Shown here: positions 1 through 64,000 of the stretch, piece after piece
Numbering within the stretch: the stretch's first letter is position 1
Layout of the letters: every line of letters starts with the position of its first letter
From: a virus
Direction: 5' to 3' (one strand)
IMG/VR virus record: IMGVR_UViG_3300020220_000008
Span: 62,001 to 126,000 of that record
Length of the DNA stretch: 64,000 bases
Translations under genes and position numbers: made by a program
Notes under the pieces: generated by a model
Databases searched by the model: none
The model's input: the letters and a program-made list of their open reading frames with translations, nothing else
What the model was told of the DNA's origin: nothing

Positions 1-101
1 AGGAATTCTGAACCAAGATCAAAAAATCTTTGTGGTTTATATTTTGCGTCCGCAGAGAACTTCTTTTTTATCGAAGTAAAGTCATTTTTCTTAAGAGCCA
101 T
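1..101 (-). CDS. Partial gene, possible UvsX/RecA-like recombinase N-terminus
   Basis: Only the first 33 codons are inside the window; the rest lies to the left. The ATG at 101 overlaps the preceding stop in a TAATG junction, which indicates translational coupling. The readable N-terminus is Lys-rich and then runs into KYKPQRFFDLGSEFL. A basic start followed by an aromatic 'D-L-x-x-x-F' segment resembles the N-termini of phage UvsX/RecA-like recombinases, and gp32 lies just upstream in the same direction, which suits a recombination or replication cluster. No Walker motif is visible, so the call is a guess. It could equally be another replication protein. Confidence 0.35.
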   Translation of the reverse strand, partial: MALKKNDFTSIKKKFSADAKYKPQRFFDLGSEF

Positions 102-322
102 TATAGTCCGTGAATTTTAAAATTTGCGATTGTTTCTAACTTATCTTTTGCATTTGTCATCTGCTCAACTAAGTTATCCATTTCTTCTGTATGTTGTGGA
201 TGTTCTCCAATACCAACAGGATTTGTGAAATAAATATAAAGTCTTGCTTCTGCATCTGCGATTTCTGCCTCATATTTTTTTACAAGGGCTTCTTGTAATT
301 TTTCTACCATAAAAGGGTTCAT
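101..322 (-). CDS. Small acidic helical protein of unknown function
   Basis: A 73-residue protein starting MNPFMVEKLQEALVKKYE. The ATG at 322 is preferred to an upstream alternative start at 358, because that one would put the coding region over the terminator that follows gp32. The protein looks wholly alpha-helical, with heptad-like stretches (residues 5-30 and 45-70), and has no recognisable motif. Its stop overlaps the next start as TAATG, so it is coupled to the partial gene on its left. It lies between gp32 and a possible recombinase, so a small replication accessory role is conceivable but not shown. Confidence 0.6.
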   Translation of the reverse strand: MNPFMVEKLQEALVKKYEAEIADAEARLYIYFTNPVGIGEHPQHTEEMDNLVEQMTNAKDKLETIANFKIHGL

Positions 323-345
323 AATTTGTTTTTTAAAAATATAAA

Positions 346-378
346 CAAAAAAGGGCACTTTGTATATAAAAAGTACCC
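346..378 (-). terminator. Rho-independent terminator after gp32
   Basis: On the minus strand the arms GGGTACTTT (370-378) and AAAGTGCCC (353-361) pair over 9 bp with one wobble, enclosing an 8-nt loop. A run of six T follows (plus-strand A run 347-352). It lies 15 bp beyond the gp32 stop. Confidence 0.8.
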
Positions 379-392
379 AATTTTTTGTGTGA

Positions 393-1256
393 TTAAAACG
401 GTAATTGTTCGTCGATTTCGTCTTCTAACTGTGGGTCATTGACTTCGTTAATTAGTTTAGAAGTTGATTTTCCTCCTAAAGAAACTTCTGAAGTTTCATC
501 ATTCGAATAAACATACCCACCTTTTTCTGAGTCCCAACGTGGAGTTTCTCCTCGTGCAATTGCTTCGAGATATTCAACAGGTTTTTTAGAGTATACATCT
601 TCCCAAGTCATTCCGTCCTCAACCCATTCTTTACCTTGAGTGACATCATTTGAAATTGATGATGGATCGTCATACATTACTGTTTGAATTACCGTATAAG
701 TCGCTCCTTTCGGAGTTTTTGCTTTAGTCAATTCTAAAATAAGGTCTCGACCATTATCAGGATCTGTAATATCACCTTTAGCCTTCCAAATAGGAATAAT
801 TTTGTCAAGGATTCCTTCTTGTTTGTAGTTGTGTTTGAAACGCCAAAATTTTACTCCGTCTTGTTCGTTGTCACGATCAATAACTTTAACAATGTAAAAC
901 TTCCGAGCTTTGTATTGTTTTGCAAGTTCTTTATCAGACTCTCTACCCGTTGATATAAGTTCTTCATAAACCTCATTCAAGGGTGAACGCTCATTATCAT
1001 TTTTTGATGGATCATAAAATTTTTGCCATTTTCCGTCCACTTGAACTTCGTGGAACCATACTTCTTTAAACGGTGAAGATCCGTCGGACGTTGGTAAGAT
1101 TCTAAGTTTTCTTTGTCCTTGTTTTTCATTGTCTTTCAAAAGAGCCGCAAAGTATTTCTTCATTCGGTCTTCAGATGACATTTTTAATGTAGTGTTAGAA
1201 CTACTTTGTGATTTTTCGTACTGCGCAAGTACTGCGTTTAGTGAATTTGTCGCCAT
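393..1256 (-). CDS. 32: Single-stranded DNA-binding protein, gp32-like
   Basis: A 287-residue homologue of T4 gp32 (301 aa), which coats ssDNA during replication, recombination and repair. The OB-fold core is recognisable: KLRILP near residue 50, KFYDPSKNDNERSPLNE near 80-95 and KFYIVKVIDRDNEQDGVKFWRFKHN near 118-142. The Cys/His cluster that binds zinc in T4 gp32 is not visible, as in many distant gp32 relatives. The last 14 residues are strongly acidic and end in QLPF, like the protein-interaction tip of cellular SSB. The gene is flanked by a strong terminator and lacks the TATTTAT box seen before structural genes, which suggests a different, probably earlier, promoter class. Confidence 0.9.
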   Translation of the reverse strand: MATNSLNAVLAQYEKSQSSSNTTLKMSSEDRMKKYFAALLKDNEKQGQRKLRILPTSDGSSPFKEVWFHEVQVDGKWQKFYDPSKNDNERSPLNEVYEELISTGRESDKELAKQYKARKFYIVKVIDRDNEQDGVKFWRFKHNYKQEGILDKIIPIWKAKGDITDPDNGRDLILELTKAKTPKGATYTVIQTVMYDDPSSISNDVTQGKEWVEDGMTWEDVYSKKPVEYLEAIARGETPRWDSEKGGYVYSNDETSEVSLGGKSTSKLINEVNDPQLEDEIDEQLPF

Positions 1257-1334
1257 GTGTAATTAAAAATTTAAAGTTTATGTGTAAAAAAGTATAAGTA
1301 TATAGAAAGGTTTTGTCAATTGGTGTTGAAAAAA

Positions 1335-2006
1335 TTAAGAGTTATATTTGTTCAATAATATGTCGTCTTCATCGTCCATCGGTTCATTGAAAGATTTTTC
1401 AATTTCAGATGGGCTAAAACTTTCAACTTCATCTTGTGTTAGTACGTACTCATTTTTTCCCGTTTTCTCCATTTCTTGTTGTTTATCTTGGAAAAAGTCG
1501 GCCAAATTTTGTTTGAATGGCCCTGAGTCTAGTGATCTTAGTTGTAATTTTTCTTGAGCCGTCTTTGGTCTATATTTTTCGACCTTTGTGTCTAATGTGT
1601 CAAGTTTAGAGACAATAGAATCCATTTCCGCCAATTTTTCTTCCATTTTTTTTATTTGGTCGAACAAATTAGTAAAATATTCTTCTTGTTTATCTGCCAT
1701 CGTTTTTTGTGAATCAACCAAGTCTGTTATGTCAAGTTCTTCAGTTTCTCCTTCGGCCCCTTCCTCCCCTTCGACTGGTACTTCTTCAACATCAGGATCT
1801 GTTTTAGGATCTATAGGTGCCCCCTCAGCTTCGGCTGGCGGTGTGGGTGGTGCTCCTGCCGCTGCTGGATCTACGGGTGGTGCTCCTGCCGCTAACGGAT
1901 CCGCAGCTGGTTCTGCGGGTGGTGGTGGAACCTCTTGTTCCATTATGTAATTGTTGATAGACCTATATCTAGCAAGTTCATTTAATATTTTTTCGTCTAA
2001 TTTCAT
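1335..2006 (-). CDS. Pro/Ala-rich protein with coiled coil, unknown function
   Basis: A 223-residue protein in three parts: a helical N-terminus (MKLDEKILNELARYRSINN), a low-complexity Pro-Ala-Gly-Glu linker at about residues 25-85 (repeats of the type AAGAPPVDP), and a helical C-terminal half with a clear heptad pattern at about 100-145 (LFDQIKKMEEKLAEMDSI). The C-terminus is acidic. The ATG lies 1 nt after the stop of the upstream 74-aa gene, so the two are probably coupled. No family is recognised. A flexible linker plus coiled coil suits an oligomeric structural or scaffold component, but this is inference. Confidence 0.6.
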   Translation of the reverse strand: MKLDEKILNELARYRSINNYIMEQEVPPPPAEPAADPLAAGAPPVDPAAAGAPPTPPAEAEGAPIDPKTDPDVEEVPVEGEEGAEGETEELDITDLVDSQKTMADKQEEYFTNLFDQIKKMEEKLAEMDSIVSKLDTLDTKVEKYRPKTAQEKLQLRSLDSGPFKQNLADFFQDKQQEMEKTGKNEYVLTQDEVESFSPSEIEKSFNEPMDDEDDILLNKYNS

Positions 2007-2007
2007 T

Positions 2008-2232
2008 TTATCCGTTTAGTAAAGTTTTTATACCATGGTTGGTTTCTACTTGTATTTTTTTGAATGTTTTCATAGTATTGTCAACTCGTTCAATTAAACC
2101 GTCTTTTATTCGAACTGTGTAACAATCTCCAGTATCAAGGTCACAAACTTGTTTAGTTCCGTCACCCATGTCTTTCTCGGAAACTCTTGTGTTTTTACCA
2201 AGATAATTATCCAATATCATTTTTGTACTCAT
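2008..2232 (-). CDS. Small unknown protein
   Basis: A 74-residue protein beginning MSTKMILDNYLGKNTRVSEK. It is probably mostly beta, with one short strand-turn unit around DLDTGDCYTVRIKDG. No family is recognised. It has a TATTTAT box (2247-2253) 14 nt upstream of its ATG and is coupled to the next gene by a 1-nt gap. The box lies immediately beyond the stop of the giant baseplate gene, so this two-gene unit probably has its own promoter. Confidence 0.55.
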   Translation of the reverse strand: MSTKMILDNYLGKNTRVSEKDMGDGTKQVCDLDTGDCYTVRIKDGLIERVDNTMKTFKKIQVETNHGIKTLLNG

Positions 2233-2246
2233 ATCGTTTTTTATTT

Positions 2247-2253
2247 ATAAATA
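2247..2253 (-). promoter_or_regulatory. TATTTAT box upstream of 74-aa gene
   Basis: Sense-strand TATTTAT 14 nt before the ATG at 2232. It is one of a recurrent set of boxes before structural genes in this window and a candidate late-promoter element. Confidence 0.45.
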
Positions 2254-5200
2254 TCATGTTATTGTAAAAGTTTGAACTGTTAAAAAAGCATTGTTAGCTT
2301 TTAGGAACTCATCTCTTAAACTTAATTTTTCTTGTTCGGTTAGTGTGGTGTAAACATTAGGTGGTTGTTCGACCGGGTAATTTAATACATACATTTTTGC
2401 AATAGCCGAAGAAACACCTTCTCTAGTGTTAAAATCAAAATTATTTTGTTCTGCTTTTAATAAAGTTAAGATTGGACTAGTTTTATCTACAAGAAATTTT
2501 ACAAAATCTTCAAACGAATTAAAAGCAGCAATTGGTAAATTTGAATTTGTTCCTCTTGTAACACAAAAATAATTTTTCTTGATTAAATTAATAAAGTTCG
2601 GTCCGTATATTTCTTTAAGGTTTATTGTATTGTAATTATGCTCGTATGAAAATATACCGTTTTCTTTACCTGAATCTACATATACAAAACTAAAGGCCAT
2701 GTTTGCAATAACAGCAGTTGTTTCACCTGTTGCCGAATAACCGCTTGCAATTAACTGTTTTTTAATCTGTTCGAATAACTGTTTTATAGTTTGTGTGGTT
2801 GGTTTCGGTGTATCGAGTCCAGTATACTTTAAGTATATAGGATTTATATTTTCAACACAATCTTGATTTTTAGTTAATGTTTCCTCTGATTTAATATTAG
2901 ACAAAATATTATCTTTTTGTGCTAATACATTTTTGGAACTTTCTCTTTCTTTTTTCTCGTTCTGTTGGATTCTTGTTTGAATTGTTTCTAAAATTTTAAT
3001 ATTAAGTGTTTGTAAAAAATTATCAATTTTTGGAAGAGAGTAAAAAGGTTGTCTTGTTCCTTGAAAATTAGTAGTAAAATTTTCCTCAGATATATCGTGT
3101 GTGATTTTGGTAATCATATAAGGTCCTGAAAACATTGGAACATTTCTTATATTAAAATACATCATAGGTTGTATCAAAGCACAACCCATCATATCCACAC
3201 TACATTCATAACTTCTATTTTTATATAAATTATATAAAGACACTGACTGTGTTGTAGATCTTCTGTTTCCACCTAAATTTGCCATCTGATTTAGCATTTC
3301 TAGTGACTCAGCGGTCGGTTTACCAGGTGTTTGATTTACAGCAAAACTTTTGAAAATTTGTTGGTTTGGTCTTGTAATGTCGACATTAAATCCAACAACT
3401 TTATTTGATTTGTCCCAATCTTTTTTATAAGACTGATTTTCTTGCAAAGGATTATCACTAGCCCTTCTCAAATCAAACGCATCATCTCTATATCTATAAT
3501 CTATATTATCTTTCATGTCTAAGTGTTCGCTTGGTTTATTTGCATAGTAGCATAAAAATTTGGGAGAACTGTTTCTATAGTCAACATTCAAAAACGTTCC
3601 AAAAAGTGTGTTACCAAATTCTAATGTTCCATCAGGTCTTGGTGTTGGGTTTTTTTGCGTGTCTTGTACGTTGTAAAAATTAACATATGATGGCAACATA
3701 AAATATTGAAAGTTATTCTGAACTAAAATAGTCGTAATCATATCTAACAAAGTGTTTTTATAACTTCCATCTTTTATAAGATCTTGGATTAAAAAAATGT
3801 CAACAATAATTTTATCTCCAACATTTCTACTTGCCCGGTCAACCAGCATCACATCCTCAAAAAGTGTTTTGTTTTGGAAATCAAAACCCGCAATCCAACT
3901 ATCGTTTAAAGCCTTGAATGTTTCCCATAGTTCAGTTCTTGTTTGTTCCGTAAATCCGGCTTCCAAATTAGCCCTATTTTCGGCAAATTCTTGATTTATT
4001 AGAACTGAAGGTAAGTTTTTTCTAACTTGTGGTAACATAACATTAATTACATTACCAATATAATTATCAGATTCTATAATATAACTATCCATTAAATTGT
4101 AGAAAGATGTTAGATTTAAATTATTCTTTTTTAATTTTTCGCTAGCGTAAAGTTTAATAATAGGTGCAAAGTCTTCAACATTTTTTTCATTAAACTGCAC
4201 GTTCATATCAATAAAAAAATCAGTAATGTAAGATCCATTATTTTTATATTCCAATTCAGGAATTGATGATGTCCCAACATAGTTTAATAATTTTTTCCAT
4301 GTCTCAGGACTTTGCTGTTGCGATGCCGATAACGATACTTGAGGCGGAAGTGTTCCATTTTCGTACGGACCATATATAAATGGATCTTCTAAAAATCTTG
4401 TCGAAAAAGTCAGATACAATCTTCTGTTAAACTGTGTTGGGTTACCAAATTTGAAAACTATATCATAGTTCATGAAACCTGATAAGACTTGTTGAAACTG
4501 AGTATTTTGACTTGCGATTATTTCTGTGAGTTTCGTTTCTGGCGAAGTTCCTGTTGGCGTTTGAATTTTCAGGAGTTCTCTCATCAGTCCCTGAAAATTT
4601 TTATATGTTTGGTCACTAACTATTGTTTTGAAGTTCGGTTGATTATTACTTACTTGTGTGTAGGACCCATCCTGATTTTTCATAACATTTAATTGTGTTA
4701 ATGATTCAGAATTTGTTGTAGGTGGTAGTGTGTCGACATAGTCGTATATAGATCTACTAAAATTTAAAAATTCTGATTCAAATAAATCCAAAGTTTTAAT
4801 GTCAAAAGTTGTAAACAACTCTTCAAAATTTGTATAGTCATTTTGTTTTCCAGTAATCAAAAAGTTTTGTTGATCTTTTTGTTCGTTAAGAATTTGTTTT
4901 AAATATGTAATTGGATTATTTTTTTTGACTTGTGAATTATTGAACCATCCATATTGTGGAGCATTCCAAAATAACCTTACAGTTCCGTTGAACATAGATG
5001 GGTTATCAAATAGTTCTTTTTTCATGTTACCGTTTCGGAAAGTCTCGTCTTTTGCTTGATTAATGTTTGTACCGAAAGATGGTAAGACATAGTAACCTGT
5101 AGTATCCGTAGTTCTTACAACAACGGAATATGGCGATATTCTCATTGTTCTTAACTTGTTAGATGGGTCAAAACCAATCGATCCATATATTGTAGAGTCC

Positions 5201-8200
5201 AAGGTATTAAACATAATCAACTTTTTGTTATCTAAAAGTGGTTGTATTGATCCCGAAGATATTCCTTGTATGTATTGATTTTGGACAACAAATGGTGAAG
5301 TTACTGAATCAGCTTGATTAGATGAAATCAAGTAAATACCCTTACCACCTGTGGTTCCTGAAATTTGACTTATAATTGTTATATCCCCATTGAAATTGGG
5401 TCCATTTATAATTTGTCCTTGCGTTAAAACATTACTATATATTTGATCAACCTGTAAAGGGGGATTGAGAACTCTGAAGTCTGATGTTGTAGTGTTTGCG
5501 GTATAAGTGTTTAATTTATAAATACCATTAGAATTTGATGGCCCACTATATTGAGTTTGAATCGTTATCGCAGGATTGATTGTTGATCCCGATAGGATAC
5601 TTCCTGTACCCAAAGAATTTAAAGTTAAGCCACTGACACTAACATAACTATTAAGAATGAAACTTGTTACATTCGATGTTAATCCTGGTGTAATGTTATA
5701 GGTTCCAGTTCCCCCACTTGTATTAGGCCCAAAACTATTAACAATTAAATTAATAATTGTATTCCCAATCGTAATTTTCAACTGATCTCCAACCGTAATT
5801 AAATTTTTAGTTATAGAACTTACACTCAACACATTCCCCGATGACGAACATGTACCAGTCACAGTAAAAACATTGCAATTACCACTGATACTTCGAGTTT
5901 TTGCAATACCTGAAACTTGTGTTTGACCGCTAAAAAGTTTTAGTCCTTGTAAAAAAACGTTGAAGTCGTCCAGTGTCTGCGGATAAAATCCCGTTGTCAT
6001 GTCGGTAAATGGCTTATTCCCCGTGGTTTGTTGTAACACTAAATTTTTTTGATTACCATCAATATTTAGATTAAAAGTTTTTGTGGATGATGAAAACCCT
6101 GGATCCCAATTTTCTAAATAATTAAAGTCTTTCCAAACATCGTCTATAAAATCTTTTCCTGTATTATCATAAATTTTATATCTATGCCAAATAGAACCGT
6201 ACTTTAAAATCCAAGCATAGGGTAACTTATGAACCGCACCGAATTTTTTTATTGTTGCTAAAATATAACTCAAATCTGTAATTGCTTGACCATCAAATGT
6301 TTTGTATTTTTCTCTTAAAGTTCCTAAAGGTAAACTATTAAGGAATAAGTAAGCCGCAGTTTTGTATGGATAAGGATCATTTTGTTTATATCTAAAATTA
6401 AATACCCCTTGTTGTATAGCATTAATAAAATATGGGGTGTTTAACATAGAAGTTGTTTGGGTTTGAGTTATATTTTCATTATAGTTTTCATATAAAATAT
6501 TTCCTTCTGTAATTAATTGATCTTTAAGTTGTCTATCTTTATAAAAACTTTTCAAGTTTGAAATACTAGAATTTACATTTAGATCTAAAAAATTAAAGTG
6601 GGTAAAAGGTCTTACTTTGTTATCATCGTTATCTTCCGTGAAATTTGTAATTGTTAACTGAACGGTATTGTAATTTAAAACTTTTTGAGTGTCGAAAACT
6701 TCATTTGCGTTATTCAAAGATTTACCATCCGCCAAGTTTTTTTTATCCCATTTCAAATCAGTTATAGGATATGTGTCTCCAAATTCAAAAGTATTCGATA
6801 CAGATGAATTTTCAAAATATTTAGTTAGGTTGGTTATGTTTTTCGGATTACTTACCGAAACATTCGGTTGGGATTTTGTTGAGATTATAATGTCCTCGTT
6901 AAATAAAACATTAGGATTTTCAACGTCATTTTTGATATAATTAGTTACAAATTGTCCTCTTATAAAAGATTGCCAACTTTCACCTTGTCCTTGATTGGAA
7001 ATGTGTCTTAAAAATGGGACATAGTTGTTGCTATCCAAAAGATATTCTTTTATTGTTTTAGCCAAAAAAGGATTATCTTGCCCCAAACTTTTTAGAATAT
7101 TCACGGCTTCATCATCACCTTCTGCTTCGTATATAGATAAATCATAACCTGATTTTCTGTTTAGTCTACTAAAATATGAATTTAGAATAATCCTTTCATA
7201 TATTTCATAAAAATATTTAGATTCTTCTTTATTTTGAAATACTTCATTGGAAATTGGAAAATCAATACCATTAAGTGAAATTCTTGATGGTTGGGAATCA
7301 AGTTCATTAAATTCAGCCGCAGATTTGTCAGCGTCATTTTGTCTTTGTGTATAACCTTTTATAAACTGTTCAACAAATTCTACTTCAGGCCAAATTTCGG
7401 GATTATAAGCTCGATATGAATTTGCGACATTTTGTGCGCCCGGATAAATAATTTGAAATTTTTCTTGATTATCGTCGCCAACAGTTTCTTGAATTACTTG
7501 GGGCCAAGGATAAATTGGTTCATTGTTTTGTGTTGATCCTTTGATGTCAACGCTTGGTGCAGTAGTTTGGTTTCCAAATATTGCGGCTTTTCTGTAAGGA
7601 TTTTCTCTTTGTTCCCAAGCCTTTTTGTGAACTTCATCCATAAGTCTTAAAAAAGCCTCACCTTGACAATAAAAAACCGCTAAAATATTTCTAATTGAAG
7701 GTGTGAATCCCAAACTTCCTTTACCTTGAGAATTGAATTTAGAAGCCAAATTTTCAGTAATTTGTTGTTCGATTTGGGTTCTAAACTTTTGTGCGGATTT
7801 TCCAATATTGTCTGTAATTGACATGAAAGATTTTGGGCCTTCGAAAAAATAAAAAACTCCATCAACCAATTTAAATAAATCTTCGAGTGTTCCTTTATAA
7901 ATTTGGTATGCAATATCAGTGGACGTGACGCTTGATATTGGTGTGTTAGCCGGTGAAAGCTGTCCTTTTGGTGAGTTTGGTACATTTCTGAAACTTTTTT
8001 CTATGTCTACATTGGTGATAAGTTCTTTTTTTGTAAAAGTTTTAATGTCAATCGGTACAGAAATTTTACTTTGAACTACTTTTGTTCCAACTGTATACGA
8101 ACCTTTTTCTCCAAAAACACTGTTTTCATTGAGTCTTTTGTTGTTCTCTAAAATAATTCCATTAAGTTCAGTTATTGCAGTCTCCCTTTTTTGAGCATCA

Positions 8201-9357
8201 TATTCTGTTTTAAAAAAATATAAATTTTGTCCGCTGTTTAAGACTATCGGAACTTTAGTGTCCATGTAAGTATTGAACCAAGATGATCCATATAAAAAAA
8301 CTTTTTGTTGGTATAGTGTAAGTGCATTTGTATAATTTGTCATTTCGGTAAGAACACCTAAATTTTCTTTAGCAAAATCATTCAAAACATTGTCAATGAA
8401 TTTTTGTAATCTAAAATTCAATTGATTGAGAGTTAACTCGGGAAAATTATCCGGTATTAATCCTTTTGATTTATAATCCGAATAAATTTCTTTCATTTTT
8501 TGATATCCCCTACTTACAATTTTCGGTTTCTGAATTGATTCTTCTTTTGTTTGTGATCCTTGAGTTTTACTAGCAGAGGCCAAATTTACTACATTATTAT
8601 ACATATGTGGAACTGCCATAAGAGATCCAAAATTTACATATGAAAGTAAAGTATATTTATATCCATAAAATTTTAGAGTTATATCAAAATTATGTGTTGT
8701 TGAATTAAATTTAGAAGAAAAACTTTGCAACATTATAGGAAACTTTACGGCTTTTCCATAGTAACCTTTCATTGTTAGTGTAAATTGTGGATAAGGTAGT
8801 TGAAAAAACGCCGAATAAGGGGAGTTGTTTCCTCCTTCGAAAAGAGCTCTTCCTTTTACATCTTCTAACTCAATGTCTATAACTGGTAAAAAGTCTGTAC
8901 CAAGTGAAAATCTAATATTTGTAATACCCAAAAAACCGTTGTCTACTGCGCCTGGTCGTCCGTTTGACCAAAGATTTTGAGTTATGTAATAATCATCACT
9001 TTTATTTGGATTTTTAACGGAGGTTAATTTAGGTTGATTAACTCCTTGACCTTGTAATGTATTTTTTCCTGTCAATTCATCAGACCATGCGGTATCTAAA
9101 AATTTTTTATGACCAGGATTTAAAAAGTTAATTTTACCAACAGAAATTGTTCTCTGTTGGTCATTCATTGCAGAGCCAACCGCTAATTTTGTTCTTGGCA
9201 AAACGTTGCACTCCAAGTTGGCGTAAAAAATTAAATCTTCTTGTTTTACAAGTCGGTCTTTTACGTTACCCTCTTGATCAATAAGTTTGTTGGGATCAAT
9301 TAAAGCTATGTTATCGTAGTCAAATTCAACAAGTATATTTTCCCCGTTATCTGCCAT
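2254..9357 (-). CDS. Giant baseplate hub-type tail protein (2367 aa)
   Basis: A very large structural protein in the tail module. Residues about 155-250 carry a hub-like segment (SPYSAFFQLPYPQFTLTMKG followed by GYYGKAVKFP). Residues about 2045-2100 (ECSVDMMGCALIQPMMYFNI, then NVPMFSGPYMITKITHDI) resemble the second half of gp27-like hub proteins. Residues about 1150-1330 hold an inserted array of beta modules with repeated Gly-rich turns (GGTGTYNI, NSNGIYKL, GGKGIYLI). The last 140 residues form a helical domain that could be a cell-wall-degrading or lytic domain, but no catalytic residue can be assigned. The start overlaps the LysM gene by 11 nt. It is far longer than T4 gp27 (391 aa), so it probably fuses several baseplate functions. 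Confidence 0.7.
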   Translation of the reverse strand: MADNGENILVEFDYDNIALIDPNKLIDQEGNVKDRLVKQEDLIFYANLECNVLPRTKLAVGSAMNDQQRTISVGKINFLNPGHKKFLDTAWSDELTGKNTLQGQGVNQPKLTSVKNPNKSDDYYITQNLWSNGRPGAVDNGFLGITNIRFSLGTDFLPVIDIELEDVKGRALFEGGNNSPYSAFFQLPYPQFTLTMKGYYGKAVKFPIMLQSFSSKFNSTTHNFDITLKFYGYKYTLLSYVNFGSLMAVPHMYNNVVNLASASKTQGSQTKEESIQKPKIVSRGYQKMKEIYSDYKSKGLIPDNFPELTLNQLNFRLQKFIDNVLNDFAKENLGVLTEMTNYTNALTLYQQKVFLYGSSWFNTYMDTKVPIVLNSGQNLYFFKTEYDAQKRETAITELNGIILENNKRLNENSVFGEKGSYTVGTKVVQSKISVPIDIKTFTKKELITNVDIEKSFRNVPNSPKGQLSPANTPISSVTSTDIAYQIYKGTLEDLFKLVDGVFYFFEGPKSFMSITDNIGKSAQKFRTQIEQQITENLASKFNSQGKGSLGFTPSIRNILAVFYCQGEAFLRLMDEVHKKAWEQRENPYRKAAIFGNQTTAPSVDIKGSTQNNEPIYPWPQVIQETVGDDNQEKFQIIYPGAQNVANSYRAYNPEIWPEVEFVEQFIKGYTQRQNDADKSAAEFNELDSQPSRISLNGIDFPISNEVFQNKEESKYFYEIYERIILNSYFSRLNRKSGYDLSIYEAEGDDEAVNILKSLGQDNPFLAKTIKEYLLDSNNYVPFLRHISNQGQGESWQSFIRGQFVTNYIKNDVENPNVLFNEDIIISTKSQPNVSVSNPKNITNLTKYFENSSVSNTFEFGDTYPITDLKWDKKNLADGKSLNNANEVFDTQKVLNYNTVQLTITNFTEDNDDNKVRPFTHFNFLDLNVNSSISNLKSFYKDRQLKDQLITEGNILYENYNENITQTQTTSMLNTPYFINAIQQGVFNFRYKQNDPYPYKTAAYLFLNSLPLGTLREKYKTFDGQAITDLSYILATIKKFGAVHKLPYAWILKYGSIWHRYKIYDNTGKDFIDDVWKDFNYLENWDPGFSSSTKTFNLNIDGNQKNLVLQQTTGNKPFTDMTTGFYPQTLDDFNVFLQGLKLFSGQTQVSGIAKTRSISGNCNVFTVTGTCSSSGNVLSVSSITKNLITVGDQLKITIGNTIINLIVNSFGPNTSGGTGTYNITPGLTSNVTSFILNSYVSVSGLTLNSLGTGSILSGSTINPAITIQTQYSGPSNSNGIYKLNTYTANTTTSDFRVLNPPLQVDQIYSNVLTQGQIINGPNFNGDITIISQISGTTGGKGIYLISSNQADSVTSPFVVQNQYIQGISSGSIQPLLDNKKLIMFNTLDSTIYGSIGFDPSNKLRTMRISPYSVVVRTTDTTGYYVLPSFGTNINQAKDETFRNGNMKKELFDNPSMFNGTVRLFWNAPQYGWFNNSQVKKNNPITYLKQILNEQKDQQNFLITGKQNDYTNFEELFTTFDIKTLDLFESEFLNFSRSIYDYVDTLPPTTNSESLTQLNVMKNQDGSYTQVSNNQPNFKTIVSDQTYKNFQGLMRELLKIQTPTGTSPETKLTEIIASQNTQFQQVLSGFMNYDIVFKFGNPTQFNRRLYLTFSTRFLEDPFIYGPYENGTLPPQVSLSASQQQSPETWKKLLNYVGTSSIPELEYKNNGSYITDFFIDMNVQFNEKNVEDFAPIIKLYASEKLKKNNLNLTSFYNLMDSYIIESDNYIGNVINVMLPQVRKNLPSVLINQEFAENRANLEAGFTEQTRTELWETFKALNDSWIAGFDFQNKTLFEDVMLVDRASRNVGDKIIVDIFLIQDLIKDGSYKNTLLDMITTILVQNNFQYFMLPSYVNFYNVQDTQKNPTPRPDGTLEFGNTLFGTFLNVDYRNSSPKFLCYYANKPSEHLDMKDNIDYRYRDDAFDLRRASDNPLQENQSYKKDWDKSNKVVGFNVDITRPNQQIFKSFAVNQTPGKPTAESLEMLNQMANLGGNRRSTTQSVSLYNLYKNRSYECSVDMMGCALIQPMMYFNIRNVPMFSGPYMITKITHDISEENFTTNFQGTRQPFYSLPKIDNFLQTLNIKILETIQTRIQQNEKKERESSKNVLAQKDNILSNIKSEETLTKNQDCVENINPIYLKYTGLDTPKPTTQTIKQLFEQIKKQLIASGYSATGETTAVIANMAFSFVYVDSGKENGIFSYEHNYNTINLKEIYGPNFINLIKKNYFCVTRGTNSNLPIAAFNSFEDFVKFLVDKTSPILTLLKAEQNNFDFNTREGVSSAIAKMYVLNYPVEQPPNVYTTLTEQEKLSLRDEFLKANNAFLTVQTFTIT

Positions 9358-9670
9358 AATAAAAAAAGTAGTTATCTAGTGCGTTTTTATAATCTTGTAA
9401 TGAAGCCACTAATGGATAAGGAACTGTTAATACTGCGCCATCGGGTATTGAGTATTCACTTCCCGAGTATTGTGGATTTGCAACCTGTATCAACCATCCA
9501 AAGTATGGTGTCCCATAAAATTGTTGAGAAATTTTATCCAATCGAGATTGACCAATTATAAAAATATAATTTTTATCGGATGTTTTTGACGGAATCAATA
9601 CAAATGGTACAACATTTTGTTCTCCGTTTATCAAAAAATCAGTATATCTGTTCCAATATTGAAGTGCCAT
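9347..9670 (-). CDS. Baseplate wedge protein with LysM-like fold (gp53-like)
   Basis: A 107-residue protein. Residues 35-90 match the LysM pattern found in T4 gp53 and other baseplate proteins: SRLDKISQQFYGTPYFGWLI, then a loop, then IPDGAVLTVPYP. T4 gp53 is longer (196 aa), so this is a reduced version with little more than the LysM core. It lies between two giant baseplate genes, overlapping the downstream one by 11 nt and following the upstream one with a 1-nt gap, so all three are probably translated from one mRNA. In T4, gp53 joins neighbouring wedges around the hub; the same role is inferred here. Confidence 0.7.
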   Translation of the reverse strand: MALQYWNRYTDFLINGEQNVVPFVLIPSKTSDKNYIFIIGQSRLDKISQQFYGTPYFGWLIQVANPQYSGSEYSIPDGAVLTVPYPLVASLQDYKNALDNYFFYYGR

Positions 9671-9671
9671 T

Positions 9672-12600
9672 TTAGTTAAAAGTTACTTTACCATTGAAGG
9701 TTTTTTTATTGTCATTAAGATTTACACTGCTATATAAATCTTTCAATTTTTTGTTCTTATCGTTTAGATTGGTTGTCGATGGTGATACAAAATTGCATTT
9801 TTTTATTTGTGTGTCAGGAAGTTTAAATTTGGACAAAGTATCATACTCTTGTGATTTTTCAATGTTTTCAAAAATGTTGCTCCATCCTTTTTGAAATTCC
9901 GTATAATTATTTTTTAAACTTAAACATCTTTCTTTCAATTTTTCAATTACCGTTGCATTTCCTTTAATTTCATTACCGCTTGTTAAATCTTCTATAAATT
10001 TCGTATATAAATCTTCTTTTGTAAATAATGGGGACATCGCGATATAAAACCTATTATAGGCACAACTATCTCCGAAAGGGTATTGGTTACCAACGCCAGT
10101 TTTATTTTGAAATTTGCAGTCTTGTCCATTTTCTATGGTAGATTTTTTTTTATTATAAAATCCATCTTTGGATGTAACATTATTACTAACCAATAAAGAT
10201 TCAAATTTAGAAAGAGCCTCAGGGACTTTATTGGTATACAAGTTTGCCAAAGTTCCTTCTGTTGTTGCCGGTCCAAAAAAAGTATCACCACTCAAATCAT
10301 ATGTAACGGGTTCATTATTAGATCCGAGCTCACCATCTAATTTTGAATTTACAACGTCCAATTGTCTAAATATGAAATTTAAATTAGTCTGATTTTTTAT
10401 TAGATTAGAAGTGTTATTTGTAACGATATCAGACATCGGGCCTTTTCTTTCGTTAGCATAATTTTGTAATTTATCTTCAAGTTCTCTTTTTATTTTGTTT
10501 GTCATTTGACTTACTCCTTTCAAAAATTCTAATATTGGGTCATCATTTTTTTCAATGTCTTTTTTAACATCTCCTACTAACTCATCTATATAACCCAAAT
10601 CTACATTACTTTTACCAAAAAGAATTGTTTTAGTTTTATCATTGGTGTATTCAGAAAGTTCTCCTTCAGTATATGACCTATCTTGAAGTGCAATTTGAAC
10701 TAAACCATAGTTATAATCATTATTAATTTTAGAAATACATTCATAATATGATTTAAAATAAAGTTGTAGTCCGTCTTGTAAAGATAGTAATGTAGAGTCA
10801 TAGTCCATTTCAGTAGCGCTTGCTACTACTCCTACAGTTGTTCCCCCTTTTTTTGGTTGGATATTATTTGCAATATTATCCGCCTGTTGTGAACTAAGAT
10901 TTGGAAGACCCGATGTTAATTGTTGGACCACATATTGGTCCAATTTACTAGTGTCTTCTGTTGGAGTGGCTCTTTCGTCATAGATTTCAGTATTAGCATA
11001 ATAGTTAAATGATAATGCATTTTGAAGTTCTTGTACGGGTTCTCTAAGACCCATACCACCTATAATATTAAACGTCAGGGTTATGTTTGCCAACATAGGT
11101 TGAACTCCGATACCTTCAGGGTTGATGTCCAAAATAAGAGGATCGTAACTAATAGATAATTGTGTTGGTACAATCTTAGTGTGATAAAAGTCACCAACTC
11201 TTAAGATTAGTATAGGAGGAGCACCAAAAGTAGTGTTTAGTGCGTCATTATATTTTGGTCGACCATCCGTTCCTATTACAGGAATTGTTTGTCCTGGTCT
11301 TGTACATTGCTGTAAAAATGTTAATCTAGCATTCAAACCTTCAGGTGTCATTGAATGGAAAGTTGGGCTAAAAAATTTAATTTTTTCTTTTATTGTATCA
11401 TATATCATTGGGTCACTTTCTTTTATAACCTGGAAATAGTCACATTCAGTAAAAAGATTTCTTAGTATTTTTTTCGATATTCCTTCTTTGATTTTTTGTT
11501 CAACTGTAAGTTTTGGCTCGGGTTTAATACTTTGGGTTTGGCCTGTTAATATATTCGGGACTGGTGTTGGTTTTGGGGTTGGTGGTGCTTGACTTGGTTG
11601 TGGTTGTTCAGTAATTGGTACTTCTATTGTTACACTTTTAATCGAAACTCTCCTACAAGCCATTGCCGGTATACTATACCACTGAGCTTTGCTAGAAGAT
11701 TCAACATCTCCCGATGTTGGGTTATTTGTTGAGACTGTTGTTATATTTTTTGTACAGTCAACTGAGGCGTTCAATACAGGACCACCTTGTGATGTTGTAA
11801 CACTTATATCAACATTATCATCGGGGGATTTAGGTTTTTCTTGTGTTTTTGGTATAACCAATTGTTCGCCCGCAGAATCAAAGTTCATGGTAAAAAAACC
11901 ATCGGATTGATATTTTTCTAGTGTATTACCGTCTTTTAATTTTTGAGCTAAAAACCATTTTTTCACCGAATCGTTTCTTCTTTCAGATAATTTTTTATTA
12001 TATGATAATTTTTGGGGAGCTGAAGCAGACCCAACTAACTGCATTGTAACTTTACCTTTTTTGTCAACTAATACTTCATTTAATTTATTCAAAAAGTCAG
12101 TTTGTATAAATTCAAAATTACCTTGTATTACCGAAGAAAAAAAGTTAGGTATTCCATCTTTCGAAAATGGATCAGTTCCAACATAAACTGTTTGGGGGGC
12201 TTGTTGTAGATAAGTTGGTTGTAGTCCTATATATTGATTATAATAAATATCGTATGGTGAGGCGGCAACAGTTTCTGGATTGCCTTTTGGAATATCATTT
12301 TCAAAATAAAATGCGTATCCAACAAAAGTATCTACATTAGTTTTATCGTACTGAATGTTTGTTTGGGTTTGAGTTCCTGTACTAGTAGAATTTTGAGTAT
12401 TGTCTGATCCTGACGAATCCCCTTCGACGGTTGTTTCTTGGTTGATGGGTAAACTTTCATAAACTTGTATTTGTTCTTCACTTGTCAATCTCGGGTTATT
12501 AAGTATTTGTTGATACGTATAAAGATCTTTTGTTGGTATAGTGTTGAATTTAATTCCTAACTCATATAAATCATATTTAGTACAACCAGCAAAAAATGAG

Positions 12601-14750
12601 TCAACAACACTTTGTATTCTTTCCTTTGACGCACCTTTCATTTGTTTTTCAATAATTGTGTTCATCATGGATGGTGAGTCAACAACTATTGTCCAAGAAA
12701 GTGAACCTGTTCTTGATGTATTTTTGTAGGTATAAATTGGTTCAGGTCTTCCAATAAAAGATGTTGAATTAAAATCCGGTTTTGTGTCATCAGAAAACTT
12801 TAAGTTATACGGTGGAAACCACATTATTCTACCACCATTAGGTCCTTTTTCACAAACAGGTAAATCATCGTAAGTAAAACCAGGTCTGTCCGATGTTCTC
12901 CAAGCCAAATTTTCTAAAGAAAACATATATTTTTTTACTTTACCATCAACAATATTGGTGGATCCAGGATTTTTTAGTGGTGCAATATTTAAATTATACG
13001 TGTTATCAAATATAGAATAATCAAACTTTCTACCTGATGTTGTTATACCATCAACTTTTTGTAAATCAGCATAAGTATAATATGGTGTATCTTTTTGGAA
13101 TATTCTACAATACTCTAATCCAGCCTGAGTACCATCCGATTGATTAACATATGAAAGTACTTTAGATCCTTTAGTCAATTCTTTGTAACCGTCATTGAAC
13201 ACTTTTGATACTTGATTTATTGCCGTACCTACATGTTTTAATCTTGCCTGTCCTTGAACTTGATCGGCCGATTCTACTAATTTTTGAGTTTGGTATAAGA
13301 TAGACCCTGGTTTGAACGCTATGTCCGTTGATTGATATCTTAAGTAATCTGCAGAAATTTCATTAAATTCACCATCGGAAGATCCAACACCACCACCAAT
13401 TGTTGCATGAAAACCTGCATTTTCTTTATATTTGGGTGATGTCCAAACTAATTGTCCTGAGGTTCCTCCGCCATCACTGTATGATTTTCCTTTAAGCCCG
13501 AAATTTAATTGATCTTCATTTCCTTCGTATAAGATTGCAAGCTCTTGAGGCCCATAAACAATTGTGGCTTGTTGTTGTCCGAATTGGTTTACTGGAACTT
13601 GGTTTGGTGGTGAATCGATTAAACTCGGTTCAACGTTCGAGTTTCCTACATAATAGGTTCCTGTTGCAGGTGTATCTTGTCCAACTAAAGTTCCCGCTAA
13701 AGCCGAAATTCCTTGTATAAAACCTATGTTATACGAGGGTCTATAAATATTATAGTTGAGGGTTGCAAATAATACTGATCTTGTCCCGTTACCAGTATTT
13801 GCAACAAAAATTTCTGAAGGATTTCTTGTTTTATTTAAAATAGGAGCCAATAAACCACCTGTTAGATTATTTACAATATTTAATCCAGAGTTGGTTTGTT
13901 GTGGATTAGTATAAGGATTTGTTTCTTCGAAATAGTCTCCTGGTATAAATGAAACAGGAAAATATGTACCTGTCAATCTATTAGCTAAAGAAATTGTTGC
14001 CAATACAGGCCCTTCGGGAACTGTTATTCTCCAGTCTCTAATAAATAATGGTTGTTGCCCTGTTGCTAACAGACTAGCTGAAAATGGATCTGTGATTGTA
14101 TCTAAATTAATTGACCCAATCGTTGCTTGTTCTATTTCTTGCGCAATTCTTTCATTGAACGCAAATTTCAATTGTGCGGCTCCTATTTTTGCTAAGTAAC
14201 TGTCTGCGGATAAGGGTCCATTTGATCCTATTGGATCATCTTGAAAAACAATATTAAATGGTGAATATGAAGAAAAATTGAAATAGTTAGGATACCAATA
14301 TGGTTGATAAATATTATTTCCAATTTGAACGTCTGTAATAATTATCAAATCTTTGTAACCTCCACTAGGCCCAAATTTATTTGTAACATAAGCAGATTCA
14401 ATATAAAATTCGTTTAATAAAACCAATCCTTGTGTTTGTTCTCCGTTCAATGGATAATACGGTCCTTGGTTTGGTTCTGATATAGGTGTAACATTAACAC
14501 CAATAGGTTCCCCAAACCCGCCGTCGGGCCCATATTCATTCAGTGGATATAATTCCGATGCGAATAAATTGCTTGATACATAGTTATTCGGGGAGTCAAT
14601 AACATTACTTACTGTTAAATTTGTTTCGAAATTTATTGGGTTTCCTGGTGAAGTATAAGCACCAAGAACATTGTAAGGTTGTAAATTTCTTACCAACAAT
14701 TGTTTTCGAAACAATTCAGAATTACCAAAAGACAAAAAACTATCTGCCAT
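9672..14750 (-). CDS. Giant baseplate/tail protein with OmpA-like domain (1692 aa)
   Basis: A tail-module structural protein. The N-terminal ~870 residues are beta-rich and unassigned. Residues about 890-1000 resemble an OmpA-C peptidoglycan-binding domain: VTMQLVGSASAPQ followed by LSERRNDSVKKWFLAQKL. A Pro-rich linker (QAPPTPKPTPVPN) follows near 1055. Residues about 1190-1255 (LILDINPEGIGVQPMLANIT, then LQNALSFNYYANTEIYDERA) match a conserved block that I associate with baseplate or tube-initiator proteins of marine and freshwater T4-like phages. The C-terminal 430 residues are mainly helical. The ATG at 14750 follows a TATTTAT box by 11 nt. It may contain the function of gp48/gp54, but this is unproven. 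Confidence 0.65.
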   Translation of the reverse strand: MADSFLSFGNSELFRKQLLVRNLQPYNVLGAYTSPGNPINFETNLTVSNVIDSPNNYVSSNLFASELYPLNEYGPDGGFGEPIGVNVTPISEPNQGPYYPLNGEQTQGLVLLNEFYIESAYVTNKFGPSGGYKDLIIITDVQIGNNIYQPYWYPNYFNFSSYSPFNIVFQDDPIGSNGPLSADSYLAKIGAAQLKFAFNERIAQEIEQATIGSINLDTITDPFSASLLATGQQPLFIRDWRITVPEGPVLATISLANRLTGTYFPVSFIPGDYFEETNPYTNPQQTNSGLNIVNNLTGGLLAPILNKTRNPSEIFVANTGNGTRSVLFATLNYNIYRPSYNIGFIQGISALAGTLVGQDTPATGTYYVGNSNVEPSLIDSPPNQVPVNQFGQQQATIVYGPQELAILYEGNEDQLNFGLKGKSYSDGGGTSGQLVWTSPKYKENAGFHATIGGGVGSSDGEFNEISADYLRYQSTDIAFKPGSILYQTQKLVESADQVQGQARLKHVGTAINQVSKVFNDGYKELTKGSKVLSYVNQSDGTQAGLEYCRIFQKDTPYYTYADLQKVDGITTSGRKFDYSIFDNTYNLNIAPLKNPGSTNIVDGKVKKYMFSLENLAWRTSDRPGFTYDDLPVCEKGPNGGRIMWFPPYNLKFSDDTKPDFNSTSFIGRPEPIYTYKNTSRTGSLSWTIVVDSPSMMNTIIEKQMKGASKERIQSVVDSFFAGCTKYDLYELGIKFNTIPTKDLYTYQQILNNPRLTSEEQIQVYESLPINQETTVEGDSSGSDNTQNSTSTGTQTQTNIQYDKTNVDTFVGYAFYFENDIPKGNPETVAASPYDIYYNQYIGLQPTYLQQAPQTVYVGTDPFSKDGIPNFFSSVIQGNFEFIQTDFLNKLNEVLVDKKGKVTMQLVGSASAPQKLSYNKKLSERRNDSVKKWFLAQKLKDGNTLEKYQSDGFFTMNFDSAGEQLVIPKTQEKPKSPDDNVDISVTTSQGGPVLNASVDCTKNITTVSTNNPTSGDVESSSKAQWYSIPAMACRRVSIKSVTIEVPITEQPQPSQAPPTPKPTPVPNILTGQTQSIKPEPKLTVEQKIKEGISKKILRNLFTECDYFQVIKESDPMIYDTIKEKIKFFSPTFHSMTPEGLNARLTFLQQCTRPGQTIPVIGTDGRPKYNDALNTTFGAPPILILRVGDFYHTKIVPTQLSISYDPLILDINPEGIGVQPMLANITLTFNIIGGMGLREPVQELQNALSFNYYANTEIYDERATPTEDTSKLDQYVVQQLTSGLPNLSSQQADNIANNIQPKKGGTTVGVVASATEMDYDSTLLSLQDGLQLYFKSYYECISKINNDYNYGLVQIALQDRSYTEGELSEYTNDKTKTILFGKSNVDLGYIDELVGDVKKDIEKNDDPILEFLKGVSQMTNKIKRELEDKLQNYANERKGPMSDIVTNNTSNLIKNQTNLNFIFRQLDVVNSKLDGELGSNNEPVTYDLSGDTFFGPATTEGTLANLYTNKVPEALSKFESLLVSNNVTSKDGFYNKKKSTIENGQDCKFQNKTGVGNQYPFGDSCAYNRFYIAMSPLFTKEDLYTKFIEDLTSGNEIKGNATVIEKLKERCLSLKNNYTEFQKGWSNIFENIEKSQEYDTLSKFKLPDTQIKKCNFVSPSTTNLNDKNKKLKDLYSSVNLNDNKKTFNGKVTFN

Positions 14751-14761
14751 TATTTTATTTT

Positions 14762-14768
14762 ATAAATA
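14762..14768 (-). promoter_or_regulatory. TATTTAT box upstream of 1692-aa baseplate gene
   Basis: Sense-strand TATTTAT 11 nt before the ATG at 14750, in the 50-nt gap after the tape-measure gene. Confidence 0.45.
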
Positions 14769-14800
14769 GATAATAGAGGTTTTTTTTACAACTAAATCAC

Positions 14801-16654
14801 TTACTGCGGTTTGTTTTTAGTACCAGTCTCTGCTGATGGAGATTTACCAATCATAAGACTATAAATACTTTTAGCAAAATCTTGGTCATTGAATGCCGCT
14901 TCTGCCACATTTTGAAAGTCTGATTTACTTAAATTTGCAGTATTGGGTCCTCCGTTAACAGTAACTTCATGTTTTACCGTCACTTGACCTGAAGCCTCGA
15001 CTTTTTTTGGATCTCCGTAAGCCTTTTCAAATGTATTTTTCATTTCTTGGAATGTTTTAGTAGCAGCATCATCAATAGCTGTTTTTCCTTTTGTTTCCAT
15101 GTCTGAAAGATTTTTAACTAAATCGCTCAAGTTTTTTTGGTATCCTTGTTCGTCTCCTTTAAGCAAAGATTTAATTGACTCTTCTACAGGCGTTAATACT
15201 TGACTGATTGGTTTTCTAGTTCCCTCTGTTGTTATTGGTTGATTTATACCCCTCGCGTAATCTGTATTTAGTTTCATCATAGTAGTAAATAATTTTTCAA
15301 CAGGTTCTGCGGTTGCCCTTCCAAAACCAACGGCCGCCTTTGTGCCACCTATCGCAAGATTAATTTGTTGTAGTTGAGTTAATTGATCGTATGCTAATTG
15401 TTCAACAGTTTTTGCTTGTTCCGTTTGAGATTCTTTTAATTTTGTAATATCTTCGGGAGTCAATTGATCGACTTGTTTTAACACAACTTCTCCAGTTTTC
15501 TCATCTTTAACGTTTATAGTTGCAACTCCATCCTTCATTTGTGCCATGCTAGCAATCAACTCTTTTGTTTCTTTATTACCTTCGGCAAAACTTGGAAGTT
15601 TTATTTGGGACATTTTTTTGTCAAAGTCGGCGGCTTTAATAGACATCCCGGCAAGTTCATCAGCTGTCATTCCAAGAGCTCCTGCAACTTCGCGTAATCT
15701 TCTTTGAGCTCCTGGCATTATTTCAAACTTATTTGTTTGTTCATTAAATTTTGTAAATTCTTTAGATATGTTTAATATTTCATTTTGTAGTGCTGCCGGA
15801 TCATTTTGAGCCATGTCCATTGCTCTCAACGGATCTAATAATGCACCACTTGTAACTCCCAATCTTTGAAGTTCGGCCGACATTTCTATCGCTTTTTCAG
15901 GAGAAAATAAATCGTCGGCAATTTTGAATACTTTACTCATGTCTACCCCAAGTCTAGCTGCTTGAACGGACATTTTAGTTAACCCCTCAATTCCATTGTT
16001 AAAATTATACAAATTTAATTTTCCGATATTTGATACAACTAAATTAGACACCCCTGCTACTGAAACTCCAGCACTTCTTGCTGCGTTGGCAACTTTTAAC
16101 ATTTCATCTCCAACATCATATATTGATATTCCAACCTCTCTGAAGTTTTTAGTTAAAGTCCCTATTTCTTGTCCAGTACCTTGTGCGGCAGCACTCATTT
16201 CGACAATAGCCTCTTTACCTATACTTGCGGCCCCACCTAAACCTTCTGCCATTTTTTCTATATTTTTTACTGCGTTTTCTTGTTCAATTCCCATTCTAAT
16301 TAAGTCTGGAGAAACGTCAGCTATAGATTGTCTGAATTCTTCCATTCTTCCTTTACCAACACCCATAGTAGCCGACAAGGATGTTGCTTGTTCATCTAAA
16401 AGTTTAAGGAATGGATCTTTGTTCAATCCTTCACCAGCCAACGCATTACTTACTGATTGCATAGTGGATTGTGTTGTATCTAGAATACCTTTTAATCCGA
16501 CAGTCCAAGAATTAATTAATTTTGGATTAAAGTTAAGTAAGTCTGATTTTTCCTCTAATGATCCTACACCCCCTTGGATCCATTGTTTTTTAGCCTTTGC
16601 AATCTCGTCAGCAACTAATTTTTCAACCTCTGCTTTAGTAAATGTATCCCCCAT
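14801..16654 (-). CDS. Tape-measure protein (gp29-like)
   Basis: A 617-residue, almost wholly helical protein with long Ala/Gly/Met-rich hydrophobic stretches (for example AEGLGGAASIGKEAIVEMSA near 135-155) and coiled-coil-like segments, as expected of a tail tape measure. T4 gp29 has 590 residues, so similar length predicts a tail about as long as T4's. Its position is diagnostic: tail tube, then a chaperone gene with an overlapping second frame, then this gene. That is the canonical order in long-tailed phages. A TATTTAT box lies 15 nt upstream of the ATG. Confidence 0.8.
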   Translation of the reverse strand: MGDTFTKAEVEKLVADEIAKAKKQWIQGGVGSLEEKSDLLNFNPKLINSWTVGLKGILDTTQSTMQSVSNALAGEGLNKDPFLKLLDEQATSLSATMGVGKGRMEEFRQSIADVSPDLIRMGIEQENAVKNIEKMAEGLGGAASIGKEAIVEMSAAAQGTGQEIGTLTKNFREVGISIYDVGDEMLKVANAARSAGVSVAGVSNLVVSNIGKLNLYNFNNGIEGLTKMSVQAARLGVDMSKVFKIADDLFSPEKAIEMSAELQRLGVTSGALLDPLRAMDMAQNDPAALQNEILNISKEFTKFNEQTNKFEIMPGAQRRLREVAGALGMTADELAGMSIKAADFDKKMSQIKLPSFAEGNKETKELIASMAQMKDGVATINVKDEKTGEVVLKQVDQLTPEDITKLKESQTEQAKTVEQLAYDQLTQLQQINLAIGGTKAAVGFGRATAEPVEKLFTTMMKLNTDYARGINQPITTEGTRKPISQVLTPVEESIKSLLKGDEQGYQKNLSDLVKNLSDMETKGKTAIDDAATKTFQEMKNTFEKAYGDPKKVEASGQVTVKHEVTVNGGPNTANLSKSDFQNVAEAAFNDQDFAKSIYSLMIGKSPSAETGTKNKPQ

Positions 16655-16669
16655 TATTTAGTTTTTTAA

Positions 16670-16676
16670 ATAAATA
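16670..16676 (-). promoter_or_regulatory. TATTTAT box upstream of tape-measure gene
   Basis: Sense-strand TATTTAT 15 nt before the ATG at 16654, at the end of the overlapping chaperone frame. Confidence 0.4.
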
Positions 16677-16679
16677 TTT

Positions 16680-16862
16680 TTAATCTTTGTTTTGTTCTTC
16701 AACAAATTTTTGTATTAAATACTTTCTTACATAAGTTGGCATTGACATAAACTCTGAATATTGAGTTCGGAATATTTTGGAAAAATAATAAAGTTCATCC
16801 AAAATTGTTTTTTTATAAGGCAAAGAAAGGCCGAAAAAACTCCACCCCAAAAGTAATGTCAA
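16680..16862 (-). CDS. Overlapping +1 frame, tail-assembly chaperone extension (gp51-like)
   Basis: This 60-codon frame overlaps the end of the gp26-like gene by 50 nt in the +1 frame. Residues about 18-60 form a convincing helical domain (ILDELYYFSKIFRTQYSEF, then MSMPTYVRKYLIQKFVEEQN), of the type 'F-x-Y-x-x-x-x-x-MP-x-Y-x-R' seen in small tail-assembly chaperone domains. No ATG precedes this domain. The first ATG is inside it, and the only upstream options are TTG. It is therefore more likely to be expressed as a frameshift extension of the upstream protein than as a free gene. The gene order tube - chaperone - overlapping frame - tape measure mirrors lambda G/GT. Confidence 0.6.
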   Translation of the reverse strand: MTLLLGWSFFGLSLPYKKTILDELYYFSKIFRTQYSEFMSMPTYVRKYLIQKFVEEQNKD

Positions 16863-17583
16863 CCATTACTCTTTCTCCTGACGGGGCGATTACTTCTTTT
16901 GATAAATCCAATCTTGGTTCGTTACTATATAAAAATTTTCTGATGTATTTAGAATCTAATATTGGCATTGACTCCACAAACGATGATATTTTAATTCTAT
17001 CTGTATCACCATCTAAAGAAACAATATGTTTATTCAATTTTGTAGTAATAGTTGGTGCCACTCTAAAAGAGGGATAGCTGGCTAGTGTTTTACTAAGGTC
17101 TATTGTTTCACTTAGAGATAGTAGTTTTAATGTTACATTTTTTTTCGAAACAGGTAATGTAACTTCAAAAAGTCCATGTTCGTTTGGACTTGTTTCTACT
17201 TTTTTATAATTCAATTCGTCTAAATAAACAGAGGTCGAAAAATTTTCGTTGGTTTTTGGGTCAACAACGGTAACTTTATACTCTGGCCCAAATGCGGTGT
17301 TTCTTAGAAATAAAAGTATAGCTTCTACATCTCCGTCTAATAATTCTTCTGGTCTTAAATCGTGTTCGAAAAGTTTATTTCTTAATAGGGGTAGTATTAT
17401 AGTTTCATTAACACTTCGTGTTCCATTAAAGTCCGACAGTATGTTTTCATCAACTGCCGTTAGGTATCCTACTTTTACCGATTTTTTTTTAGATTTATAA
17501 TAAACTCCTTGAGTTGGTAGGTTAATAACGTCATGTGGTAGAGTTAAATTCCCATGACCTACAGTGTATTCATTTTGTTCCAT
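16813..17583 (-). CDS. Tail/baseplate assembly protein, gp26-like (T4_baseplate family)
   Basis: A 256-residue protein. Residues about 55-105 carry a block with LLDGDVEAILLFLRNTAFGP, followed by EY and a beta segment, which matches the gp26/T4_baseplate family (T4 gp26 is 208 aa). The N-terminus (LPHDVINLPTQGVYYKSKKK) is also typical. The C-terminal residues (VMVDITFGVEFFRPFF) suggest a beta strand ending close to the stop, where a second frame overlaps. It lies between the tail tube and tape-measure genes, the position of tail-assembly chaperones. A strong terminator separates it from the tube gene upstream, and no clear TATTTAT box precedes it, so it may be expressed at a lower level by readthrough. 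Confidence 0.75.
   Translation of the reverse strand: MEQNEYTVGHGNLTLPHDVINLPTQGVYYKSKKKSVKVGYLTAVDENILSDFNGTRSVNETIILPLLRNKLFEHDLRPEELLDGDVEAILLFLRNTAFGPEYKVTVVDPKTNENFSTSVYLDELNYKKVETSPNEHGLFEVTLPVSKKNVTLKLLSLSETIDLSKTLASYPSFRVAPTITTKLNKHIVSLDGDTDRIKISSFVESMPILDSKYIRKFLYSNEPRLDLSKEVIAPSGERVMVDITFGVEFFRPFFAL
16834..16839 (-). promoter_or_regulatory. Candidate slippery site for programmed +1/-2 frameshift
   Basis: On the minus strand the gp26-like frame reads GAG TTT TTT CGG. A +1 (or -2) slip on this T6 run enters the overlapping 60-codon frame, giving a fusion of about 298 residues. The zero-frame stop (TAA at 16815-16813) lies 19 nt further on and is followed by a run of seven A. Confidence 0.35.
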
Positions 17584-17599
17584 TTTTTTTAAAAAAAAG

Positions 17600-17633
17600 A
17601 TAAAAAAAAACCGTAACTAGTAAAGTATACGGT
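17600..17633 (-). terminator. Rho-independent terminator after tail tube gene
   Basis: Minus-strand arms ACCGTA (17628-17633) and TACGGT (17610-17615) enclose a 12-nt loop and are followed by a run of T (plus-strand A run 17602-17610). It lies 24 bp after the tail tube stop. Confidence 0.75.
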
Positions 17634-17657
17634 CTTTTATAATATGTATGTTTTTTA

Positions 17658-18146
17658 TTAGTAAACTAATATACATCTATCCATTTGCATTGAACAAGTA
17701 ATTCCCGCAATACCATCTTGCGAATATGAAAGACTTCCTCCGTCGTAACCTAAAAGAAATGCCCCTTCTAATATCCATTTTTCAACTACAACACCTGTTG
17801 GGTCTAACATTTCAAGATCTACATTTTTTTTGTAACCTGCAGCATATCCCATACGACCTGTAACAGACTCCGCACAGGTACGAATCCATTCCATAATTGC
17901 TTGAGACGCAGATGGTCCAATAGGGTCTCGAAATTTAACTTGAAGTGCTTCCCATTTAAATCTACCCGCAACATATGTTTCAGTGTTTAGAAACTCTATA
18001 GCTTTTGACGTAATCGTAAGTTTTGGGCGTGAGGTACTTTCAACATACCACTCATTTATTCCAAGTGACGATGGAAATCTGAGGATCCATCGGTTTTCCC
18101 TTTTTGGTTCGTAGGGAATCGGCATTTTCATTAACAAATCAGCCAT
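17658..18146 (-). CDS. 19: Tail tube protein, gp19-like
   Basis: A 162-residue protein, nearly the size of T4 gp19 (163 aa), that forms the inner tail tube. Recognisable features are the opening RENRWILRFPSSLGINEWYV, the middle KWEALQVKFRDPIGPSAS and the C-terminal YSQDGIAGITCSMQMDRCIL. The alternating beta pattern is that of the tube/Hcp fold. It is flanked by its own terminator and an upstream TATTTAT box at 18184-18190 with a 37-nt leader, as expected for one of the most abundant virion proteins. It is followed by the chaperone and tape-measure genes. Confidence 0.9.
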   Translation of the reverse strand: MADLLMKMPIPYEPKRENRWILRFPSSLGINEWYVESTSRPKLTITSKAIEFLNTETYVAGRFKWEALQVKFRDPIGPSASQAIMEWIRTCAESVTGRMGYAAGYKKNVDLEMLDPTGVVVEKWILEGAFLLGYDGGSLSYSQDGIAGITCSMQMDRCILVY

Positions 18147-18183
18147 GTTTTAATTTTTTTTTAATTTTGTTTTATTTTTTATT

Positions 18184-18190
18184 ATAAATA
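18184..18190 (-). promoter_or_regulatory. TATTTAT box upstream of tail tube gene
   Basis: Sense-strand TATTTAT 37 nt before the tail tube ATG at 18146. The spacing is longer than at most genes in this window, leaving an AT-rich leader. Confidence 0.4.
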
Positions 18191-18257
18191 TGAAGTTTTG
18201 AAAAATTTTCTATTTACTTCGAATTTTTTTTAAATTAATTATTATTTAGTGGTTTAA

Positions 18258-19088
18258 TTATTTAAATTTAGTTTTTTTTCCACCTCCTGTATGATAAATA
18301 TCTAATCCTGATTCATCATCAAAATTTCTTTTCATCGCTCGAACGTTTTTTAAATCATCATCTGAAAATCCAATATATGGAGTAAAGTGATTACTTATTT
18401 TGTTCTTCAGATAAGCCTTTTCTTGTAGTCTTTGAGATAGTGTCCTAATATACTCCATAAACTGTTTCATCGCACTTACTTTAAGTTCTTCAGGATTCGC
18501 AGCAGAACCCTCACCGAAAGTGACAGGATGATACTTACACATTTCTAAATAAGATTGGATCAATTCTTCATCGGACAAATCTTCCTCATCATTTATTTCA
18601 CGATATTTTCGAAGATTTTTTACTAACTTATCTTTATCTAATCCATGTTTATTTTTTTTTATAAGTTGATATATTGTAGTTTTAAATATACTTGGTGTGT
18701 GTCCTCTTGCGGTAATTATTGAAAAAATTGATCCGTTATTTACTGCCTCCACAAAATCGGGCCAAGCAGGACCTACAGGTGAATTCATAGAATCAATCAA
18801 AAATTGATCATCATATGTTACACCAAACTCTATGTAATCATCTTTTGCCGTACCGATTATAGTATGTCCTTTATAATTAAAAGGTTTTTTTCCTACAATT
18901 TCTCTATATTTAGCAAAATCTTTTGTGGTCATACCAACAACATTTCCTTCATCATCCTTTAGACGGATAAAAGTTGGCATATACATTAAATTATCATCCC
19001 AGTCAAACGCATAATATTTCATTGTTGGTGTCAGTTGGTCTTGTATTATTTCTGATATAATACCTCTTACTAATTTTTTATAGTCCAT
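18258..19088 (-). CDS. HAD-superfamily hydrolase-like protein in the tail module
   Basis: A 276-residue protein with HAD motifs in order: motif I YAFDWDDNLMYMPT (DxDxN, nucleophile Asp and acid/base Asp at about residues 29 and 31), motif II ITARGHT near 122-128, and an acidic motif IV candidate, IGFSDDDLKNV, near residue 245. Between them is a helical, highly charged cap of about 110 residues. HAD enzymes of phages often act as phosphatases on nucleotides or nucleic-acid ends; the substrate here cannot be told. It sits between sheath and tube, normally adjacent genes in T4, and has two TATTTAT boxes just upstream. A virion-associated or moron-like role is possible. Confidence 0.7.
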   Translation of the reverse strand: MDYKKLVRGIISEIIQDQLTPTMKYYAFDWDDNLMYMPTFIRLKDDEGNVVGMTTKDFAKYREIVGKKPFNYKGHTIIGTAKDDYIEFGVTYDDQFLIDSMNSPVGPAWPDFVEAVNNGSIFSIITARGHTPSIFKTTIYQLIKKNKHGLDKDKLVKNLRKYREINDEEDLSDEELIQSYLEMCKYHPVTFGEGSAANPEELKVSAMKQFMEYIRTLSQRLQEKAYLKNKISNHFTPYIGFSDDDLKNVRAMKRNFDDESGLDIYHTGGGKKTKFK

Positions 19089-19103
19089 AATAATAAATAT
19101 TCT

Positions 19104-19110
19104 ATAAATA
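19104..19110 (-). promoter_or_regulatory. TATTTAT box upstream of HAD-like gene
   Basis: Sense-strand TATTTAT 15 nt before the ATG at 19088. A second copy at 19093-19099 is only 4 nt from the ATG. The distal copy abuts the sheath terminator. Confidence 0.45.
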
Positions 19111-19138
19111 AAAAAAAGGGGAACTAATGTCCCCCTTT
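19111..19138 (-). terminator. Rho-independent terminator after sheath gene
   Basis: Minus-strand stem GGGG (19131-19134, extended by the flanking AAAGG/CTTT side) and CCCC (19118-19121) around a 9-nt loop, followed by seven T (plus-strand A run 19111-19117). It lies 18 bp past the sheath stop. Confidence 0.8.
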
Positions 19139-19155
19139 CATTTTAATTAACCACA

Positions 19156-22100
19156 CTAAATGTTTTCGAAAGATGCTCCTGTTGGAGTAATATAGAATGT
19201 AATGTCAATGAATTCGAGAGACCTTGTTGGTTTGATGTAAATTTTTCCTGTTAATTGGTTTCTATCAATATCTTCAGGATCGCTTGAAACTGTAACTCTG
19301 AAGTCAAATAAACCTCGATCTCTTCTAATTGAGTCTAAAATTGGATTAACTGCGTTTAGGAAGTCTTGTCTAACTTGTGCGTCGTTCTGTTCGAACAATA
19401 ATCGTACTGAAACCGCTGAAATTAACTTACGTGCTTGTAACAATAATCTTCTAACATTGATTCTATCAAGAGCGGATTCTCGTAATTGTAGTGTTTTGTT
19501 ACCCCATATTACAGTTCCTACGTCAGAATAAGTTGCAATTGGATTAATTCTACCAACATATAAAATGTCTCTATCCTCTTGAGTCAATTTTTTACGAGCT
19601 TTGATACAATTAACTATACCTCTAGTATATCCTGCTGCCGCAAACCATGGAAAGGCAATATTATCTGTTAAGGCTAAGTTTCTTGTTACTTCAGCTGTTG
19701 GTGGGATATAAATTTGAGTGTTATTTACACTATCTCTTGTCAATACCCACGGATAATAAGTTGCCGTATAGTTTGAATCAATTCCTGTATTTTCTAAATT
19801 ATCAACCGCTTCTGTTGGGTAAATGAAACCGTCGATACCAGTTACAGTTGGTAAATATAAATCATAATCGGGCGTTGTACATACATACAAAGAATCCGCT
19901 CTGTTAAATTCTATCATTTGAACTGCATCCTCAACTAAGTTACTATTATTTAAATAATCAATACCGGGTGTCACAAAAAGATTTATATTTACTGCTTCAG
20001 GATTCGAAAAAGTTTGTTGTCCTAATAAGTATGCGTAGTAGTCGGTGTTTGCAAAATTCTGAGTTCCATCTCCCAAAGAAATTTCTTTAAAAGCTCCCCA
20101 ACCCGTCGCGTTAGGGTATCTACTCGATGGACAAGCTCCTCGTAGATAACCGGCTCTACCAATTTGAAATCTATCTTCGTTTGTTCTGTATTCTCTATAT
20201 ATATCCCACCCATCAAATCCACCTTGTACTAAGAATGTGAATTTACGTGCGAATAATCTATAATATGTATTTGTTGGTAATTCAGGTTCAGTTATGAAAG
20301 CAGAGTTACCACAGACAAATCTTGGAGACCCACTTGTTGAAAATTCAGGACCAAGTGTTAAACCACTTGCATTTATGTCCATGTGGAAACCTGCAGATCT
20401 GTAATTGAACGGAAGACCATCAATATCACAAGAATTTAAAGGATTTCGCTTACCAACATGTTCGAAAAATGCAGGATCCCAACCTAGATTATTAGAAATA
20501 CCTAAGTAAGTTCTTCTCACGTTGTCTCCTGGACTTACCAACGAATCGTCATTACCTGAAGATAAACCAAATGGTGGATTGTAAATTACCTCACCAGGGA
20601 AGTCATATTTACCTTTGATAATTGGGAAAGGTGATTTTGCGCCTGCATAATTTCTAAAGTTAAACCCGTTAAATCCGCAAGGAAGTGCGTCAATTGGAGC
20701 GTCTTCATTCATTTCAACCATTACATATTTTGAATTCAAAATGTATTCCCCATCAAGAGTACCAATTTTATTTGCAATAAAGTTGTTCTGTCCAGGATCC
20801 ATTGTACAATTTGTAAATTTTTCTAAAACTACAGGGTTTGCATCGGTATCAAAATAGTCACGAATTAACACATCAAATGTTAAATTATTATAGGTTTGAT
20901 TGATCAACGATATTTTAATCAAAGTGTTTGCCGCATCACCATCAGAAATTGTATAAAATCTAAATAAATCGTAAACTTTGTTACCACGTAATTCAGAAAC
21001 AACATATGGAGAAACTGGTGTTTGCCATCTATCTAAATACCAACCAATCGAATTAGGGTCTCCACTTTGAGCAGAGTCTAACTCTATAAAATTGGGGTTA
21101 AGGCCTCGTATATAACCCTTTCTCCAAGAATAATTTAACCACGATTGGAAAACTTCTTCATTGAACAAAGGAACTTCGATTCTTGGTTTTTGAAAATTAG
21201 AAATCCCAAATACTTTACTAATATATTCAGGATCGTTTTGTGATAAAGATGTTTCGAATGAAAAATTTGTTCCGAATTTGTCTGTACAATTGACTGCGAA
21301 TGTTAAATAGGGATTTTTAAGAACCCCTATATATTTACCTGTCATATCCAAACTAGCGTCCGTAATTCCTGTTACTGAATAAAGTGGATTTGTATCTGTG
21401 GTGTAAGTTGAAATACCTCTTGACCTTAATGTCGCAACAACAACATTGTCGTAATCAACGTAAGACGTTCCTGTAAAGTAGTATATTTTACCAACAATAG
21501 TTCCCGCATAACATTGTATATTCACAGGAGTTGGGGTTGGTGTTGGTGATACAAAAGGAGAGGGAGTTATACATGGATTTACCGCAGATGGTGTTGGTGT
21601 TGGTGATGCACTCGCCTGTGGTGTTGGTGTTGGGAAAGGAAAATATGCTGTTAAACCAGAAATTAAAGTAGAGAACGAAAAACCAGTATAGTTGGTATTG
21701 CCCATGTTATTAAACAAAGAGTAATACCATGAATCGTTAAACGATGACTCCAAATTAGTATCATCCAATGACACTGAAGGAACTTCGAAAACATTTGTTT
21801 CTGCCGTCCAACCAGCCCCATTTAAAATATTATAATCACCAGTATCAATTGATCCAAAATAAGCAATTTGTTCATCCTCAGCCAAATATGGGTTATTACT
21901 TGTAATTACATTGAAAATTAAATTATTGATTTGAGTTTCCAATGTTGAAGTATCCCCATTGAATTCTTCATACTGTTCTGTGAGAATCGATTGAATTTCG
22001 TAAGGAAAATTTGCTTGAAAGCCAATAGTCGAAGTTGAGTTAGTGCAAGCCGTAAAAGGTACTGAAAACACTAACTCTTTAGGTATAACACAAACATTTT

Positions 22101-22506
22101 CACAGGTATTGAAGTTAGTGATAGAACTCAAGCACCAAATACCTATTGTGGATGGATCAACATTAGCCGAAGTTGTGATCGACCAAGATGGTCCAGCATC
22201 GTAACCTGATAACCCTAAAATTCGTGTTACAAATAATTGGTTTGATTGTTGTAGATATGCTTTTGCAATATATGATGCCTCAAATTTTGGAATTTGTGTA
22301 TTTACAAATTTTTCAGGTGAAGTCCCTCCGAATACTGTTTGGAATTCATTGAAATTTGTTATGAAAATAGGTTCGAATGCTGGACCTATTAAAGTTTCAC
22401 CTACTATACCTAATGTAGTTACTCCCACACTTTGAGATACGAAACTCAAATCAACTTCAGAAGTATATACTCCAGGTGAAACGAAAACTTTACTGTTTGT
22501 TGGCAT
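19156..22506 (-). CDS. 18: Contractile tail sheath protein, gp18-like, with Pro-Thr insert
   Basis: A 1116-residue sheath protein, against 659 in T4 gp18. The N-terminus is sheath-like (FVSPGVYTSEVDLSFVSQSV), and the C-terminal ~130 residues hold the conserved core: YVGRINPIATYSDVGTVIWG, NVRRLLLQARKLISAV and an acidic/hydrophobic end strand. The extra length is in the middle. A Pro-Thr-rich stretch at residues about 292-327 (FPFPTPTPQASASPTPTP and VSPTPTPTPVN) precedes an inserted domain at about 328-420 that probably projects from the tail surface. Similar Pro-Thr linkers recur in other virion genes here. It has its own terminator and a TATTTAT box 32 nt upstream. Confidence 0.9.
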   Translation of the reverse strand: MPTNSKVFVSPGVYTSEVDLSFVSQSVGVTTLGIVGETLIGPAFEPIFITNFNEFQTVFGGTSPEKFVNTQIPKFEASYIAKAYLQQSNQLFVTRILGLSGYDAGPSWSITTSANVDPSTIGIWCLSSITNFNTCENVCVIPKELVFSVPFTACTNSTSTIGFQANFPYEIQSILTEQYEEFNGDTSTLETQINNLIFNVITSNNPYLAEDEQIAYFGSIDTGDYNILNGAGWTAETNVFEVPSVSLDDTNLESSFNDSWYYSLFNNMGNTNYTGFSFSTLISGLTAYFPFPTPTPQASASPTPTPSAVNPCITPSPFVSPTPTPTPVNIQCYAGTIVGKIYYFTGTSYVDYDNVVVATLRSRGISTYTTDTNPLYSVTGITDASLDMTGKYIGVLKNPYLTFAVNCTDKFGTNFSFETSLSQNDPEYISKVFGISNFQKPRIEVPLFNEEVFQSWLNYSWRKGYIRGLNPNFIELDSAQSGDPNSIGWYLDRWQTPVSPYVVSELRGNKVYDLFRFYTISDGDAANTLIKISLINQTYNNLTFDVLIRDYFDTDANPVVLEKFTNCTMDPGQNNFIANKIGTLDGEYILNSKYVMVEMNEDAPIDALPCGFNGFNFRNYAGAKSPFPIIKGKYDFPGEVIYNPPFGLSSGNDDSLVSPGDNVRRTYLGISNNLGWDPAFFEHVGKRNPLNSCDIDGLPFNYRSAGFHMDINASGLTLGPEFSTSGSPRFVCGNSAFITEPELPTNTYYRLFARKFTFLVQGGFDGWDIYREYRTNEDRFQIGRAGYLRGACPSSRYPNATGWGAFKEISLGDGTQNFANTDYYAYLLGQQTFSNPEAVNINLFVTPGIDYLNNSNLVEDAVQMIEFNRADSLYVCTTPDYDLYLPTVTGIDGFIYPTEAVDNLENTGIDSNYTATYYPWVLTRDSVNNTQIYIPPTAEVTRNLALTDNIAFPWFAAAGYTRGIVNCIKARKKLTQEDRDILYVGRINPIATYSDVGTVIWGNKTLQLRESALDRINVRRLLLQARKLISAVSVRLLFEQNDAQVRQDFLNAVNPILDSIRRDRGLFDFRVTVSSDPEDIDRNQLTGKIYIKPTRSLEFIDITFYITPTGASFENI

Positions 22507-22538
22507 TTTTGAAAAGTCTTTATTTATTTATTTTTACT

Positions 22539-22545
22539 ATAAATA
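22539..22545 (-). promoter_or_regulatory. TATTTAT box upstream of sheath gene
   Basis: Sense-strand TATTTAT 32 nt before the sheath ATG at 22506, with an AT-rich leader containing further TAAA repeats. Confidence 0.4.
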
Positions 22546-22601
22546 TTGCAATTTTTTGTAAAAACTTTACATTGATCAAAATATTTATACTTTGGTAGGA
22601 T

Positions 22602-22623
22602 TTTATTCTGCCTTTATTCTACC
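22602..22623 (+). promoter_or_regulatory. Tandem 11-bp repeat, candidate operator
   Basis: Two head-to-tail copies of TTTATTCTRCC (22602-22612 with G, 22613-22623 with A) end 6 bp before the ATG of the small ribbon-helix-helix-like gene. An 11-bp period puts both on the same DNA face, as in many RHH operators. The preceding GGTAGG (22594-22599) also pairs with the final CTACC. A TATTTAT box lies at 22582-22588. Confidence 0.45.
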
Positions 22624-22629
22624 TATGTT

Positions 22630-22791
22630 ATGAAAGATCCGAAGAAAATAAAAAATCTTAAAATAGATGCAGAAGTTCACAATGTGTTAAAAAAATATTG
22701 TGATAAACGAGGTGTTAAAATGTATAAATTTTTGGAAAATTTAATTTTAGAAAAATGTAAAGAAAAAAAAGATATTTACGGAGAATTTTAA
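22630..22791 (+). CDS. Small ribbon-helix-helix-like DNA-binding protein
   Basis: A 53-residue basic protein encoded against the direction of the tail module, between the sheath gene and the tail-completion gene. Its pattern is that of the CopG/Arc ribbon-helix-helix fold: a short beta strand (IKNLKIDAEV), helix A (HNVLKKYCDKRG) and helix B (KMYKFLENLILEKCKEK). Such proteins dimerise and insert the paired strand into the major groove. The tandem 11-bp repeat ending 6 bp before the start suggests autoregulation. The last 4 bp overlap the end of the convergent gene. The fold call rests on pattern alone. Confidence 0.6.
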   Translation: MKDPKKIKNLKIDAEVHNVLKKYCDKRGVKMYKFLENLILEKCKEKKDIYGEF

Positions 22792-23831
22792 ATTAAAATT
22801 TGTACAAAAGATATTTCAGATTCCAATCCAAGATTTAATTTAGTAACATCAATTTTTAAAGTGTCATCCGTATTAATCTGAATTAATGTAACGTCGTCAC
22901 CATAGTACTGATCATTAATATATACTGAATAACTTATAATGTTAACTGTGTTTTGAAAATTCAAATTACATGTATATTCAAAAAAATATTCTCGTGATAA
23001 GTTTCCTATAGGATAGTTAAGTGTTATTATTTGTGGTTGAACAGGATCTTGTTTTTTTTGGGGTCTTTTTATTGGTCTTTGATCTACTTCATACATTTGG
23101 ATAGTTCTTGATATCGCAGGACTGACCTCAAATTTATTTTCATCGATTAAAAACCCCATCATTGTAAAATCATACTTTTGAATATAGTATTTTCTTTTTT
23201 CTAAATCCATTACAGACTCGTCCGTGAATGAATCATTAATAATTGGAATATAATGTCCGTTTATTGTTTGATACGCTTGTCTTGAAGCAAAAGTTTCCAT
23301 TACTCTTTGATTTAATGTATTAACCTCTCTCATTCTATTACAAACTATTGCAACTGAGTATTTTAAATCGATAGGAAGTGGTTGTGGTATTTTATAAATG
23401 TCAGATCCTACAACATTTCCATTCCATGTTGGTACTTGCATATAATAATACATTCTTCTATTAGGAATACCATACATCACCGCAGGGTTGTTTCCGTATT
23501 TAACTTCAGGGTTTCTAATAACCGTAATAAAGGGTGGTTCTAAGTTCTTATCGATATTTTGTAAGTCCCATGTTTCAACAAACTGAGACCAATTTTGAGT
23601 TGTTACTAATATATCAACAACAGGTATATTAATTCCTTCAGAAACAATTTTGAATTTTTCTTTTACAAAATCCAAAAATCCACGATCCAAATCTGTATGA
23701 AGAAGCGATTTAGGAAGATAAGTTCCATCTTTGGTAATCATATCTTTGATTTGTTCCCTTCTTGGTAAAAGAGTTTTTGGGTAAGTCAAAGGTAATGTAG
23801 GTTTAACAGGTCCTTTCTTTGGTATTGCCAT
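22788..23831 (-). CDS. Tail completion/terminator protein, possibly gp15-like
   Basis: A 347-residue protein. The first ~245 residues form one domain with a 'W-x-x-F-x-x-x-W' segment (TTQNWSQFVETWDLQNID) and RNPEVKYGNNPAVMYGIPNR; the last ~90 are beta-rich, after a basic Pro-Gln linker (RPIKRPQKKQDPVQPQ). It lies between a gp14-like neck protein (TAATG overlap) and the sheath, which is where T4 places its tail-completion gene 15 (272 aa). The assignment depends mostly on position and size. The C-terminal beta domain looks like an addition. Confidence 0.55.
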   Translation of the reverse strand: MAIPKKGPVKPTLPLTYPKTLLPRREQIKDMITKDGTYLPKSLLHTDLDRGFLDFVKEKFKIVSEGINIPVVDILVTTQNWSQFVETWDLQNIDKNLEPPFITVIRNPEVKYGNNPAVMYGIPNRRMYYYMQVPTWNGNVVGSDIYKIPQPLPIDLKYSVAIVCNRMREVNTLNQRVMETFASRQAYQTINGHYIPIINDSFTDESVMDLEKRKYYIQKYDFTMMGFLIDENKFEVSPAISRTIQMYEVDQRPIKRPQKKQDPVQPQIITLNYPIGNLSREYFFEYTCNLNFQNTVNIISYSVYINDQYYGDDVTLIQINTDDTLKIDVTKLNLGLESEISFVQILI

Positions 23832-24346
23832 TATAATCCTCTAAATTCATTTGGTCCAACAGGAGCCGCGATTATGGTCTTGAAAAAAGGTTTGAACCCT
23901 TTATACGTATGTTTTGTATCAGATACAACTCGACCATCATTAACAACCGTATAATAACGAACAAAATTTTCACTATCGTAATAACCAACGTAGTCTCCAA
24001 AATCAATATCTATTTGTAAATCTTGTAAAGTTTTCAAATAAACCGATATTGTAATGTTTCCTGGCTCAACCTGATCCATTTTTGTTGATGTCCCAATAAA
24101 TTTGTTTTCGGGGGCTGCGATAGTTACTTGAGCATTAAACTCAACGGGGGGTAAAAATTTTATTCCGTCACTAACAACTTCACCATAAACATCATCGGTT
24201 TTAATTTTGTTTGTATCAATTTTATATAAAACACAAGTGTAATTCATGTCACCAATTAACCACTCTTGACCCATACCAATCTCAAGTTCAAAGTCTTTAT
24301 CTCCAAAAAATTTACCAAGTCTTGTTATTGGAACATTACTCTTCAT
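23831..24346 (-). CDS. Neck protein, possibly gp14-like
   Basis: A 171-residue protein. The segment VLYKIDTNKIKTDDVYGEVV, followed by KFLPPVEFNAQVTIA, resembles the 'Y-K/E-x-D-x-x-x-T-x-D-x-Y-G-E' block of T4-type neck proteins (T4 gp14 is 256 aa). The remainder is beta-rich. Its stop overlaps the next ATG as TAATG, so it is coupled to the putative tail-completion gene. A TATTTAT box lies 15 nt upstream and is shared, in divergent orientation, with the helicase gene. It is the first gene of the minus-strand tail module. Confidence 0.55.
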   Translation of the reverse strand: MKSNVPITRLGKFFGDKDFELEIGMGQEWLIGDMNYTCVLYKIDTNKIKTDDVYGEVVSDGIKFLPPVEFNAQVTIAAPENKFIGTSTKMDQVEPGNITISVYLKTLQDLQIDIDFGDYVGYYDSENFVRYYTVVNDGRVVSDTKHTYKGFKPFFKTIIAAPVGPNEFRGL

Positions 24347-24361
24347 TATATTGTTTTATTG

Positions 24362-24373
24362 ATAAATATTTAT
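24362..24373. promoter_or_regulatory. Divergent TATTTAT boxes between neck gene and helicase
   Basis: The segment ATAAATATTTAT holds a minus-sense TATTTAT (24362-24368), 15 nt from the neck gene ATG, and a plus-sense TATTTAT (24367-24373), 30 nt before the presumed helicase start. The two overlap by 2 bp. Confidence 0.45.
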
Positions 24374-24403
24374 TTTATTGTTATTTTTAGTAAAAGACTT
24401 GGA

Positions 24404-27301
24404 TTGGATAATATATCGTCTTTAGTTGAACACAAAGCTCTTGAACTACTTAACTCTTATAGTGGTGCAAATAACTATATACTTTTTTTAAAACAAAAAA
24501 AAGAAAACTCAAAAAAGTTTTATCCCACAAGGGCTCAGGCTGATTACATTGTCTCTTATTTTGAAACAACACCAAAGGTTGCAAGAAAATGGGTTGACTT
24601 AGACACTTATTTCTCTAAAAAGTTTGCTGAAGAAAAATATTTGCTAGAAATCCCAAATCAAATCTATGTTGAAAAAGTATTAGTTGAAAAAGAAAAGTCT
24701 TATCATATTTGGGGTAAGTTTTTTGAAAAGGATCAATTATCTGAATTTTGGGTTCCTAAATCTGCACTTATCAAAACACATAACGTTCAGAGTGTTGAAA
24801 TTGATTATTCTAAGTATTCTCATCGTCCTCCTCTAAATCACCAAAAAATTGCGATTGAAAAATTGGCAGGTTCAAAAAGATTTATTTTGGCAGACGATAT
24901 GGGACTTGGCAAAGCGGAATTCGTTGAAAACAGAGTATTTACCCCTAATGGTAGAAAAAAAATAGGGGATTTGATTGTTGGTGATGAAGTAATTGGTAGT
25001 GATGGTAAAAAATGTTTAGTTAGAGGTGTTTATCCTCAAGGAATTAAAGATTTATATAGAGTCACGTTTAATGACGATTCTTCTGTTTTAGTTTCTAAAG
25101 AGCATTTATTTTCTGTTAAATCAAGAAGTTTTGGTGATAATACTAAAAATAAAAGAAATAAAGAATCTATTGTATTATCGGTTGAACAAATGTTAGACGA
25201 AAACTTAACTCTTGGGATTAATGGTTCACAGAATAATAAAAATAGGACATATAACTATAAAACATTTTTTAAAGAAAAAAATGGTAACAATAAATGGCAA
25301 ATTCCTATTGTAAAACCAATAGAATTTAATCATAATAGTTTACCACTTAACCCATATTTATTAGGTCTTATTTTAGGTGATGGTGGTATAACACAAAAAG
25401 GTATTAGTTTTACAACAAAAGATGATGAAATTGTTGAGTATATTATAAATATTCTACCAAAAAATACACAAATTATCAAAAATAATAATTCAAAGTATGG
25501 TTATAGAATAACAAAAATAAATGGACACAGAAATGAAGTTATACAAATTTTAAAAGAATTAAATTTAATGGGTTGTGGATCAGAAAATAAATTTATTCCA
25601 AACATATACAAATATTCATCAATTGAATCAAGATTAGAAATTATAAAAGGTTTGATGGATACTGATGGAACTTGTTCAGTTAGTAAAAAAGGGTGCTTTG
25701 AAGGGACTGAATTTTCAACAACATCTGAAAAATTATGTAATGATGTTATTGAAATTGTTAATAGTTTAGGTGGTATTGCAAGAAAAAAATCACGAAAACC
25801 TTGGTATAGACATAAAGGTATCAAAAAAGAAGGTAAAAAATCTTATAGGGTAAATATTAAATTACCAAAACATATGAATCCGTTCAAACTTAGAAGAAAA
25901 TTTAATTTGTATAATAACCCAAAAAAATATAAAGTTGGTAGATATATCAAAGATATTAAATATGAAGGTGTTGGTGAAGCAGTTTGTATTTCTGTTAATT
26001 CACCAGATAAATTGTATGTTACTGAAAACGCTATTGTTACACATAATACAACATCAACAATAATCGCAGCACTTGAAACTCAGGCAAAAAAAATATTAAT
26101 TGTTTGTCCGGCATCATTAAAAATAAATTGGCAAAGAGAAATTGAGAACTATTCAGATCGTTCCGTTTTTATTTGTGAAGGAAAAAAGTTTTCAACCGAA
26201 CATGATTTTGTAATTATCAATTACGATATATTAAAAAACTTCCACGATCCAAAAAGTAAGGAATTAACTTTATTAGAACAATGTAATTTTGATTTGGTTA
26301 TTTTGGATGAGGCACATATGATCTCGAACGCTCAAGCACAAAGAACAAAAATCATTAATAGTTTTGTTAAAAAAATTAATAGAGTATGGTTGTTAACTGG
26401 AACGCCGATGACTTCACGACCTATGAATTATTACAATCTTTTGAGTATCATCGAAAGCCCTGTTGCACAGAATTGGATGGCATACGCCATTCGATACTGC
26501 CAAGGGTATCAGTTTAAAGCGGGAAATAGAAAAGTATGGAATGTTACAGGAGCCTCTAACTTAGAAGAGTTAAGAGATCGAACTTCTAAACAAATCCTTA
26601 GACGATTAAAAGAAGAAGTTTTAGACCTACCTGATAAAATTATTACACCTGTATACTTGAGATTACAATCAAAAGAATATGAAAATCTAATGGGCGAATA
26701 CTATGATTGGTATGATAAAAATCCTGACGAATCATCATCACTTACCGTTCAGTTTTCAAAGTTAATGAAAGTTAGAAAAGTAATTGCCAACGAAAAAACA
26801 AGACAAACTATTGAATTTGCCGAAAACATTTTAGAACAAGGGAAAAAAGTTATTATTTTTACAAACTTTACAGACTCACTCCAAACAATCTATCAACACT
26901 TTAGAAAACAAGCGGTTTATTTAGATGGTAGTTGTTCTAACTCAGTTCGTCAACAAGCTGTTGACCAATTTCAAACAGATGAAAAGATCAAAGTGTTTGT
27001 AGGAAATCTCAAAGCCGCAGGAGTTGGTTTGACATTAACGTCCGCTGAGGTTGTTATTATGAACGACCTTTCATTCGTACCGGCAGAACACTCACAAGCT
27101 GAAGACAGGGCTTACCGATACGGTCAGAAATCAAATGTATTAGTTTACTATCCTATTTTTGATAACACAATCGAAGCGGCGATTTATGATATTTTAATTA
27201 AAAAGAAAGAAATCATAAGAACTGTAATGGGTGATCAAATACCTGAAAATGTAGGTGATGTTGCTGAAGAAATTCTTAACATGATTCTTAAGTATAAATA
27301 A
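24404..27301 (+). CDS. SNF2/UvsW-like DNA helicase interrupted by an intein
   Basis: A superfamily-2 helicase; with the intein removed it has about 588 residues (T4 UvsW is 503). Extein motifs: Walker A DDMGLGK-T split by the intein, motif II VILDEAHMISN, motif III WLLTGTPMTS, motif V NLKAAGVGLTL and motif VI SQAEDRAYRYGQ, typical of SMARCAL1-type SNF2 proteins. Such enzymes remodel forks and recombination intermediates. No ATG lies between the promoter box and the conserved region, so TTG at 24404 is proposed. The reading frame is open further upstream over the divergent neck gene, but that part is unlikely to be coding. The start remains uncertain. Confidence 0.85.
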   Translation: MDNISSLVEHKALELLNSYSGANNYILFLKQKKENSKKFYPTRAQADYIVSYFETTPKVARKWVDLDTYFSKKFAEEKYLLEIPNQIYVEKVLVEKEKSYHIWGKFFEKDQLSEFWVPKSALIKTHNVQSVEIDYSKYSHRPPLNHQKIAIEKLAGSKRFILADDMGLGKAEFVENRVFTPNGRKKIGDLIVGDEVIGSDGKKCLVRGVYPQGIKDLYRVTFNDDSSVLVSKEHLFSVKSRSFGDNTKNKRNKESIVLSVEQMLDENLTLGINGSQNNKNRTYNYKTFFKEKNGNNKWQIPIVKPIEFNHNSLPLNPYLLGLILGDGGITQKGISFTTKDDEIVEYIINILPKNTQIIKNNNSKYGYRITKINGHRNEVIQILKELNLMGCGSENKFIPNIYKYSSIESRLEIIKGLMDTDGTCSVSKKGCFEGTEFSTTSEKLCNDVIEIVNSLGGIARKKSRKPWYRHKGIKKEGKKSYRVNIKLPKHMNPFKLRRKFNLYNNPKKYKVGRYIKDIKYEGVGEAVCISVNSPDKLYVTENAIVTHNTTSTIIAALETQAKKILIVCPASLKINWQREIENYSDRSVFICEGKKFSTEHDFVIINYDILKNFHDPKSKELTLLEQCNFDLVILDEAHMISNAQAQRTKIINSFVKKINRVWLLTGTPMTSRPMNYYNLLSIIESPVAQNWMAYAIRYCQGYQFKAGNRKVWNVTGASNLEELRDRTSKQILRRLKEEVLDLPDKIITPVYLRLQSKEYENLMGEYYDWYDKNPDESSSLTVQFSKLMKVRKVIANEKTRQTIEFAENILEQGKKVIIFTNFTDSLQTIYQHFRKQAVYLDGSCSNSVRQQAVDQFQTDEKIKVFVGNLKAAGVGLTLTSAEVVIMNDLSFVPAEHSQAEDRAYRYGQKSNVLVYYPIFDNTIEAAIYDILIKKKEIIRTVMGDQIPENVGDVAEEILNMILKYK
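24914..26047 (+). mobile_element. Intein with LAGLIDADG homing endonuclease, Ala1 type
   Basis: A 378-residue in-frame insertion exactly after the Walker A Lys (MGLGK). It begins AEFVENRVFTPNGRKKIGDL, a splicing block A with Ala rather than Cys or Ser at position 1, and ends NAIVTHN before an extein Thr. The two endonuclease motifs are LLGLILGDGGI near residue 155 and IIKGLMDTDGT near residue 250, the DOD/LAGLIDADG pair, each retaining its acidic residue. Ala1 inteins splice by direct attack of the +1 residue (here Thr) on the upstream scissile bond. Both endonuclease motifs are intact, so the element may still be mobile. Confidence 0.92.
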
Positions 27302-27335
27302 TTAATCAAATCTGTTTTAGTTTTTTTTTACTGAA

Positions 27336-27342
27336 TATTTAT
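27336..27342 (+). promoter_or_regulatory. TATTTAT box 5 nt upstream of the SOD fusion gene
   Basis: TATTTAT ends only 5 nt before the ATG at 27348. If it acts as a -10 element, the transcript would start at or next to the ATG, that is, be leaderless. Confidence 0.45.
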
Positions 27343-27347
27343 CGTAA

Positions 27348-29489
27348 ATGAAAGTCTACATTAAATACGAAACTCCGGAATTAAAAAAAAACAAAGATTT
27401 TGTAGAAAAATTTATCAATTTTCTACAAAAAGAGTATCCTTTGAAAACAAATTTAAAATTAATGTTTTTAAATGATAGATATGGAAAAATGTCTACAGGA
27501 AGTAGAAGGGGGGACAATTTGATTAAAGTGCTAGCCAAAGGTAGACTAAACAGAGATATCATGAGAACTTTAGCACATGAATGGGTTCATGAATACCAAA
27601 TGACAATTTTGAAAAGAAAACAAGGCCCAAATATTGGTGGAGTTAATGAAGATGAGGCAAACGCATTTGCTGGTCAAATTGTTAAAAAATTTGAAGAATC
27701 TTATCCTGAACTAGAATCAATAATGTATGAATCGAAATCAATTACAGGAAAATTAAATCTACTTACGGAACAAATGTTATTAACTGAAAAAAATTTAATT
27801 AAGGATAAATTTATTTTGGAAATGAAAAAAATTGGGATTGATAAACTACCATATTCTTATTCATCTCTAAAAAAATTTATTGATACAAAAACTATGGATA
27901 TTCACTACAACAAACATTACAAAGGTTATGTTAATAAGTTGAATAAGTCTTTGAAAAACAAAGACGGTGACATGGAATTAGAAGAAATTATTAAATCTAT
28001 AAGTAGATTCGACACTAAGGTTAGGAACAATGCTGGCGGTGCGTTTAATCATGCTTTGTTTTGGAAAATGTTATCGCCGAAAAAACAAATACCAAGAGGA
28101 GAGATATATAAACAAATAAAAAAAGATTTCGGAAATATTAAAAAAATGAAAGACGAATTCAATCAAGCAGCAAAAGATCGTTTTGGTTCTGGATGGGCTT
28201 GGTTATATCTTTCTAAAGATGGTAAATTAAAAATAATGTCTACCCCTAATCAAGATAACCCACTTATGAATGTTGTAAAAAAAGGAGGGTTTCCACTTTT
28301 AGGCTTGGATGTTTGGGAACACGCATATTATTTAAAATACCAAAACAAAAGAGATGAATATATTAATAATTTTTGGAATGTTGTAAATTGGGATTTTATT
28401 GAGGAGTTATATTTATCAAAAACAAAAAAAACAATCAAAGAAGATATTTTTAATAAAGGAGTCATTAACGAGATTAGTAAAACTTTTGCATTCCCATATA
28501 CCACAAAAGGCTTAAGAGAACTTATACATTCTCAATATGTTGGTTGTTACAATAAACAATATAAAAATGGTTGTCTAGGTAAAATAGAAACAAAAAAATG
28601 TACAACTGAATTAGGGGTTTTAGGTGGTGATTATTCTGAAAAAAAATTCGGAGGTACTAGTCAGTGGTCGATAATTAATAGATTCGATACTAATAGTCGT
28701 GTTAAAAAAGAAATCTATAATATATGGTTAGAAGAAACTCAAGGAGTAATCGACTTCAAAACATGGATCAAGGATCACGCATATGATTTATTTGCGAACG
28801 ATGGAATGTATTTAGATAGATTGGCAGAACCAAATATAGGAACTATTGAGATTGGTAAAGATAATGAAAGTTATGCAAAACAAATAATTAGACAAATATA
28901 CAATCTTAGTCCTGATCAAGAGGGTGTATCTTATGAATTATATGAACATTGTTCTGGCGATGTTAATGATAGAAAGAAAGGACAAGATATTGTTTTAATT
29001 ATAAAAGGGGGAGATACCATATATTTCCAAGTCAAACCTTTTTTAAATAAAAACAATGAAATTGAATATTTCGATGGTGGAGATAGAGGGTATTATTTTA
29101 AAGTTTCATCATGGCATAGACAAACAAAATATAAAGGGGAAAATGTCGATGTAATTTTATATGTAGACAGAACCGAAAATAAATATGTAATGTTTAGAAA
29201 TGACCACAATAGAATGTTAACGATAAGTAACCCGAAAACACAACCGCCTTACTTTATTTATTATTATGAAATGCCGCTACAAAGTAATTTTGAAATTCCT
29301 ATACAAAAAGAAATTTCTAAAATACCTGTCAAAAATTCAATATCTAGAGACGTTAAAAAAGAAATTGACTTTTATAAAGAAAGAATTAAATATTTTACCA
29401 ACAAAATAAAAGAACTTGGGGGTGAAAATCAAGAAATAAGAAAACTAGTAGAATTATATAAAAAAAATTTAAACAAGATAATAATATAG
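27348..29489 (+). CDS. Zincin-like protease / Mn-type superoxide dismutase / unknown C-domain fusion
   Basis: A 713-residue protein with three parts. Residues 1-120 hold a zinc-metalloprotease motif, TLAHEWVHEYQM (HExxH at 77-81), with a downstream Glu-rich segment. Residues 163-356 are a full-length Fe/Mn superoxide dismutase: KLPYSYSSLKKFIDTKTMDI, NNAGGAFNHALFW, FGSGWAWL, TPNQDNPL and LDVWEHAYYL. All four metal ligands are present (about H186, H235, D321, H325). The Gly in AGG and Gln in NQD match the Mn type. Residues 370-713 are unassigned; GQDIVLII and IYFQVKPF weakly recall a PD-(D/E)xK nuclease core. The gene lies between helicase and neck genes, and a TATTTAT box is 5 nt from the ATG. 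Confidence 0.85.
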   Translation: MKVYIKYETPELKKNKDFVEKFINFLQKEYPLKTNLKLMFLNDRYGKMSTGSRRGDNLIKVLAKGRLNRDIMRTLAHEWVHEYQMTILKRKQGPNIGGVNEDEANAFAGQIVKKFEESYPELESIMYESKSITGKLNLLTEQMLLTEKNLIKDKFILEMKKIGIDKLPYSYSSLKKFIDTKTMDIHYNKHYKGYVNKLNKSLKNKDGDMELEEIIKSISRFDTKVRNNAGGAFNHALFWKMLSPKKQIPRGEIYKQIKKDFGNIKKMKDEFNQAAKDRFGSGWAWLYLSKDGKLKIMSTPNQDNPLMNVVKKGGFPLLGLDVWEHAYYLKYQNKRDEYINNFWNVVNWDFIEELYLSKTKKTIKEDIFNKGVINEISKTFAFPYTTKGLRELIHSQYVGCYNKQYKNGCLGKIETKKCTTELGVLGGDYSEKKFGGTSQWSIINRFDTNSRVKKEIYNIWLEETQGVIDFKTWIKDHAYDLFANDGMYLDRLAEPNIGTIEIGKDNESYAKQIIRQIYNLSPDQEGVSYELYEHCSGDVNDRKKGQDIVLIIKGGDTIYFQVKPFLNKNNEIEYFDGGDRGYYFKVSSWHRQTKYKGENVDVILYVDRTENKYVMFRNDHNRMLTISNPKTQPPYFIYYYEMPLQSNFEIPIQKEISKIPVKNSISRDVKKEIDFYKERIKYFTNKIKELGGENQEIRKLVELYKKNLNKIII

Positions 29490-29497
29490 TTCAAAGA

Positions 29498-29504
29498 TAT
29501 TTAT
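29498..29504 (+). promoter_or_regulatory. TATTTAT box upstream of gp13-like gene
   Basis: TATTTAT 14 nt before the ATG at 29519, in the 29-nt gap after the SOD fusion gene. Confidence 0.45.
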
Positions 29505-29518
29505 ATAAAAAATATTTT

Positions 29519-30646
29519 ATGGCAATAATCAATGAACCCGAAAGAAGTGAGTTTTATCAAAAGGTAAGACATCTTTTAGGTGCCCCATTAAGATCCGTGG
29601 AATTGGAGGACGAAATGATGGATACTTTATTAGAATATTCAATAGACGACTATTCTCAATACGTACAAGATTGGTTAATTGAATCTCAATGGACATCATT
29701 GTATAATTTGAATCTTGACACTCAATCTTTATCAAGAGCTTTCATTACTAAAAGTTTAGATTTTGAAACAAGATACACTTTTGCCTATTCAAAAATTGTT
29801 GGGTTACAAGCTGGAGGTGATTGGGAAATTAAAAAAGATTACGTTCAGTTAGTTCCAAATCAACAAATATATGAAATACCGGCCGGCAGAGAAATTAATG
29901 AGGTTCTTTGGTTTACACCATCTACATTGAACAATCTAATGTTTGGTTTAGGAGGATTTGCAGGAATTGGTACTGGAACAGGTTTAGGAGGAGGGGGTGG
30001 TCTTGCCCAAATCGGTAACATGGCAGGAAGTTATTATTTAACACCCGCATTTGATACTTTGTTAAGGATGCAAGAAGTTAATATCCAAAGAAGAATTTAT
30101 GCGGGTGATTTAACTTATTATATAACGGCTTTACCAGATGGTAAAAAAGCTTTACATCTTTTGAACACACCAGGTGGTAAATTTGACTTTGGAAACGCTG
30201 AATTGGCGAAAGGGCAAGTATGGTATTGGTATTATGACACATCACAAGGGGATAGAGACAAATGTTTGGCAGACAATCCCGATATTGTTTTGTTGCCATC
30301 AGATGTTCCTTTTAATAAAATATCTTGGTACAAGTTAAATAATCCCGCACAAGTTTGGGTTAGAAAATGGTTTGTGGCATATTGTAAAGAAACATTAGCA
30401 AGAGTTCGTGGAAAGTTTAGTGGTAGTTTAAAAACCCCTGACGGAGATCTTACTATGGATTACACCACTTTAGCGACTGAAGGTAAAGATGAAAAGTTAA
30501 AACTAATCGAAGAACTGACAGGCGCAGATGGAAGACTTACAAGACTTCGTCCTGAAAAAGTTATGGAAAAAGAGGCATTATTAGCGGAAAATCTAAACAA
30601 AACTCTTAAATTTAGAGCTATGCCTCGTCAGATATATGTAATATAA
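29519..30646 (+). CDS. Neck protein, gp13-like
   Basis: A 375-residue virion protein that probably completes the head-tail connector. Diagnostic segments are DYSQYVQDWLIESQW near 43-57, ETRYTFAYSKIVGLQAGGDW near 80-100 and IPAGREINEVLWFTPSTLNN near 117-137. The C-terminus has WVRKWFVAYCKETLARVRGK. T4 gp13 has 309 residues; here a Gly-rich loop at about 140-165 accounts for part of the extra length. It is on the opposite strand from the gp14/gp15-like genes it should work with, which suggests an inversion relative to T4 gene order. It is followed closely by a small unknown gene. Confidence 0.7.
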   Translation: MAIINEPERSEFYQKVRHLLGAPLRSVELEDEMMDTLLEYSIDDYSQYVQDWLIESQWTSLYNLNLDTQSLSRAFITKSLDFETRYTFAYSKIVGLQAGGDWEIKKDYVQLVPNQQIYEIPAGREINEVLWFTPSTLNNLMFGLGGFAGIGTGTGLGGGGGLAQIGNMAGSYYLTPAFDTLLRMQEVNIQRRIYAGDLTYYITALPDGKKALHLLNTPGGKFDFGNAELAKGQVWYWYYDTSQGDRDKCLADNPDIVLLPSDVPFNKISWYKLNNPAQVWVRKWFVAYCKETLARVRGKFSGSLKTPDGDLTMDYTTLATEGKDEKLKLIEELTGADGRLTRLRPEKVMEKEALLAENLNKTLKFRAMPRQIYVI

Positions 30647-30650
30647 TTTT

Positions 30651-30998
30651 ATGGCAATCGTAAGAAAAAAACCAATCAGAAAAACAGTTTTTAGAGGTGA
30701 TAGATCATTGAATTTGGACACGTTTGACACAATAATTACGAGTGAAAATTTTTACAAAACTAATGGTGAAAACTTAATAATAGTTAAAGATGTAAATATT
30801 TGTAAAATTAAATTAGACTCTACTACAACAGATACTATAAAAATAAAAACCTTGACTAACTGTACCATAATTCCTGACATAAATAGAATAGATGAGGAAT
30901 GGGATGAAATATCAGTCGGTAAAGGAGCTTGTGTTGAGTTACAAAATGTTAACGGTGTTTGGTACATCCTATCTTCTGACGGAGTAAAACTTGAGTAG
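30651..30998 (+). CDS. Small beta-rich protein of unknown function
   Basis: A 115-residue protein with a basic N-terminus (MAIVRKKPIRKTVFRGDRS) followed by alternating short strands and a C-terminal VELQNVNGVWYILSSDG. That ending is common in small phage decoration or fibre-tip proteins of beta-helix type. It starts 4 nt after the gp13-like stop and so is probably co-transcribed. Its 3' end overlaps the convergent DNA polymerase gene by 30 nt. No family is assigned. Confidence 0.6.
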   Translation: MAIVRKKPIRKTVFRGDRSLNLDTFDTIITSENFYKTNGENLIIVKDVNICKIKLDSTTTDTIKIKTLTNCTIIPDINRIDEEWDEISVGKGACVELQNVNGVWYILSSDGVKLE

Positions 30999-33788
30999 GT
31001 CATTTTCAGGAACATAACTCAACATTGTTTTATCGGCATTTTTGTACATGTGATATGGAGTTTCATTAACTCTATTCCAAAATGACATTTCTTCATCTGA
31101 TATTTCCATTACATCTTCCAACTTGTCTTGATCACCCTCATCGAAAGGTTGCCCATTTATTAGTTCACATTGGTCTTTAGTGAAGAAAGGTCTATCTTCA
31201 GGATTCTTTACTAATAATCCGTTTCTTACTTCTTGTTTAAATACAACAAGTAATGGTTCAACTCTTTTATTAAATGTTAAAATTGCTCTTTGGATATTGT
31301 ATTGACCTTTCATTGCTGGGTTGTTTTCTAAATCCGAAGGGTCAATACGATAACAATTTAACTGAATTATAGAATCTAAGTTATCAGGAATACTTCCACC
31401 GTAAGTATCGATATGTTCTTGTGACCAACCTTTTTTTGGTCTGTTAACTTTCTGAACATCTCCGTGCGATGCTTTTGTTGCGTTGTTTACATAAAAGATT
31501 ACATCACCAAGATTAATATTAAGACCTTCTTTTATTGCAAGTTCCATATGTGCTTGACGAGACATTAAACTTCCTGCCTTTGTAGTTTGTTTACTACGAA
31601 TGATATACTCGTCAATACTTTGTTTTACTTTAGCTTTGTTTGCAATATCCATAAGAGGTATTTGTAAATCAAATATTTGTTGTACATATTCATAGTACCA
31701 TTCCACAAACTCTTGTCCTTTACCATCAAGAAGTAATTTGATTCCTTTATCCAAGAATTTCTCAATATAGATTGGCATTTTTTTAGATTTGATTGAGTTA
31801 CCTGTAAGTTTGATTTTACCTTTTGCGGTCATAAGAGCGTAGTTCTTACGAGCTAAGTTTATACATGCAGGCCATTGACCATCAGTATCAAGAGCCATCT
31901 CACCTCTCATTGCAAGATCGTTAAACTCCATTACATCAGCTTCCTCACCGAAATATTCTCCACCTTCTTTGACTTTCCAGTTCAGACCTTTACCAACATA
32001 TTTTCTTTCTTCAACACCTTCAGGAACCGAAAAGTTAATACCGTCCGTGTCCATTACAAGAGGTGTATAACCACGATCCATAAAGAAATGAATCATCATA
32101 CGAAGATACTGACGACCTGTGCAAGTAATCATCTCACCTTTGTCCATATCACCCCAATGAAAAACTTGTGGAGCCGACAAGGCACCAAACATAGAGTTAA
32201 TAAAAATCTTGATCGGTAATTGTTTTCGGTCATACGAAGTTGATTTCTTTTTATCGATCGTTGCATATTCCTCGGCCATTTGTTTGTATTTAATACGAGT
32301 ATTACGGAAGTATGATAATAAACCTTTCATTGCGCCTGTTACATCACACTCGGGGAATACATCGTGTACCAACTGAATAGAAGGGTATAGAGATGAGTAG
32401 TCGAGTTTTAATACATTCTTCGAATAACCTGTTCGGATCAAACGAGAAAGTCCGCCTACGAAGTTCCCTTTGTCGTTTTTTGCAGGAATCGCAAGTGCAT
32501 GTTTATAAGACCAAGCTAACATCAACATTTTCCATAATGTTGCAGTTCCCATAGTTGAAACCCTTTCATATGTTGTTGGAAGAAGTGATGCCAACAAAAA
32601 AGATCCTTGATTGAATTCTTCGTCAACCAATAGAGTTTCTTCTAAGTCATCGTCAAGATAACGCTCAATAATGTCGGCACCTGTTGTTTTAATATAAACA
32701 TTCGGGTGTCTACCGCAAACTTCATCAATCTTTGAATCTATACCAACTTTTTTGTATTTACCATTTTCAATATTTAACCAATACTCCTCCTTCTTCCGAT
32801 ACATAGATCCAATTTTATTATGTTCAACATAAATACGATCAGGGGATTCAGCCTCAATATATTTGGTAATATACTTCAAACCTGCTTCTTTGATGTTTGA
32901 ATTAATTGCTTGAGCTCTTCTAACTGAATGCAGAATATCAATAATGTTATAACCCCACATTTGAGTTTGAGTAAACTTCTCTACTTCGTTTGCAAGTTTC
33001 AACATTGACTCTTTTTGTGAAATAGATTTCTCAGGGTTAAACGATTTGGCAACTCGTTTAATATCAAGATTTAAAATTTTACATCTTTCATAAATCCAAT
33101 ACCAGTCAAAGTTAAATGAGTTGTATCCTGAAAGAATGGAAGGTTTTTGTTCCTCAATAATATTAAAGAACTCCGTAATACCTCTACGTTCTTCGTCTTC
33201 ATTAGCACATTCAATAACTTTTTTAAATCCTTTATTTGTTTTAATTCCGATCATGAAGATACGACCATCCTTGGGCTCAAGTGAGGTAGTTTCAAGGTCA
33301 AATACCATTCTCGTAATGTCGTTGTATTCTTCGAAACCTTTAAATAATCTTTTTTCTTTTGATATGAGGTATTGTTCAACGGGAGGTAATACCATTATGA
33401 GGTCTCTTACATTTTCACCCCAAGGGTCTACTCCACCTTCTCTAAAGAACTGAATGAGGTTTCTATAACCTTTCATAGATTTTACAAGAAATGTTAAACC
33501 ACGTTCTAAACGATCATTACCGTCAGTTCGTAGTTTTTCAATTATTATACCATGTTTGGTCATGGCTTCTTTTTGTAATGTCTTAGATTTCGAATAGAAG
33601 TTGAGATTTCGTAGATCACCCACCCAAGCAAAAGATACTAAAGTATCTAGTTGGATCTGTTTTCCTTTATTAGGAACTTCTTTTATTTTGAAAATCTTGT
33701 CTGTTAGATAATCGTATTCTACTGATACGATGAATTCTTCAGGATCATTACCCTGAAGAAATTGTTCTATTTCTTCTTGTGATATCAT
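30969..33788 (-). CDS. 43: DNA polymerase, family B, gp43-like
   Basis: A 939-residue replicative polymerase with proofreading domain (T4 gp43 is 898 aa). Exo I is MVFDLETTSLEP near residue 162; Exo II is LSGYNSFNFDWYWIYE near 220. Polymerase motif A is LKLDYSSLYPSIQ near 462, motif B KIFINSMFGALSAP near 532 and motif C VMDTDGINF near 580. Motif C has DTDG where family-B enzymes usually have DTDS; both catalytic Asp are kept. The gene is alone on the minus strand between converging plus-strand genes and the Pro-Thr proteins. A minus-sense TATTTAT at 33845-33851 is 57 nt upstream, too far to assign with confidence. Confidence 0.95.
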   Translation of the reverse strand: MISQEEIEQFLQGNDPEEFIVSVEYDYLTDKIFKIKEVPNKGKQIQLDTLVSFAWVGDLRNLNFYSKSKTLQKEAMTKHGIIIEKLRTDGNDRLERGLTFLVKSMKGYRNLIQFFREGGVDPWGENVRDLIMVLPPVEQYLISKEKRLFKGFEEYNDITRMVFDLETTSLEPKDGRIFMIGIKTNKGFKKVIECANEDEERRGITEFFNIIEEQKPSILSGYNSFNFDWYWIYERCKILNLDIKRVAKSFNPEKSISQKESMLKLANEVEKFTQTQMWGYNIIDILHSVRRAQAINSNIKEAGLKYITKYIEAESPDRIYVEHNKIGSMYRKKEEYWLNIENGKYKKVGIDSKIDEVCGRHPNVYIKTTGADIIERYLDDDLEETLLVDEEFNQGSFLLASLLPTTYERVSTMGTATLWKMLMLAWSYKHALAIPAKNDKGNFVGGLSRLIRTGYSKNVLKLDYSSLYPSIQLVHDVFPECDVTGAMKGLLSYFRNTRIKYKQMAEEYATIDKKKSTSYDRKQLPIKIFINSMFGALSAPQVFHWGDMDKGEMITCTGRQYLRMMIHFFMDRGYTPLVMDTDGINFSVPEGVEERKYVGKGLNWKVKEGGEYFGEEADVMEFNDLAMRGEMALDTDGQWPACINLARKNYALMTAKGKIKLTGNSIKSKKMPIYIEKFLDKGIKLLLDGKGQEFVEWYYEYVQQIFDLQIPLMDIANKAKVKQSIDEYIIRSKQTTKAGSLMSRQAHMELAIKEGLNINLGDVIFYVNNATKASHGDVQKVNRPKKGWSQEHIDTYGGSIPDNLDSIIQLNCYRIDPSDLENNPAMKGQYNIQRAILTFNKRVEPLLVVFKQEVRNGLLVKNPEDRPFFTKDQCELINGQPFDEGDQDKLEDVMEISDEEMSFWNRVNETPYHMYKNADKTMLSYVPENDLLKFYSVRR

Positions 33789-33872
33789 ACTTATTTACTT
33801 TTGGTGTATTAGCTGTCGAATAAGGTCGACATTTACCTTCGTAAATAAATATAGGAGTAATAATTACTCTTA

Positions 33873-34715
33873 TCAACAGATATAAGTAGAATCTTGCATT
33901 ACACCATTAAGAATTAAAAATACGTTATAACTTCCACCCTGCCACATAACAAAATAACCCGTATCTTCCGTAGAAAAACAAGTTTTGTCATTTGAATACA
34001 GAAGGTCTCCAACGATCAATTGCTGACTATTAGTATATCTGTCATAGTATCCATTTACACTATCAGTCCCTGCTTCCAAACCATTGAGGGCTAAACAGGC
34101 TAATATGGTGTTATTTCGGAAGTCACCAAAATTTGTTGTACTATAAACAAGTTGATTATAAAACTGATGTACACAAACAGGTTGATTCGGTGTCTGTGTG
34201 GGAGTTGGGGTTAAAGTTGGTGTCGGAGTAACAGTCATGGTTGGTGTAACACTTATTTCTGGTTCATTAGTTGGTGTGGGTGTTGGTGTTGGAAATGGGG
34301 TTGTACAACAACTATACTCTAAAGTATAACAAGGATTATAAAGGATATCAATCGAGTTAAAACTTTCAACAACATTTATATATAGATTTTCTCTAACAGG
34401 TAGCACTAAAGTTCCCGTTTCATTAATAAAAACAAATTGACCCTCATACCTACCTATTTTCGAAGTGTCTTGAGGCGTAAATTTGTAATATATATAAAAC
34501 TCGGCCGAAGCATTAGGATCCATTTCTAACTTTTCTACAAAACCAGCACTTTTAGTTAAAATTTTTGGAATTCCATTTTCGGTACTCACCATTGAAAAAA
34601 AAACAGATGAGGTTTCAATAAATTTCATCATAGAATCAAAATCTTGCGTCCCGTTTTTGACAACTTGCATTTTGAGTAAAGGTAAACTTGTATTTTGTCC
34701 TATTGTGAATTCCAT
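33873..34715 (-). CDS. Mucin-like Pro-Thr linker protein, paralogue of the upstream gene
   Basis: A 280-residue protein starting MEFTIGQNTSLPLLKMQVVK. The ATG at 34715 is chosen because it aligns with the start of the paralogue and lies 13 nt after a TATTTAT box. Residues 1-135 match the neighbour's N-terminal domain (shared VFFSMV, YYxFTP, VGRYxGQF and NETG motifs). A Pro-Thr linker at about 148-185 (TPFPTPTPTPTNEP, VTPTPTLTPTPTQTP) leads to a Cys-containing C-terminal domain of about 90 residues. The layout of attachment domain, stiff Thr-rich stalk and variable head is that of a virion surface appendage. Function unknown; Thr residues are possible O-glycosylation sites. Confidence 0.65.
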   Translation of the reverse strand: MEFTIGQNTSLPLLKMQVVKNGTQDFDSMMKFIETSSVFFSMVSTENGIPKILTKSAGFVEKLEMDPNASAEFYIYYKFTPQDTSKIGRYEGQFVFINETGTLVLPVRENLYINVVESFNSIDILYNPCYTLEYSCCTTPFPTPTPTPTNEPEISVTPTMTVTPTPTLTPTPTQTPNQPVCVHQFYNQLVYSTTNFGDFRNNTILACLALNGLEAGTDSVNGYYDRYTNSQQLIVGDLLYSNDKTCFSTEDTGYFVMWQGGSYNVFLILNGVMQDSTYIC

Positions 34716-34728
34716 CCGAACTTTTTTA

Positions 34729-34735
34729 ATAAATA
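34729..34735 (-). promoter_or_regulatory. TATTTAT box upstream of the 280-aa mucin-like gene
   Basis: Sense-strand TATTTAT 13 nt before the ATG at 34715. It decides the start, because a longer alternative frame would begin upstream of it. Confidence 0.45.
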
Positions 34736-34752
34736 CCTTGTTTTTAATTTCA

Positions 34753-35793
34753 CTAAGGACAAATACCCCCCACACAATTGTTAATTCCACCACTTACTGA
34801 GATGAAATCGTAATGTTGAGTAAATGCACCACAAAACGTTTGAGAACCGTTGAAAGGTAACGTTATAGCAACAGTATTTCCACTACAATTTACGTAGATA
34901 GAATTAAGTACATTGTTTTGTGTTTTTGTGTATGTGAAGCATTTACAACCAAATGGAGATCCACATTGGTGAGAATTTATTACTTGACTATAATTACCAA
35001 ACATACCACTGTACTGACCGACGTATACGATGGTGTTTGGTAAAAACGGAACCCCATTTCTTTTCAATACTCTAAACCAAGCACCATTCGTAGCAAATGA
35101 GTATGTGTCAAAATTGGGTGTTGCCCAAAGGGTTTGACTAATTGTTAATGCAGACATTACGGGTGTATATGCCGTTACATATTCATCACTTTCTGAGCAA
35201 GCAAGGTTTGAGTTGCCAGACCCAAAAGCTATAACCCACTCTGTGTATCCAGTTGGTTGTGGGCCATTAGTTGTTGTGGTTGTTGTCACAGGCATTAATG
35301 TAGTTGTTGTGGTAATTGGTGATACTGTGGTCGTAGTTGTTGTTACTGGAGGTATTGGTGGTTGTGGTGTTAATCCACCAAAACAACACGGATAATCTAC
35401 AACATAACAAGACTGAAATTCAAAATCGTTGATTACAAAACTTTCAGTAACATTAATATATATTTCTTGATTGATAGGTAGTGTTAAAATACCTGTTTCA
35501 TTCCGAAACAAAAACTGACCTTTGTATCTTCCAACTTTTTTTGTGTCGAACGGTGTAAATTGATAATAAACATAATATTGATCTTCAGTTATTAAATCCA
35601 CAGGTTCTTTTTTCATAAATCCTGCTGGCCTCGAGACTATTCTTGGAACATCAGTTGTGATATCAACCATAGAAAAAAATACGTCAGTGCCCTCCAAAAA
35701 CCTCATCGATCTGTTGTAGTCATTTCTTCCATCCTTGATAACATTAATCTTCAACACAGGAAGTGTTGCGTTTTTTCTGATAAAAAATTCCAT
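34753..35793 (-). CDS. Mucin-like protein with poly-Thr linker
   Basis: A 346-residue protein (ATG at 35793; a TTG just before it is not needed). Residues 1-140 are the domain shared with the next gene (LPVLKINVIKDG, VFFSMVDITTD, KVGRYKGQFLFRNETG). Residues about 150-178 form three runs of five or six Thr separated by short Pro/Val segments (VTTTTTTVSPITTTTTLMPV). The C-terminal ~165 residues are rich in Cys, Ser and Gly. Poly-Thr/Pro tracts of this kind are classic acceptors for mucin-type O-glycans, and three glycosyltransferase genes lie directly upstream on the same strand. A surface fibre or adhesin role is inferred. Confidence 0.65.
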   Translation of the reverse strand: MEFFIRKNATLPVLKINVIKDGRNDYNRSMRFLEGTDVFFSMVDITTDVPRIVSRPAGFMKKEPVDLITEDQYYVYYQFTPFDTKKVGRYKGQFLFRNETGILTLPINQEIYINVTESFVINDFEFQSCYVVDYPCCFGGLTPQPPIPPVTTTTTTVSPITTTTTLMPVTTTTTTNGPQPTGYTEWVIAFGSGNSNLACSESDEYVTAYTPVMSALTISQTLWATPNFDTYSFATNGAWFRVLKRNGVPFLPNTIVYVGQYSGMFGNYSQVINSHQCGSPFGCKCFTYTKTQNNVLNSIYVNCSGNTVAITLPFNGSQTFCGAFTQHYDFISVSGGINNCVGGICP

Positions 35794-35807
35794 CAAATCT
35801 TTTAACT

Positions 35808-35814
35808 ATAAATA
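35808..35814 (-). promoter_or_regulatory. TATTTAT box upstream of poly-Thr protein gene
   Basis: Sense-strand TATTTAT 14 nt before the ATG at 35793. Confidence 0.45.
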
Positions 35815-35820
35815 CTCCAA

Positions 35821-37488
35821 TTAAAATTCTTTTCTTAAATTAGATTCATAGAAATCAAACCTGTTGTGTTCGGTTGGAGTTAAAAGTAAGAGGCCTGGAT
35901 ATATTTTATTTTTAATTGTTTGTTTAAAACAATGAGACATTAAAGTTTGTTCATATGGAAAATCAAATTTGGTTTCAATATAACATTTATAATTTCCCTC
36001 TTTGGACAAAATAATGGGCCAATTTGATAAATAAATTTCTCCAGTAGCATATGCTAACCCATCATAAGATTTTATATTTTTATATTCTAAATATGGTGAG
36101 TTTGCCGACTGACCGTGTTTAGGTAGTTGTTGATTGTTAGGCCAATGTTTTGATCTGAAATCTTGATCAACATTATACCATGACCATTGTCTTTCATGAC
36201 TTCCATAAAACTCTGTAAAGTTTAATTTTAAAAAATCAAAATTTTCTTTTTTTATAATTTGTAAAAGTTTTTTATACAGATGTCTAACATTTCTATTAAA
36301 ACCATTTTTACAAACCGATTCACCACCAGTGTAAAAAAACATGTCATCTTCAAAAAACAAATAATATTCCATATCTGAGTTTTCGAAATGTTCGGCCACC
36401 CAAACTCTACCCCCCGTTATACCTATATTATCTGTTTTTATGTGTTCGAATCCATATCTATCACAAAGATCAATATACTTAGAGGTTGTTGAGTAATCTG
36501 TTGAGTTATTTAGAAGAAATTTATTAGTCTTTTCGATAAAATCTGAATCATATAATAACATTGAGTTTATTAACGCTTCGAATTGTTTGGGGCTGTTGAA
36601 ACTTATAATATATAAACCAACTTGACCATTAGTAATAGTCTTTATTATTCGTTCTTTCTTAAGTGATTTAATTGTTATATTATTGTTTTTTAAATCTTCA
36701 AAAAATTTATATAAAAGACCATTGGGTTCAATTTCAACATAATCAATTATTGTTGGGTTGTTGTATAATAATATTGAGAACAAACTTTCTTCAGTCCCCA
36801 TCAATCCTCTTTCAATCGTGGATTTCATAAGATTATAATAAAGAGTATTCATTTGTCTAATCAGACTGACGGGACCACCAAAAAAACCACCACGACAGAC
36901 TTTATTGACTCTTGTACCTGTGATCTGATCCATTTTTTCAATATCAAACCCATGAATTTCTTTATCTGCCTGATAAGGAAAGCAAACAAACGTAAAGTTA
37001 TCAAAAAGACTTTCTATTTTTGGTAATACCTTGTCATGCGTTAAATAACCCATTTGAACGGTATTTGCCAATCCAGCATCTATCCAATACAATTTTTCTG
37101 AATTAAATTTATCAAGCAAAACGGCGTCATGTAAAATAAACATTTTAGACATTACAATAGGGTTATACATTTCAAGTTTCGCTTGAGTTGAATCCTTTAA
37201 CCAACCTGCTAAATTATACCACGTAGGATTCGTTCTTATTTTTTGAATTGAATTAAAAAATTCATTATTTTTGAACCAATTTAGATCACGCAAAATAAAT
37301 TGCGTGTTTGAATCATTTCTTTTTTCCATAACAAATTTCTGAAGTTCTACATCTCCAAAAATTATCATATTATTATCAACCTTTAGAAGTTGTTCGAATT
37401 TACTTAAATAGTGGTCAAAAGATCTTGACCAATTTTCAGATAAGTTTCCTCTACCTATATCCCATAAACCTGTTACTAATGTTATCAT
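35821..37488 (-). CDS. Two-domain glycosyltransferase: HtrL/YibB-like plus GT-A domain
   Basis: A 555-residue protein. Residues 1-275 resemble the HtrL/YibB (WlaTC) family: TLVTGLWDIGRGNLSE at the start, YNPIVMSKMFILHD near 110 and KLYWIDAGLANTVQ near 135. Residues about 290-555 form a second domain with a nucleotide-sugar-binding type DxD in YLFFEDDMFFYTGGES near 385 and a C-terminal block with GLAYATGEIYLSN. Both parts suggest sugar transfer from an activated donor; donor and acceptor are unknown. The ATG overlaps the stop of the upstream gene by 1 nt, giving a three-gene transferase operon with 37488-38243 and 38248-39492. Confidence 0.65.
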   Translation of the reverse strand: MITLVTGLWDIGRGNLSENWSRSFDHYLSKFEQLLKVDNNMIIFGDVELQKFVMEKRNDSNTQFILRDLNWFKNNEFFNSIQKIRTNPTWYNLAGWLKDSTQAKLEMYNPIVMSKMFILHDAVLLDKFNSEKLYWIDAGLANTVQMGYLTHDKVLPKIESLFDNFTFVCFPYQADKEIHGFDIEKMDQITGTRVNKVCRGGFFGGPVSLIRQMNTLYYNLMKSTIERGLMGTEESLFSILLYNNPTIIDYVEIEPNGLLYKFFEDLKNNNITIKSLKKERIIKTITNGQVGLYIISFNSPKQFEALINSMLLYDSDFIEKTNKFLLNNSTDYSTTSKYIDLCDRYGFEHIKTDNIGITGGRVWVAEHFENSDMEYYLFFEDDMFFYTGGESVCKNGFNRNVRHLYKKLLQIIKKENFDFLKLNFTEFYGSHERQWSWYNVDQDFRSKHWPNNQQLPKHGQSANSPYLEYKNIKSYDGLAYATGEIYLSNWPIILSKEGNYKCYIETKFDFPYEQTLMSHCFKQTIKNKIYPGLLLLTPTEHNRFDFYESNLRKEF

Positions 37489-38243
37489 TATCTTTCTAAA
37501 TAACCAGTTTTATACCAAGTTTTTGAGTTGTCGTCAACACCTTCGTTTCTAAACCAAAAACAACCACCTCTATCATTTGGTAAATGACCTACAATAGGGA
37601 AGGATTCAACCCTAGCTCTAAAATCATTATCTTTATTATAATTCATCACAATTTTTTGTATGTTATGTTTTCCAAGATAAGCAGATAAAACTATATCATC
37701 ACTCCAAGATTTACCAACAAATTCATCAAAAAAATCTTGTTTAAAAAAACCATTTTTATATGACACTGTTTTATATCCTTCTAAAATTTTAACTCTTGTA
37801 TCTTTTTGAACTGTTGTACAAAAATGACAACTACCATCAAAAGAAGATATACCAGCAAACCCTAACGCAGAATCTGGATATTCTTTTCTTTTTTCAATAT
37901 GGTATTCTATAAAACCATCGATATATTCTAGATCATCATCAACTGTTATTAAAATTGTATCATCATTCCTATCTAATCTCATTATGGTTGGTAATATTTT
38001 TGTTAAAGACCCATAATCTTCAGTTCTAAAAATCTTTAATTTTTCATCTTTAATTGATTCTAACCATTTAGGTATTACATATTTTTCATTTGATTTTTTA
38101 CAAATATCTGGAATATTCAAATGGATTTCATAGTTGTTATATGATAAACCCAACAATCTTTCAATAACTGGTTTTAACCCACCGACAGATCTATTTATTC
38201 TGTTTGGTATTGTTGTTAGTGTTAGTATTACTTTTTGATTCAT
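37488..38243 (-). CDS. Glycosyltransferase, GT-A fold (family 2-like)
   Basis: A 251-residue protein from the ATG at 38243 (MNQKVILTLTTIPNRINRSV). An upstream in-frame start would overlap the preceding gene by more than 120 nt and is rejected. The N-terminus is typical of small GT-A enzymes. The metal-binding acidic motif is ILITVDDDLEYIDGF near residues 92-106, and a C-terminal SWSDDIVLSAYLGKH near 185 would hold the catalytic acidic pair. It starts 4 nt after the stop of the GT60-type gene and ends in a 1-nt overlap with the two-domain transferase. Acceptor unknown; the neighbouring Thr-rich proteins are the obvious candidates. Confidence 0.7.
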   Translation of the reverse strand: MNQKVILTLTTIPNRINRSVGGLKPVIERLLGLSYNNYEIHLNIPDICKKSNEKYVIPKWLESIKDEKLKIFRTEDYGSLTKILPTIMRLDRNDDTILITVDDDLEYIDGFIEYHIEKRKEYPDSALGFAGISSFDGSCHFCTTVQKDTRVKILEGYKTVSYKNGFFKQDFFDEFVGKSWSDDIVLSAYLGKHNIQKIVMNYNKDNDFRARVESFPIVGHLPNDRGGCFWFRNEGVDDNSKTWYKTGYLER

Positions 38244-38247
38244 TAAA

Positions 38248-39492
38248 TTATAAATTTCCAACAATCCTTTCACACCAATCTTTTGAAATTGAGTGAGGCC
38301 AAACAACCCAATAGGAAGGTATTTTTGTCGTTGGGAATTCTCTCCATATTTTACCATAACCATCAGGATCATTTTTAATTCTTACAATTTCATTTGCGTC
38401 GGCATCTTGTCTAAAAATTGTTTCATGTTCTTTATCGTGAAATGCCACGACCCAAAAGTCATAATCGGTTTCGGTAACTTTATTTAAATCCAAATCAATA
38501 CAATGTTTAAAAATTGTTGAAAATGTTTTTTTCCATGATTCCTCGTTTTCAAAATTGTACGTGTTTGGTGGATATTTTTTATCCAAAGTTTCTTGTTGAA
38601 CCGCTCTTGTTCTGAATAATATTCCTGCGTATTTTTCATAGTCTTGTACAGTCCTTTCAGACCCAAACCATAATGAATAATTACCATCAAAAGTTTCACC
38701 ATCTATACCTAATAACTGTCTGTTTTTAATGTGACAAGCAGTGTTTCTCAAATGCCAATCTTTATCATCATCCCATTGTTTTGTTCTACCTTTTCTTGTG
38801 TATTCATGCCAAATCAAAACTTTATGTGGATGAAATAAGTCATAACCATGTGTATATGATCTTACCGTAATTGAAATTTCCTCACCATGAAAATAAAATT
38901 CAGGATCGTGTTGGACTTCAATTGAAAATTGTCCTATCGTGAAACAATAGTGTGCGGAATAAAATCTAGCAGGAATAGGTTCTTTCATTTCCCTCCATCC
39001 TGGTATAATTTCGGGTAAAAAGAATACAACTCCTTCAGGTGTAAATCTATCGAATACCATTCTCCACGGTTCCATAATGCGAGCGGCGGGATCATTATCA
39101 GGATCAAATGATGATACATATCCTGTAAGTAATGGTTTTTTATGCCCTTTCTTTTGAAGTTGTTTAATCATTTTAATCATTTCTTCGTCCCAATTTTTTT
39201 CGAATCTCATATGAGAATCAATTTGTAAAGTATATTCTTCTCCACCATACATTTGTTGGACTTGGTGTCTAGCCCAACAAACACCTTTCGATTCCGTATA
39301 TGGAATGTTTAATATTTTGAATCTTTTGTCTTTGGAATATTTTGATAAATCATCAAAACCATCTTCAGGATGAAATTGTCTTGCAATACCGAATCTAAGA
39401 TTTCTTGGTTTTTTTGCATTTTCCAACATGTTTTCAATTGTTTGGATCAATTGTGGGTCTCTGTACGACGCGATTTGTACAAATATTTTCAT
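38248..39492 (-). CDS. GT60-type polypeptide N-acetylglucosaminyltransferase homologue
   Basis: A 414-residue protein whose first ~270 residues follow the GlcNAc (Pfam GlcNAc, CAZy GT60) pattern: IFVQIASYRDPQLIQTIENM, then ESKGVCWARHQVQQMYGGEE, then YTLQIDSHMRF with the DxH metal motif near residue 92, then KPLLTGYVSSFDP, and FYFHGEEISITVRSYTHGYD near 195-215. Characterised GT60 enzymes add GlcNAc to hydroxyproline (Dictyostelium Skp1) or to Thr of mucins (Trypanosoma). The C-terminal 130 residues are an extra domain (YDFWVVAFHDKEHET). It heads a three-gene operon pointing towards the poly-Thr and Pro-Thr proteins. The family call is fairly firm; the acceptor is inferred. Confidence 0.75.
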   Translation of the reverse strand: MKIFVQIASYRDPQLIQTIENMLENAKKPRNLRFGIARQFHPEDGFDDLSKYSKDKRFKILNIPYTESKGVCWARHQVQQMYGGEEYTLQIDSHMRFEKNWDEEMIKMIKQLQKKGHKKPLLTGYVSSFDPDNDPAARIMEPWRMVFDRFTPEGVVFFLPEIIPGWREMKEPIPARFYSAHYCFTIGQFSIEVQHDPEFYFHGEEISITVRSYTHGYDLFHPHKVLIWHEYTRKGRTKQWDDDKDWHLRNTACHIKNRQLLGIDGETFDGNYSLWFGSERTVQDYEKYAGILFRTRAVQQETLDKKYPPNTYNFENEESWKKTFSTIFKHCIDLDLNKVTETDYDFWVVAFHDKEHETIFRQDADANEIVRIKNDPDGYGKIWREFPTTKIPSYWVVWPHSISKDWCERIVGNL

Positions 39493-39529
39493 AAAATTAA
39501 AATATCAAACAAATATCAGTTGTAAATTA

Positions 39530-39826
39530 TTAAGGACCTTCAAAGATATAAATTGACGCATCTTGGAATAAAAAGATAGGAAAGTCTTGAAACATTTTCC
39601 CATAAATTTTTTGGCAGTTAAGAGTATATATTTTTTCACAACCAGCACCATCAACAATTTTTAATATGATTGGTGTTGTGTTGTCTAATGGAAATGGTAT
39701 GTCAAATGTAAAAGGACCACCAACGATTGTTGCAACAAAAAAACAATAAGTTATGGTTGCATCACATACATAGATATCAAATGGTGATGTTCCCGAAATT
39801 GAATTTATTTGTAATTGATTTGGCAT
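39530..39826 (-). CDS. Small beta-sandwich-like structural protein
   Basis: A 98-residue protein starting MPNQLQINSISGTSPFDIYV. The pattern of paired strands with conserved Cys (VCDATITYCFFVATI and GAGCEKIYTLNCQ) resembles small Ig-like or decoration domains found in phage structural clusters, and the C-terminus (FPIFLFQDASIYIFE) is hydrophobic. A minus-sense TATTTAT (39848-39854) is 21 nt upstream, next to a gene remnant. It precedes the glycosyltransferase operon by 37 nt. No firm family is assigned. Confidence 0.55.
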   Translation of the reverse strand: MPNQLQINSISGTSPFDIYVCDATITYCFFVATIVGGPFTFDIPFPLDNTTPIILKIVDGAGCEKIYTLNCQKIYGKMFQDFPIFLFQDASIYIFEGP

Positions 39827-39857
39827 TAAAGTCGGTATTGTTTTTAGATAAATATTA

Positions 39858-39983
39858 CTACCCGACTATTTCAATAACTTTTTGATATACCTGAAGAACT
39901 GACGGGTGACATTCAAATTTTTCTTTTCTTTCTAAACAACCAACCAAAGAAGGAATACCTTGTATTGATCCCCACTCTCTAAC
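39858..39983 (-). pseudogene. C-terminal remnant of a GT9 heptosyltransferase-like gene
   Basis: Forty-one codons plus a TAG stop encode VREWGSIQGIPSLVGCLERK followed by EKFECHPSVLQVYQKVIEIV. This matches nearly residue for residue the C-terminal end of the intact GT9-like protein at 50312-51298. Upstream of Val the frame meets a stop and the similarity ends abruptly at about 39985, where an unrelated plus-strand remnant begins. There is no start codon. It is a decayed fragment left by recombination and also shows what the natural C-terminus of this family looks like. Confidence 0.85.
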
Positions 39984-40167
39984 ACCAACAGTAACTCAAA
40001 CGGCTAGTTTGACACCGAGTCATACACCAACGCCAACAGTTACACCATCATACCATCCATGTGGATATCAACCAATTATTGTAATACCAAGCCCAAGTAA
40101 TTATAGGACACCAACACCAACACTAACACCGAACATCAACCCGTGTTTGTTGAGAAGTCTTCAATGA
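39979..40167 (+). pseudogene. Remnant of a Pro-Thr linker protein
   Basis: An open stretch without a start codon encoding LTPTVTQTASLTPSHTPTPT, then two Pro-Thr segments separated by Cys-containing spacers (SYHPCGYQPI, NINPCLLRSLQ), and ending at TGA 40165-40167. The style (T-P-T-P, then x-x-P-C) is the same as in the intact genes at 51963-52385 and 33873-34715. It abuts the inverted GT9 remnant and precedes the fibre gene. The 415-nt gap between 39827 and 40241 holds only these two remnants and short AT-rich spacers. Confidence 0.75.
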
Positions 40168-40226
40168 CAAAAATAATAAATTACAATAATTATAATGATA
40201 TATAGATTTAGTTTCCAAGTCATAAA

Positions 40227-40233
40227 TATTTAT
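40227..40233 (+). promoter_or_regulatory. TATTTAT box upstream of the collagen-like fibre gene
   Basis: TATTTAT ends 8 nt before the ATG at 40242, within AAATATTTATAG, a short-leader arrangement. Confidence 0.45.
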
Positions 40234-40241
40234 AGTTTAAG

Positions 40242-43200
40242 ATGCCACAATATAATAGATTAACTGATAGGTCGAGAGTTTCTGCGGTCACACTGAATGA
40301 CATTATACATGTTGTTGTTACTGGTGATACATCACAGAGTCCTCAGGGATCATCATATTTTGCACCTTTAAGTGATTTACAATCAATATTAAGCGGATCA
40401 AGTGGTACCAATGGTACTTCAGGAACAAATGGAACTAGCGGTACTAATGGTACCTCAGGAATTAATGGGACTAGTGGTTCTTCAGGAACTTCTGGCTCAT
40501 CAGGAATAAGTGGAACATCGGGTTCTTCAGGAACAAGTGGTGTTTCAGGTACCAATGGATCAAGTGGTTCAAGCGGTACAAGTGGAATTAATGGTACATC
40601 AGGATCTTCAGGTATTGATGGTAGTAGTGGAACTTCAGGTTCAAGTGGAACCAATGGTACTAGTGGTACAAATGGTTTTGACGGAACATCAGGATCATCA
40701 GGAACTAGTGGTTCTTCAGGATTAAGTGGAACAGATGGTACGTCGGGAAGTTCTGGAACAAGCGGAACAGATGGTACTAGCGGTACGAATGGAACAAGCG
40801 GAACAGATGGTAGTTCAGGAACTAGCGGAACTTCAGGTTCAAGCGGTATTGCTGGGACTAGCGGAACTTCAGGTTCTTCAGGGATAGACGGAACAAGTGG
40901 TACTTCAGGTTCTTCAGGTATTGACGGCACTTCAGGAACATCGGGATCAAGCGGAACAAGTGGTACTAATGGAACTGATGGGTCTAGCGGTACGGATGGA
41001 ACTAATGGGTCAAGTGGAACTTCAGGAACCAACGGTACAGATGGAAGTAGTGGAACATCAGGTTCTAGTGGAACAAATGGTACTAGCGGGTCATCCGGAT
41101 CTAGCGGTACATCAGGGTCAAGTGGAACTAATGGTACTAGCGGGTCTTCAGGTACATCAGGAACTAACGGTACTAATGGAACAAGTGGAAGTAGCGGTAC
41201 GGACGGAACATCAGGGTCTTCAGGAACTAATGGGACATCAGGTACAAATGGTACATCAGGAACCAATGGAACTTCAGGAACGAACGGTACAAATGGTACA
41301 TCAGGAACCAATGGAACTTCAGGGACAAGTGGAAGTAGCGGTACCGACGGAACATCAGGGTCTAGCGGTACTAGCGGAAGTTCGGGAACAAATGGAACAT
41401 CAGGGTCTAGCGGATCAAGTGGTAGTTCAGGTTCTAGCGGTACAGACGGTACTTCAGGTACTTCAGGTTCAAGTGGTATAGACGGTACATCAGGTACATC
41501 AGGGAGCTCAGGCTCAAGCGGAACAAGTGGTTCTTCAGGCTCTAGTGGAACAAATGGTTCTTCAGGAACCTCAGGAACTAGCGGCTCTTCAGGTACAGAT
41601 GGTACAAGTGGAACAAGTGGTTCATCAGGGACTAGCGGTTCTTCAGGAACAAGTGGTTCATCAGGAACTAGCGGTTCTTCAGGAACAAGTGGTTCATCAG
41701 GTACCTCAGGTTCTAGTGGAAGTTCAGGTACAGATGGTACATCAGGAACAAGTGGTTCTTCAGGTTCTAGTGGAAGTTCAGGTACAGATGGTACATCAGG
41801 AACAAGTGGTTCATCAGGAACAAGTGGAAGTTCAGGTACAGATGGTTCATCAGGAACAAGCGGTTCATCAGGTACTTCAGGAAGTTCAGGTTCATCAGGT
41901 ACTTCAGGAAGTTCAGGTTCATCAGGTACTTCAGGAAGTTCAGGTTCATCAGGTACTTCAGGAAGTTCAGGTTCATCAGGAACAGATGGTACAAGTGGTA
42001 CAAGCGGCTCATCAGGAACAAGCGGTTCATCAGGTACATCAGGGAGCTCAGGTTCAAGCGGAACAAGCGGTTCATCAGGTACTTCAGGAAGTTCAGGTTC
42101 ATCAGGTACTTCAGGAAGTTCAGGTTCATCAGGAACAGATGGTACTTCAGGTACATCAGGTTCTAGTGGCTCATCGGGTTCCTCTGGAACAAGTGGTTCT
42201 TCAGGAACCTCAGGTTCTAGCGGCTCATCGGGTACTGATGGCACGTCTGGTACAAGTGGATCATCAGGAACAGATGGTACAAGTGGATCATCAGGAACAG
42301 ATGGTACAAGTGGTACATCAGGAAGTTCAGGTACAAGTGGTTCTTCAGGTTCATCAGGAACTTCAGGAAGTTCAGGCTCCTCAGGTACAAATGGTACTTC
42401 AGGGACTGATGGGACTAGCGGAACATCAGGTTCTTCAGGAACTAGCGGAAGCTCAGGTTCTTCAGGAACTAGCGGAAGCTCAGGTTCTTCAGGAACTAGC
42501 GGAAGCTCAGGTTCATCAGGCACTTCAGGTAGCTCAGGTTCTTCAGGAACTAGCGGAAGCTCAGGTTCTTCAGGAACTTCAGGAAGTTCAGGCTCCTCAG
42601 GTACAAATGGTACTTCAGGGACTGATGGGACTAGCGGAACATCAGGTTCTTCAGGAACTAGCGGAAGCTCAGGTTCTTCAGGAACTAGCGGAAGCTCAGG
42701 TTCTTCAGGAACTAGCGGAAGCTCAGGTTCATCAGGCACTTCAGGTAGCTCAGGTTCTTCAGGAACTAGCGGAAGCTCAGGTTCTTCAGGAACTTCAGGA
42801 AGTTCAGGTTCTTCAGGTACAAATGGTACTTCAGGGACTGATGGGACTAGCGGAACATCAGGTTCTTCAGGAACTAGCGGAAGCTCAGGTTCTTCAGGAA
42901 CTAGCGGAAGCTCAGGTTCATCAGGCACTTCAGGTAGCTCAGGTTCTTCAGGAACTAGCGGAAGCTCAGGTTCTTCAGGAACTTCAGGAAGTTCAGGTTC
43001 TTCAGGTACAAATGGTACTTCAGGGACTGATGGGACTAGCGGAACATCAGGTTCTTCAGGAACTAGCGGAAGCTCAGGTTCATCAGGCACTTCAGGTAGC
43101 TCAGGTTCTTCAGGAACTAGCGGAAGCTCAGGTTCTTCAGGAACTTCAGGAAGTTCAGGTTCTTCAGGAACTTCAGGAACTTCAGGTACAAGTGGAACAA

Positions 43201-45494
43201 ATGGAACCAGCGGAACTAATGGTACTTCAGGGACAAATGGTACTAGCGGTAGTTCAGGGACAAATGGTACATCAGGTACTAATGGAACTAGCGGGACAAA
43301 TGGGACAAGCGGAACTAGTGGGACCAACGGCACATCAGGGTCTAGTGGAACAAATGGAACTTCAGGCTCAAGCGGTACCAATGGAACATCAGGAAGTTCG
43401 GGCACGAATGGTACAAGTGGGTCTTCAGGCACTAACGGTACGTCAGGAACTAATGGAACCTCAGGAACGAACGGTACGAATGGTACTTCAGGAACAAATG
43501 GAACATCAGGTACTAATGGAACAAATGGTACTAGCGGTACAAATGGAACATCAGGTACAAACGGAACATCAGGTACCAACGGTACTAGTGGAACGTCGGG
43601 AACAAATGGAACCAACGGTACAAGCGGTACCAATGGTACAAGTGGAACTAACGGAACTAGTGGTACAAACGGAACAAATGGTACTTCAGGCACAAACGGA
43701 ACCTCAGGAACAAATGGAACCAACGGTACAAGCGGTACAAATGGAACATCAGGTACCAACGGTACTAGTGGAACGTCGGGAACAAATGGAACCAACGGTA
43801 CAAGCGGTACCAATGGTACAAGTGGAACATCGGGCACAAACGGAACCTCAGGAACAAATGGAACCAACGGTACAAGCGGTACAAATGGAACATCAGGTAC
43901 AAATGGAACATCAGGTACAAACGGAACAAATGGCACTAGCGGTACTAATGGAACAAATGGCACTAGCGGTACTAATGGAACATCGGGCACAAACGGAACC
44001 TCAGGAACAAATGGAACCAACGGTACAAGCGGTACAAGTGGAACCAACGGAACTTCAGGTACAAACGGGACAAATGGTACTAGCGGAACTAACGGTACTT
44101 CAGGTGTTAACGGAACAAGTGGTACAAATGGTACTTCAGGCACTAACGGTACGTCAGGAACAAATGGAACTAGTGGTACATCACCGTCGGTACCGGGAGG
44201 GGGGGGCAAAGTTTTAACATCAGATGGGTTGGGTGGGATTACGGCAGAATCAAATTTAACTTTTGATGGTACAGAATTAATCGTGACAGGTTATCAAAGA
44301 GTTGTTGATACAGTGGGAGGGGCACTTGGAAGTTTAAGAGTGGATAGTGCTGTCACTAACTTTTTACACAACGCAATATCTGTAACCAATACAGGAGATT
44401 TTACTAACACAAATTCATTAGTGGGTGTTAATGTGGATGTTACGGATGGTATTTTTTCTAACACATGTTTTGCAGGTTCAACATTTTCCGCATACGGTAG
44501 TAATTATGGTATCGATTTGAGAAACAGTTCCACCGAAACCGGTTCTTCACAATACGGAGCGTCAGTTAGTGTAAACGGTTCAGGACCAACAGAAAAGTAT
44601 GGGTATTATGGTTCTGTTAGTAATACTTCAGATTATAATTATGGTGTTTATGTCAATGTTGAGGACGCGACTGTGGAGAACTACGGACTTTATTCAAGAA
44701 TTGCTAGTAGTGTTGGAGACACATACGGGTTTTATATATCAAATACAGGTACGGATTCAGGTGGTTCTGATTTACATTATGGTGGAAAAATTCTTGTTAG
44801 TGGTATAGGTCAACCAACAAGTACAGTAAAATACGGGTTGGAAATTGATTTGACTGGTGATGCAAAAATTAATTATGGAGTTCACATTGATGTTGCAGGC
44901 GCAACAGACAATTTTAGTATTGTTACTCAAAATGGTTTTGCAATTTTTAATAACCTTGGCACATCAACCGCAGATTTTCAAGTCAAAGGAGACACGGATG
45001 ATAATCTTATTTATGTTGATGCCTCCACAGATAATTTAGGGATTGGGACAAACTTACCATCAAGAAAATTACATGTAAATGGTGATTATACTTTTGTTCA
45101 CAACCCAACTTCAGAATTAACTTCATCTGTTAGTGGTTATGGTGATATAGTAACATTTGGTTCGGGAAGTTTAACAGCAGGTGATTTATACTATTTGACA
45201 AGTTTGGGGTCTTGGTCGGCAACTGATGCAGATGCAGCGTCAACAGCAACAGGAATGTTAGCGTTTGCGTTGGGGTCCTCCGCATCGGACGGTATGTTAG
45301 TTAGAGGTTATATTAGAAATTCAGGATTTACAACAAATACAGGTAACATAGTCTATGTCTCAACAACCACAGGTGCTGTAACTACAACCGCACCATCAGG
45401 TAGCGGAGACATTATTAGAATTATTGGTTATAGTATAGACGGAACAAATGAAATAATTTATTTTAACCCTGATAATAGTTGGGTAGAGGTTTAA
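40242..45494 (+). CDS. Collagen-like tail fibre, 1750 aa
   Basis: N-terminal residues 1-50 (MPQYNRLTDRSRVSAVTLND) are a probable attachment domain. Residues about 52-1312 are some 420 uninterrupted Gly-X-Y triplets built almost only from Gly, Ser, Thr, Asn and Asp (GTSGTNG, GSSGTSG, GTDGTSG), with no proline in the repeat. The end is marked by TSPSVPGGGGK. Residues about 1320-1750 form a beta-rich head: a region of repeated 'Y-G-x-Y' strands (EKYGYYGSV, NYGVYVNV, NYGLYSRI, DTYGFYIS), then GDTDDNLIYVDASTDNLGIG, then a C-terminal adhesin-like domain. Bacterial and phage collagen repeats trimerise into rods, so this is probably a long trimeric fibre. Ser/Thr density makes it a plausible glycosylation target. 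Confidence 0.85.
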   Translation: MPQYNRLTDRSRVSAVTLNDIIHVVVTGDTSQSPQGSSYFAPLSDLQSILSGSSGTNGTSGTNGTSGTNGTSGINGTSGSSGTSGSSGISGTSGSSGTSGVSGTNGSSGSSGTSGINGTSGSSGIDGSSGTSGSSGTNGTSGTNGFDGTSGSSGTSGSSGLSGTDGTSGSSGTSGTDGTSGTNGTSGTDGSSGTSGTSGSSGIAGTSGTSGSSGIDGTSGTSGSSGIDGTSGTSGSSGTSGTNGTDGSSGTDGTNGSSGTSGTNGTDGSSGTSGSSGTNGTSGSSGSSGTSGSSGTNGTSGSSGTSGTNGTNGTSGSSGTDGTSGSSGTNGTSGTNGTSGTNGTSGTNGTNGTSGTNGTSGTSGSSGTDGTSGSSGTSGSSGTNGTSGSSGSSGSSGSSGTDGTSGTSGSSGIDGTSGTSGSSGSSGTSGSSGSSGTNGSSGTSGTSGSSGTDGTSGTSGSSGTSGSSGTSGSSGTSGSSGTSGSSGTSGSSGSSGTDGTSGTSGSSGSSGSSGTDGTSGTSGSSGTSGSSGTDGSSGTSGSSGTSGSSGSSGTSGSSGSSGTSGSSGSSGTSGSSGSSGTDGTSGTSGSSGTSGSSGTSGSSGSSGTSGSSGTSGSSGSSGTSGSSGSSGTDGTSGTSGSSGSSGSSGTSGSSGTSGSSGSSGTDGTSGTSGSSGTDGTSGSSGTDGTSGTSGSSGTSGSSGSSGTSGSSGSSGTNGTSGTDGTSGTSGSSGTSGSSGSSGTSGSSGSSGTSGSSGSSGTSGSSGSSGTSGSSGSSGTSGSSGSSGTNGTSGTDGTSGTSGSSGTSGSSGSSGTSGSSGSSGTSGSSGSSGTSGSSGSSGTSGSSGSSGTSGSSGSSGTNGTSGTDGTSGTSGSSGTSGSSGSSGTSGSSGSSGTSGSSGSSGTSGSSGSSGTSGSSGSSGTNGTSGTDGTSGTSGSSGTSGSSGSSGTSGSSGSSGTSGSSGSSGTSGSSGSSGTSGTSGTSGTNGTSGTNGTSGTNGTSGSSGTNGTSGTNGTSGTNGTSGTSGTNGTSGSSGTNGTSGSSGTNGTSGSSGTNGTSGSSGTNGTSGTNGTSGTNGTNGTSGTNGTSGTNGTNGTSGTNGTSGTNGTSGTNGTSGTSGTNGTNGTSGTNGTSGTNGTSGTNGTNGTSGTNGTSGTNGTNGTSGTNGTSGTNGTSGTSGTNGTNGTSGTNGTSGTSGTNGTSGTNGTNGTSGTNGTSGTNGTSGTNGTNGTSGTNGTNGTSGTNGTSGTNGTSGTNGTNGTSGTSGTNGTSGTNGTNGTSGTNGTSGVNGTSGTNGTSGTNGTSGTNGTSGTSPSVPGGGGKVLTSDGLGGITAESNLTFDGTELIVTGYQRVVDTVGGALGSLRVDSAVTNFLHNAISVTNTGDFTNTNSLVGVNVDVTDGIFSNTCFAGSTFSAYGSNYGIDLRNSSTETGSSQYGASVSVNGSGPTEKYGYYGSVSNTSDYNYGVYVNVEDATVENYGLYSRIASSVGDTYGFYISNTGTDSGGSDLHYGGKILVSGIGQPTSTVKYGLEIDLTGDAKINYGVHIDVAGATDNFSIVTQNGFAIFNNLGTSTADFQVKGDTDDNLIYVDASTDNLGIGTNLPSRKLHVNGDYTFVHNPTSELTSSVSGYGDIVTFGSGSLTAGDLYYLTSLGSWSATDADAASTATGMLAFALGSSASDGMLVRGYIRNSGFTTNTGNIVYVSTTTGAVTTTAPSGSGDIIRIIGYSIDGTNEIIYFNPDNSWVEV
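42384..43166 (+). repeat. Nested tandem repeats inside the fibre gene (216/216/189/162 bp)
   Basis: Four near-identical units start at 42384, 42600, 42816 and 43005 with GGTACAAATGG. Their lengths are 216, 216, 189 and 162 bp (72, 72, 63 and 54 codons). They differ by multiples of 27 bp, the length of an inner 9-residue repeat GTSGSSGSS. All changes keep the frame, so fibre length can vary by slippage or recombination. Confidence 0.9.
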
Positions 45495-45498
45495 TAAT

Positions 45499-46014
45499 AT
45501 GACAAAATTTAACGGTTTTGATTTTTATGATAAAAAACAAGTTGTTCTAACAAGTGGGATTCCAAGTGCATATGTTAATGCGGCATCCAATACAAAAATC
45601 ACTTCGGTATTTGTTCCAGCAAATACCTTTGCGGCTGGTGATATTTTGAGTATAGAGTGGGTTATTCGGTTAACAGGTGCAACTTCAGGAAACACTACTC
45701 TTTTTTTGTATTGGAATGAGACAGATGATTTAACAACACCGACTCAGTTACAAACTCGTAATACCTCCAATGCGACTGTTAGTAAGAGGAATTCTCTTAA
45801 TAGGAGACTTTCAATTGCCGTTGCTAATGGAACAGGTAATGGGTCAATTATGTATGGTGTTGCCGGAGCACAAGATACAGATTTTCCTGCAGTAACTTTT
45901 GCAATATCAAGTGGATTAGTATTAAATTGGACCATAGACTCTTACATAGTGTTATCCGGTTTTTCTACTATAAATACAGGAATTAGAACAGAGTTTTTCA
46001 AAGTTAGTAATTAA
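45499..46014 (+). CDS. Fibre-associated protein, first of three paralogues
   Basis: A 171-residue beta-rich protein 4 nt after the fibre stop. It shares a layout with the genes at 46277 and 46797: a short start (MTKFNGFDFY), a central FVPANTFAAGDILSIEW block near residues 37-53, then a strand with LFLYWNET, a RRLSIA segment near 102 and the ending LNWTIDSYIVLSG near 143. The repeated 'P-A-N-T-F-x-x-G-D' block is the family signature. Position suggests a small head or tip protein that assembles on or with the collagen-like fibre, with paralogues offering alternative receptor specificity. No database family is recognised. Confidence 0.65.
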   Translation: MTKFNGFDFYDKKQVVLTSGIPSAYVNAASNTKITSVFVPANTFAAGDILSIEWVIRLTGATSGNTTLFLYWNETDDLTTPTQLQTRNTSNATVSKRNSLNRRLSIAVANGTGNGSIMYGVAGAQDTDFPAVTFAISSGLVLNWTIDSYIVLSGFSTINTGIRTEFFKVSN

Positions 46015-46019
46015 AAATT

Positions 46020-46280
46020 ATGGTATATTTAGAAAAAAAATTAAATACATTAGTTAAGTCTGTAGGTTCAGATGGGGCGTCATTTTTAGATGTCCCAAGA
46101 ACTCTAACATTCACAATTGTCGATGAAGAGGGTCATAGTGGATATTTTTCAAATAATCCAGAGGATGTTTCAATAGAATTAGAGGAAAATATTATTTTTT
46201 TCAAAGTTAAAGACACTATAATTGATAATATTGAATTTCTCGATGCTCAAACAATGATAAATTATATTTACGACTTATGA
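46020..46280 (+). CDS. Small unknown protein in the fibre cluster
   Basis: An 86-residue protein starting MVYLEKKLNTLVKSVGSDGA, beta-rich in the middle (RTLTFTIVDEEGHSGYF) and acidic overall. It begins 5 nt after the first paralogue and overlaps the second by 4 nt (ATGA), so all are translated as a chain. It is unrelated in sequence to the three paralogues. A chaperone or minor fibre component is possible, but nothing in the sequence shows it. Confidence 0.55.
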   Translation: MVYLEKKLNTLVKSVGSDGASFLDVPRTLTFTIVDEEGHSGYFSNNPEDVSIELEENIIFFKVKDTIIDNIEFLDAQTMINYIYDL

Positions 46281-46804
46281 CAAAGATAATAGGTTTTAAT
46301 ATGTATAGTCCTTTTAAGACTATTAGTTTGACAACTCCTCAATCAACTACTTCTTCATTAACAGAAGTTAAGTTGGGATCAGTACTTGTTCCCGCCAACA
46401 CATTTGGGGCTGGCGATTCTTTGAAAATCGAGTGTTTTGCGAGAAAACAAAATACAAATGCAGTATCAAACATAAGGTTGTATTGGAATACCTCTGATAG
46501 TATATCATCACCAACACCAATTAGAATTGGTGAAAATTTAGGTATTATTGCAACGGCAACAGCAATTCCAATAGTTAGAAGATTAGGTGTTGTAACATCG
46601 GATGGTTCAGGAAGCGGGTCAAGTGCCTTATTAAATACAGTTGATTTTTTTTCAGATTACATAACATCAGCGGCCGGATTGTCTTCTGACCCAAGTAATT
46701 TGGCATTAAATTGGACTGTAGATAGTTATATTATATTGGCGGGTGATGTTGATAACGCATCAGATATATTAAATTGTCAATGGATAAGAATTACAAATGG
46801 CTAA
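46277..46804 (+). CDS. Fibre-associated protein, second paralogue
   Basis: A 175-residue member of the same family: MTKIIGFNMYSPF at the start, LVPANTFGAGDSLKIECFAR near residues 36-55, IRLYWNTSD near 63, VRRLGVVTSDGSG near 98 and LALNWTVDSYIILAGD near 142-157. It overlaps its neighbours by 4 nt (upstream) and 8 nt (downstream), so it is translationally coupled. Identity with the first paralogue is concentrated in the central block and the end, while the loops differ, as expected for receptor-binding surfaces. Confidence 0.65.
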   Translation: MTKIIGFNMYSPFKTISLTTPQSTTSSLTEVKLGSVLVPANTFGAGDSLKIECFARKQNTNAVSNIRLYWNTSDSISSPTPIRIGENLGIIATATAIPIVRRLGVVTSDGSGSGSSALLNTVDFFSDYITSAAGLSSDPSNLALNWTVDSYIILAGDVDNASDILNCQWIRITNG

Positions 46805-47312
46805 AATAATCGGGTATAATGTTGGTGTTAAATATAAAGTTGTAACCACTACAACACCTGCGGGTAGTGTAAACTCAATTTCTAATACTTTAATTAATTC
46901 ATTGTTAATTCCTGCAAATACATTTTCTTCAGGAGACATTGTTACGATAGAAACTTGTTTAACAAAAAGTGCAACTAATAATACTTTTAGTTTTTATTTT
47001 TATGTTAATACATCCGCAACACTTGTTGGTGCGACTTTAGTTGCAACAAACACATCAGTTGCAAGTAATGTAAGAGCGGCTCAACTTTATCGTAGACTTG
47101 CAGTCGATGTTGCTTCGGGTAGTGGTAATGGCACAATAATAATAAACACATCAATAGCTGCGAGAGATGATATAGGTGTCACAAATTATACTACAGGGTT
47201 TTCTACTTTAACAACTAATTGGACTACTGACCAATATTTAATTGTTTCAGGTTCTGTTGTTAGTACATCAGACACACTTAGTTGTCAGTGGATAAAGGCT
47301 TCGAACGGTTAA
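46797..47312 (+). CDS. Fibre-associated protein, third paralogue
   Basis: A 171-residue member of the family: MAKIIGYNVGVKYKVV, LIPANTFSSGDIVTIETCL near residues 37-55, a strand with FYFYVNTSA, YRRLAVDVASGSG near 100 and LTTNWTTDQYLIVSGS near 140-155. The C-terminus (LSCQWIKASNG) is nearly the same as in the second paralogue (LNCQWIRITNG), so these two are closest. Its stop is immediately followed, tail to tail, by the end of the giant sugar-transferase gene on the other strand, with no intergenic space. Confidence 0.65.
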   Translation: MAKIIGYNVGVKYKVVTTTTPAGSVNSISNTLINSLLIPANTFSSGDIVTIETCLTKSATNNTFSFYFYVNTSATLVGATLVATNTSVASNVRAAQLYRRLAVDVASGSGNGTIIINTSIAARDDIGVTNYTTGFSTLTTNWTTDQYLIVSGSVVSTSDTLSCQWIKASNG

Positions 47313-50258
47313 CTATCTATTATCTATGTAAATTATTACTTCATTATAATATTCAATGAAGTGTTCGTTCCATAAATCCCATTTTATGTCAATACCATCA
47401 ACAGAGAAAACTTGGTAATTTGGAAAATTTTTAAGGTAAGTGTTTCTAAATTTTCTAAAGTTTTCTTTACTTCCTTCATAATAATTTTCATTTAAGTGCC
47501 ACTCTCCTACAATTTTTTTTACATTATTTTTAATAAACTCATAATTATCATCCGTAAAAATATCGTATTCACCACCCTCACAATCGGTTTTTAAAAAATC
47601 AATTTTATCTATATTGTATAAGTTCAAAAATTTTGCAAAAGTAATACTTTCCATTTCATTTTGTGTACCCTTTACTGAGTTGAAAAGTCTGTCGTTTTTG
47701 GTAAGACAATCACTGTTCGATATTCCTTTCATGATATGTGTCACAGGGTTTCCTATTGTATTTTTTACAAGTGTTGGAAAAAGTTCTTTACAAGGTTCGA
47801 AACAAAAAATGTGTTTTGGTTTTTTATGTAATATTGAATAAGTAAATGGCCCTAAACTTGCACCAATATCCAAAACAATGTCACCCTCCTCAACCTCGAA
47901 AAATTTTTCATATATTTTATGTTCAAAAATTTCCTTTTTTATCGTCTCACTACACCACTCGTTATTAGTTCCCCAATCAAATAAGACCTCATGTACATGA
48001 TGTGTATTTTCTTCTTTATTTATAATCTTATCTATTTCTTTTATCACCATTTCAGATGTTATTTGTTTTGAACATTCAAACATTTTTTCACTTCCTTTAT
48101 GTAAAGGACACCAATTCCAATCACCGGCATCTAACCTGTCCCAATTAAAACATCCATGACATACATCTTCATTTATGACTCTATATGTATCCAAAGTTGT
48201 TTCTGTCCATTTTTTACTAAATCCCGAAATAAGAACTATTGGTAACTTACAAGCCCAAGCCAACCATGAAAGGCCTGAACCGAGACCTACAAAAAATTCA
48301 CATGTTGAAAGTTCATTTATTACTTCTTGTAAATCACCCCCATTGTATATTTTAACACCTTTTGGATAATAGTTACCCATATAACCATTTCCTTCTTTTG
48401 AATAAATTACACATTCATATCCAAGTGAATTCAAATAATCAACAACTTCTTGCCAACCATTTTTGTTATTCCAATATTTTGCTTGAGCTGTTGAGTGAAA
48501 ACCAATACCTGCTTTTTTCTTTTTTGAAACCTCAGGAAGATTAAGTTTTGGTCTTATTTCATTATAGTCTAATCCAAGAATATCAGTTGCAGTTTTTTGT
48601 AGTGGTTGAAGTTTAAAATCATTTGGATGTCTATTTTGATTAAACTTACCACTTTCATTATAGTACCATCCAAGTTGATATTGTGCAAAGATATTATAAA
48701 CAATAACCCCTGGCTCAACAAACTCTATTTCAGGGTATTGGTCAACAAACAAACTATTTAAAAAAGTTGATACAATGAGTTTGCAATTATGTTTTTTTCT
48801 AAATTCTTCGCAGTAAGGCATCCAAGCCAAAGTGTCCCCTAATGACTTTGAGCCAAACGATATATATACTCTTTTATTTTCTAAATTTAATATATCTGAA
48901 AAAACAACATTTCCATTTTCTTTAATTTCAGTTTTCCATGCTGTAAAATATTCTCTATTAAGTTTGACCCAAGAATTCATATCAATATTGTTGTTATAAA
49001 TTATATTATTTTTTTCATCATAAAATGCAACTTCAAATTTTGAATTGCCGTCACCTACTATTTCAAGATAAGGGTTTACAACAAAATGTTGGTTTATTTT
49101 ATAATCCTTATCAATCTTTTTGTTTTCAACAAAATCACAATTTTGTACTTTGTTATAAAACTTAAATAACTGATTTCCAAAACTTTCTTCTTCTTTGATA
49201 ATGTAAGTTTTTTTGTCCTCGATTAATTGAATTAATTTTTTTGAAATATCTTCGAAGTTATTTGAATCAATTGGAGTAATGTAGTCATCAAACATTCCCA
49301 TGTATTGAGGTAAATTTCTTGTTAAAATTTTAAGACCATAACTTATGGACTCACGAACCACAAGAGGATTACACTCAACTAATGAATTAAACATTAAAAC
49401 ATCTGATGCAATCATAAAGGATTCAACATCATTTCTTTCACCCCAAATGGTTACGTTAGATGGTAAGTTTTCCATGAGTGGACCCCAATAGTATTCAAAA
49501 TTTTCGGCCTGATTTCCAACAAAATGGAATTGAATGTTTGGATGAGTTTTTTCTAAAATACGAGCAATTTCAATACCTTCTTTTTGATTTTTTCCTTCTG
49601 TCCATAACCCAACATTAAGAACATGGGTTTTTGTTAAATCTAAACCTAATTGTTCTCTTCGATTAATTTTTTCAATCAACGGAACTTTATGTTCTGTTTT
49701 TGAAATTGTGTTTTTGTGGTATAAATAACTCACCTTATCCTCCAATGGATATGTAATGACTTCTTTAGGTGATTGTTTTTTATTATAAAGATTTTCTAAA
49801 TGATATGGCGTTACAAAACAATAATAATCTGGTTCAAAATTTTTATTGTTATTTGCATTGTACCAAATATTATGACAAGACTCAACAATTTTATAAGACC
49901 TATTGTTATTATAAATCTCGTTTAAAATATTAAGAGGTATTTTGTTAAAACTTTCAAAACCTTCAGGTACTTCTTCGAAATGAACAATATCTATATTGTT
50001 ATTTTTTATTATATCAAATAACTCTATTTTTTTTTCTTTTTCTGTAAAAGAACCAAGAGAAATGAAATGATTATTTCCTAACAAATCTATAATTTTATTT
50101 CTTTGTACCAAATAAATTGTGCTAAACTGCGAATATTCAACCAAATATACTTCAATTTCATTTTTGAATTTTTGCAAAGATTCAATTCTTTTTAATACAA
50201 ATTGTGGCATCCCTCCTGTTGAAAGGTGAGGAACCACATACATCAACTTTAATTTCAT
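47313..50258 (-). CDS. Trifunctional fusion: GT4 / O-heptosyltransferase-like / FkbM methyltransferase
   Basis: A 981-residue protein of three domains. Residues 1-370 are GT4-like: YVVPHLSTGGMPQFVLKRIE at the start, HVLNVGLWTEGKNQKEGIEI near 210-230 and SLVECNPLVVRESISYG near 300. Residues about 455-725 resemble the autotransporter O-heptosyltransferase (TibC/AAH) branch of GT9: FGSKSLGDTLAWMPYCEEF, FFVGLGSGLSWLAWACKLPI and the Cys set CHGC, WCPLHK, FECSKQI that binds iron in that family. Residues about 745-960 are FkbM-type methyltransferase: VDIGASLGPFTY, FCFEPCKELFPTL and FLKTDCEGGEYDIF. Characterised TibC-type enzymes put heptose on Ser of repeat proteins. The collagen-like fibre ends one gene cluster away. 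Confidence 0.8.
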   Translation of the reverse strand: MKLKLMYVVPHLSTGGMPQFVLKRIESLQKFKNEIEVYLVEYSQFSTIYLVQRNKIIDLLGNNHFISLGSFTEKEKKIELFDIIKNNNIDIVHFEEVPEGFESFNKIPLNILNEIYNNNRSYKIVESCHNIWYNANNNKNFEPDYYCFVTPYHLENLYNKKQSPKEVITYPLEDKVSYLYHKNTISKTEHKVPLIEKINRREQLGLDLTKTHVLNVGLWTEGKNQKEGIEIARILEKTHPNIQFHFVGNQAENFEYYWGPLMENLPSNVTIWGERNDVESFMIASDVLMFNSLVECNPLVVRESISYGLKILTRNLPQYMGMFDDYITPIDSNNFEDISKKLIQLIEDKKTYIIKEEESFGNQLFKFYNKVQNCDFVENKKIDKDYKINQHFVVNPYLEIVGDGNSKFEVAFYDEKNNIIYNNNIDMNSWVKLNREYFTAWKTEIKENGNVVFSDILNLENKRVYISFGSKSLGDTLAWMPYCEEFRKKHNCKLIVSTFLNSLFVDQYPEIEFVEPGVIVYNIFAQYQLGWYYNESGKFNQNRHPNDFKLQPLQKTATDILGLDYNEIRPKLNLPEVSKKKKAGIGFHSTAQAKYWNNKNGWQEVVDYLNSLGYECVIYSKEGNGYMGNYYPKGVKIYNGGDLQEVINELSTCEFFVGLGSGLSWLAWACKLPIVLISGFSKKWTETTLDTYRVINEDVCHGCFNWDRLDAGDWNWCPLHKGSEKMFECSKQITSEMVIKEIDKIINKEENTHHVHEVLFDWGTNNEWCSETIKKEIFEHKIYEKFFEVEEGDIVLDIGASLGPFTYSILHKKPKHIFCFEPCKELFPTLVKNTIGNPVTHIMKGISNSDCLTKNDRLFNSVKGTQNEMESITFAKFLNLYNIDKIDFLKTDCEGGEYDIFTDDNYEFIKNNVKKIVGEWHLNENYYEGSKENFRKFRNTYLKNFPNYQVFSVDGIDIKWDLWNEHFIEYYNEVIIYIDNR

Positions 50259-50311
50259 AATTTGAAAATAATTTATTCATATTATTTGTGAAGTTTCTTA
50301 CATTTTAAGTG

Positions 50312-51298
50312 ATGAAAAAAGTTTGTTTGGATTTATCTCAATCAAGAGCTCTTGGTGATACATTATGTTCAACACCAACGATTAGAAAATTATATAATTC
50401 TTATAATCAAAAAATTTCCATTATAACTCACCACAAAGAAATTTTTAAAAACAATCCATATGTTGATGTTATTTTCGATGTTGATGTGGAAAATCTAACA
50501 GATGAGTATGAAATTTTTAATTCCTTTGATGTTTTTTATAAACCAAATGGTGTTTGTAATAAACATAATGTTATGGATATACGACAATTTCATGCAATTA
50601 ATCTTGGGTTCATGTTAACAAAAAATGAAATGACCTTAGATTATATTCCATCACAAACTTCAATTATGAAAGAAATTCCAAGAAAATATGTTTTAATTCA
50701 TCCCGTACAGAATTGGAATTCAAGAACTTGGTCAATTGATAATTGGAGGGTACTAACAAAATTATTAAACGAGCAAAATATAAATGTGGTTTCAATTGGA
50801 AAAAATTCATCTGAGTTTGGAGGTTCAAATGTGGAAAAACATGTTTTTGATTTTGATATTGATTTGGGGGTTAATTTAATGAACAAAACAACTTTAGATG
50901 AAACATGGAACTTGATTGAATATTCATTGTGTTTTGTTACAATGGACTCAGGACTTTTACATTTGGCAGGAACAACCGATGCTCAAATAATTCAACTTGG
51001 AAGTTCAATAAACTATGAATTTAGAGCTCCTTATAGAAATGGTTCACAAGATTACAAATATTCTTACGTTGGTGGTGGTTGTAATTTGGCATGTGCTTCT
51101 GATATGAAACATGGGGTAAAAGAATGGGGGTCAATTCAAGGGATACCCCCACTTGTTAATTGTTTAGAAAATAAAAAATCATTTGAATGTCATCCTACGG
51201 TATTACAGGTATATAGAAAAATAATGGAATTACTGCAGTCTGTATTTATAATATATGGCAACATTCAAGACATGAATTTTTTTCAAGTCAAAGTTTAA
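50312..51298 (+). CDS. GT9 heptosyltransferase-like protein with altered C-terminus
   Basis: A 328-residue protein (ATG at 50312; the GTG just before it is not needed). GT9 features: LSQSRALGDTLCSTPTIRKL at residues 7-26, YVLIHPVQNWNSRTWSIDNW near 127-146, FVTMDSGLLHLAGTTDAQII near 210-229 and a Cys-bearing end (GGGCNLACASDM, NCLENKKSFECHP). Comparison with the remnant at 39858 shows the family normally ends shortly after LQVYxKxxE. Here the last ~20 residues (SVFIIYGNIQDMNFFQ) come from the antisense of a truncated gene, so the original stop was lost by recombination. It is divergent from the trifunctional gene with a 53-nt spacer. It probably acts with it. Confidence 0.75.
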   Translation: MKKVCLDLSQSRALGDTLCSTPTIRKLYNSYNQKISIITHHKEIFKNNPYVDVIFDVDVENLTDEYEIFNSFDVFYKPNGVCNKHNVMDIRQFHAINLGFMLTKNEMTLDYIPSQTSIMKEIPRKYVLIHPVQNWNSRTWSIDNWRVLTKLLNEQNINVVSIGKNSSEFGGSNVEKHVFDFDIDLGVNLMNKTTLDETWNLIEYSLCFVTMDSGLLHLAGTTDAQIIQLGSSINYEFRAPYRNGSQDYKYSYVGGGCNLACASDMKHGVKEWGSIQGIPPLVNCLENKKSFECHPTVLQVYRKIMELLQSVFIIYGNIQDMNFFQVKV

Positions 51299-51869
51299 TT
51301 TTTCTTTGGTTTGAATTTTTTTAAGTATTGATGGTTTTTTGTTTTCAATTGGGTATTGAAGAACTTTTTTATAAACTTTTTCTAATTCGAACGTTTTTAA
51401 ATGATATGGAGTTACAAACAAATATGAGTCAGGACGAAATTTTCTGTTTTTTGGATCAAACCAAATGTTATGACATGTCTCAACAATCTTCCAAGTTCTT
51501 TTGTTATCATATAACTCGGTAAGAATACTAATTGGAATTTGATTGAAACTTTCAAACCCTTCAGAAATTTCTTCAATGTGAACAATATCAATTTGATTTT
51601 TTTTTATGATATCAACTAACTTATTTTTTTTTTTCGATATGGTTTGGTGTTCCCAAAGAATAAAAATTATCTTCACCGATTAGGTCTATTATTTTATTTC
51701 TTTGGACAACATATTGATTACCAAAATAAGAATATTCAACAACGTTTACTTTAAAATTATTATATAAAGATTGAATTCTTTTCAATGCAAATTGGGGCAT
51801 CCCACCTGTTGATAAGTGAGGAACAACGTATAATATATTAATTTTTATCGATAGAAAATTTTGTTTCAT
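51230..51869 (-). pseudogene. Truncated, frameshifted paralogue of the GT4 domain
   Basis: Starting at ATG 51869, the frame encodes INILYVVPHLSTGGMPQFAL and continues parallel to residues 1-95 of the trifunctional protein up to SLGTPNHIEKKK. It then stops within a run of eleven A (plus-strand T run 51624-51634). The continuation is in another frame (LVDIIKKNQIDIVHIEEISE onward) as far as HVLNVA, where similarity ends at about 51257, and the frame stops at 51230. It therefore lacks the rest of GT4 and both other domains. Its 3' end overlaps the GT9 gene on the other strand by 69 nt. A sequencing error in the homopolymer could explain the shift but not the truncation. Confidence 0.85.
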
Positions 51870-51962
51870 TTAACTTAATAATAAAAAACATTTAAAAAAA
51901 ATCATTTATTTATTATTAATTTCGAACTATTTGAAATTAAAATCGATCTTTTACTTAAAAAA

Positions 51963-52385
51963 TTATTGTGTAATACACGGATTCCAACTTGGTGTTGGTG
52001 TTGGACTGTTGCTCACGGTAGGGGTTGGAGTTGGGGTTGATGTTGTGGTTGGTGTTAATGTTGGAACTTTACAAGGATCGATAGATGGTGTTGGTGTTAT
52101 CGTTGAAGTTGGAGTTGGTGTGGGGGTTTTTGTTGGAGTAATAGTCGGAGTTGGTGTAGGAGTCGGTCTAACAACATCTAAAAAATAAGGACAATTAGAA
52201 AAAACAGGTTTGATAGTATATGATCCATATATTTCTCTTGGTGGATATAATAAATGAGGTTCAAATAAGAATGGTAATGTTATTTCGTGTAAATTAATGA
52301 CAACATCATCATTGTCTGGTTTGAATAACACTTCTGCTAATTCACCATCATAAAAAACACTTCGAATTATTATATTTTGACTCAT
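51963..52385 (-). CDS. Pro-Thr-tailed small structural protein
   Basis: A 140-residue protein. Residues 1-70 form a compact beta domain (MSQNIIIRSVFYDGELAEVL, then VVINLHEITLPFLF), and residues 72-140 are a Pro-Thr tail with Cys spacers (PTPTPTPTITPTKTPTPTPT, SIDPCKVPTLTPT, SWNPCITQ). Unlike the other Pro-Thr proteins it has no domain after the tail, so the tail may be a free surface filament or be truncated. Its ATG directly follows the TAG of the upstream 728-aa gene, so the two are coupled. The gap to the broken GT4 copy (51870-51962) is AT-rich and empty. Confidence 0.6.
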   Translation of the reverse strand: MSQNIIIRSVFYDGELAEVLFKPDNDDVVINLHEITLPFLFEPHLLYPPREIYGSYTIKPVFSNCPYFLDVVRPTPTPTPTITPTKTPTPTPTSTITPTPSIDPCKVPTLTPTTTSTPTPTPTVSNSPTPTPSWNPCITQ

Positions 52386-54572
52386 CTATGTATTAATTAT
52401 TGTGTATGTAAAATCATTAGGGAAACATGATGATGTGTCACATACAGGACAATCGGGGTCGAACATGCTAAACTTATCTTTTAATATTTTAAAATTGTGT
52501 TTCACCTCAGGACTAGAAATAGGTTGAGTATAAAATCTAAATTGAGAAATTGCACCGTCTAAAGTTCCTGCAAAATTTTCTTCCAATAAAATGTGTGTTT
52601 TCAATTTATTTAAAGTTGTTGCACTCAATATGTTTTCAGGAAAACATTCGGGATCTTGAATATAATACCCTTCTGACGTATCGGTACAAGAAGATAAGGT
52701 AAGATTTTCATGAAGTCCTTGAGTTCCCCCACCCCAAGACATATTGAACGGAACGGCCACTTGTCTTTCTTTGTCGGTGTCTAAAGCCCTCGGAATTACT
52801 TCTTCAAAATTTTCGATAGTATAAAATATTCTTCCATTGATATAGATTTTTAATCTACCCAACCTAAATTTAGTTTCATCTAACCAAATTCGATTTAGTT
52901 GGACTATCTTTACTTGTTGTGGGATTTCATATCCATTTGTGTAAGGAGGTTGGATTAAGGATACTGTGTTATTTGCCAAACTTTGTAAAAACTCTACTCT
53001 TGTTATTTGATCTAATCCACCAAACCATCTGAGGTCACAAAAATCTATAAAAGTATAACGTTCGAAAACAACATCCAATAAGAACCAATGCTCTAAGTTT
53101 AACCAAGCTGGATTTACTTCTAAACAATAAGGATAAATTGGTGGCGTACAAATATCTTGTATTGTATATCCAGTGACATAAGTTTGACCTGTTACACATG
53201 TTCCAGTAGTTTGACATTCTCCTGTAATTTTCAAAACTCGAATTCCAATACCAGGATTTTTTGGGTCGCCACACAAACGGATAGAAAAATTATTTGACAA
53301 AGCGTCAAATTTTGGATCTTTTTCACAAGTATCCTCTATTGATTTAAAGACATTGGAAGGTTCAGTTGGCGGACATCCACAAGTATCACAACCACAACTT
53401 GGACATGCCGTACAACAAGGTTTTGTTGGGCATGGTATCACATCAGAATATGTATCACATGATGGAGTTGGTGATGGAGTAGGTGTTGGTGTTGGTGTCG
53501 GGACAATTATTGTTTCACACTTATGTTCGAAACACATCCATCCACAGGTTTTACAGGGGTCCAAATCACAACCGCATCCACATGTCAGTTTTGTTTCATA
53601 ATTCCCATTACATAAGTTACATCCGTAATTCACATGAGGATCGTATTCACCACCAATTGGTCTCGGCGGATATACGTAAATACATCTACTATTTTTGATA
53701 TCATAATTACAACAAGCACAAGTTTCGAAACAATTAGTTAAACCACTTGTAACTCTCGTATAATTTGAGTCGCATTTTGGTGAACCATCGGCATAATGAT
53801 AAAATTTATTTTCTGCTCTTGTTCCCAAATAGAATAACGTATTTTTGTTTTTTGGATAAATTTCATTCAAAGTTGTATATCCAACAGGTGGGTTGTATTC
53901 ATTAAAAAATCTTGGTTTTAACAAAACTTCAACTGACCATCCTTTATTGAATCGTTCAGGTAATATTTCATAGTCATAACCAAATAATTTATAAAAACCT
54001 TGATAAAATCCACCATATAGTTCAATGTATCTCCCAACTTGGGGACTATACTTAGAAACCATTTCGTAAGAAGTGTAGTAAGTAACACCTGAAAATTTAT
54101 TGTTCTTTGGTACATTTGTTGTTGTTTGAATAAGTTTCATTCTTCGGTCATAAAACATTCTATTAAATTTTACTTCATCACTAAAAAGTCCGTTTGTAAA
54201 ATTTAATAATTCACCTTCAATTAAATTTACCAATCCGTTATCAACTCCCGTTAATCCAATATCACAAGTTGTTCCAGCGGTGAAACATTCAATTCTTAAA
54301 TCCTCGGGTTGATAAAAAGTTTCAGATATAACAACATTTTCAAAATTGTAGGACCCATAGTTTAATGTTAAATTTAAGGAAGATAGAGGGCTATTCAAAT
54401 CAATATTAATGGGTAATTTTTTACCGTCATTAACACCTATTATATATGGTGAAAAAATAACTTCTTGATTGAAGTCGACCTCATCGGAAGCTAAAGACAT
54501 ATCTTGTCCATCATAAAGGACTTGTAATTTTAACTTTGGGTAAATATATTGATTTATATTTTGATAAGACAT
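52386..54572 (-). CDS. Cys-rich structural protein with concanavalin/LamG-like domain
   Basis: A 728-residue virion-type protein. Residues 1-285 are beta-rich (SYEMVSKYSPQVGRYIELYG). Residues about 275-400 are very Cys-rich (CACCNYDIKNSRC, CGCGCDLDPCKTCGWMC, CCTACPSCGCDTCGC) and contain a Pro-Thr linker near residue 358 (IVPTPTPTPTPSPTPS). Residues about 470-705 look like a LamG/concanavalin sandwich: LNLEHWFLLDVVFERY, LGRLKIYINGRIFYTIENF and VPFNMSWGGGTQGLHENL. Such domains bind carbohydrate or form fibre heads. A TATTTAT box lies 11 nt upstream. The function is inferred to be an appendage or adhesin; the Cys cluster might bind metal or form disulfides. Confidence 0.65.
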   Translation of the reverse strand: MSYQNINQYIYPKLKLQVLYDGQDMSLASDEVDFNQEVIFSPYIIGVNDGKKLPINIDLNSPLSSLNLTLNYGSYNFENVVISETFYQPEDLRIECFTAGTTCDIGLTGVDNGLVNLIEGELLNFTNGLFSDEVKFNRMFYDRRMKLIQTTTNVPKNNKFSGVTYYTSYEMVSKYSPQVGRYIELYGGFYQGFYKLFGYDYEILPERFNKGWSVEVLLKPRFFNEYNPPVGYTTLNEIYPKNKNTLFYLGTRAENKFYHYADGSPKCDSNYTRVTSGLTNCFETCACCNYDIKNSRCIYVYPPRPIGGEYDPHVNYGCNLCNGNYETKLTCGCGCDLDPCKTCGWMCFEHKCETIIVPTPTPTPTPSPTPSCDTYSDVIPCPTKPCCTACPSCGCDTCGCPPTEPSNVFKSIEDTCEKDPKFDALSNNFSIRLCGDPKNPGIGIRVLKITGECQTTGTCVTGQTYVTGYTIQDICTPPIYPYCLEVNPAWLNLEHWFLLDVVFERYTFIDFCDLRWFGGLDQITRVEFLQSLANNTVSLIQPPYTNGYEIPQQVKIVQLNRIWLDETKFRLGRLKIYINGRIFYTIENFEEVIPRALDTDKERQVAVPFNMSWGGGTQGLHENLTLSSCTDTSEGYYIQDPECFPENILSATTLNKLKTHILLEENFAGTLDGAISQFRFYTQPISSPEVKHNFKILKDKFSMFDPDCPVCDTSSCFPNDFTYTIINT

Positions 54573-54583
54573 GCGTTTTTCTT

Positions 54584-54590
54584 ATAAATA
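54584..54590 (-). promoter_or_regulatory. TATTTAT box upstream of Cys-rich structural gene
   Basis: Sense-strand TATTTAT 11 nt before the ATG at 54572. It forms one half of a divergent pair with the box at 54604-54610. Confidence 0.45.
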
Positions 54591-54603
54591 CAACAATTGA
54601 AAG

Positions 54604-54610
54604 TATTTAT
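54604..54610 (+). promoter_or_regulatory. TATTTAT box upstream of 296-aa gene
   Basis: TATTTAT 15 nt before the ATG at 54626. It decides that start over a longer frame from 54536, which would run over the divergent gene. Confidence 0.45.
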
Positions 54611-54625
54611 TGTAAAAAATATAAC

Positions 54626-55516
54626 ATGATTAAGTTGAACAAAGAGTATTTTCGAAAACCATATTATTTCTATTTGAAAGATAAAGGTGATAAAATCTTA
54701 GTATACTTTTCTGTGTCAGATACTTTGAGTGAATCTAGACAAAATGATCAGTTTATTGAAATAGATAAGTCAGTATTTGAGGAAATACAAAATATTATTA
54801 CCAAAATATTGAAGTCAAACAAAAAATTAACCAAACAACAAGTTCATAAATTAATTGATTCTCAATCAAAAAAACAAACTACACCCAAAGAATTGGATGA
54901 GTTGGTCAATCCCGATGGATCAATGATTAGTTCAAACATTCCGATTTTAAATCAAAGAAATTTGGCCAAAAAAACGATGGACCAAACTGTGAGAATGACA
55001 AAATCTAATCAATTTCCTTTCATCAGAGTTTATTATGGTGAGAGTGAAGAAAACAAAGGTAATATTTTAGATGAAGTTGATCAATCAGAATCATTTGGGT
55101 TTGAAGAAACTGAGTTTGCAAAAAACTACAATCAAGCAAATAAAATTATGATAAACACATTAAAAGTTAAAGACAACATCCAAAGAGACAAAAGATTAAA
55201 AAGATTAGGTTTCGATAAAAAATTGGATAAAGAACTTCAGCAAGACAAAAAACGAGGAAAGTGTAAAAATTGTTTTACAAAAAGAAGATTATCAGAATTA
55301 GAAAAAGAAAAAATGGAAATTTTAATTGACGAAATTCTTTTATCAAAAAAAACAAAACATTCCGATGTTGTTAAAAATAAAACAAGTGAAATCGACACAT
55401 CAAAACCTATTTCGAAAATATTGATGAGAAACATCGAAGCGATTAAAAAAATTGCAGAAAAGGAAAATATAAGTGTTGACAGTTTAGTTAAACATTTAAA
55501 AAAAAGTGAACAGTAA
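54626..55516 (+). CDS. Charged helical protein of unknown function
   Basis: A 296-residue protein from MIKLNKEYFRKPYYFYLKDK. The first ~60 residues are beta-like, the middle is polar and probably disordered, and the last 120 are a Lys/Glu-rich helical region with a CKNC pair (GKCKNCFTKRRLSELEKEKM near residue 212) and a C-terminal KIAEKENISVDSLVKHLKKS. The Cys pair alone is not a full zinc site. It starts a five-gene plus-strand unit ended by a terminator at 57297. No family is recognised; the charge pattern would suit a scaffold or core protein. Confidence 0.6.
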   Translation: MIKLNKEYFRKPYYFYLKDKGDKILVYFSVSDTLSESRQNDQFIEIDKSVFEEIQNIITKILKSNKKLTKQQVHKLIDSQSKKQTTPKELDELVNPDGSMISSNIPILNQRNLAKKTMDQTVRMTKSNQFPFIRVYYGESEENKGNILDEVDQSESFGFEETEFAKNYNQANKIMINTLKVKDNIQRDKRLKRLGFDKKLDKELQQDKKRGKCKNCFTKRRLSELEKEKMEILIDEILLSKKTKHSDVVKNKTSEIDTSKPISKILMRNIEAIKKIAEKENISVDSLVKHLKKSEQ

Positions 55517-55976
55517 TTTATACAATAAAACAATTCAACTACCGGATAAGGTTGTAGAGTACTTACAAATTTGTTTTGATCATATACCAAATTCAGATCC
55601 TTCAATCGAAGGACACAAAAGGAATGAAGAATTAAGAAATAGTGGGTATGCAACTTATCAACAGCTTGGTAGAATAAAAAATTGGTTCGATAATTACAAT
55701 GGTGATAAGACTGACGCCCCATTTATTTTGAATGGCGCGGACTATATGAAAAATTGGGTAAATACCACTTTAGAAGATTTAAGAAATCATGAAGATGCTT
55801 CCGAATTTATTCAACAAGAATTTATGCCAAATTCGACAGATGACTTAACATTAAAAAATTTGGGACCCCTTGGCGATATGATAAGTCCTTCAAAAGAACA
55901 TTCAAGATTCGTTCAAGACATCTCAATAAAAGAAGACCTTGATAGGATAAACAATTTAATAAAAAAAATAATTTAA
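55506..55976 (+). CDS. Unknown protein, 156 aa
   Basis: It begins with GTG at 55506, overlapping the preceding gene by 11 nt. No ATG precedes the conserved-looking N-terminal part (LPDKVVEYLQICFDHIPNSD). It is mainly helical and polar, with YQQLGRIKNWFDNYNG near residue 51 and NGADYMKNWVNTTLEDLRNH near 76. The C-terminal third is acidic. Tight coupling to its neighbours suggests a shared structural or assembly process. No family is recognised. Confidence 0.55.
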   Translation: MNSNLYNKTIQLPDKVVEYLQICFDHIPNSDPSIEGHKRNEELRNSGYATYQQLGRIKNWFDNYNGDKTDAPFILNGADYMKNWVNTTLEDLRNHEDASEFIQQEFMPNSTDDLTLKNLGPLGDMISPSKEHSRFVQDISIKEDLDRINNLIKKII

Positions 55977-55977
55977 A

Positions 55978-56262
55978 ATGCAAACAGAAAGATTAGATTT
56001 TAGCCAACCACCAAATGACTTAACGGCAATTGCCGATCTTCAAAGAAAAAGTTTGATTGTAAAAAATGATTACAAAACAGATAACCCTTATTCTGCGGTA
56101 AATCCTGACGCCCTTTCCGATGGAGATGAATCAGGTAAAGGTACAGGAATTTTCTTAGATACGGTCAATGGAGGTTCTTCTATTGATATTATCGAAAGAA
56201 AAAATGAAATTAAAATAAACGAATATCAACCAGACAAACCCTACACTACTCCATCGGCTTAA
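55978..56262 (+). CDS. Unknown protein, 94 aa
   Basis: A polar protein starting MQTERLDFSQPPNDLTAIAD that looks largely unstructured, with repeats of the kind NDYKTDNPYSAVNP and NEYQPDKPYTTPSA (an 'Y-x-x-D-x-P-Y' motif at about residues 33-40 and 82-90). It starts 1 nt after the preceding stop and overlaps the next ATG by 1 nt (TAATG). Its twin 'DxPY' segments could be short binding motifs. Function unknown. Confidence 0.55.
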   Translation: MQTERLDFSQPPNDLTAIADLQRKSLIVKNDYKTDNPYSAVNPDALSDGDESGKGTGIFLDTVNGGSSIDIIERKNEIKINEYQPDKPYTTPSA

Positions 56263-56642
56263 TGAAACTTTACAAAACATTAAATAATCTTATTTTAGAA
56301 ATAGCATCAAAAAATCAAATTGTTGACGCTATTAAAAATAAACAAGTGTGCGTAATTTATTATAACGGTGATGAACCAGGTGGAAAAGGTCTAAGAGTTA
56401 TTGAACCTGTTGCATTTGGATTGAGTAAAAAAGGAAACCCCGTGTTAAGAGCTTGGGATAGAGAAGGAGCTTCTCACAGAGGTTATTTGGGTAAAAAACC
56501 ATTACCAAGTTGGAGGTTTTTCAGGGTTGATAAAATGGAATTTATTAGACCAACTCAAGAAACTTTCGATACTCCAAGACCTAATTACAATTCATCAGGA
56601 GATAAAAGTATGTCGAGACTAATTATAAACGCGGTATTTTAA
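56262..56642 (+). CDS. WYL-like domain protein, 126 aa
   Basis: Residues about 28-95 resemble a minimal WYL domain: VIYYNGDEPGGKGLRVIEPV, then GNPVLRAWDREGASHRGY, then LPSWRFFRVDKMEFIRP. The R-x-x-E-P, LRAWD and W-x-x-F-R-x-D-x-x spacing is that of WYL beta-barrels, which sense ligands or nucleic acid in transcription and defence regulators. No helix-turn-helix is attached; a short N-terminal helix (MKLYKTLNNLILEIASKNQI) precedes it. It is coupled by TAATG to the gene upstream. Stand-alone WYL-like proteins are known in phages, but the role here is unknown. Confidence 0.6.
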   Translation: MKLYKTLNNLILEIASKNQIVDAIKNKQVCVIYYNGDEPGGKGLRVIEPVAFGLSKKGNPVLRAWDREGASHRGYLGKKPLPSWRFFRVDKMEFIRPTQETFDTPRPNYNSSGDKSMSRLIINAVF

Positions 56643-56651
56643 TCGAAAAAT

Positions 56652-57272
56652 ATGAACTCAGAAGCAGAATTACTACAGAAATTAATGATCTCAAAAAAGA
56701 TCATGGAAAAACATCAAAATATCGAAAGAAATCAGGCGAGAAATATATCATCAGGATCAGGTTTGTCGGCACCAATTGTTGAAGACTACAACGCTCCTTT
56801 GGCAAAATATAATATTCCATCCGACATATTGGAAGAGGCAAAACCTGTTGTACAACAGACACCCTCTAACATTTCGGTAGAACAACGAATTGCTAGCTCT
56901 AAACTCCCTGACGAAATCAAACGGTTGATGATGGAACACCCAATACAACAACCAACAATGGGAACTGCGACAGGAGCGGTATTGAGTGATGATTTAGTTG
57001 AAAGAGCTAGTAGATTGATGAATACTAACACAAAAAATAATGTCTCTGAATCAGAAACTAAAAGACATGTTCAAACACAACAACATCCAATACAATCTAC
57101 TTTGAGCGGAAAACAGATAAAAGATATTGTTAGAGGAACTGTTGAGGATGTTTTGAAGGAAAATGGACTGTTAATTGAATCTGAAATAAGATCAAACGAA
57201 ATATTTAAGTTTAGAGTTGGCGAACATTTATTCGAAGGTAAAGTTACCAAAATTAAAAAAATTGCAAAATAA
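56652..57272 (+). CDS. Unknown protein, 206 aa, end of unit
   Basis: It starts MNSEAELLQKLMISKKIMEK. An N-terminal helix is followed by polar, probably flexible segments (EEAKPVVQQTPSNISVEQRI) and a C-terminal compact region at about 145-206 (LSGKQIKDIVRGTVEDVLKE, then IFKFRVGEHLFEGKVTKIKK), a helix followed by a small beta unit. It is the last gene of the unit that starts at 54626, and the terminator begins 25 nt after its stop. No family is recognised; the layout is common among phage head or core proteins of unknown role. Confidence 0.55.
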   Translation: MNSEAELLQKLMISKKIMEKHQNIERNQARNISSGSGLSAPIVEDYNAPLAKYNIPSDILEEAKPVVQQTPSNISVEQRIASSKLPDEIKRLMMEHPIQQPTMGTATGAVLSDDLVERASRLMNTNTKNNVSESETKRHVQTQQHPIQSTLSGKQIKDIVRGTVEDVLKENGLLIESEIRSNEIFKFRVGEHLFEGKVTKIKKIAK

Positions 57273-57296
57273 AAAAACTTTTCAGGCGTCCACTCA

Positions 57297-57325
57297 ATCC
57301 ACCCATTAAAGGTGGATTTTTTTAT
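57297..57325 (+). terminator. Rho-independent terminator after the 206-aa gene
   Basis: Arms AATCCACC (57297-57304) and GGTGGATT (57312-57319) form an 8-bp stem with a 7-nt loop, followed by a T run (57320-57324). It ends the five-gene plus-strand unit. The rest of the gap to 57447 is AT-rich with no gene seen. Confidence 0.85.
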
Positions 57326-57447
57326 TGAAAATTACGATGAAAAAAAATTTAGAATTGATAAAACAAAAAAATATGGTTATAATTCATAAGTAAGACGGGA
57401 AATGACTATTAAAAAATATTTTTCCTTTATTAGAATTGAAACCAAAC

Positions 57448-58662
57448 ATGAAAGAAAAAATCAAAATTTTAGTACTACCTTCAGACGCATCAGGAGTAGG
57501 AAAATATCGGTCAGTCGACCCACACATTATGTTACAAAATTTATATCCTGACGATTTCCACGTCGATATAGATTTCACACCGAAAGTTAGTGATTTTAAT
57601 TATTGGAAAAATTACCAAATTGTTCATTTTCATAGAAATTTTGGAACCTTAGAACAATGTCCAACAATTATCAAAGCCCTTAAAAGTATGGGGATTATTG
57701 TTATTGCCGACCTCGATGATTATTGGTTACCAACAAAAGAACACCCTATTCACAATTTAATTTTGGCAGACAAAATGAATTCAAAAATTATCGAGAATCT
57801 TAAGGCTGCCGATTATGTAACAACCACAACTGAAATATTTGCAAATGAAATTAGAAAAATTAACAAAAATGTTATTGTTTTTCCAAACGCAATTGACCCG
57901 AAAGAAGGACAGTTTAATAAACCAACATTACCTTCAGACAAAATAAGAGTTGGTTGGTTAGGCGGTTCTTCTCATTTACATGATCTTAAATTATTAGATG
58001 GAATGGTTGGCAAACTATCAAGTCAACAGGATAAATTACAATTTTATTTGTGTGGATTCGATATACGAGGTTCCGTAACCGAAATTAATAAAGACACTGG
58101 AGAAAAAAAACAAAGACCTATTAAACCTGAAGAAACTGTTTGGGCAAGGTATGAAGAGATTTTTACAAATAATTATAAAATTGTTTCTCCTGAATATAAA
58201 TTATTTTTGAATCAATATAAGGAAGAAGATTTTCCTAACCTTTACAATGAAAATTATGTTCGTGTTTGGACTAGACCAACTGACTCATACGCAAAAAATT
58301 ATTCAAAATTTGACATCTCATTAGCACCAATTAAAAACCACATATTTAATAGAATGAAATCCCAACTCAAAGTTATTGAAGCGGGATTTTACAAAAAAAC
58401 CATAATTGCATCAAATCTTGGACCGTACACAATTGATTTGAAACACGCCCTAAAAAATGGTCAATTTACGGATGGAAATGCACTTTTAGTCGATGAAGTA
58501 AGAAATCATAGTGATTGGGTCAAAAATATTAAAAAATTAGTTGATAATCCAAATATGATTGTAGATCTTGGCGAAAAATTATATGAAACCGTTAAAGACA
58601 AATATGACTTAAACTTTGTGACTCATCGAAGATCCGAATTTTACAAATCCTTAATTAAATAA
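57448..58662 (+). CDS. Glycosyltransferase, GT4-like
   Basis: A 404-residue protein from the ATG at 57448 (MKEKIKILVLPSDASGVGKY); a TTG 12 nt upstream is not needed. GT-B features: an N-terminal strand with GVGKYR, KNYQIVHFHRNFGTLEQCPT near 58-77, IADLDDYWLPTKEHPIHNL near 90-110, the interdomain strand IRVGWLGGSSHLHDLKLLDG near 170-190, and a C-terminal LKVIEAGFYKKTIIASNLGP near 308-328 that would bind the donor nucleotide through the Glu. The substrate is unknown. It is the first gene of the right-hand sugar cluster. It starts about 120 nt after a terminator, so it should have its own promoter, though no TATTTAT box is seen. Confidence 0.75.
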   Translation: MKEKIKILVLPSDASGVGKYRSVDPHIMLQNLYPDDFHVDIDFTPKVSDFNYWKNYQIVHFHRNFGTLEQCPTIIKALKSMGIIVIADLDDYWLPTKEHPIHNLILADKMNSKIIENLKAADYVTTTTEIFANEIRKINKNVIVFPNAIDPKEGQFNKPTLPSDKIRVGWLGGSSHLHDLKLLDGMVGKLSSQQDKLQFYLCGFDIRGSVTEINKDTGEKKQRPIKPEETVWARYEEIFTNNYKIVSPEYKLFLNQYKEEDFPNLYNENYVRVWTRPTDSYAKNYSKFDISLAPIKNHIFNRMKSQLKVIEAGFYKKTIIASNLGPYTIDLKHALKNGQFTDGNALLVDEVRNHSDWVKNIKKLVDNPNMIVDLGEKLYETVKDKYDLNFVTHRRSEFYKSLIK

Positions 58663-58664
58663 AA

Positions 58665-59390
58665 ATGATTAATATTCCAATAACAAAAATTTTATTTTTA
58701 GATATCGAAACCGTTGGTGGATGTGCTGATTACCAAACGTGTATCAATTTTAATCCCAAAGTTGCCGAACAATTTGATAAATACTTTGATTGGTTTTTGA
58801 AAAGATTTCCTGAAGATAAAGAATCGGGTAAAGAAAAAACAACTGAAGAACACATGGATATTGTTTTCAAAAAACGAGCGGCACTTGTTCCTGAGTTTGC
58901 AAAGATTGTTTGTGTATCCATGGCATTTGTTTTAGATAATGGAGAAACAAAAAGACAAACATTTTTAGGTGATGATGAACATAAACTACTTACTGAAGTA
59001 AGAGACCTTTTGAACCGTTGTCATAAATTAGATTTTTATTTATGTGGACATAATTTAAAAAACTTTGATATTCCAATGTTAGCAAAACGAATGATTGTAA
59101 ATGGAATTATGCCATCTAAAATTCTACCGTCATACGATACTAAACCATGGGAGGTAAAAGCTATCGATACAAAAGAAATTTGGCAATACGGTGCATATAC
59201 ATCAATTGGATCTTTAGATTTAATGTGTGCTTGTTTAGACATCCCAACACCAAAAGATGGTGAGGTCAATGGTGGTATGGTACATGAGGCGTATTGGAGT
59301 CATAATAGATTAAAAGAAATCGCCGAATACTGTGAAAAAGATGTTAAAGTTTTGGTTGATACAATAATAAAATTAAAATCATTGAGATAA
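58665..59390 (+). CDS. DEDDy 3'-5' exonuclease, PolB-exonuclease-like
   Basis: A 241-residue stand-alone exonuclease. Exo I is ILFLDIETVGG near residues 9-19 (Asp and Glu), Exo II is YLCGHNLKNFDIPMLAKRM near 124-142 (Asp), and Exo III is IAEYCEKDVKVLVDTI near 218-233, with Tyr and Asp four residues apart, the DEDDy signature. This matches the family of predicted 3'-5' exonucleases related to the PolB proofreading domain. The phage polymerase already has its own exonuclease, so this one may process DNA or RNA ends, or degrade host nucleic acid. It follows the GT4 gene by 2 nt and is coupled by TAATG to dUTPase. Confidence 0.8.
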   Translation: MINIPITKILFLDIETVGGCADYQTCINFNPKVAEQFDKYFDWFLKRFPEDKESGKEKTTEEHMDIVFKKRAALVPEFAKIVCVSMAFVLDNGETKRQTFLGDDEHKLLTEVRDLLNRCHKLDFYLCGHNLKNFDIPMLAKRMIVNGIMPSKILPSYDTKPWEVKAIDTKEIWQYGAYTSIGSLDLMCACLDIPTPKDGEVNGGMVHEAYWSHNRLKEIAEYCEKDVKVLVDTIIKLKSLR

Positions 59391-60004
59391 TGAGTAAAGA
59401 ACTAAATAATAACGAAGAACAAGAAATAAACGCTCTTATAAAAATGTTAGAAGATCTAAATTCGAATGATAACGGAACTAGTGAGATTAATTATAATTCC
59501 TTATTTGACACAATTGGTTTAGACTTTCAAGAATTAGAAGATGAAATTAAATCATATGTCCCGAAACTTGACGTAAGTTATAAAAAATCAAATGAAAATA
59601 CGATTGATCCAAAATATGTTTATGAGTCAGATTCTGGTTTTGATTTATATAGTGTTGAAGATAAGTGGATTCATCCTTTTGATAGGATCCTTATTCCTAC
59701 GGGTCTTCATATTGATATACCTGATGGATACGAGATTCAAGTAAGATCTAAAAGTGGTTTAGCACTTAAACAGGGTTTAATGGTTTTGAATTCACCAGGA
59801 ACTGTAGATCAAGGATATTTAGGAGAAATACAAGTTATACTTTTCAATACCACAAATCAAAAAGTTAAAATCGAAAAAGGTCAAAAAATTGCTCAAGCGG
59901 TTTTATGTCCTGTGGTGTCGGGCAAATGGGTAAACCTAATTTCAAAAAATAAATTAGAAAATAAAGACCGAAATAATAATGGTTTTGGGTCAACTGGTTT
60001 ATGA
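59390..60004 (+). CDS. dut: Trimeric dUTPase with N-terminal extension
   Basis: It hydrolyses dUTP to dUMP, limiting uracil in phage DNA and supplying dTMP synthesis. All five motifs are present: I DSGFDLYS, II RSKSGLA, III SPGTVDQGYLGEIQVILFN, IV GQKIAQAVLCPV and V NNNGFGSTG. The catalytic core starts near residue 62; before it is an acidic helical extension (NNNEEQEINALIKMLEDLNS) not typical of the family, giving 204 residues rather than about 150. Its ATG overlaps the exonuclease stop and its end overlaps the next glycosyltransferase by 4 nt, so nucleotide-metabolism and sugar genes share one operon. Confidence 0.93.
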   Translation: MSKELNNNEEQEINALIKMLEDLNSNDNGTSEINYNSLFDTIGLDFQELEDEIKSYVPKLDVSYKKSNENTIDPKYVYESDSGFDLYSVEDKWIHPFDRILIPTGLHIDIPDGYEIQVRSKSGLALKQGLMVLNSPGTVDQGYLGEIQVILFNTTNQKVKIEKGQKIAQAVLCPVVSGKWVNLISKNKLENKDRNNNGFGSTGL

Positions 60005-61380
60005 TTACAATAGGATTTAGTACAAAAACACCGAAACCAAATTTTATACAACAAATCAAAGAAACTTGTGGTATTGATGACGCCGAGATCATAGAAAAAA
60101 TAAATAATGGTGAAAAATCATTATCGGTTGTTTATAATGAAATATTAAATGAAAGTTCCAATAACATTGTTATATTATGCCATGACGACATTATTTTTGA
60201 AAAAAAATATTGGGCAAAACGTGTGATTGAGCATTTCCAAAAAAGACCAGAGTATGGTATTTTGGGTGTTGCAGGTACAAGGTATTACCCTGAATCAGGT
60301 ATGTGGTGGGAAGTATCATCTGAAATGATAGGTCAAGTTTATCACCAACACAACGGTAAAAAATGGTTATCAAAGTATAGCGAACCATTTGGTAATAAAG
60401 TTTTACAATCGGTTATTGTTGACGGTGTTTTCATGATGATACAAAAAGATAAAATATCCAAACAGTTCAATGAAAATGTTCAGGGATTCCATTTTTACGA
60501 TACTACGTTTACATTCGAAAATCATTTAGAGGGTGTTAAGGTTGGTGTAATATCTAATATTCCAATAACACACTTATCAATTGGTCAAACTAACCGACAG
60601 TGGGAAGAAAACAGAATTAAATTTATAGACACATTTAAATATAAATTACCTCAAATAATTGGTACTGATTTACCTACGTTTACACATGACTCAAAACAAC
60701 CTTTAGTTTCTGTAATTATGCCGATCCATAATTACGGTAACATGTTTCAAAAATCATTAGAGTCAGTATTCAATTCGACTTATAAAAATATTGAGTTAGT
60801 AATTGTGAATGATGGGTCTAACAACCAATATATTCTTAATAAACTTGAGAGTTTATCAAATCACCCAAACATTAAAATTATACATCAAAAAAATGCCGGT
60901 CCTTCTTCAGCAAGGAATACTGGTATTAAAAATTCTACTGGTGAGTATATTTTACCTTTAGATTCTGATGACATGATATCACCAGAATATATCCAAACTT
61001 GTGTTAATTTAATTGAAAAAAATAATAAATTGAGTCCGGTGTATTGTGATACAAACCATGTTGGTCAAATGAACGGGGTTGAGAAGAGACCTGAATGGTC
61101 TAAAGAACGTTTAATACAAGGGCCATTCATTGTTAATTGTTCTATGTTTACTAAAGAAGCCTTCAGCAAATGTGGTGGTTATGACGAAAATATGAAAGGT
61201 TGGGAAGATTATGACTTATGGGTACGAATGATGAAATCAGGATATGTAGGTAAAAGAATACCAAAACCATTATTCACTTATTTTCATCACGAAAAGGATG
61301 GAACTGTATCTACCGAAGCTAATAAAAATAGTCAAGAACTTTATGACTATATTATGAAAAAAAATAATTTACAAAATTAA
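60001..61380 (+). CDS. Double-domain GT2-like glycosyltransferase
   Basis: A 459-residue protein. Residues 1-215 resemble the GT2-like family with IVILCHDDIIFEKKYWAKRV near 58-77 and GILGVAGTRYYPESGMWW near 85-102, ending with THLSIGQTNRQWEENR. Residues about 228-459 are a standard GT2 domain: PLVSVIMPIHNYGNMFQKSL, ELVIVNDGSNNQY, NAGPSSARNTGIKNSTGEYI and ILPLDSDDMISPEY with the DSDD metal motif. Two transferase domains in one chain suggest sequential sugar additions. Start and end are tightly coupled to the neighbours (ATGA overlap with dUTPase; 6-nt gap to GT25). Confidence 0.82.
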   Translation: MITIGFSTKTPKPNFIQQIKETCGIDDAEIIEKINNGEKSLSVVYNEILNESSNNIVILCHDDIIFEKKYWAKRVIEHFQKRPEYGILGVAGTRYYPESGMWWEVSSEMIGQVYHQHNGKKWLSKYSEPFGNKVLQSVIVDGVFMMIQKDKISKQFNENVQGFHFYDTTFTFENHLEGVKVGVISNIPITHLSIGQTNRQWEENRIKFIDTFKYKLPQIIGTDLPTFTHDSKQPLVSVIMPIHNYGNMFQKSLESVFNSTYKNIELVIVNDGSNNQYILNKLESLSNHPNIKIIHQKNAGPSSARNTGIKNSTGEYILPLDSDDMISPEYIQTCVNLIEKNNKLSPVYCDTNHVGQMNGVEKRPEWSKERLIQGPFIVNCSMFTKEAFSKCGGYDENMKGWEDYDLWVRMMKSGYVGKRIPKPLFTYFHHEKDGTVSTEANKNSQELYDYIMKKNNLQN

Positions 61381-61386
61381 AATAAT

Positions 61387-62010
61387 ATGACACTTAACGA
61401 TTTAACAGACTCAATTTACGTTATAAATCTGAAAGAAAGAACTGACAGAAAAGAACACATTTTAAATCAATTAGAAAAAATAGGATGCAAAGATTATATT
61501 TTATTTGAGGGTGTTAACGGTAAAAAAATTGAGAATCCCACAAAAATGCCTTCAGGTATGTTTGGTTTAATTAAGACTTATATAAACATGTATAATGATT
61601 GGAAAAAAACACCTAAAGATAGTATTCTAATTATTGAGGATGATTGTATCTTCGTTGACGATTTTAATGAAAAATTAAAGGAGTATATGGATCATGTTCC
61701 TGAAAACTGGGACATGTTGTATTTTGGGGCAAATCACAATTATCATGTCGGTGAAAAAACAGAAGTTGTTAATGAAAAATGTATCAAACTTAATAAGAGT
61801 TTTTCGGCACATTGTGTTATACTAAAATCTTATGTGTTTGAGGAATTGATGTTTGCACTACAAACATATTCAATTGAGAATGATGTAATGATGGCAAACC
61901 TCCAAAGAAAATATAAGGCGTATTCAAGTGTTCCAGGTTTAACTTCACAAATTGTTAGTTTTTCTGATATACAAAATCAAGTAATGGATTATAATTGGTT
62001 GATAAAATGA
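61387..62010 (+). CDS. Glycosyltransferase family 25 (LPS/galactosyltransferase type)
   Basis: A 207-residue protein with the GT25 opening IYVINLKERTDRKEHILNQL at residues 10-29, a middle DSILIIEDDCIFVDDFNEKL near 78-97 with the EDD metal motif, and NWDMLYFGANHNYHVGE near 107-123. GT25 members transfer hexoses to LPS or, in the collagen galactosyltransferase branch, to hydroxylysine of collagen. The latter is intriguing given the collagen-like fibre, but the phage triplets have no Lys, so that reaction is not implied. It overlaps the fucosyltransferase gene by 4 nt (ATGA). Confidence 0.8.
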   Translation: MTLNDLTDSIYVINLKERTDRKEHILNQLEKIGCKDYILFEGVNGKKIENPTKMPSGMFGLIKTYINMYNDWKKTPKDSILIIEDDCIFVDDFNEKLKEYMDHVPENWDMLYFGANHNYHVGEKTEVVNEKCIKLNKSFSAHCVILKSYVFEELMFALQTYSIENDVMMANLQRKYKAYSSVPGLTSQIVSFSDIQNQVMDYNWLIK

Positions 62011-62819
62011 TTGTAACTTCGTATTTGATGGGTGGGTTAGGAAATCAAATGTTCCAAATCGCCAAAGCAAAAACGGAAGGATTTAAAAATAACATTGATG
62101 TAGTTTTTAGACCTATTTCATTTATTCCTATGGAGGGAAATCAACCAACAAAATATATGAATAACATTTTTAGGAATTTAAAATTTGATAACATTACAGA
62201 ACCACTAATAAGAATATCAGAACCATCTTGGTCGTATAATAAAATTGAACCGTTGTATCATACGTCCACTGAGTTTTTTGGTTACTTTCAAAGTAGTAAA
62301 AATTTTGGGGATTTTAAAAATCAAATTAAAAGTTTATTCCAACCAACTGAAGAGTTTATAAATAAAATAAAAAAATTATATCCTTTTGTTTTCAAAAATA
62401 ACTCAATATCCATTCATGTTCGTAGGGGTGATTACTTAGGTGTTAGTGATATTTTACCTGTGGTTGATAAATCATATTTAAATGAGTGTCTTAGTCTAAT
62501 TGATAAAAAAGGTTATATTTTTATATTCTCTAATGACAAAGATTGGGTCGAGAAGAATCTAAATTACCCCAATTCAACCATTGTTAATAAATTAGATGAT
62601 TATGAAGAATTATGGATGATGAGTTTATGTAATCATAATATTATGTCTAATTCTTCATTTTCTTGGTGGGGATCTTATCTTAATTTAAATCACAATAAAA
62701 AAGTATTTGTACCATCAATTTGGTTTGGGCCTAGAGGGGAAAAACACTACCAAGATATATACGAAAATAAATGGATAAAAATAAATGTTAAATATGAAAA
62801 CGGAAAACTCATTGTCTAA
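62007..62819 (+). CDS. Fucosyltransferase-like protein, GT11
   Basis: A 270-residue protein from the ATG at 62007. GT11 signatures: GGLGNQMFQIAKAKTE near residues 9-24, the HxRRGDY GDP-fucose motif in SIHVRRGDYLGVSD near 135-148, FIFSNDKDWVEKNL near 173-186 and HNIMSNSSFSWWGSYLN near 210-226. GT11 enzymes make alpha-1,2-fucosyl linkages from GDP-fucose. No GDP-fucose synthesis genes are seen here, so the donor would come from the host or from elsewhere in the genome. The following methyltransferase overlaps it by 35 nt. Confidence 0.88.
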   Translation: MIVTSYLMGGLGNQMFQIAKAKTEGFKNNIDVVFRPISFIPMEGNQPTKYMNNIFRNLKFDNITEPLIRISEPSWSYNKIEPLYHTSTEFFGYFQSSKNFGDFKNQIKSLFQPTEEFINKIKKLYPFVFKNNSISIHVRRGDYLGVSDILPVVDKSYLNECLSLIDKKGYIFIFSNDKDWVEKNLNYPNSTIVNKLDDYEELWMMSLCNHNIMSNSSFSWWGSYLNLNHNKKVFVPSIWFGPRGEKHYQDIYENKWIKINVKYENGKLIV

Positions 62820-63570
62820 TACATCAATCTCTGACGAAAACAACTTTAAAAACATATGTAAATTTGCATGTGAAGATAATTATATTTTTAATAATTTTAA
62901 ATCTAACCCTTCATTTAATCAGATATTAGAACACACAACATATGAACAAGGAGTTGGGTATATAAACGAAATAGAAAAATTAACAAAGATAGATATGTCG
63001 TTAATTGAAAAATTTAAAACTAACGATATACAAGGTAACCCAAAACAGTTTTGGTATAAAGAACCTTATGGTAATGTATCCCCATCAACATTAAGGTATA
63101 TTAAGGTTTTAAACGATTTAATCACATTATTCGGTAACCTTGACGATATGTCAATTGTGGAAATAGGTGTGGGTTACGGAGGACAATCAAAAATTATACA
63201 AGATCATTTTAATATAAAAGAATATAACTTTGTTGATTTACCTGAAGTTTTGGGACTCACAAAAAAATATTTAGATATGTACGATTACAAAAATCTTAAT
63301 TTTTTAAATTTTAATAATCTACCAAATAAAAAATACGATTTGATAATATCAAATTATGCTATTACTGAGTGTAGTAAAGAAATGCAAGACATTTACATCG
63401 AAAAGATAATTTATAATTCAAAGCATTGTTATATCACCGGAAACGATATTGGTGATCATTTTAATTTAAAAAATTACAATAAAGATGAGTGGGGTAAAAA
63501 AATACCTAACTCAATTTTTACAGAAGAAAAACCATTAACTCACCATAAAAACTATATATTATATTTTTAA
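62785..63570 (+). CDS. Putative sugar O-methyltransferase
   Basis: A 261-residue protein; ATG at 62785, with a second in-frame ATG at 62794 equally possible. The N-terminal region (NPKQFWYKEPYGNVSPSTLR near 88-107) and a Rossmann SAM-binding core (MSIVEIGVGYGGQSKIIQDH near 126-145, YNFVDLPEVLGLTKKYL near 152-168, YDLIISNYAITECSKEMQD near 186-204) match the family annotated as putative sugar O-methyltransferases. It probably caps or modifies the glycan made by the adjacent transferases. It overlaps the GT11 gene, so it is co-translated. Confidence 0.75.
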   Translation: MLNMKTENSLSNTSISDENNFKNICKFACEDNYIFNNFKSNPSFNQILEHTTYEQGVGYINEIEKLTKIDMSLIEKFKTNDIQGNPKQFWYKEPYGNVSPSTLRYIKVLNDLITLFGNLDDMSIVEIGVGYGGQSKIIQDHFNIKEYNFVDLPEVLGLTKKYLDMYDYKNLNFLNFNNLPNKKYDLIISNYAITECSKEMQDIYIEKIIYNSKHCYITGNDIGDHFNLKNYNKDEWGKKIPNSIFTEEKPLTHHKNYILYF

Positions 63571-63573
63571 ATT

Positions 63574-64000
63574 ATGGATATTTTTAATATGAAAAGTCAA
63601 ATTTTTCTACACAATGGGTCATCAACTGTTAACCAAACACCGAAGTATTTTAAATGGGATTTTTTTAATGGTACAGGTGAGTATGATTTCTATATCGATG
63701 GTGGGATTATTAATGGTATTAATAATAGATTAGACGGTAATAAAAAAGTTTTATGGACACTAGAATCACCGTACTTTAATAATGGGGTTTTTGATTATAT
63801 AAAAAATAATTTAAAATTAGTTTTAGACGTTTTTGATTATATTTTCACATATAATGAGGAGTTATTATCGCTTAGTCAAAAGTTTTATTTTGTACCCGCA
63901 ATGGGGTCATGGATAAAAGAGCCTATGATGTGTGATAAAAAAAAATTAGTATCAATGGTAACGTCAAATAAAACTTTTACAGAGCAACAAAAACTTAGGT
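63574..64000 (+). CDS. Partial gene, GT10 fucosyltransferase-like N-terminal part
   Basis: The frame is open from ATG 63574 to the window edge, about 142 codons. The N-terminal half contains PKYFKWDFFNGTGEYDFYID, then KKVLWTLESPYFNNGVFDYI near 62-81, then FDYIFTYNEELLSLSQKFYF near 91-110, and VSMVTSNKTFTEQQKLR at the edge. This order, with a strand stating the distant fibre or 'E-S-P' loop and a later K-x-x-x-V-S-x-V-x-S-N-K motif, resembles GT10/alpha-1,3-fucosyltransferase-like phage proteins. It starts 3 nt after the methyltransferase stop. The catalytic C-terminus is outside the window, so the family is provisional. Confidence 0.55.
   Translation, partial: MDIFNMKSQIFLHNGSSTVNQTPKYFKWDFFNGTGEYDFYIDGGIINGINNRLDGNKKVLWTLESPYFNNGVFDYIKNNLKLVLDVFDYIFTYNEELLSLSQKFYFVPAMGSWIKEPMMCDKKKLVSMVTSNKTFTEQQKLR

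Follow-up and report, generated by a model that had tools for sequence, protein, structure and literature searches.

Known systems comparable to the protein reported here include the internal head proteins IPI–III and Alt of phage T4, together with the T4 prohead protease gp21, which prefers Leu or Ile at P3. The T4 capsid protein gp23 loses a 65-residue N-terminus (PMC9958956), and T4-related prohead proteases in general cut after a Glu preceded by a short motif, often several times per propeptide (PMC5694885, PMC9026906). The inner-body and ejection proteins of phages phiKZ and SPN3US have large propeptides with several prohead-protease sites, which are likewise cut after Glu (PMC5694885). 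Most of the known cuts take off an N-terminal propeptide; in SPN3US, the protease's own cut is the only exception. On the side of the superoxide dismutases (SODs), the points of comparison are the bacterial SodA enzymes with their Sod_Fe_N and Sod_Fe_C domains, and the free-standing SODs of tailed phages, namely the Pseudomonas phage PA5oct group and Vibrio phage 2.275.O. Our literature search recovered no paper on a phage SOD fusion, and no HExxH–SOD fusion was found among annotated phage records.

A family of HExxH–SOD fusions in T4-related phages

The window analyzed here, a stretch of 64,000 nucleotides from a 152-kb virus record (IMG/VR IMGVR_UViG_3300020220_000008), carries an open reading frame of 713 uninterrupted codons. 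As the initial annotation had recognized, an HExxH domain, an SOD and a C-terminal domain are combined in this single frame (Table 1), an architecture borne out by the reading of the ORF, by Pfam and by its relatives: a search of IMG/VR for further proteins with the HExxH–SOD pairing uncovered 122 distinct ones besides that of the window. The family is widespread in T4-related phages, mostly from freshwater. Because complete HExxH–SOD–C proteins are found on many independent contigs from different samples and metagenomes, the arrangement recurring in dozens of separately assembled sequences whose fusion proteins have diverged to about 54% identity at the extremes, an assembly chimera is ruled out, the chance of one being practically nil.

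Table 1. Features of the fusion gene and its product (positions in the window; residues in the 713-aa protein)
Feature	Position	Strand	Remarks
TATTTAT box, late-promoter-like	27336..27342	+	5 nt before ATG
Whole ORF: HExxH domain, SOD, C1 module	27348..29489	+	713 aa, ATG start
HExxH zincin-like domain, residues 1-127	27348..27728	+	invariant HExxH and E101/E103
HEWVH motif	27576-27590	+	HExxH, residues 77-81
NEDEAN	27645-27662	+	E101/E103, one of them the presumed third acidic ligand
Linker 1, residues 128-160	27729..27827	+	site density, conserved P3/P1, low pLDDT 129-145
Linker 1 sites	LTE 27762-27770; LTE 27780-27788; ILE↓M 27813-27821	+	[L/I]xE
Mn-type SOD, residues 164-356	27837..28415	+	Pfam, NCBIfam, closest structure, invariant residues
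SOD metal ligands	H186 27903-27905; H235 28050-28052; D321 28308-28310; H325 28320-28322	+	invariant
Linker 2, residues 357-375	28416..28472	+	motif in 69/69 C-module forms; low pLDDT 361-379
Linker 2 sites	IKE 28434-28442; INE 28464-28472	+	[L/I]xE
C1 module, residues 376-713	28473..29486	+	predicted PD-(D/E)XK fold; motif E507, D547, Q561-x-K563

The fusion gene is flanked upstream by an intein-bearing gene for a SNF2-type helicase and downstream by a gene for a head–tail connector, and the helicase–SOD–connector order is retained in 197 of the 291 and 196 of the 260 loci that are long enough to show it, these loci overlapping and hence not being independent contigs. This position corrects the proposed placement among late structural genes. 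The helicase (24266-27301, + strand) is itself of note in that its intein, with a LAGLIDADG homing-endonuclease domain (Pfam matches LAGLIDADG_3 and Hom_end), lies near the ATP-binding site.

The TATTTAT box reported just ahead of the start codon is indeed present, and the element ATATTTAT is conserved upstream of the fusion gene in most of the relatives inspected. Of about 46 genes in the window, 12, among them the sheath, connector and fibre genes, have TATTTAT in the 40 nt ahead of them, and the DNA polymerase and helicase genes are without it; there are 53 occurrences overall on both strands, and we estimate the chance expectation for upstream positions to be below one. The ATATTTAT/TATTTAT box probably serves this lineage as its late promoter, and its recurrence ahead of structural genes such as that of the sheath supports, at the level of sequence, the late expression suggested for the fusion gene. 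Elsewhere in the window (40242-45494, + strand), a gene for a protein of 1750 aa with repeats of the GTNGTS type contains an open antisense frame of 1288 aa; the gene probably encodes a repetitive tail fibre, the antisense frame being its shadow.

The fused domains and their variation

The SOD part is recovered by both Pfam models of the family, Sod_Fe_N at residues 164-243 (E 1e-20) and Sod_Fe_C at residues 249-353 (E 1.4e-41); among NCBIfam models, SOD [Mn] comes closest (E 2e-62, under that model's curated equivalog cut-off), and among solved structures the Sphingobacterium MnSOD 6gsc (E 3e-64). The four metal ligands, three His and one Asp, are invariant in the window protein and its 122 relatives, as are the second-sphere residues H190, Y194, W283, Q302, E324 and Y328. 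G231 is also invariant in the family, and we take from the SOD literature that such a Gly (position 77), together with a Gln equivalent to E. coli Q146 (here Q302), marks the Mn subtype. Thus, the prediction of a complete Mn-type SOD with all four ligands holds.

The phage SODs form a single clade on a long stem. Their best cellular matches are mostly from Bacteroidota, which are hence probably both the host of these phages and the source of the enzyme. The phage SOD is about 48-54% identical to bacterial SodA, the nearest being those of Bacteroidota, over the whole domain and retains all catalytic residues, but differs in being fused on both sides. In contrast, the free-standing SODs of PA5oct and the Vibrio phage are only about 32% identical to the fusion, the match being limited to the SOD alone.

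The SOD is also the most conserved domain, with a mean pairwise identity of 83%, against 64% for the HExxH domain and 55% for linker 1. With every catalytic residue invariant, the notion that the SOD fold is used as a mere scaffold appears unlikely. A broader version of this idea would have the protein packaged as a structural component, with the SOD fold and the zincin acting as a scaffold or as a metal-bound stabilizer of the head or neck and any activity being incidental. The location of the gene directly upstream of the connector gene in most loci that extend far enough would suit such a role; we nevertheless consider it improbable, given that the HExxH...E residues are as invariant across the 122 proteins as those of the SOD active site, and that cutting would restore the size of a free SOD.

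In the N-terminal domain, H77, E78, H81 and E101/E103 are invariant in all 122 relatives and the window protein, a configuration of HExxH plus a third acidic ligand that is typical of zincins, with either E101 or E103 likely to provide the latter. Family members show weak matches to DUF6055 (E 5e-5), SprT-like (0.01) and M78 (0.02) domains, and also to M76; a profile of the domain gave nothing meaningful against PDB sequences. Homologues occur as separate proteins in the cyanophages S-SRM01 and B23, and in L249.

The C-terminal end of the family exists in five states: none, C1 (as in the window), C2, C3 (about 320 aa) and C4 (about 125 aa). The C1 module had been described as a domain of 340 residues of no known type; the domain is there, but it is predicted to adopt a PD-(D/E)XK nuclease fold. 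Modelled with AlphaFold at good confidence (pLDDT 87.7), C1 matches I-Ssp6803I, SSV D212, the SPARDA nuclease and phage PD(D/E)XK proteins in Foldseek, its top PDB matches being within this superfamily but with E >= 5e-3. The residues invariant in 20 C1 sequences include E507, GQD547 and Q561xK563, which correspond to the conserved E...D...(E/Q)xK of the superfamily on the common core fold. C1 differs from the characterized nucleases, such as the SPARDA effector, in its low whole-length TM-scores, its lack of a family match by sequence, a Cys-containing N-terminal part and a helical tail; searches of C1 against PHROG and Pfam, and of C1 and C2 profiles against PDB sequences, gave no meaningful match. 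In the full-length model, the SOD part came out poorly from a shallow alignment, and its Foldseek result adds little to the sequence. The BFVD entry A0A6J5L953, a 501-aa “superoxide dismutase”, matches the C1 fold, so that a C1-type domain already exists under an SOD annotation. As for the other modules, C3 displays by eye a motif similar to that of C1 (FE..LLGG..PYD..ISCK) and C2 has an invariant D...ExK; homology of C1 and C2 is unsupported (hhalign probability 0.1%).

At least 14 changes of C-terminal state can be counted on the HExxH–SOD tree, and close sisters bear different modules, for example C2 in L108 and C1 in L124, or C2 in L105, C1 in L099 and none in L111. Since the modules have been swapped repeatedly on this tree, linker 2 is a recombination joint. 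This turnover, with near-identical carriers bearing different modules, would also suit a role in counter-defence or as a weapon against other phages, with the C-terminal nuclease as effector and HExxH–SOD as no more than its carrier. Such a reading is hard to square with the 40 distinct complete proteins in which HExxH–SOD persists without any C-module, and we give it little credence.

Linkers with prohead-protease-like sites

Across the family, [L/I]xE tripeptides reach 9.7 per 100 aa in linker 1 and 6.6 in linker 2, against 0.68 in the HExxH domain, 0.69 in the SOD and 1.3 in the C part; shuffling lowers the count to half for linker 1 and to a quarter for linker 2, and the excess is confined to the linkers. 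In the alignment, L/I and E are kept and the middle residue varies at 139-141, 145-147, 156-158 and 363-365, with the same conservation again, at other spacings, at 373-375; hence, P3 and P1 are conserved and P2 is variable. Every protein counted (111/111) has at least two such sites in linker 1. The linker 2 motif is found in all 69 C-module proteins and in none of the 40 short ones, which stop before it, although with tails of only about 6-10 aa this is a weak count. C3 and C4, discovered after the linker prediction had been written down, both carry it. It is this cross-family comparison of linkers that discriminates: within the single genome, [L/I]xE density does not, several other ORFs having equally dense windows.

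The linker pattern is the prohead-protease consensus of T4 gp21, as in the sites of T4-type internal head proteins. After the third site of linker 1, the remaining chain opens with MKKIGIDKLPY, as free SODs usually do, and cuts there and at residue 365 would yield a 207-residue SOD, the size of the bacterial enzyme.

Head genes and leader-bearing homologues

The major capsid protein of the record belongs to the Gp23 family (contig 148713-150650, E 1e-72) and carries FLINE60↓A at the T4 gp23 cleavage position, with LINE↓A being invariant in about 50 relatives; the linker sites are of the same type. The record ends within a presumed scaffold gene, placing the protease gene beyond the end of this contig. 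In L256, a contig with an identical capsid protein, and in L264 and L282, a head maturation protease (phrog_207, E 4e-40 to 7e-43; in L256 at 5198-5881) is encoded upstream of the scaffold and capsid genes, and the L264 and L282 contigs carry the SOD fusion too (L012 and L450). The lineage encodes a gp21-type protease.

Free-standing homologues of C1 (L329, L334 and L274) are encoded close to the capsid gene, a few kilobases away at most, and one of C4 (L282) between the portal and protease genes. They start with MKISVSETQYQVILE or MKIIITENQYKLIKE, or in L274 with a weaker version, MKITITKNQLDTLKE. This [I/L]xE leader is common to five unrelated protein groups, none being expected by shuffling, and in the C4 fusion it is replaced exactly at its second [L/I]xE. 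By analogy, we infer that it is the counterpart of the T4 capsid-targeting sequence. The fusion itself, with the N-terminus MKVYIKYETPELKK, has no [L/I]xE leader, which is seen only on the free-standing module homologues.

Several further observations concern such N-termini. In L441 and L450, several tandem leader-bearing C4-type copies lie downstream of the SOD fusion gene. On the contig of the window but outside it, 5839-6438 and 6657-6881 encode small proteins with the leader MKIIITExQ..LI.EN common to the module homologues, and these are likely further head cargo. Other recurrent N-termini, MKRIVRLTENDLARIVRRVIRE and MKNLNxIIxKVIxE, occur at 752-1120, 30791-31114 and 146234-147705, and may be further targeting leaders. 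The 459-aa protein encoded at 6912-8291 has a leader-like N-terminus, LLRDLIVES, and weak leucine-rich-repeat matches (Pfam LRR_14 below the cut-off) that are unusual for a phage.

The lack of a leader on the fusion, along with the free-standing SOD genes of jumbo phages such as the PA5oct relatives, would fit a late but unpackaged enzyme of the infected cell, multifunctional and uncleaved, whose SOD protects the cell during head assembly and whose linkers are merely flexible charged helices; such helices do favour [L/I]xE-like motifs, which we count against cleavage. Nonetheless, this alternative strikes us as less likely, because the site-like pattern with its conserved P3 and P1 and variable P2 is confined to the linkers, is kept across four unrelated C-modules and matches the site in the capsid protein. 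The packaging raised as a possibility by the initial annotation gains strong indirect support from the linker sites, the Gp23 site, the gp21-type protease and the leader-bearing homologues in the head-gene cluster.

Functional interpretation

We moderately favour the view that the fusion is a late head precursor, packaged and cut at its linkers by the gp21-type protease into zincin, SOD and nuclease. The precursor would be made late and enter the prohead, where both linkers would be cut after [L/I]-x-E by the T4 gp21-type maturation protease, setting free the zincin-like domain, an Mn-type SOD of normal size and the exchangeable C-terminal module, which in this phage is the predicted PD-(D/E)XK nuclease. 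The released parts would stay inside the head and, as with the internal proteins of T4 or phiKZ-type phages, probably reach the host together with the DNA. There, early in infection, the SOD may scavenge superoxide, and the nuclease may have host DNA or that of a competitor as its target. We infer that the protein is expressed late, packaged, cut and delivered, and likewise what each of its enzymes is for. The fuller proposal, a head polyprotein whose metalloprotease-like part, catalytically active Mn-SOD and exchangeable nuclease are packed as one chain, cut apart and carried into the host along with the genome, is more tentative, and we place it somewhat short of even.

This phage resembles T4, with its IPI-III, Alt and gp21, in having a Gp23-type capsid site, a gp21-type protease, [L/I]xE sites and a late-type gene. 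Unlike in the T4 internal head proteins, the sites of the fusion lie between domains rather than in a short N-terminal capsid-targeting leader, and three enzyme-like domains are joined in one chain. As the fusion has no N-terminal leader, it is better described as working like a T4 internal protein than as a member of that class. The phiKZ and SPN3US proteins similarly have several prohead-protease sites cut after Glu, but they are cut at SxE or AxE motifs, shed their N-terminal part as a propeptide and include no SOD (PMC5694885). Since the known sites of prohead proteases serve mostly to trim N-terminal propeptides, cutting between domains would be unusual.

If this proposal is correct, the concept of phage internal head proteins, which refers to single proteins with a leader, would widen to multi-enzyme precursors that are cut where their domains meet, and a phage would bring in an antioxidant enzyme just as infection begins. 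Protease sites between domains would then be a searchable signature for head cargo in uncultured phages, and the swappable C-terminal slot would offer a ready catalogue of likely effectors.

What the first reader, a model, noticed from the sequence alone, without database searches (positions are those of the whole stretch)
47313..50258. Single chain combining GT4, autotransporter-type O-heptosyltransferase and FkbM methyltransferase
The middle domain keeps the Cys set (CHGC, WCPLHK, FECSKQ) that coordinates iron in TibC/AAH heptosyltransferases, and the flanking domains could add a further sugar and methylate it. One polypeptide could thus build a capped glycan. TibC-type enzymes act on Ser in repetitive beta-helix autotransporters; a repetitive Ser/Thr fibre is encoded right next to it.
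Basis: partly seen in the sequence, partly recalled or inferred. Interest (0 to 1): 0.72.

Follow-up and report, generated by a model that had tools for sequence, protein, structure and literature searches.

The report
Phage enzyme for sugar-coating collagen-like fibres
A virus of bacteria carries one large enzyme, made of two sugar-adding parts and one methyl-adding part, that probably builds a methyl-tipped sugar chain on the virus's own collagen-like tail fibre; related enzymes in ordinary bacteria also sit beside collagen-like proteins, which suggests an unrecognised enzyme branch.

Summary
The 981-aa ORF is real (minus strand, 47313-50258) and has three intact domains: GT4, a TibC/AAH-type glycosyltransferase (TIGR04414, 281 bits, cut-off 200; TibC top structural match, Z 36) and FkbM methyltransferase. 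All four iron-site Cys and D110/T226/K230/W305 of TibC are kept. Not kept are R286 (contacts adenine in TibC; here Val) and P300 (here Gly), so "heptosyl" is unproven. The same fusion recurs in about 16 further viral lineages at 57-69% identity. The adjacent fibre is collagen-like (421 Gly-X-Y triplets, 719 Ser/Thr, no Pro), not a strand-loop-strand beta-helix. TIGR04414 genes occur in 29/50 viral contigs with Ser/Thr-type collagen against 1/50 with Pro/Gln-type collagen, often within 150 bp of the fibre gene. In Gammaproteobacteria the family splits: the TibC clade (100% support) beside AIDA-type repeat proteins, and a divergent group, including the phage proteins' nearest bacterial relatives, beside secreted Gly-Thr-Ser proteins (7/8). 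Best reading: phage-encoded O-glycosylation and methyl capping of its own collagen-like tail fibre. Sugar identity, acceptor residue and virion role are inferred.

The parts
47313..50258 (-). GT4 - TibC-like glycosyltransferase - FkbM fusion protein, 981 aa
   Evidence: AlphaFold model mean pLDDT 85.6
49119..50258 (-). GT4 domain (residues 1-380), with the E-x7-E motif ECNPLVVRE at 295-303
   Evidence: Pfam; fold match Z about 29 to HepE and other GT4 enzymes; motif
48003..49106 (-). TibC-like (BAHT) domain, residues 385-752, including the counterpart of TibC's N-terminal beta-barrel
   Evidence: TIGR04414 281 bits; VIA-align Z 35.9 to 4rb4, model 385-752 on TibC 21-394, rmsd 2.8
48072..48161 (-). 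iron-finger segment, Cys700, 703, 717, 729 (= TibC 339, 342, 358, 370)
   Evidence: 67 of 68 representatives keep all four. Low pLDDT here, so geometry not shown
48321..48323 (-). Val646, at the position of TibC Arg286 (adenine contact)
47316..47990 (-). FkbM-type methyltransferase domain (residues 757-981), DIGASLG and DCEGGE motifs
40242..45494 (+). Collagen-like fibre, 1750 aa; proposed acceptor
   Evidence: Pfam Collagen 564 bits; NCBIfam collagen-like models, no TIGR04415
40395..44183 (+). Gly-X-Y tract, 421 triplets, 719 Ser/Thr, no Pro; X mostly Thr/Ser, Y mostly Ser/Asn
50309..51298 (+). Second GT9-type glycosyltransferase, 329 aa; probable partner
   Evidence: Pfam GT9 59 bits; weak TIGR04414 matches of this kind also lie near the main gene in about 13 of the 29 positive contigs
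51230..51869 (-). Degenerate, frameshifted copy of the GT4 N-terminal part only
   Evidence: 53-58% identity to residues 2-221

Best explanation
A phage-encoded protein O-glycosylation machine for the phage's own collagen-like tail fibre. The central TibC-like domain attaches the first sugar to Ser/Thr of Gly-Ser/Thr-X triplets in the neighbouring fibre, in the infected cell's cytoplasm before assembly. The GT4 domain adds a second sugar, and the FkbM domain O-methylates the product as a cap. The donor of the first step is an activated sugar that need not be ADP-heptose. Likely benefit: stabilising or shielding a proline-free Gly-X-Y fibre, or altering what it binds. Shown by sequence and model: domains, catalytic residues, fold, gene linkage, recurrence. 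Inferred: acceptor, order of steps, sugars, location in the virion.
For: Intact catalytic set in all domains; TibC fold over the whole domain. Linkage: 10 of 18 BAHT-ascertained viral clusters with at least 5 kb on both sides have a Ser/Thr-rich collagen gene within 8 kb, 8 within 2.5 kb, often convergent and 3-150 bp apart. One contig carries two GT4-BAHT genes, each beside its own collagen gene. Case-control: 29/50 against 1/50 contigs (Fisher 2e-10, 6e-8 after collapsing near-copies). Bacterial parallel: 7 of 8 divergent-branch genes in Gammaproteobacteria lie 41-154 bp from a Gly-Thr-Ser tract protein, 0 of 5 canonical copies do; the canonical partners tested match TIGR04415/AIDA, the divergent partners tested match Pfam Collagen. 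Reverse test: 5 of 7 Methylococcales genomes with the divergent gene contain the tract's DNA pattern, 4 of 194 without. Partly split arrangements exist: GT4|BAHT, GT4|BAHT-FkbM, BAHT|FkbM.
Against: No biochemical evidence. 8 of 18 BAHT-ascertained viral clusters show no such fibre in the flank held, and some contigs with both have them far apart. The phage carries many other glycosyltransferases, so another target is possible. The two fibre types of the case-control come from different phage lineages, so part of the contrast is phylogenetic; if phages carried three such fibre genes each, linkage within 8 kb would not be significant, though direct adjacency still would. The iron-finger segment is modelled with low confidence.
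Confidence: 0.7

Rival explanations
1. The enzyme remodels a host surface glycan (LPS or capsule) to block superinfection; closeness to the fibre only reflects a host-recognition island where both kinds of gene gather.
For: Phage glycosyltransferases in such islands are usually read this way (PMC7029224); many other GT genes lie in this genome.
Against: TibC-type enzymes are protein O-glycosyltransferases (PMC4358343). Linkage is to Ser/Thr-type, not Pro/Gln-type, collagen, and the same pairing occurs in bacterial chromosomes.
Confidence: 0.14
2. It glycosylates another phage structural protein (capsid, or the small neighbours at 45499-47312) rather than the collagen tract.
For: Three ~171-aa paralogues lie between the fibre and the enzyme.
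Against: In many relatives the collagen gene is the direct neighbour, 3-150 bp away, with nothing between.
Confidence: 0.1
3. It is an ordinary ADP-heptose autotransporter heptosyltransferase acting on a strand-loop-strand protein of the host.
For: TIGR04414 above cut-off; iron finger and catalytic base kept.
Against: Outside the TibC/autotransporter clade (100% support); Arg286 and Pro300 replaced; no TIGR04415 match in the fibre.
Confidence: 0.04

Closest known systems
TibC / AAH, bacterial autotransporter heptosyltransferases (TIGR04414; PDB 4rap, 4rb4; PMC4358343)
   Same: Fold over the whole domain including the N-terminal beta-barrel (Z 36), four iron-finger Cys, D110, T226, K230, W305
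   Different: Fused to GT4 and FkbM; R286 to V, P300 to G; partner is collagen-like instead of strand-loop-strand; outside the TibC clade
Divergent TIGR04414 enzymes of Methylococcaceae (e.g. Methylobacter luteus, L373), not previously described as far as I found
   Same: Nearest bacterial relatives in the tree; position 286 is I/V/M; gene next to a secreted Gly-Thr-Ser tract protein
   Different: Single domain; partner protein carries a signal-peptide-like start and a short tract
Mimivirus L230, collagen lysyl hydroxylase/glucosyltransferase (PMC9614988)
   Same: Viral multidomain enzyme that glycosylates the virus's own Gly-X-Y proteins; viral tracts poor in proline
   Different: Unrelated enzymes; sugar on hydroxylysine; eukaryotic virus
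BclA exosporium glycoprotein of Bacillus (PMC6222408, PMC8968730)
   Same: Collagen-like region carrying oligosaccharides, including an O-methylated sugar
   Different: Bacterial spore protein; enzyme families not compared here

Membership tests
TIGR04414 hepto_Aah_TibC (sequence family) | Score above the curated cut-off of 200 bits | tested here: met
   281 bits, residues 406-745
BAHT autotransporter heptosyltransferase | Four-Cys iron finger | tested here: met
   C700, C703, C717, C729 align to TibC C339, C342, C358, C370. Metal binding itself not testable
BAHT autotransporter heptosyltransferase | Catalytic base D110 and donor residues T226, K230, W305 | tested here: met
   D475, T590, K594, W665
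BAHT autotransporter heptosyltransferase | Arg286 (adenine contact; conserved in the family per PMC4358343) | tested here: not met
   V646; Arg in TibC and all five canonical Methylococcales copies, in 15 of 68 representatives
BAHT autotransporter heptosyltransferase | Strand-loop-strand (TIGR04415) partner protein | tested here: not met
   Adjacent fibre matches collagen models only, no TIGR04415 at E up to 1
BAHT autotransporter heptosyltransferase | Falls within the TibC clade | tested here: not met
   TibC plus 5 autotransporter-linked copies form one clade, support 100, without the phage proteins
BAHT autotransporter heptosyltransferase | ADP-heptose donor; dodecameric assembly | not testable with these tools
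   Needs enzyme assay and cryo-EM
GT4 retaining glycosyltransferases | GT-B fold and E-x7-E motif | tested here: met
   Z about 29 to GT4 structures; ECNPLVVRE
FkbM family methyltransferase | TIGR01444 above cut-off | tested here: met
   47.6 bits, cut-off 37.7
Collagen-like protein (the fibre) | Long uninterrupted Gly-X-Y repeat | tested here: met
   421 triplets; Pfam Collagen 564 bits. Triple-helix formation not tested

The most novel reading that the evidence does not exclude
TIGR04414 holds a second enzyme type, distinct from autotransporter heptosyltransferases, that O-glycosylates Gly-Ser/Thr-X (collagen-like) tracts in bacteria and phages, probably with a donor other than ADP-heptose in the Val286 clade; in phages it has been fused with GT4 and FkbM into a one-chain enzyme that builds a methyl-capped glycan on the tail fibre.
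Probability: 0.5. Interest if true: 0.85.

Novelty: new variant of a known kind. Interest (0 to 1): 0.72.

Why it matters
Virion protein glycosylation in tailed phages is little known, and phage glycosyltransferases are commonly assigned to DNA or host-surface modification. Here enzyme and probable substrate are encoded together in many lineages, with a minimal parallel in Methylobacter (one enzyme gene next to one secreted tract protein) that can be tested by two-gene co-expression. It would also split a curated family whose name (heptosyltransferase of autotransporters) is now applied to enzymes with another partner and an altered nucleotide-contact residue.

Tried and rejected
Autotransporter/beta-helix substrate: rejected for the fibre and by the tree. 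LPS heptosyltransferase grouping: rejected by scores. Phage supply of ADP-heptose: among the 20 or so sugar genes scanned only an RfaE-II/TagD-like protein far below cut-off; Gmd-like and Fcl-like (GDP-mannose 4,6-dehydratase and GDP-fucose synthase) proteins are present, also below their equivalog cut-offs; not every ORF of the genome was scanned. Host: no tRNA found in the stretches scanned, host unassigned. Literature searches for a phage TibC-type enzyme or for glycosylation of phage collagen-like fibres found no direct precedent in the open-access library. Loci without Gly-X-Y fibres: no other common Ser/Thr-rich partner stood out. The fold search list is filled by the GT4 and TibC domains, so the FkbM fold was not independently tested by structure.

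Full report
Observation. The ORF at 47313-50258 (minus) encodes 981 residues. Pfam and NCBIfam find GT4, TIGR04414 (281 bits, cut-off 200) and FkbM. The only strong PDB sequence relative is TibC (E 1e-63). The AlphaFold model (33-row alignment, mean pLDDT 85.6) matches TibC over residues 385-752 at Z 35.9, rmsd 2.8, including TibC's N-terminal barrel, and GT4 structures over 1-375 at Z about 29. The four iron Cys, catalytic base D110 and T226, K230, W305 are present; R286 is Val and P300 is Gly. In TibC R286 contacts adenine N1 and excludes guanine, and its replacement by Ala abolishes or largely diminishes activity (PMC4358343). Across 68 representatives D110 and W305 are invariant, 67 keep all four Cys (the exception looks like a broken row), while position 286 is V in 31 and R in 15. 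So the chemistry and the metal site are kept and the base-recognition residue is not; the donor should be treated as unknown.

The fusion is widespread. A viral scan returned at least 80 related loci. GT4-BAHT-FkbM or GT4-BAHT fusions form one supported clade of about 17 clusters (85% identity), while other phages carry the same domains as partly separate neighbouring genes or with further domains.

The partner. The gene at 40242-45494 has 421 uninterrupted Gly-X-Y triplets with 719 Ser/Thr and no Pro. It matches collagen-like models and no strand-loop-strand model. In loci found through the enzyme, a Ser/Thr-rich collagen gene lies within 8 kb in 10 of 18 independent clusters and within 2.5 kb in 8; in the fused clade the two genes are usually convergent and may be 3-150 bp apart. 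One contig has two GT4-BAHT genes, each with its own adjacent collagen gene.

Case-control. Viral contigs were collected by a DNA pattern for Gly-Thr-Asn/Gly-Thr-Ser repeats and by one for Gly-Pro-Gln repeats. TIGR04414 occurs in 29 of 50 and 1 of 50. Collapsing near-identical positives to 20, counted by hand from the clusters, leaves p 6e-8. Direct adjacency in contigs over 60 kb (5 of 12) is far above chance even if three fibre genes per contig are allowed.

Independent bacterial parallel. Outside phages, Methylobacter and relatives carry a single-domain homologue 13-41 bp from a secreted protein with Gly-Thr-Ser/Ala tracts. Within 201 genomes of that order plus a class-level sample, TIGR04414 hits over cut-off fall into two score groups, about 655 and about 300 bits. 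The five high-scoring copies (four genomes) have no Gly-X-Y neighbour; the four of their neighbours scanned match TIGR04415 and AIDA models. Of eight low-scoring genes, seven lie 41-154 bp from a Gly-Thr-Ser tract protein; those scanned match Pfam Collagen, one of them marginally below its cut-off. In the tree TibC and the high-scoring copies form a clade with 100% support, and the window protein sits in a 31-row group (98%) with the Methylococcaceae enzymes. The collagen-linked genes as a whole are not one clade (two of them, L381 and L463, keep Arg286 and sit nearer TibC), so linkage to Gly-X-Y tracts may be the older state or have arisen more than once.

Mechanism. Most likely the TibC-like domain primes Ser/Thr in the fibre tract, GT4 extends and FkbM caps by O-methylation. 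Precedents for the idea, not the enzymes, are Mimivirus L230 (PMC9614988) and BclA (PMC6222408, PMC8968730). The phage also carries further glycosyltransferases and Gmd-like and Fcl-like genes, so GDP-deoxysugars are candidate donors for one of the steps; that is conjecture.

Verdict. Not filed as an autotransporter heptosyltransferase, because three defining features were tested and not met; it probably works like one, on another kind of repeat.

Noticed in passing
window 51230-51869 (-): Degenerate second copy of the GT4 N-terminal part, broken by a frameshift at a T-rich run and cut short where it meets the GT9 gene.
   Followed up: partly
window 45499-47312 (+): Three paralogues of about 171-175 aa between fibre and enzyme, no PHROG match.
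   Followed up: partly
window 57436-63570 (+) and L089 (G000 126-138 kb): Large sugar cluster: GT2 tandem, GT25, GT11, HAD plus nucleotidyltransferase fusion, DegT aminotransferase, GNAT-Gmd fusion, Fcl-like.
   Followed up: partly
window 24266-27301 (+): SNF2 helicase interrupted by a LAGLIDADG/homing endonuclease domain, probably an intein.
   Followed up: no
window 51963-54572 (-): Two neighbouring proteins with Pro-Thr dipeptide runs (PTPTPT), another possible O-glycosylation target.
   Followed up: no
L090:10680-11972 (-): Protein with a long EMDDED-type acidic repeat.
   Followed up: no
G235:C22:58607 and G236:C1:2579024: Tandem GGAACCAGC-type 9-base DNA repeats away from the enzyme gene in Methylococcales; not checked whether coding.
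   Followed up: no
L375 and L373 tract proteins: Besides the Gly-Thr-Ser tract they carry a repeated non-collagen domain (LLVIPCVDVRNSxFxGHYNVVM), unidentified.
   Followed up: no
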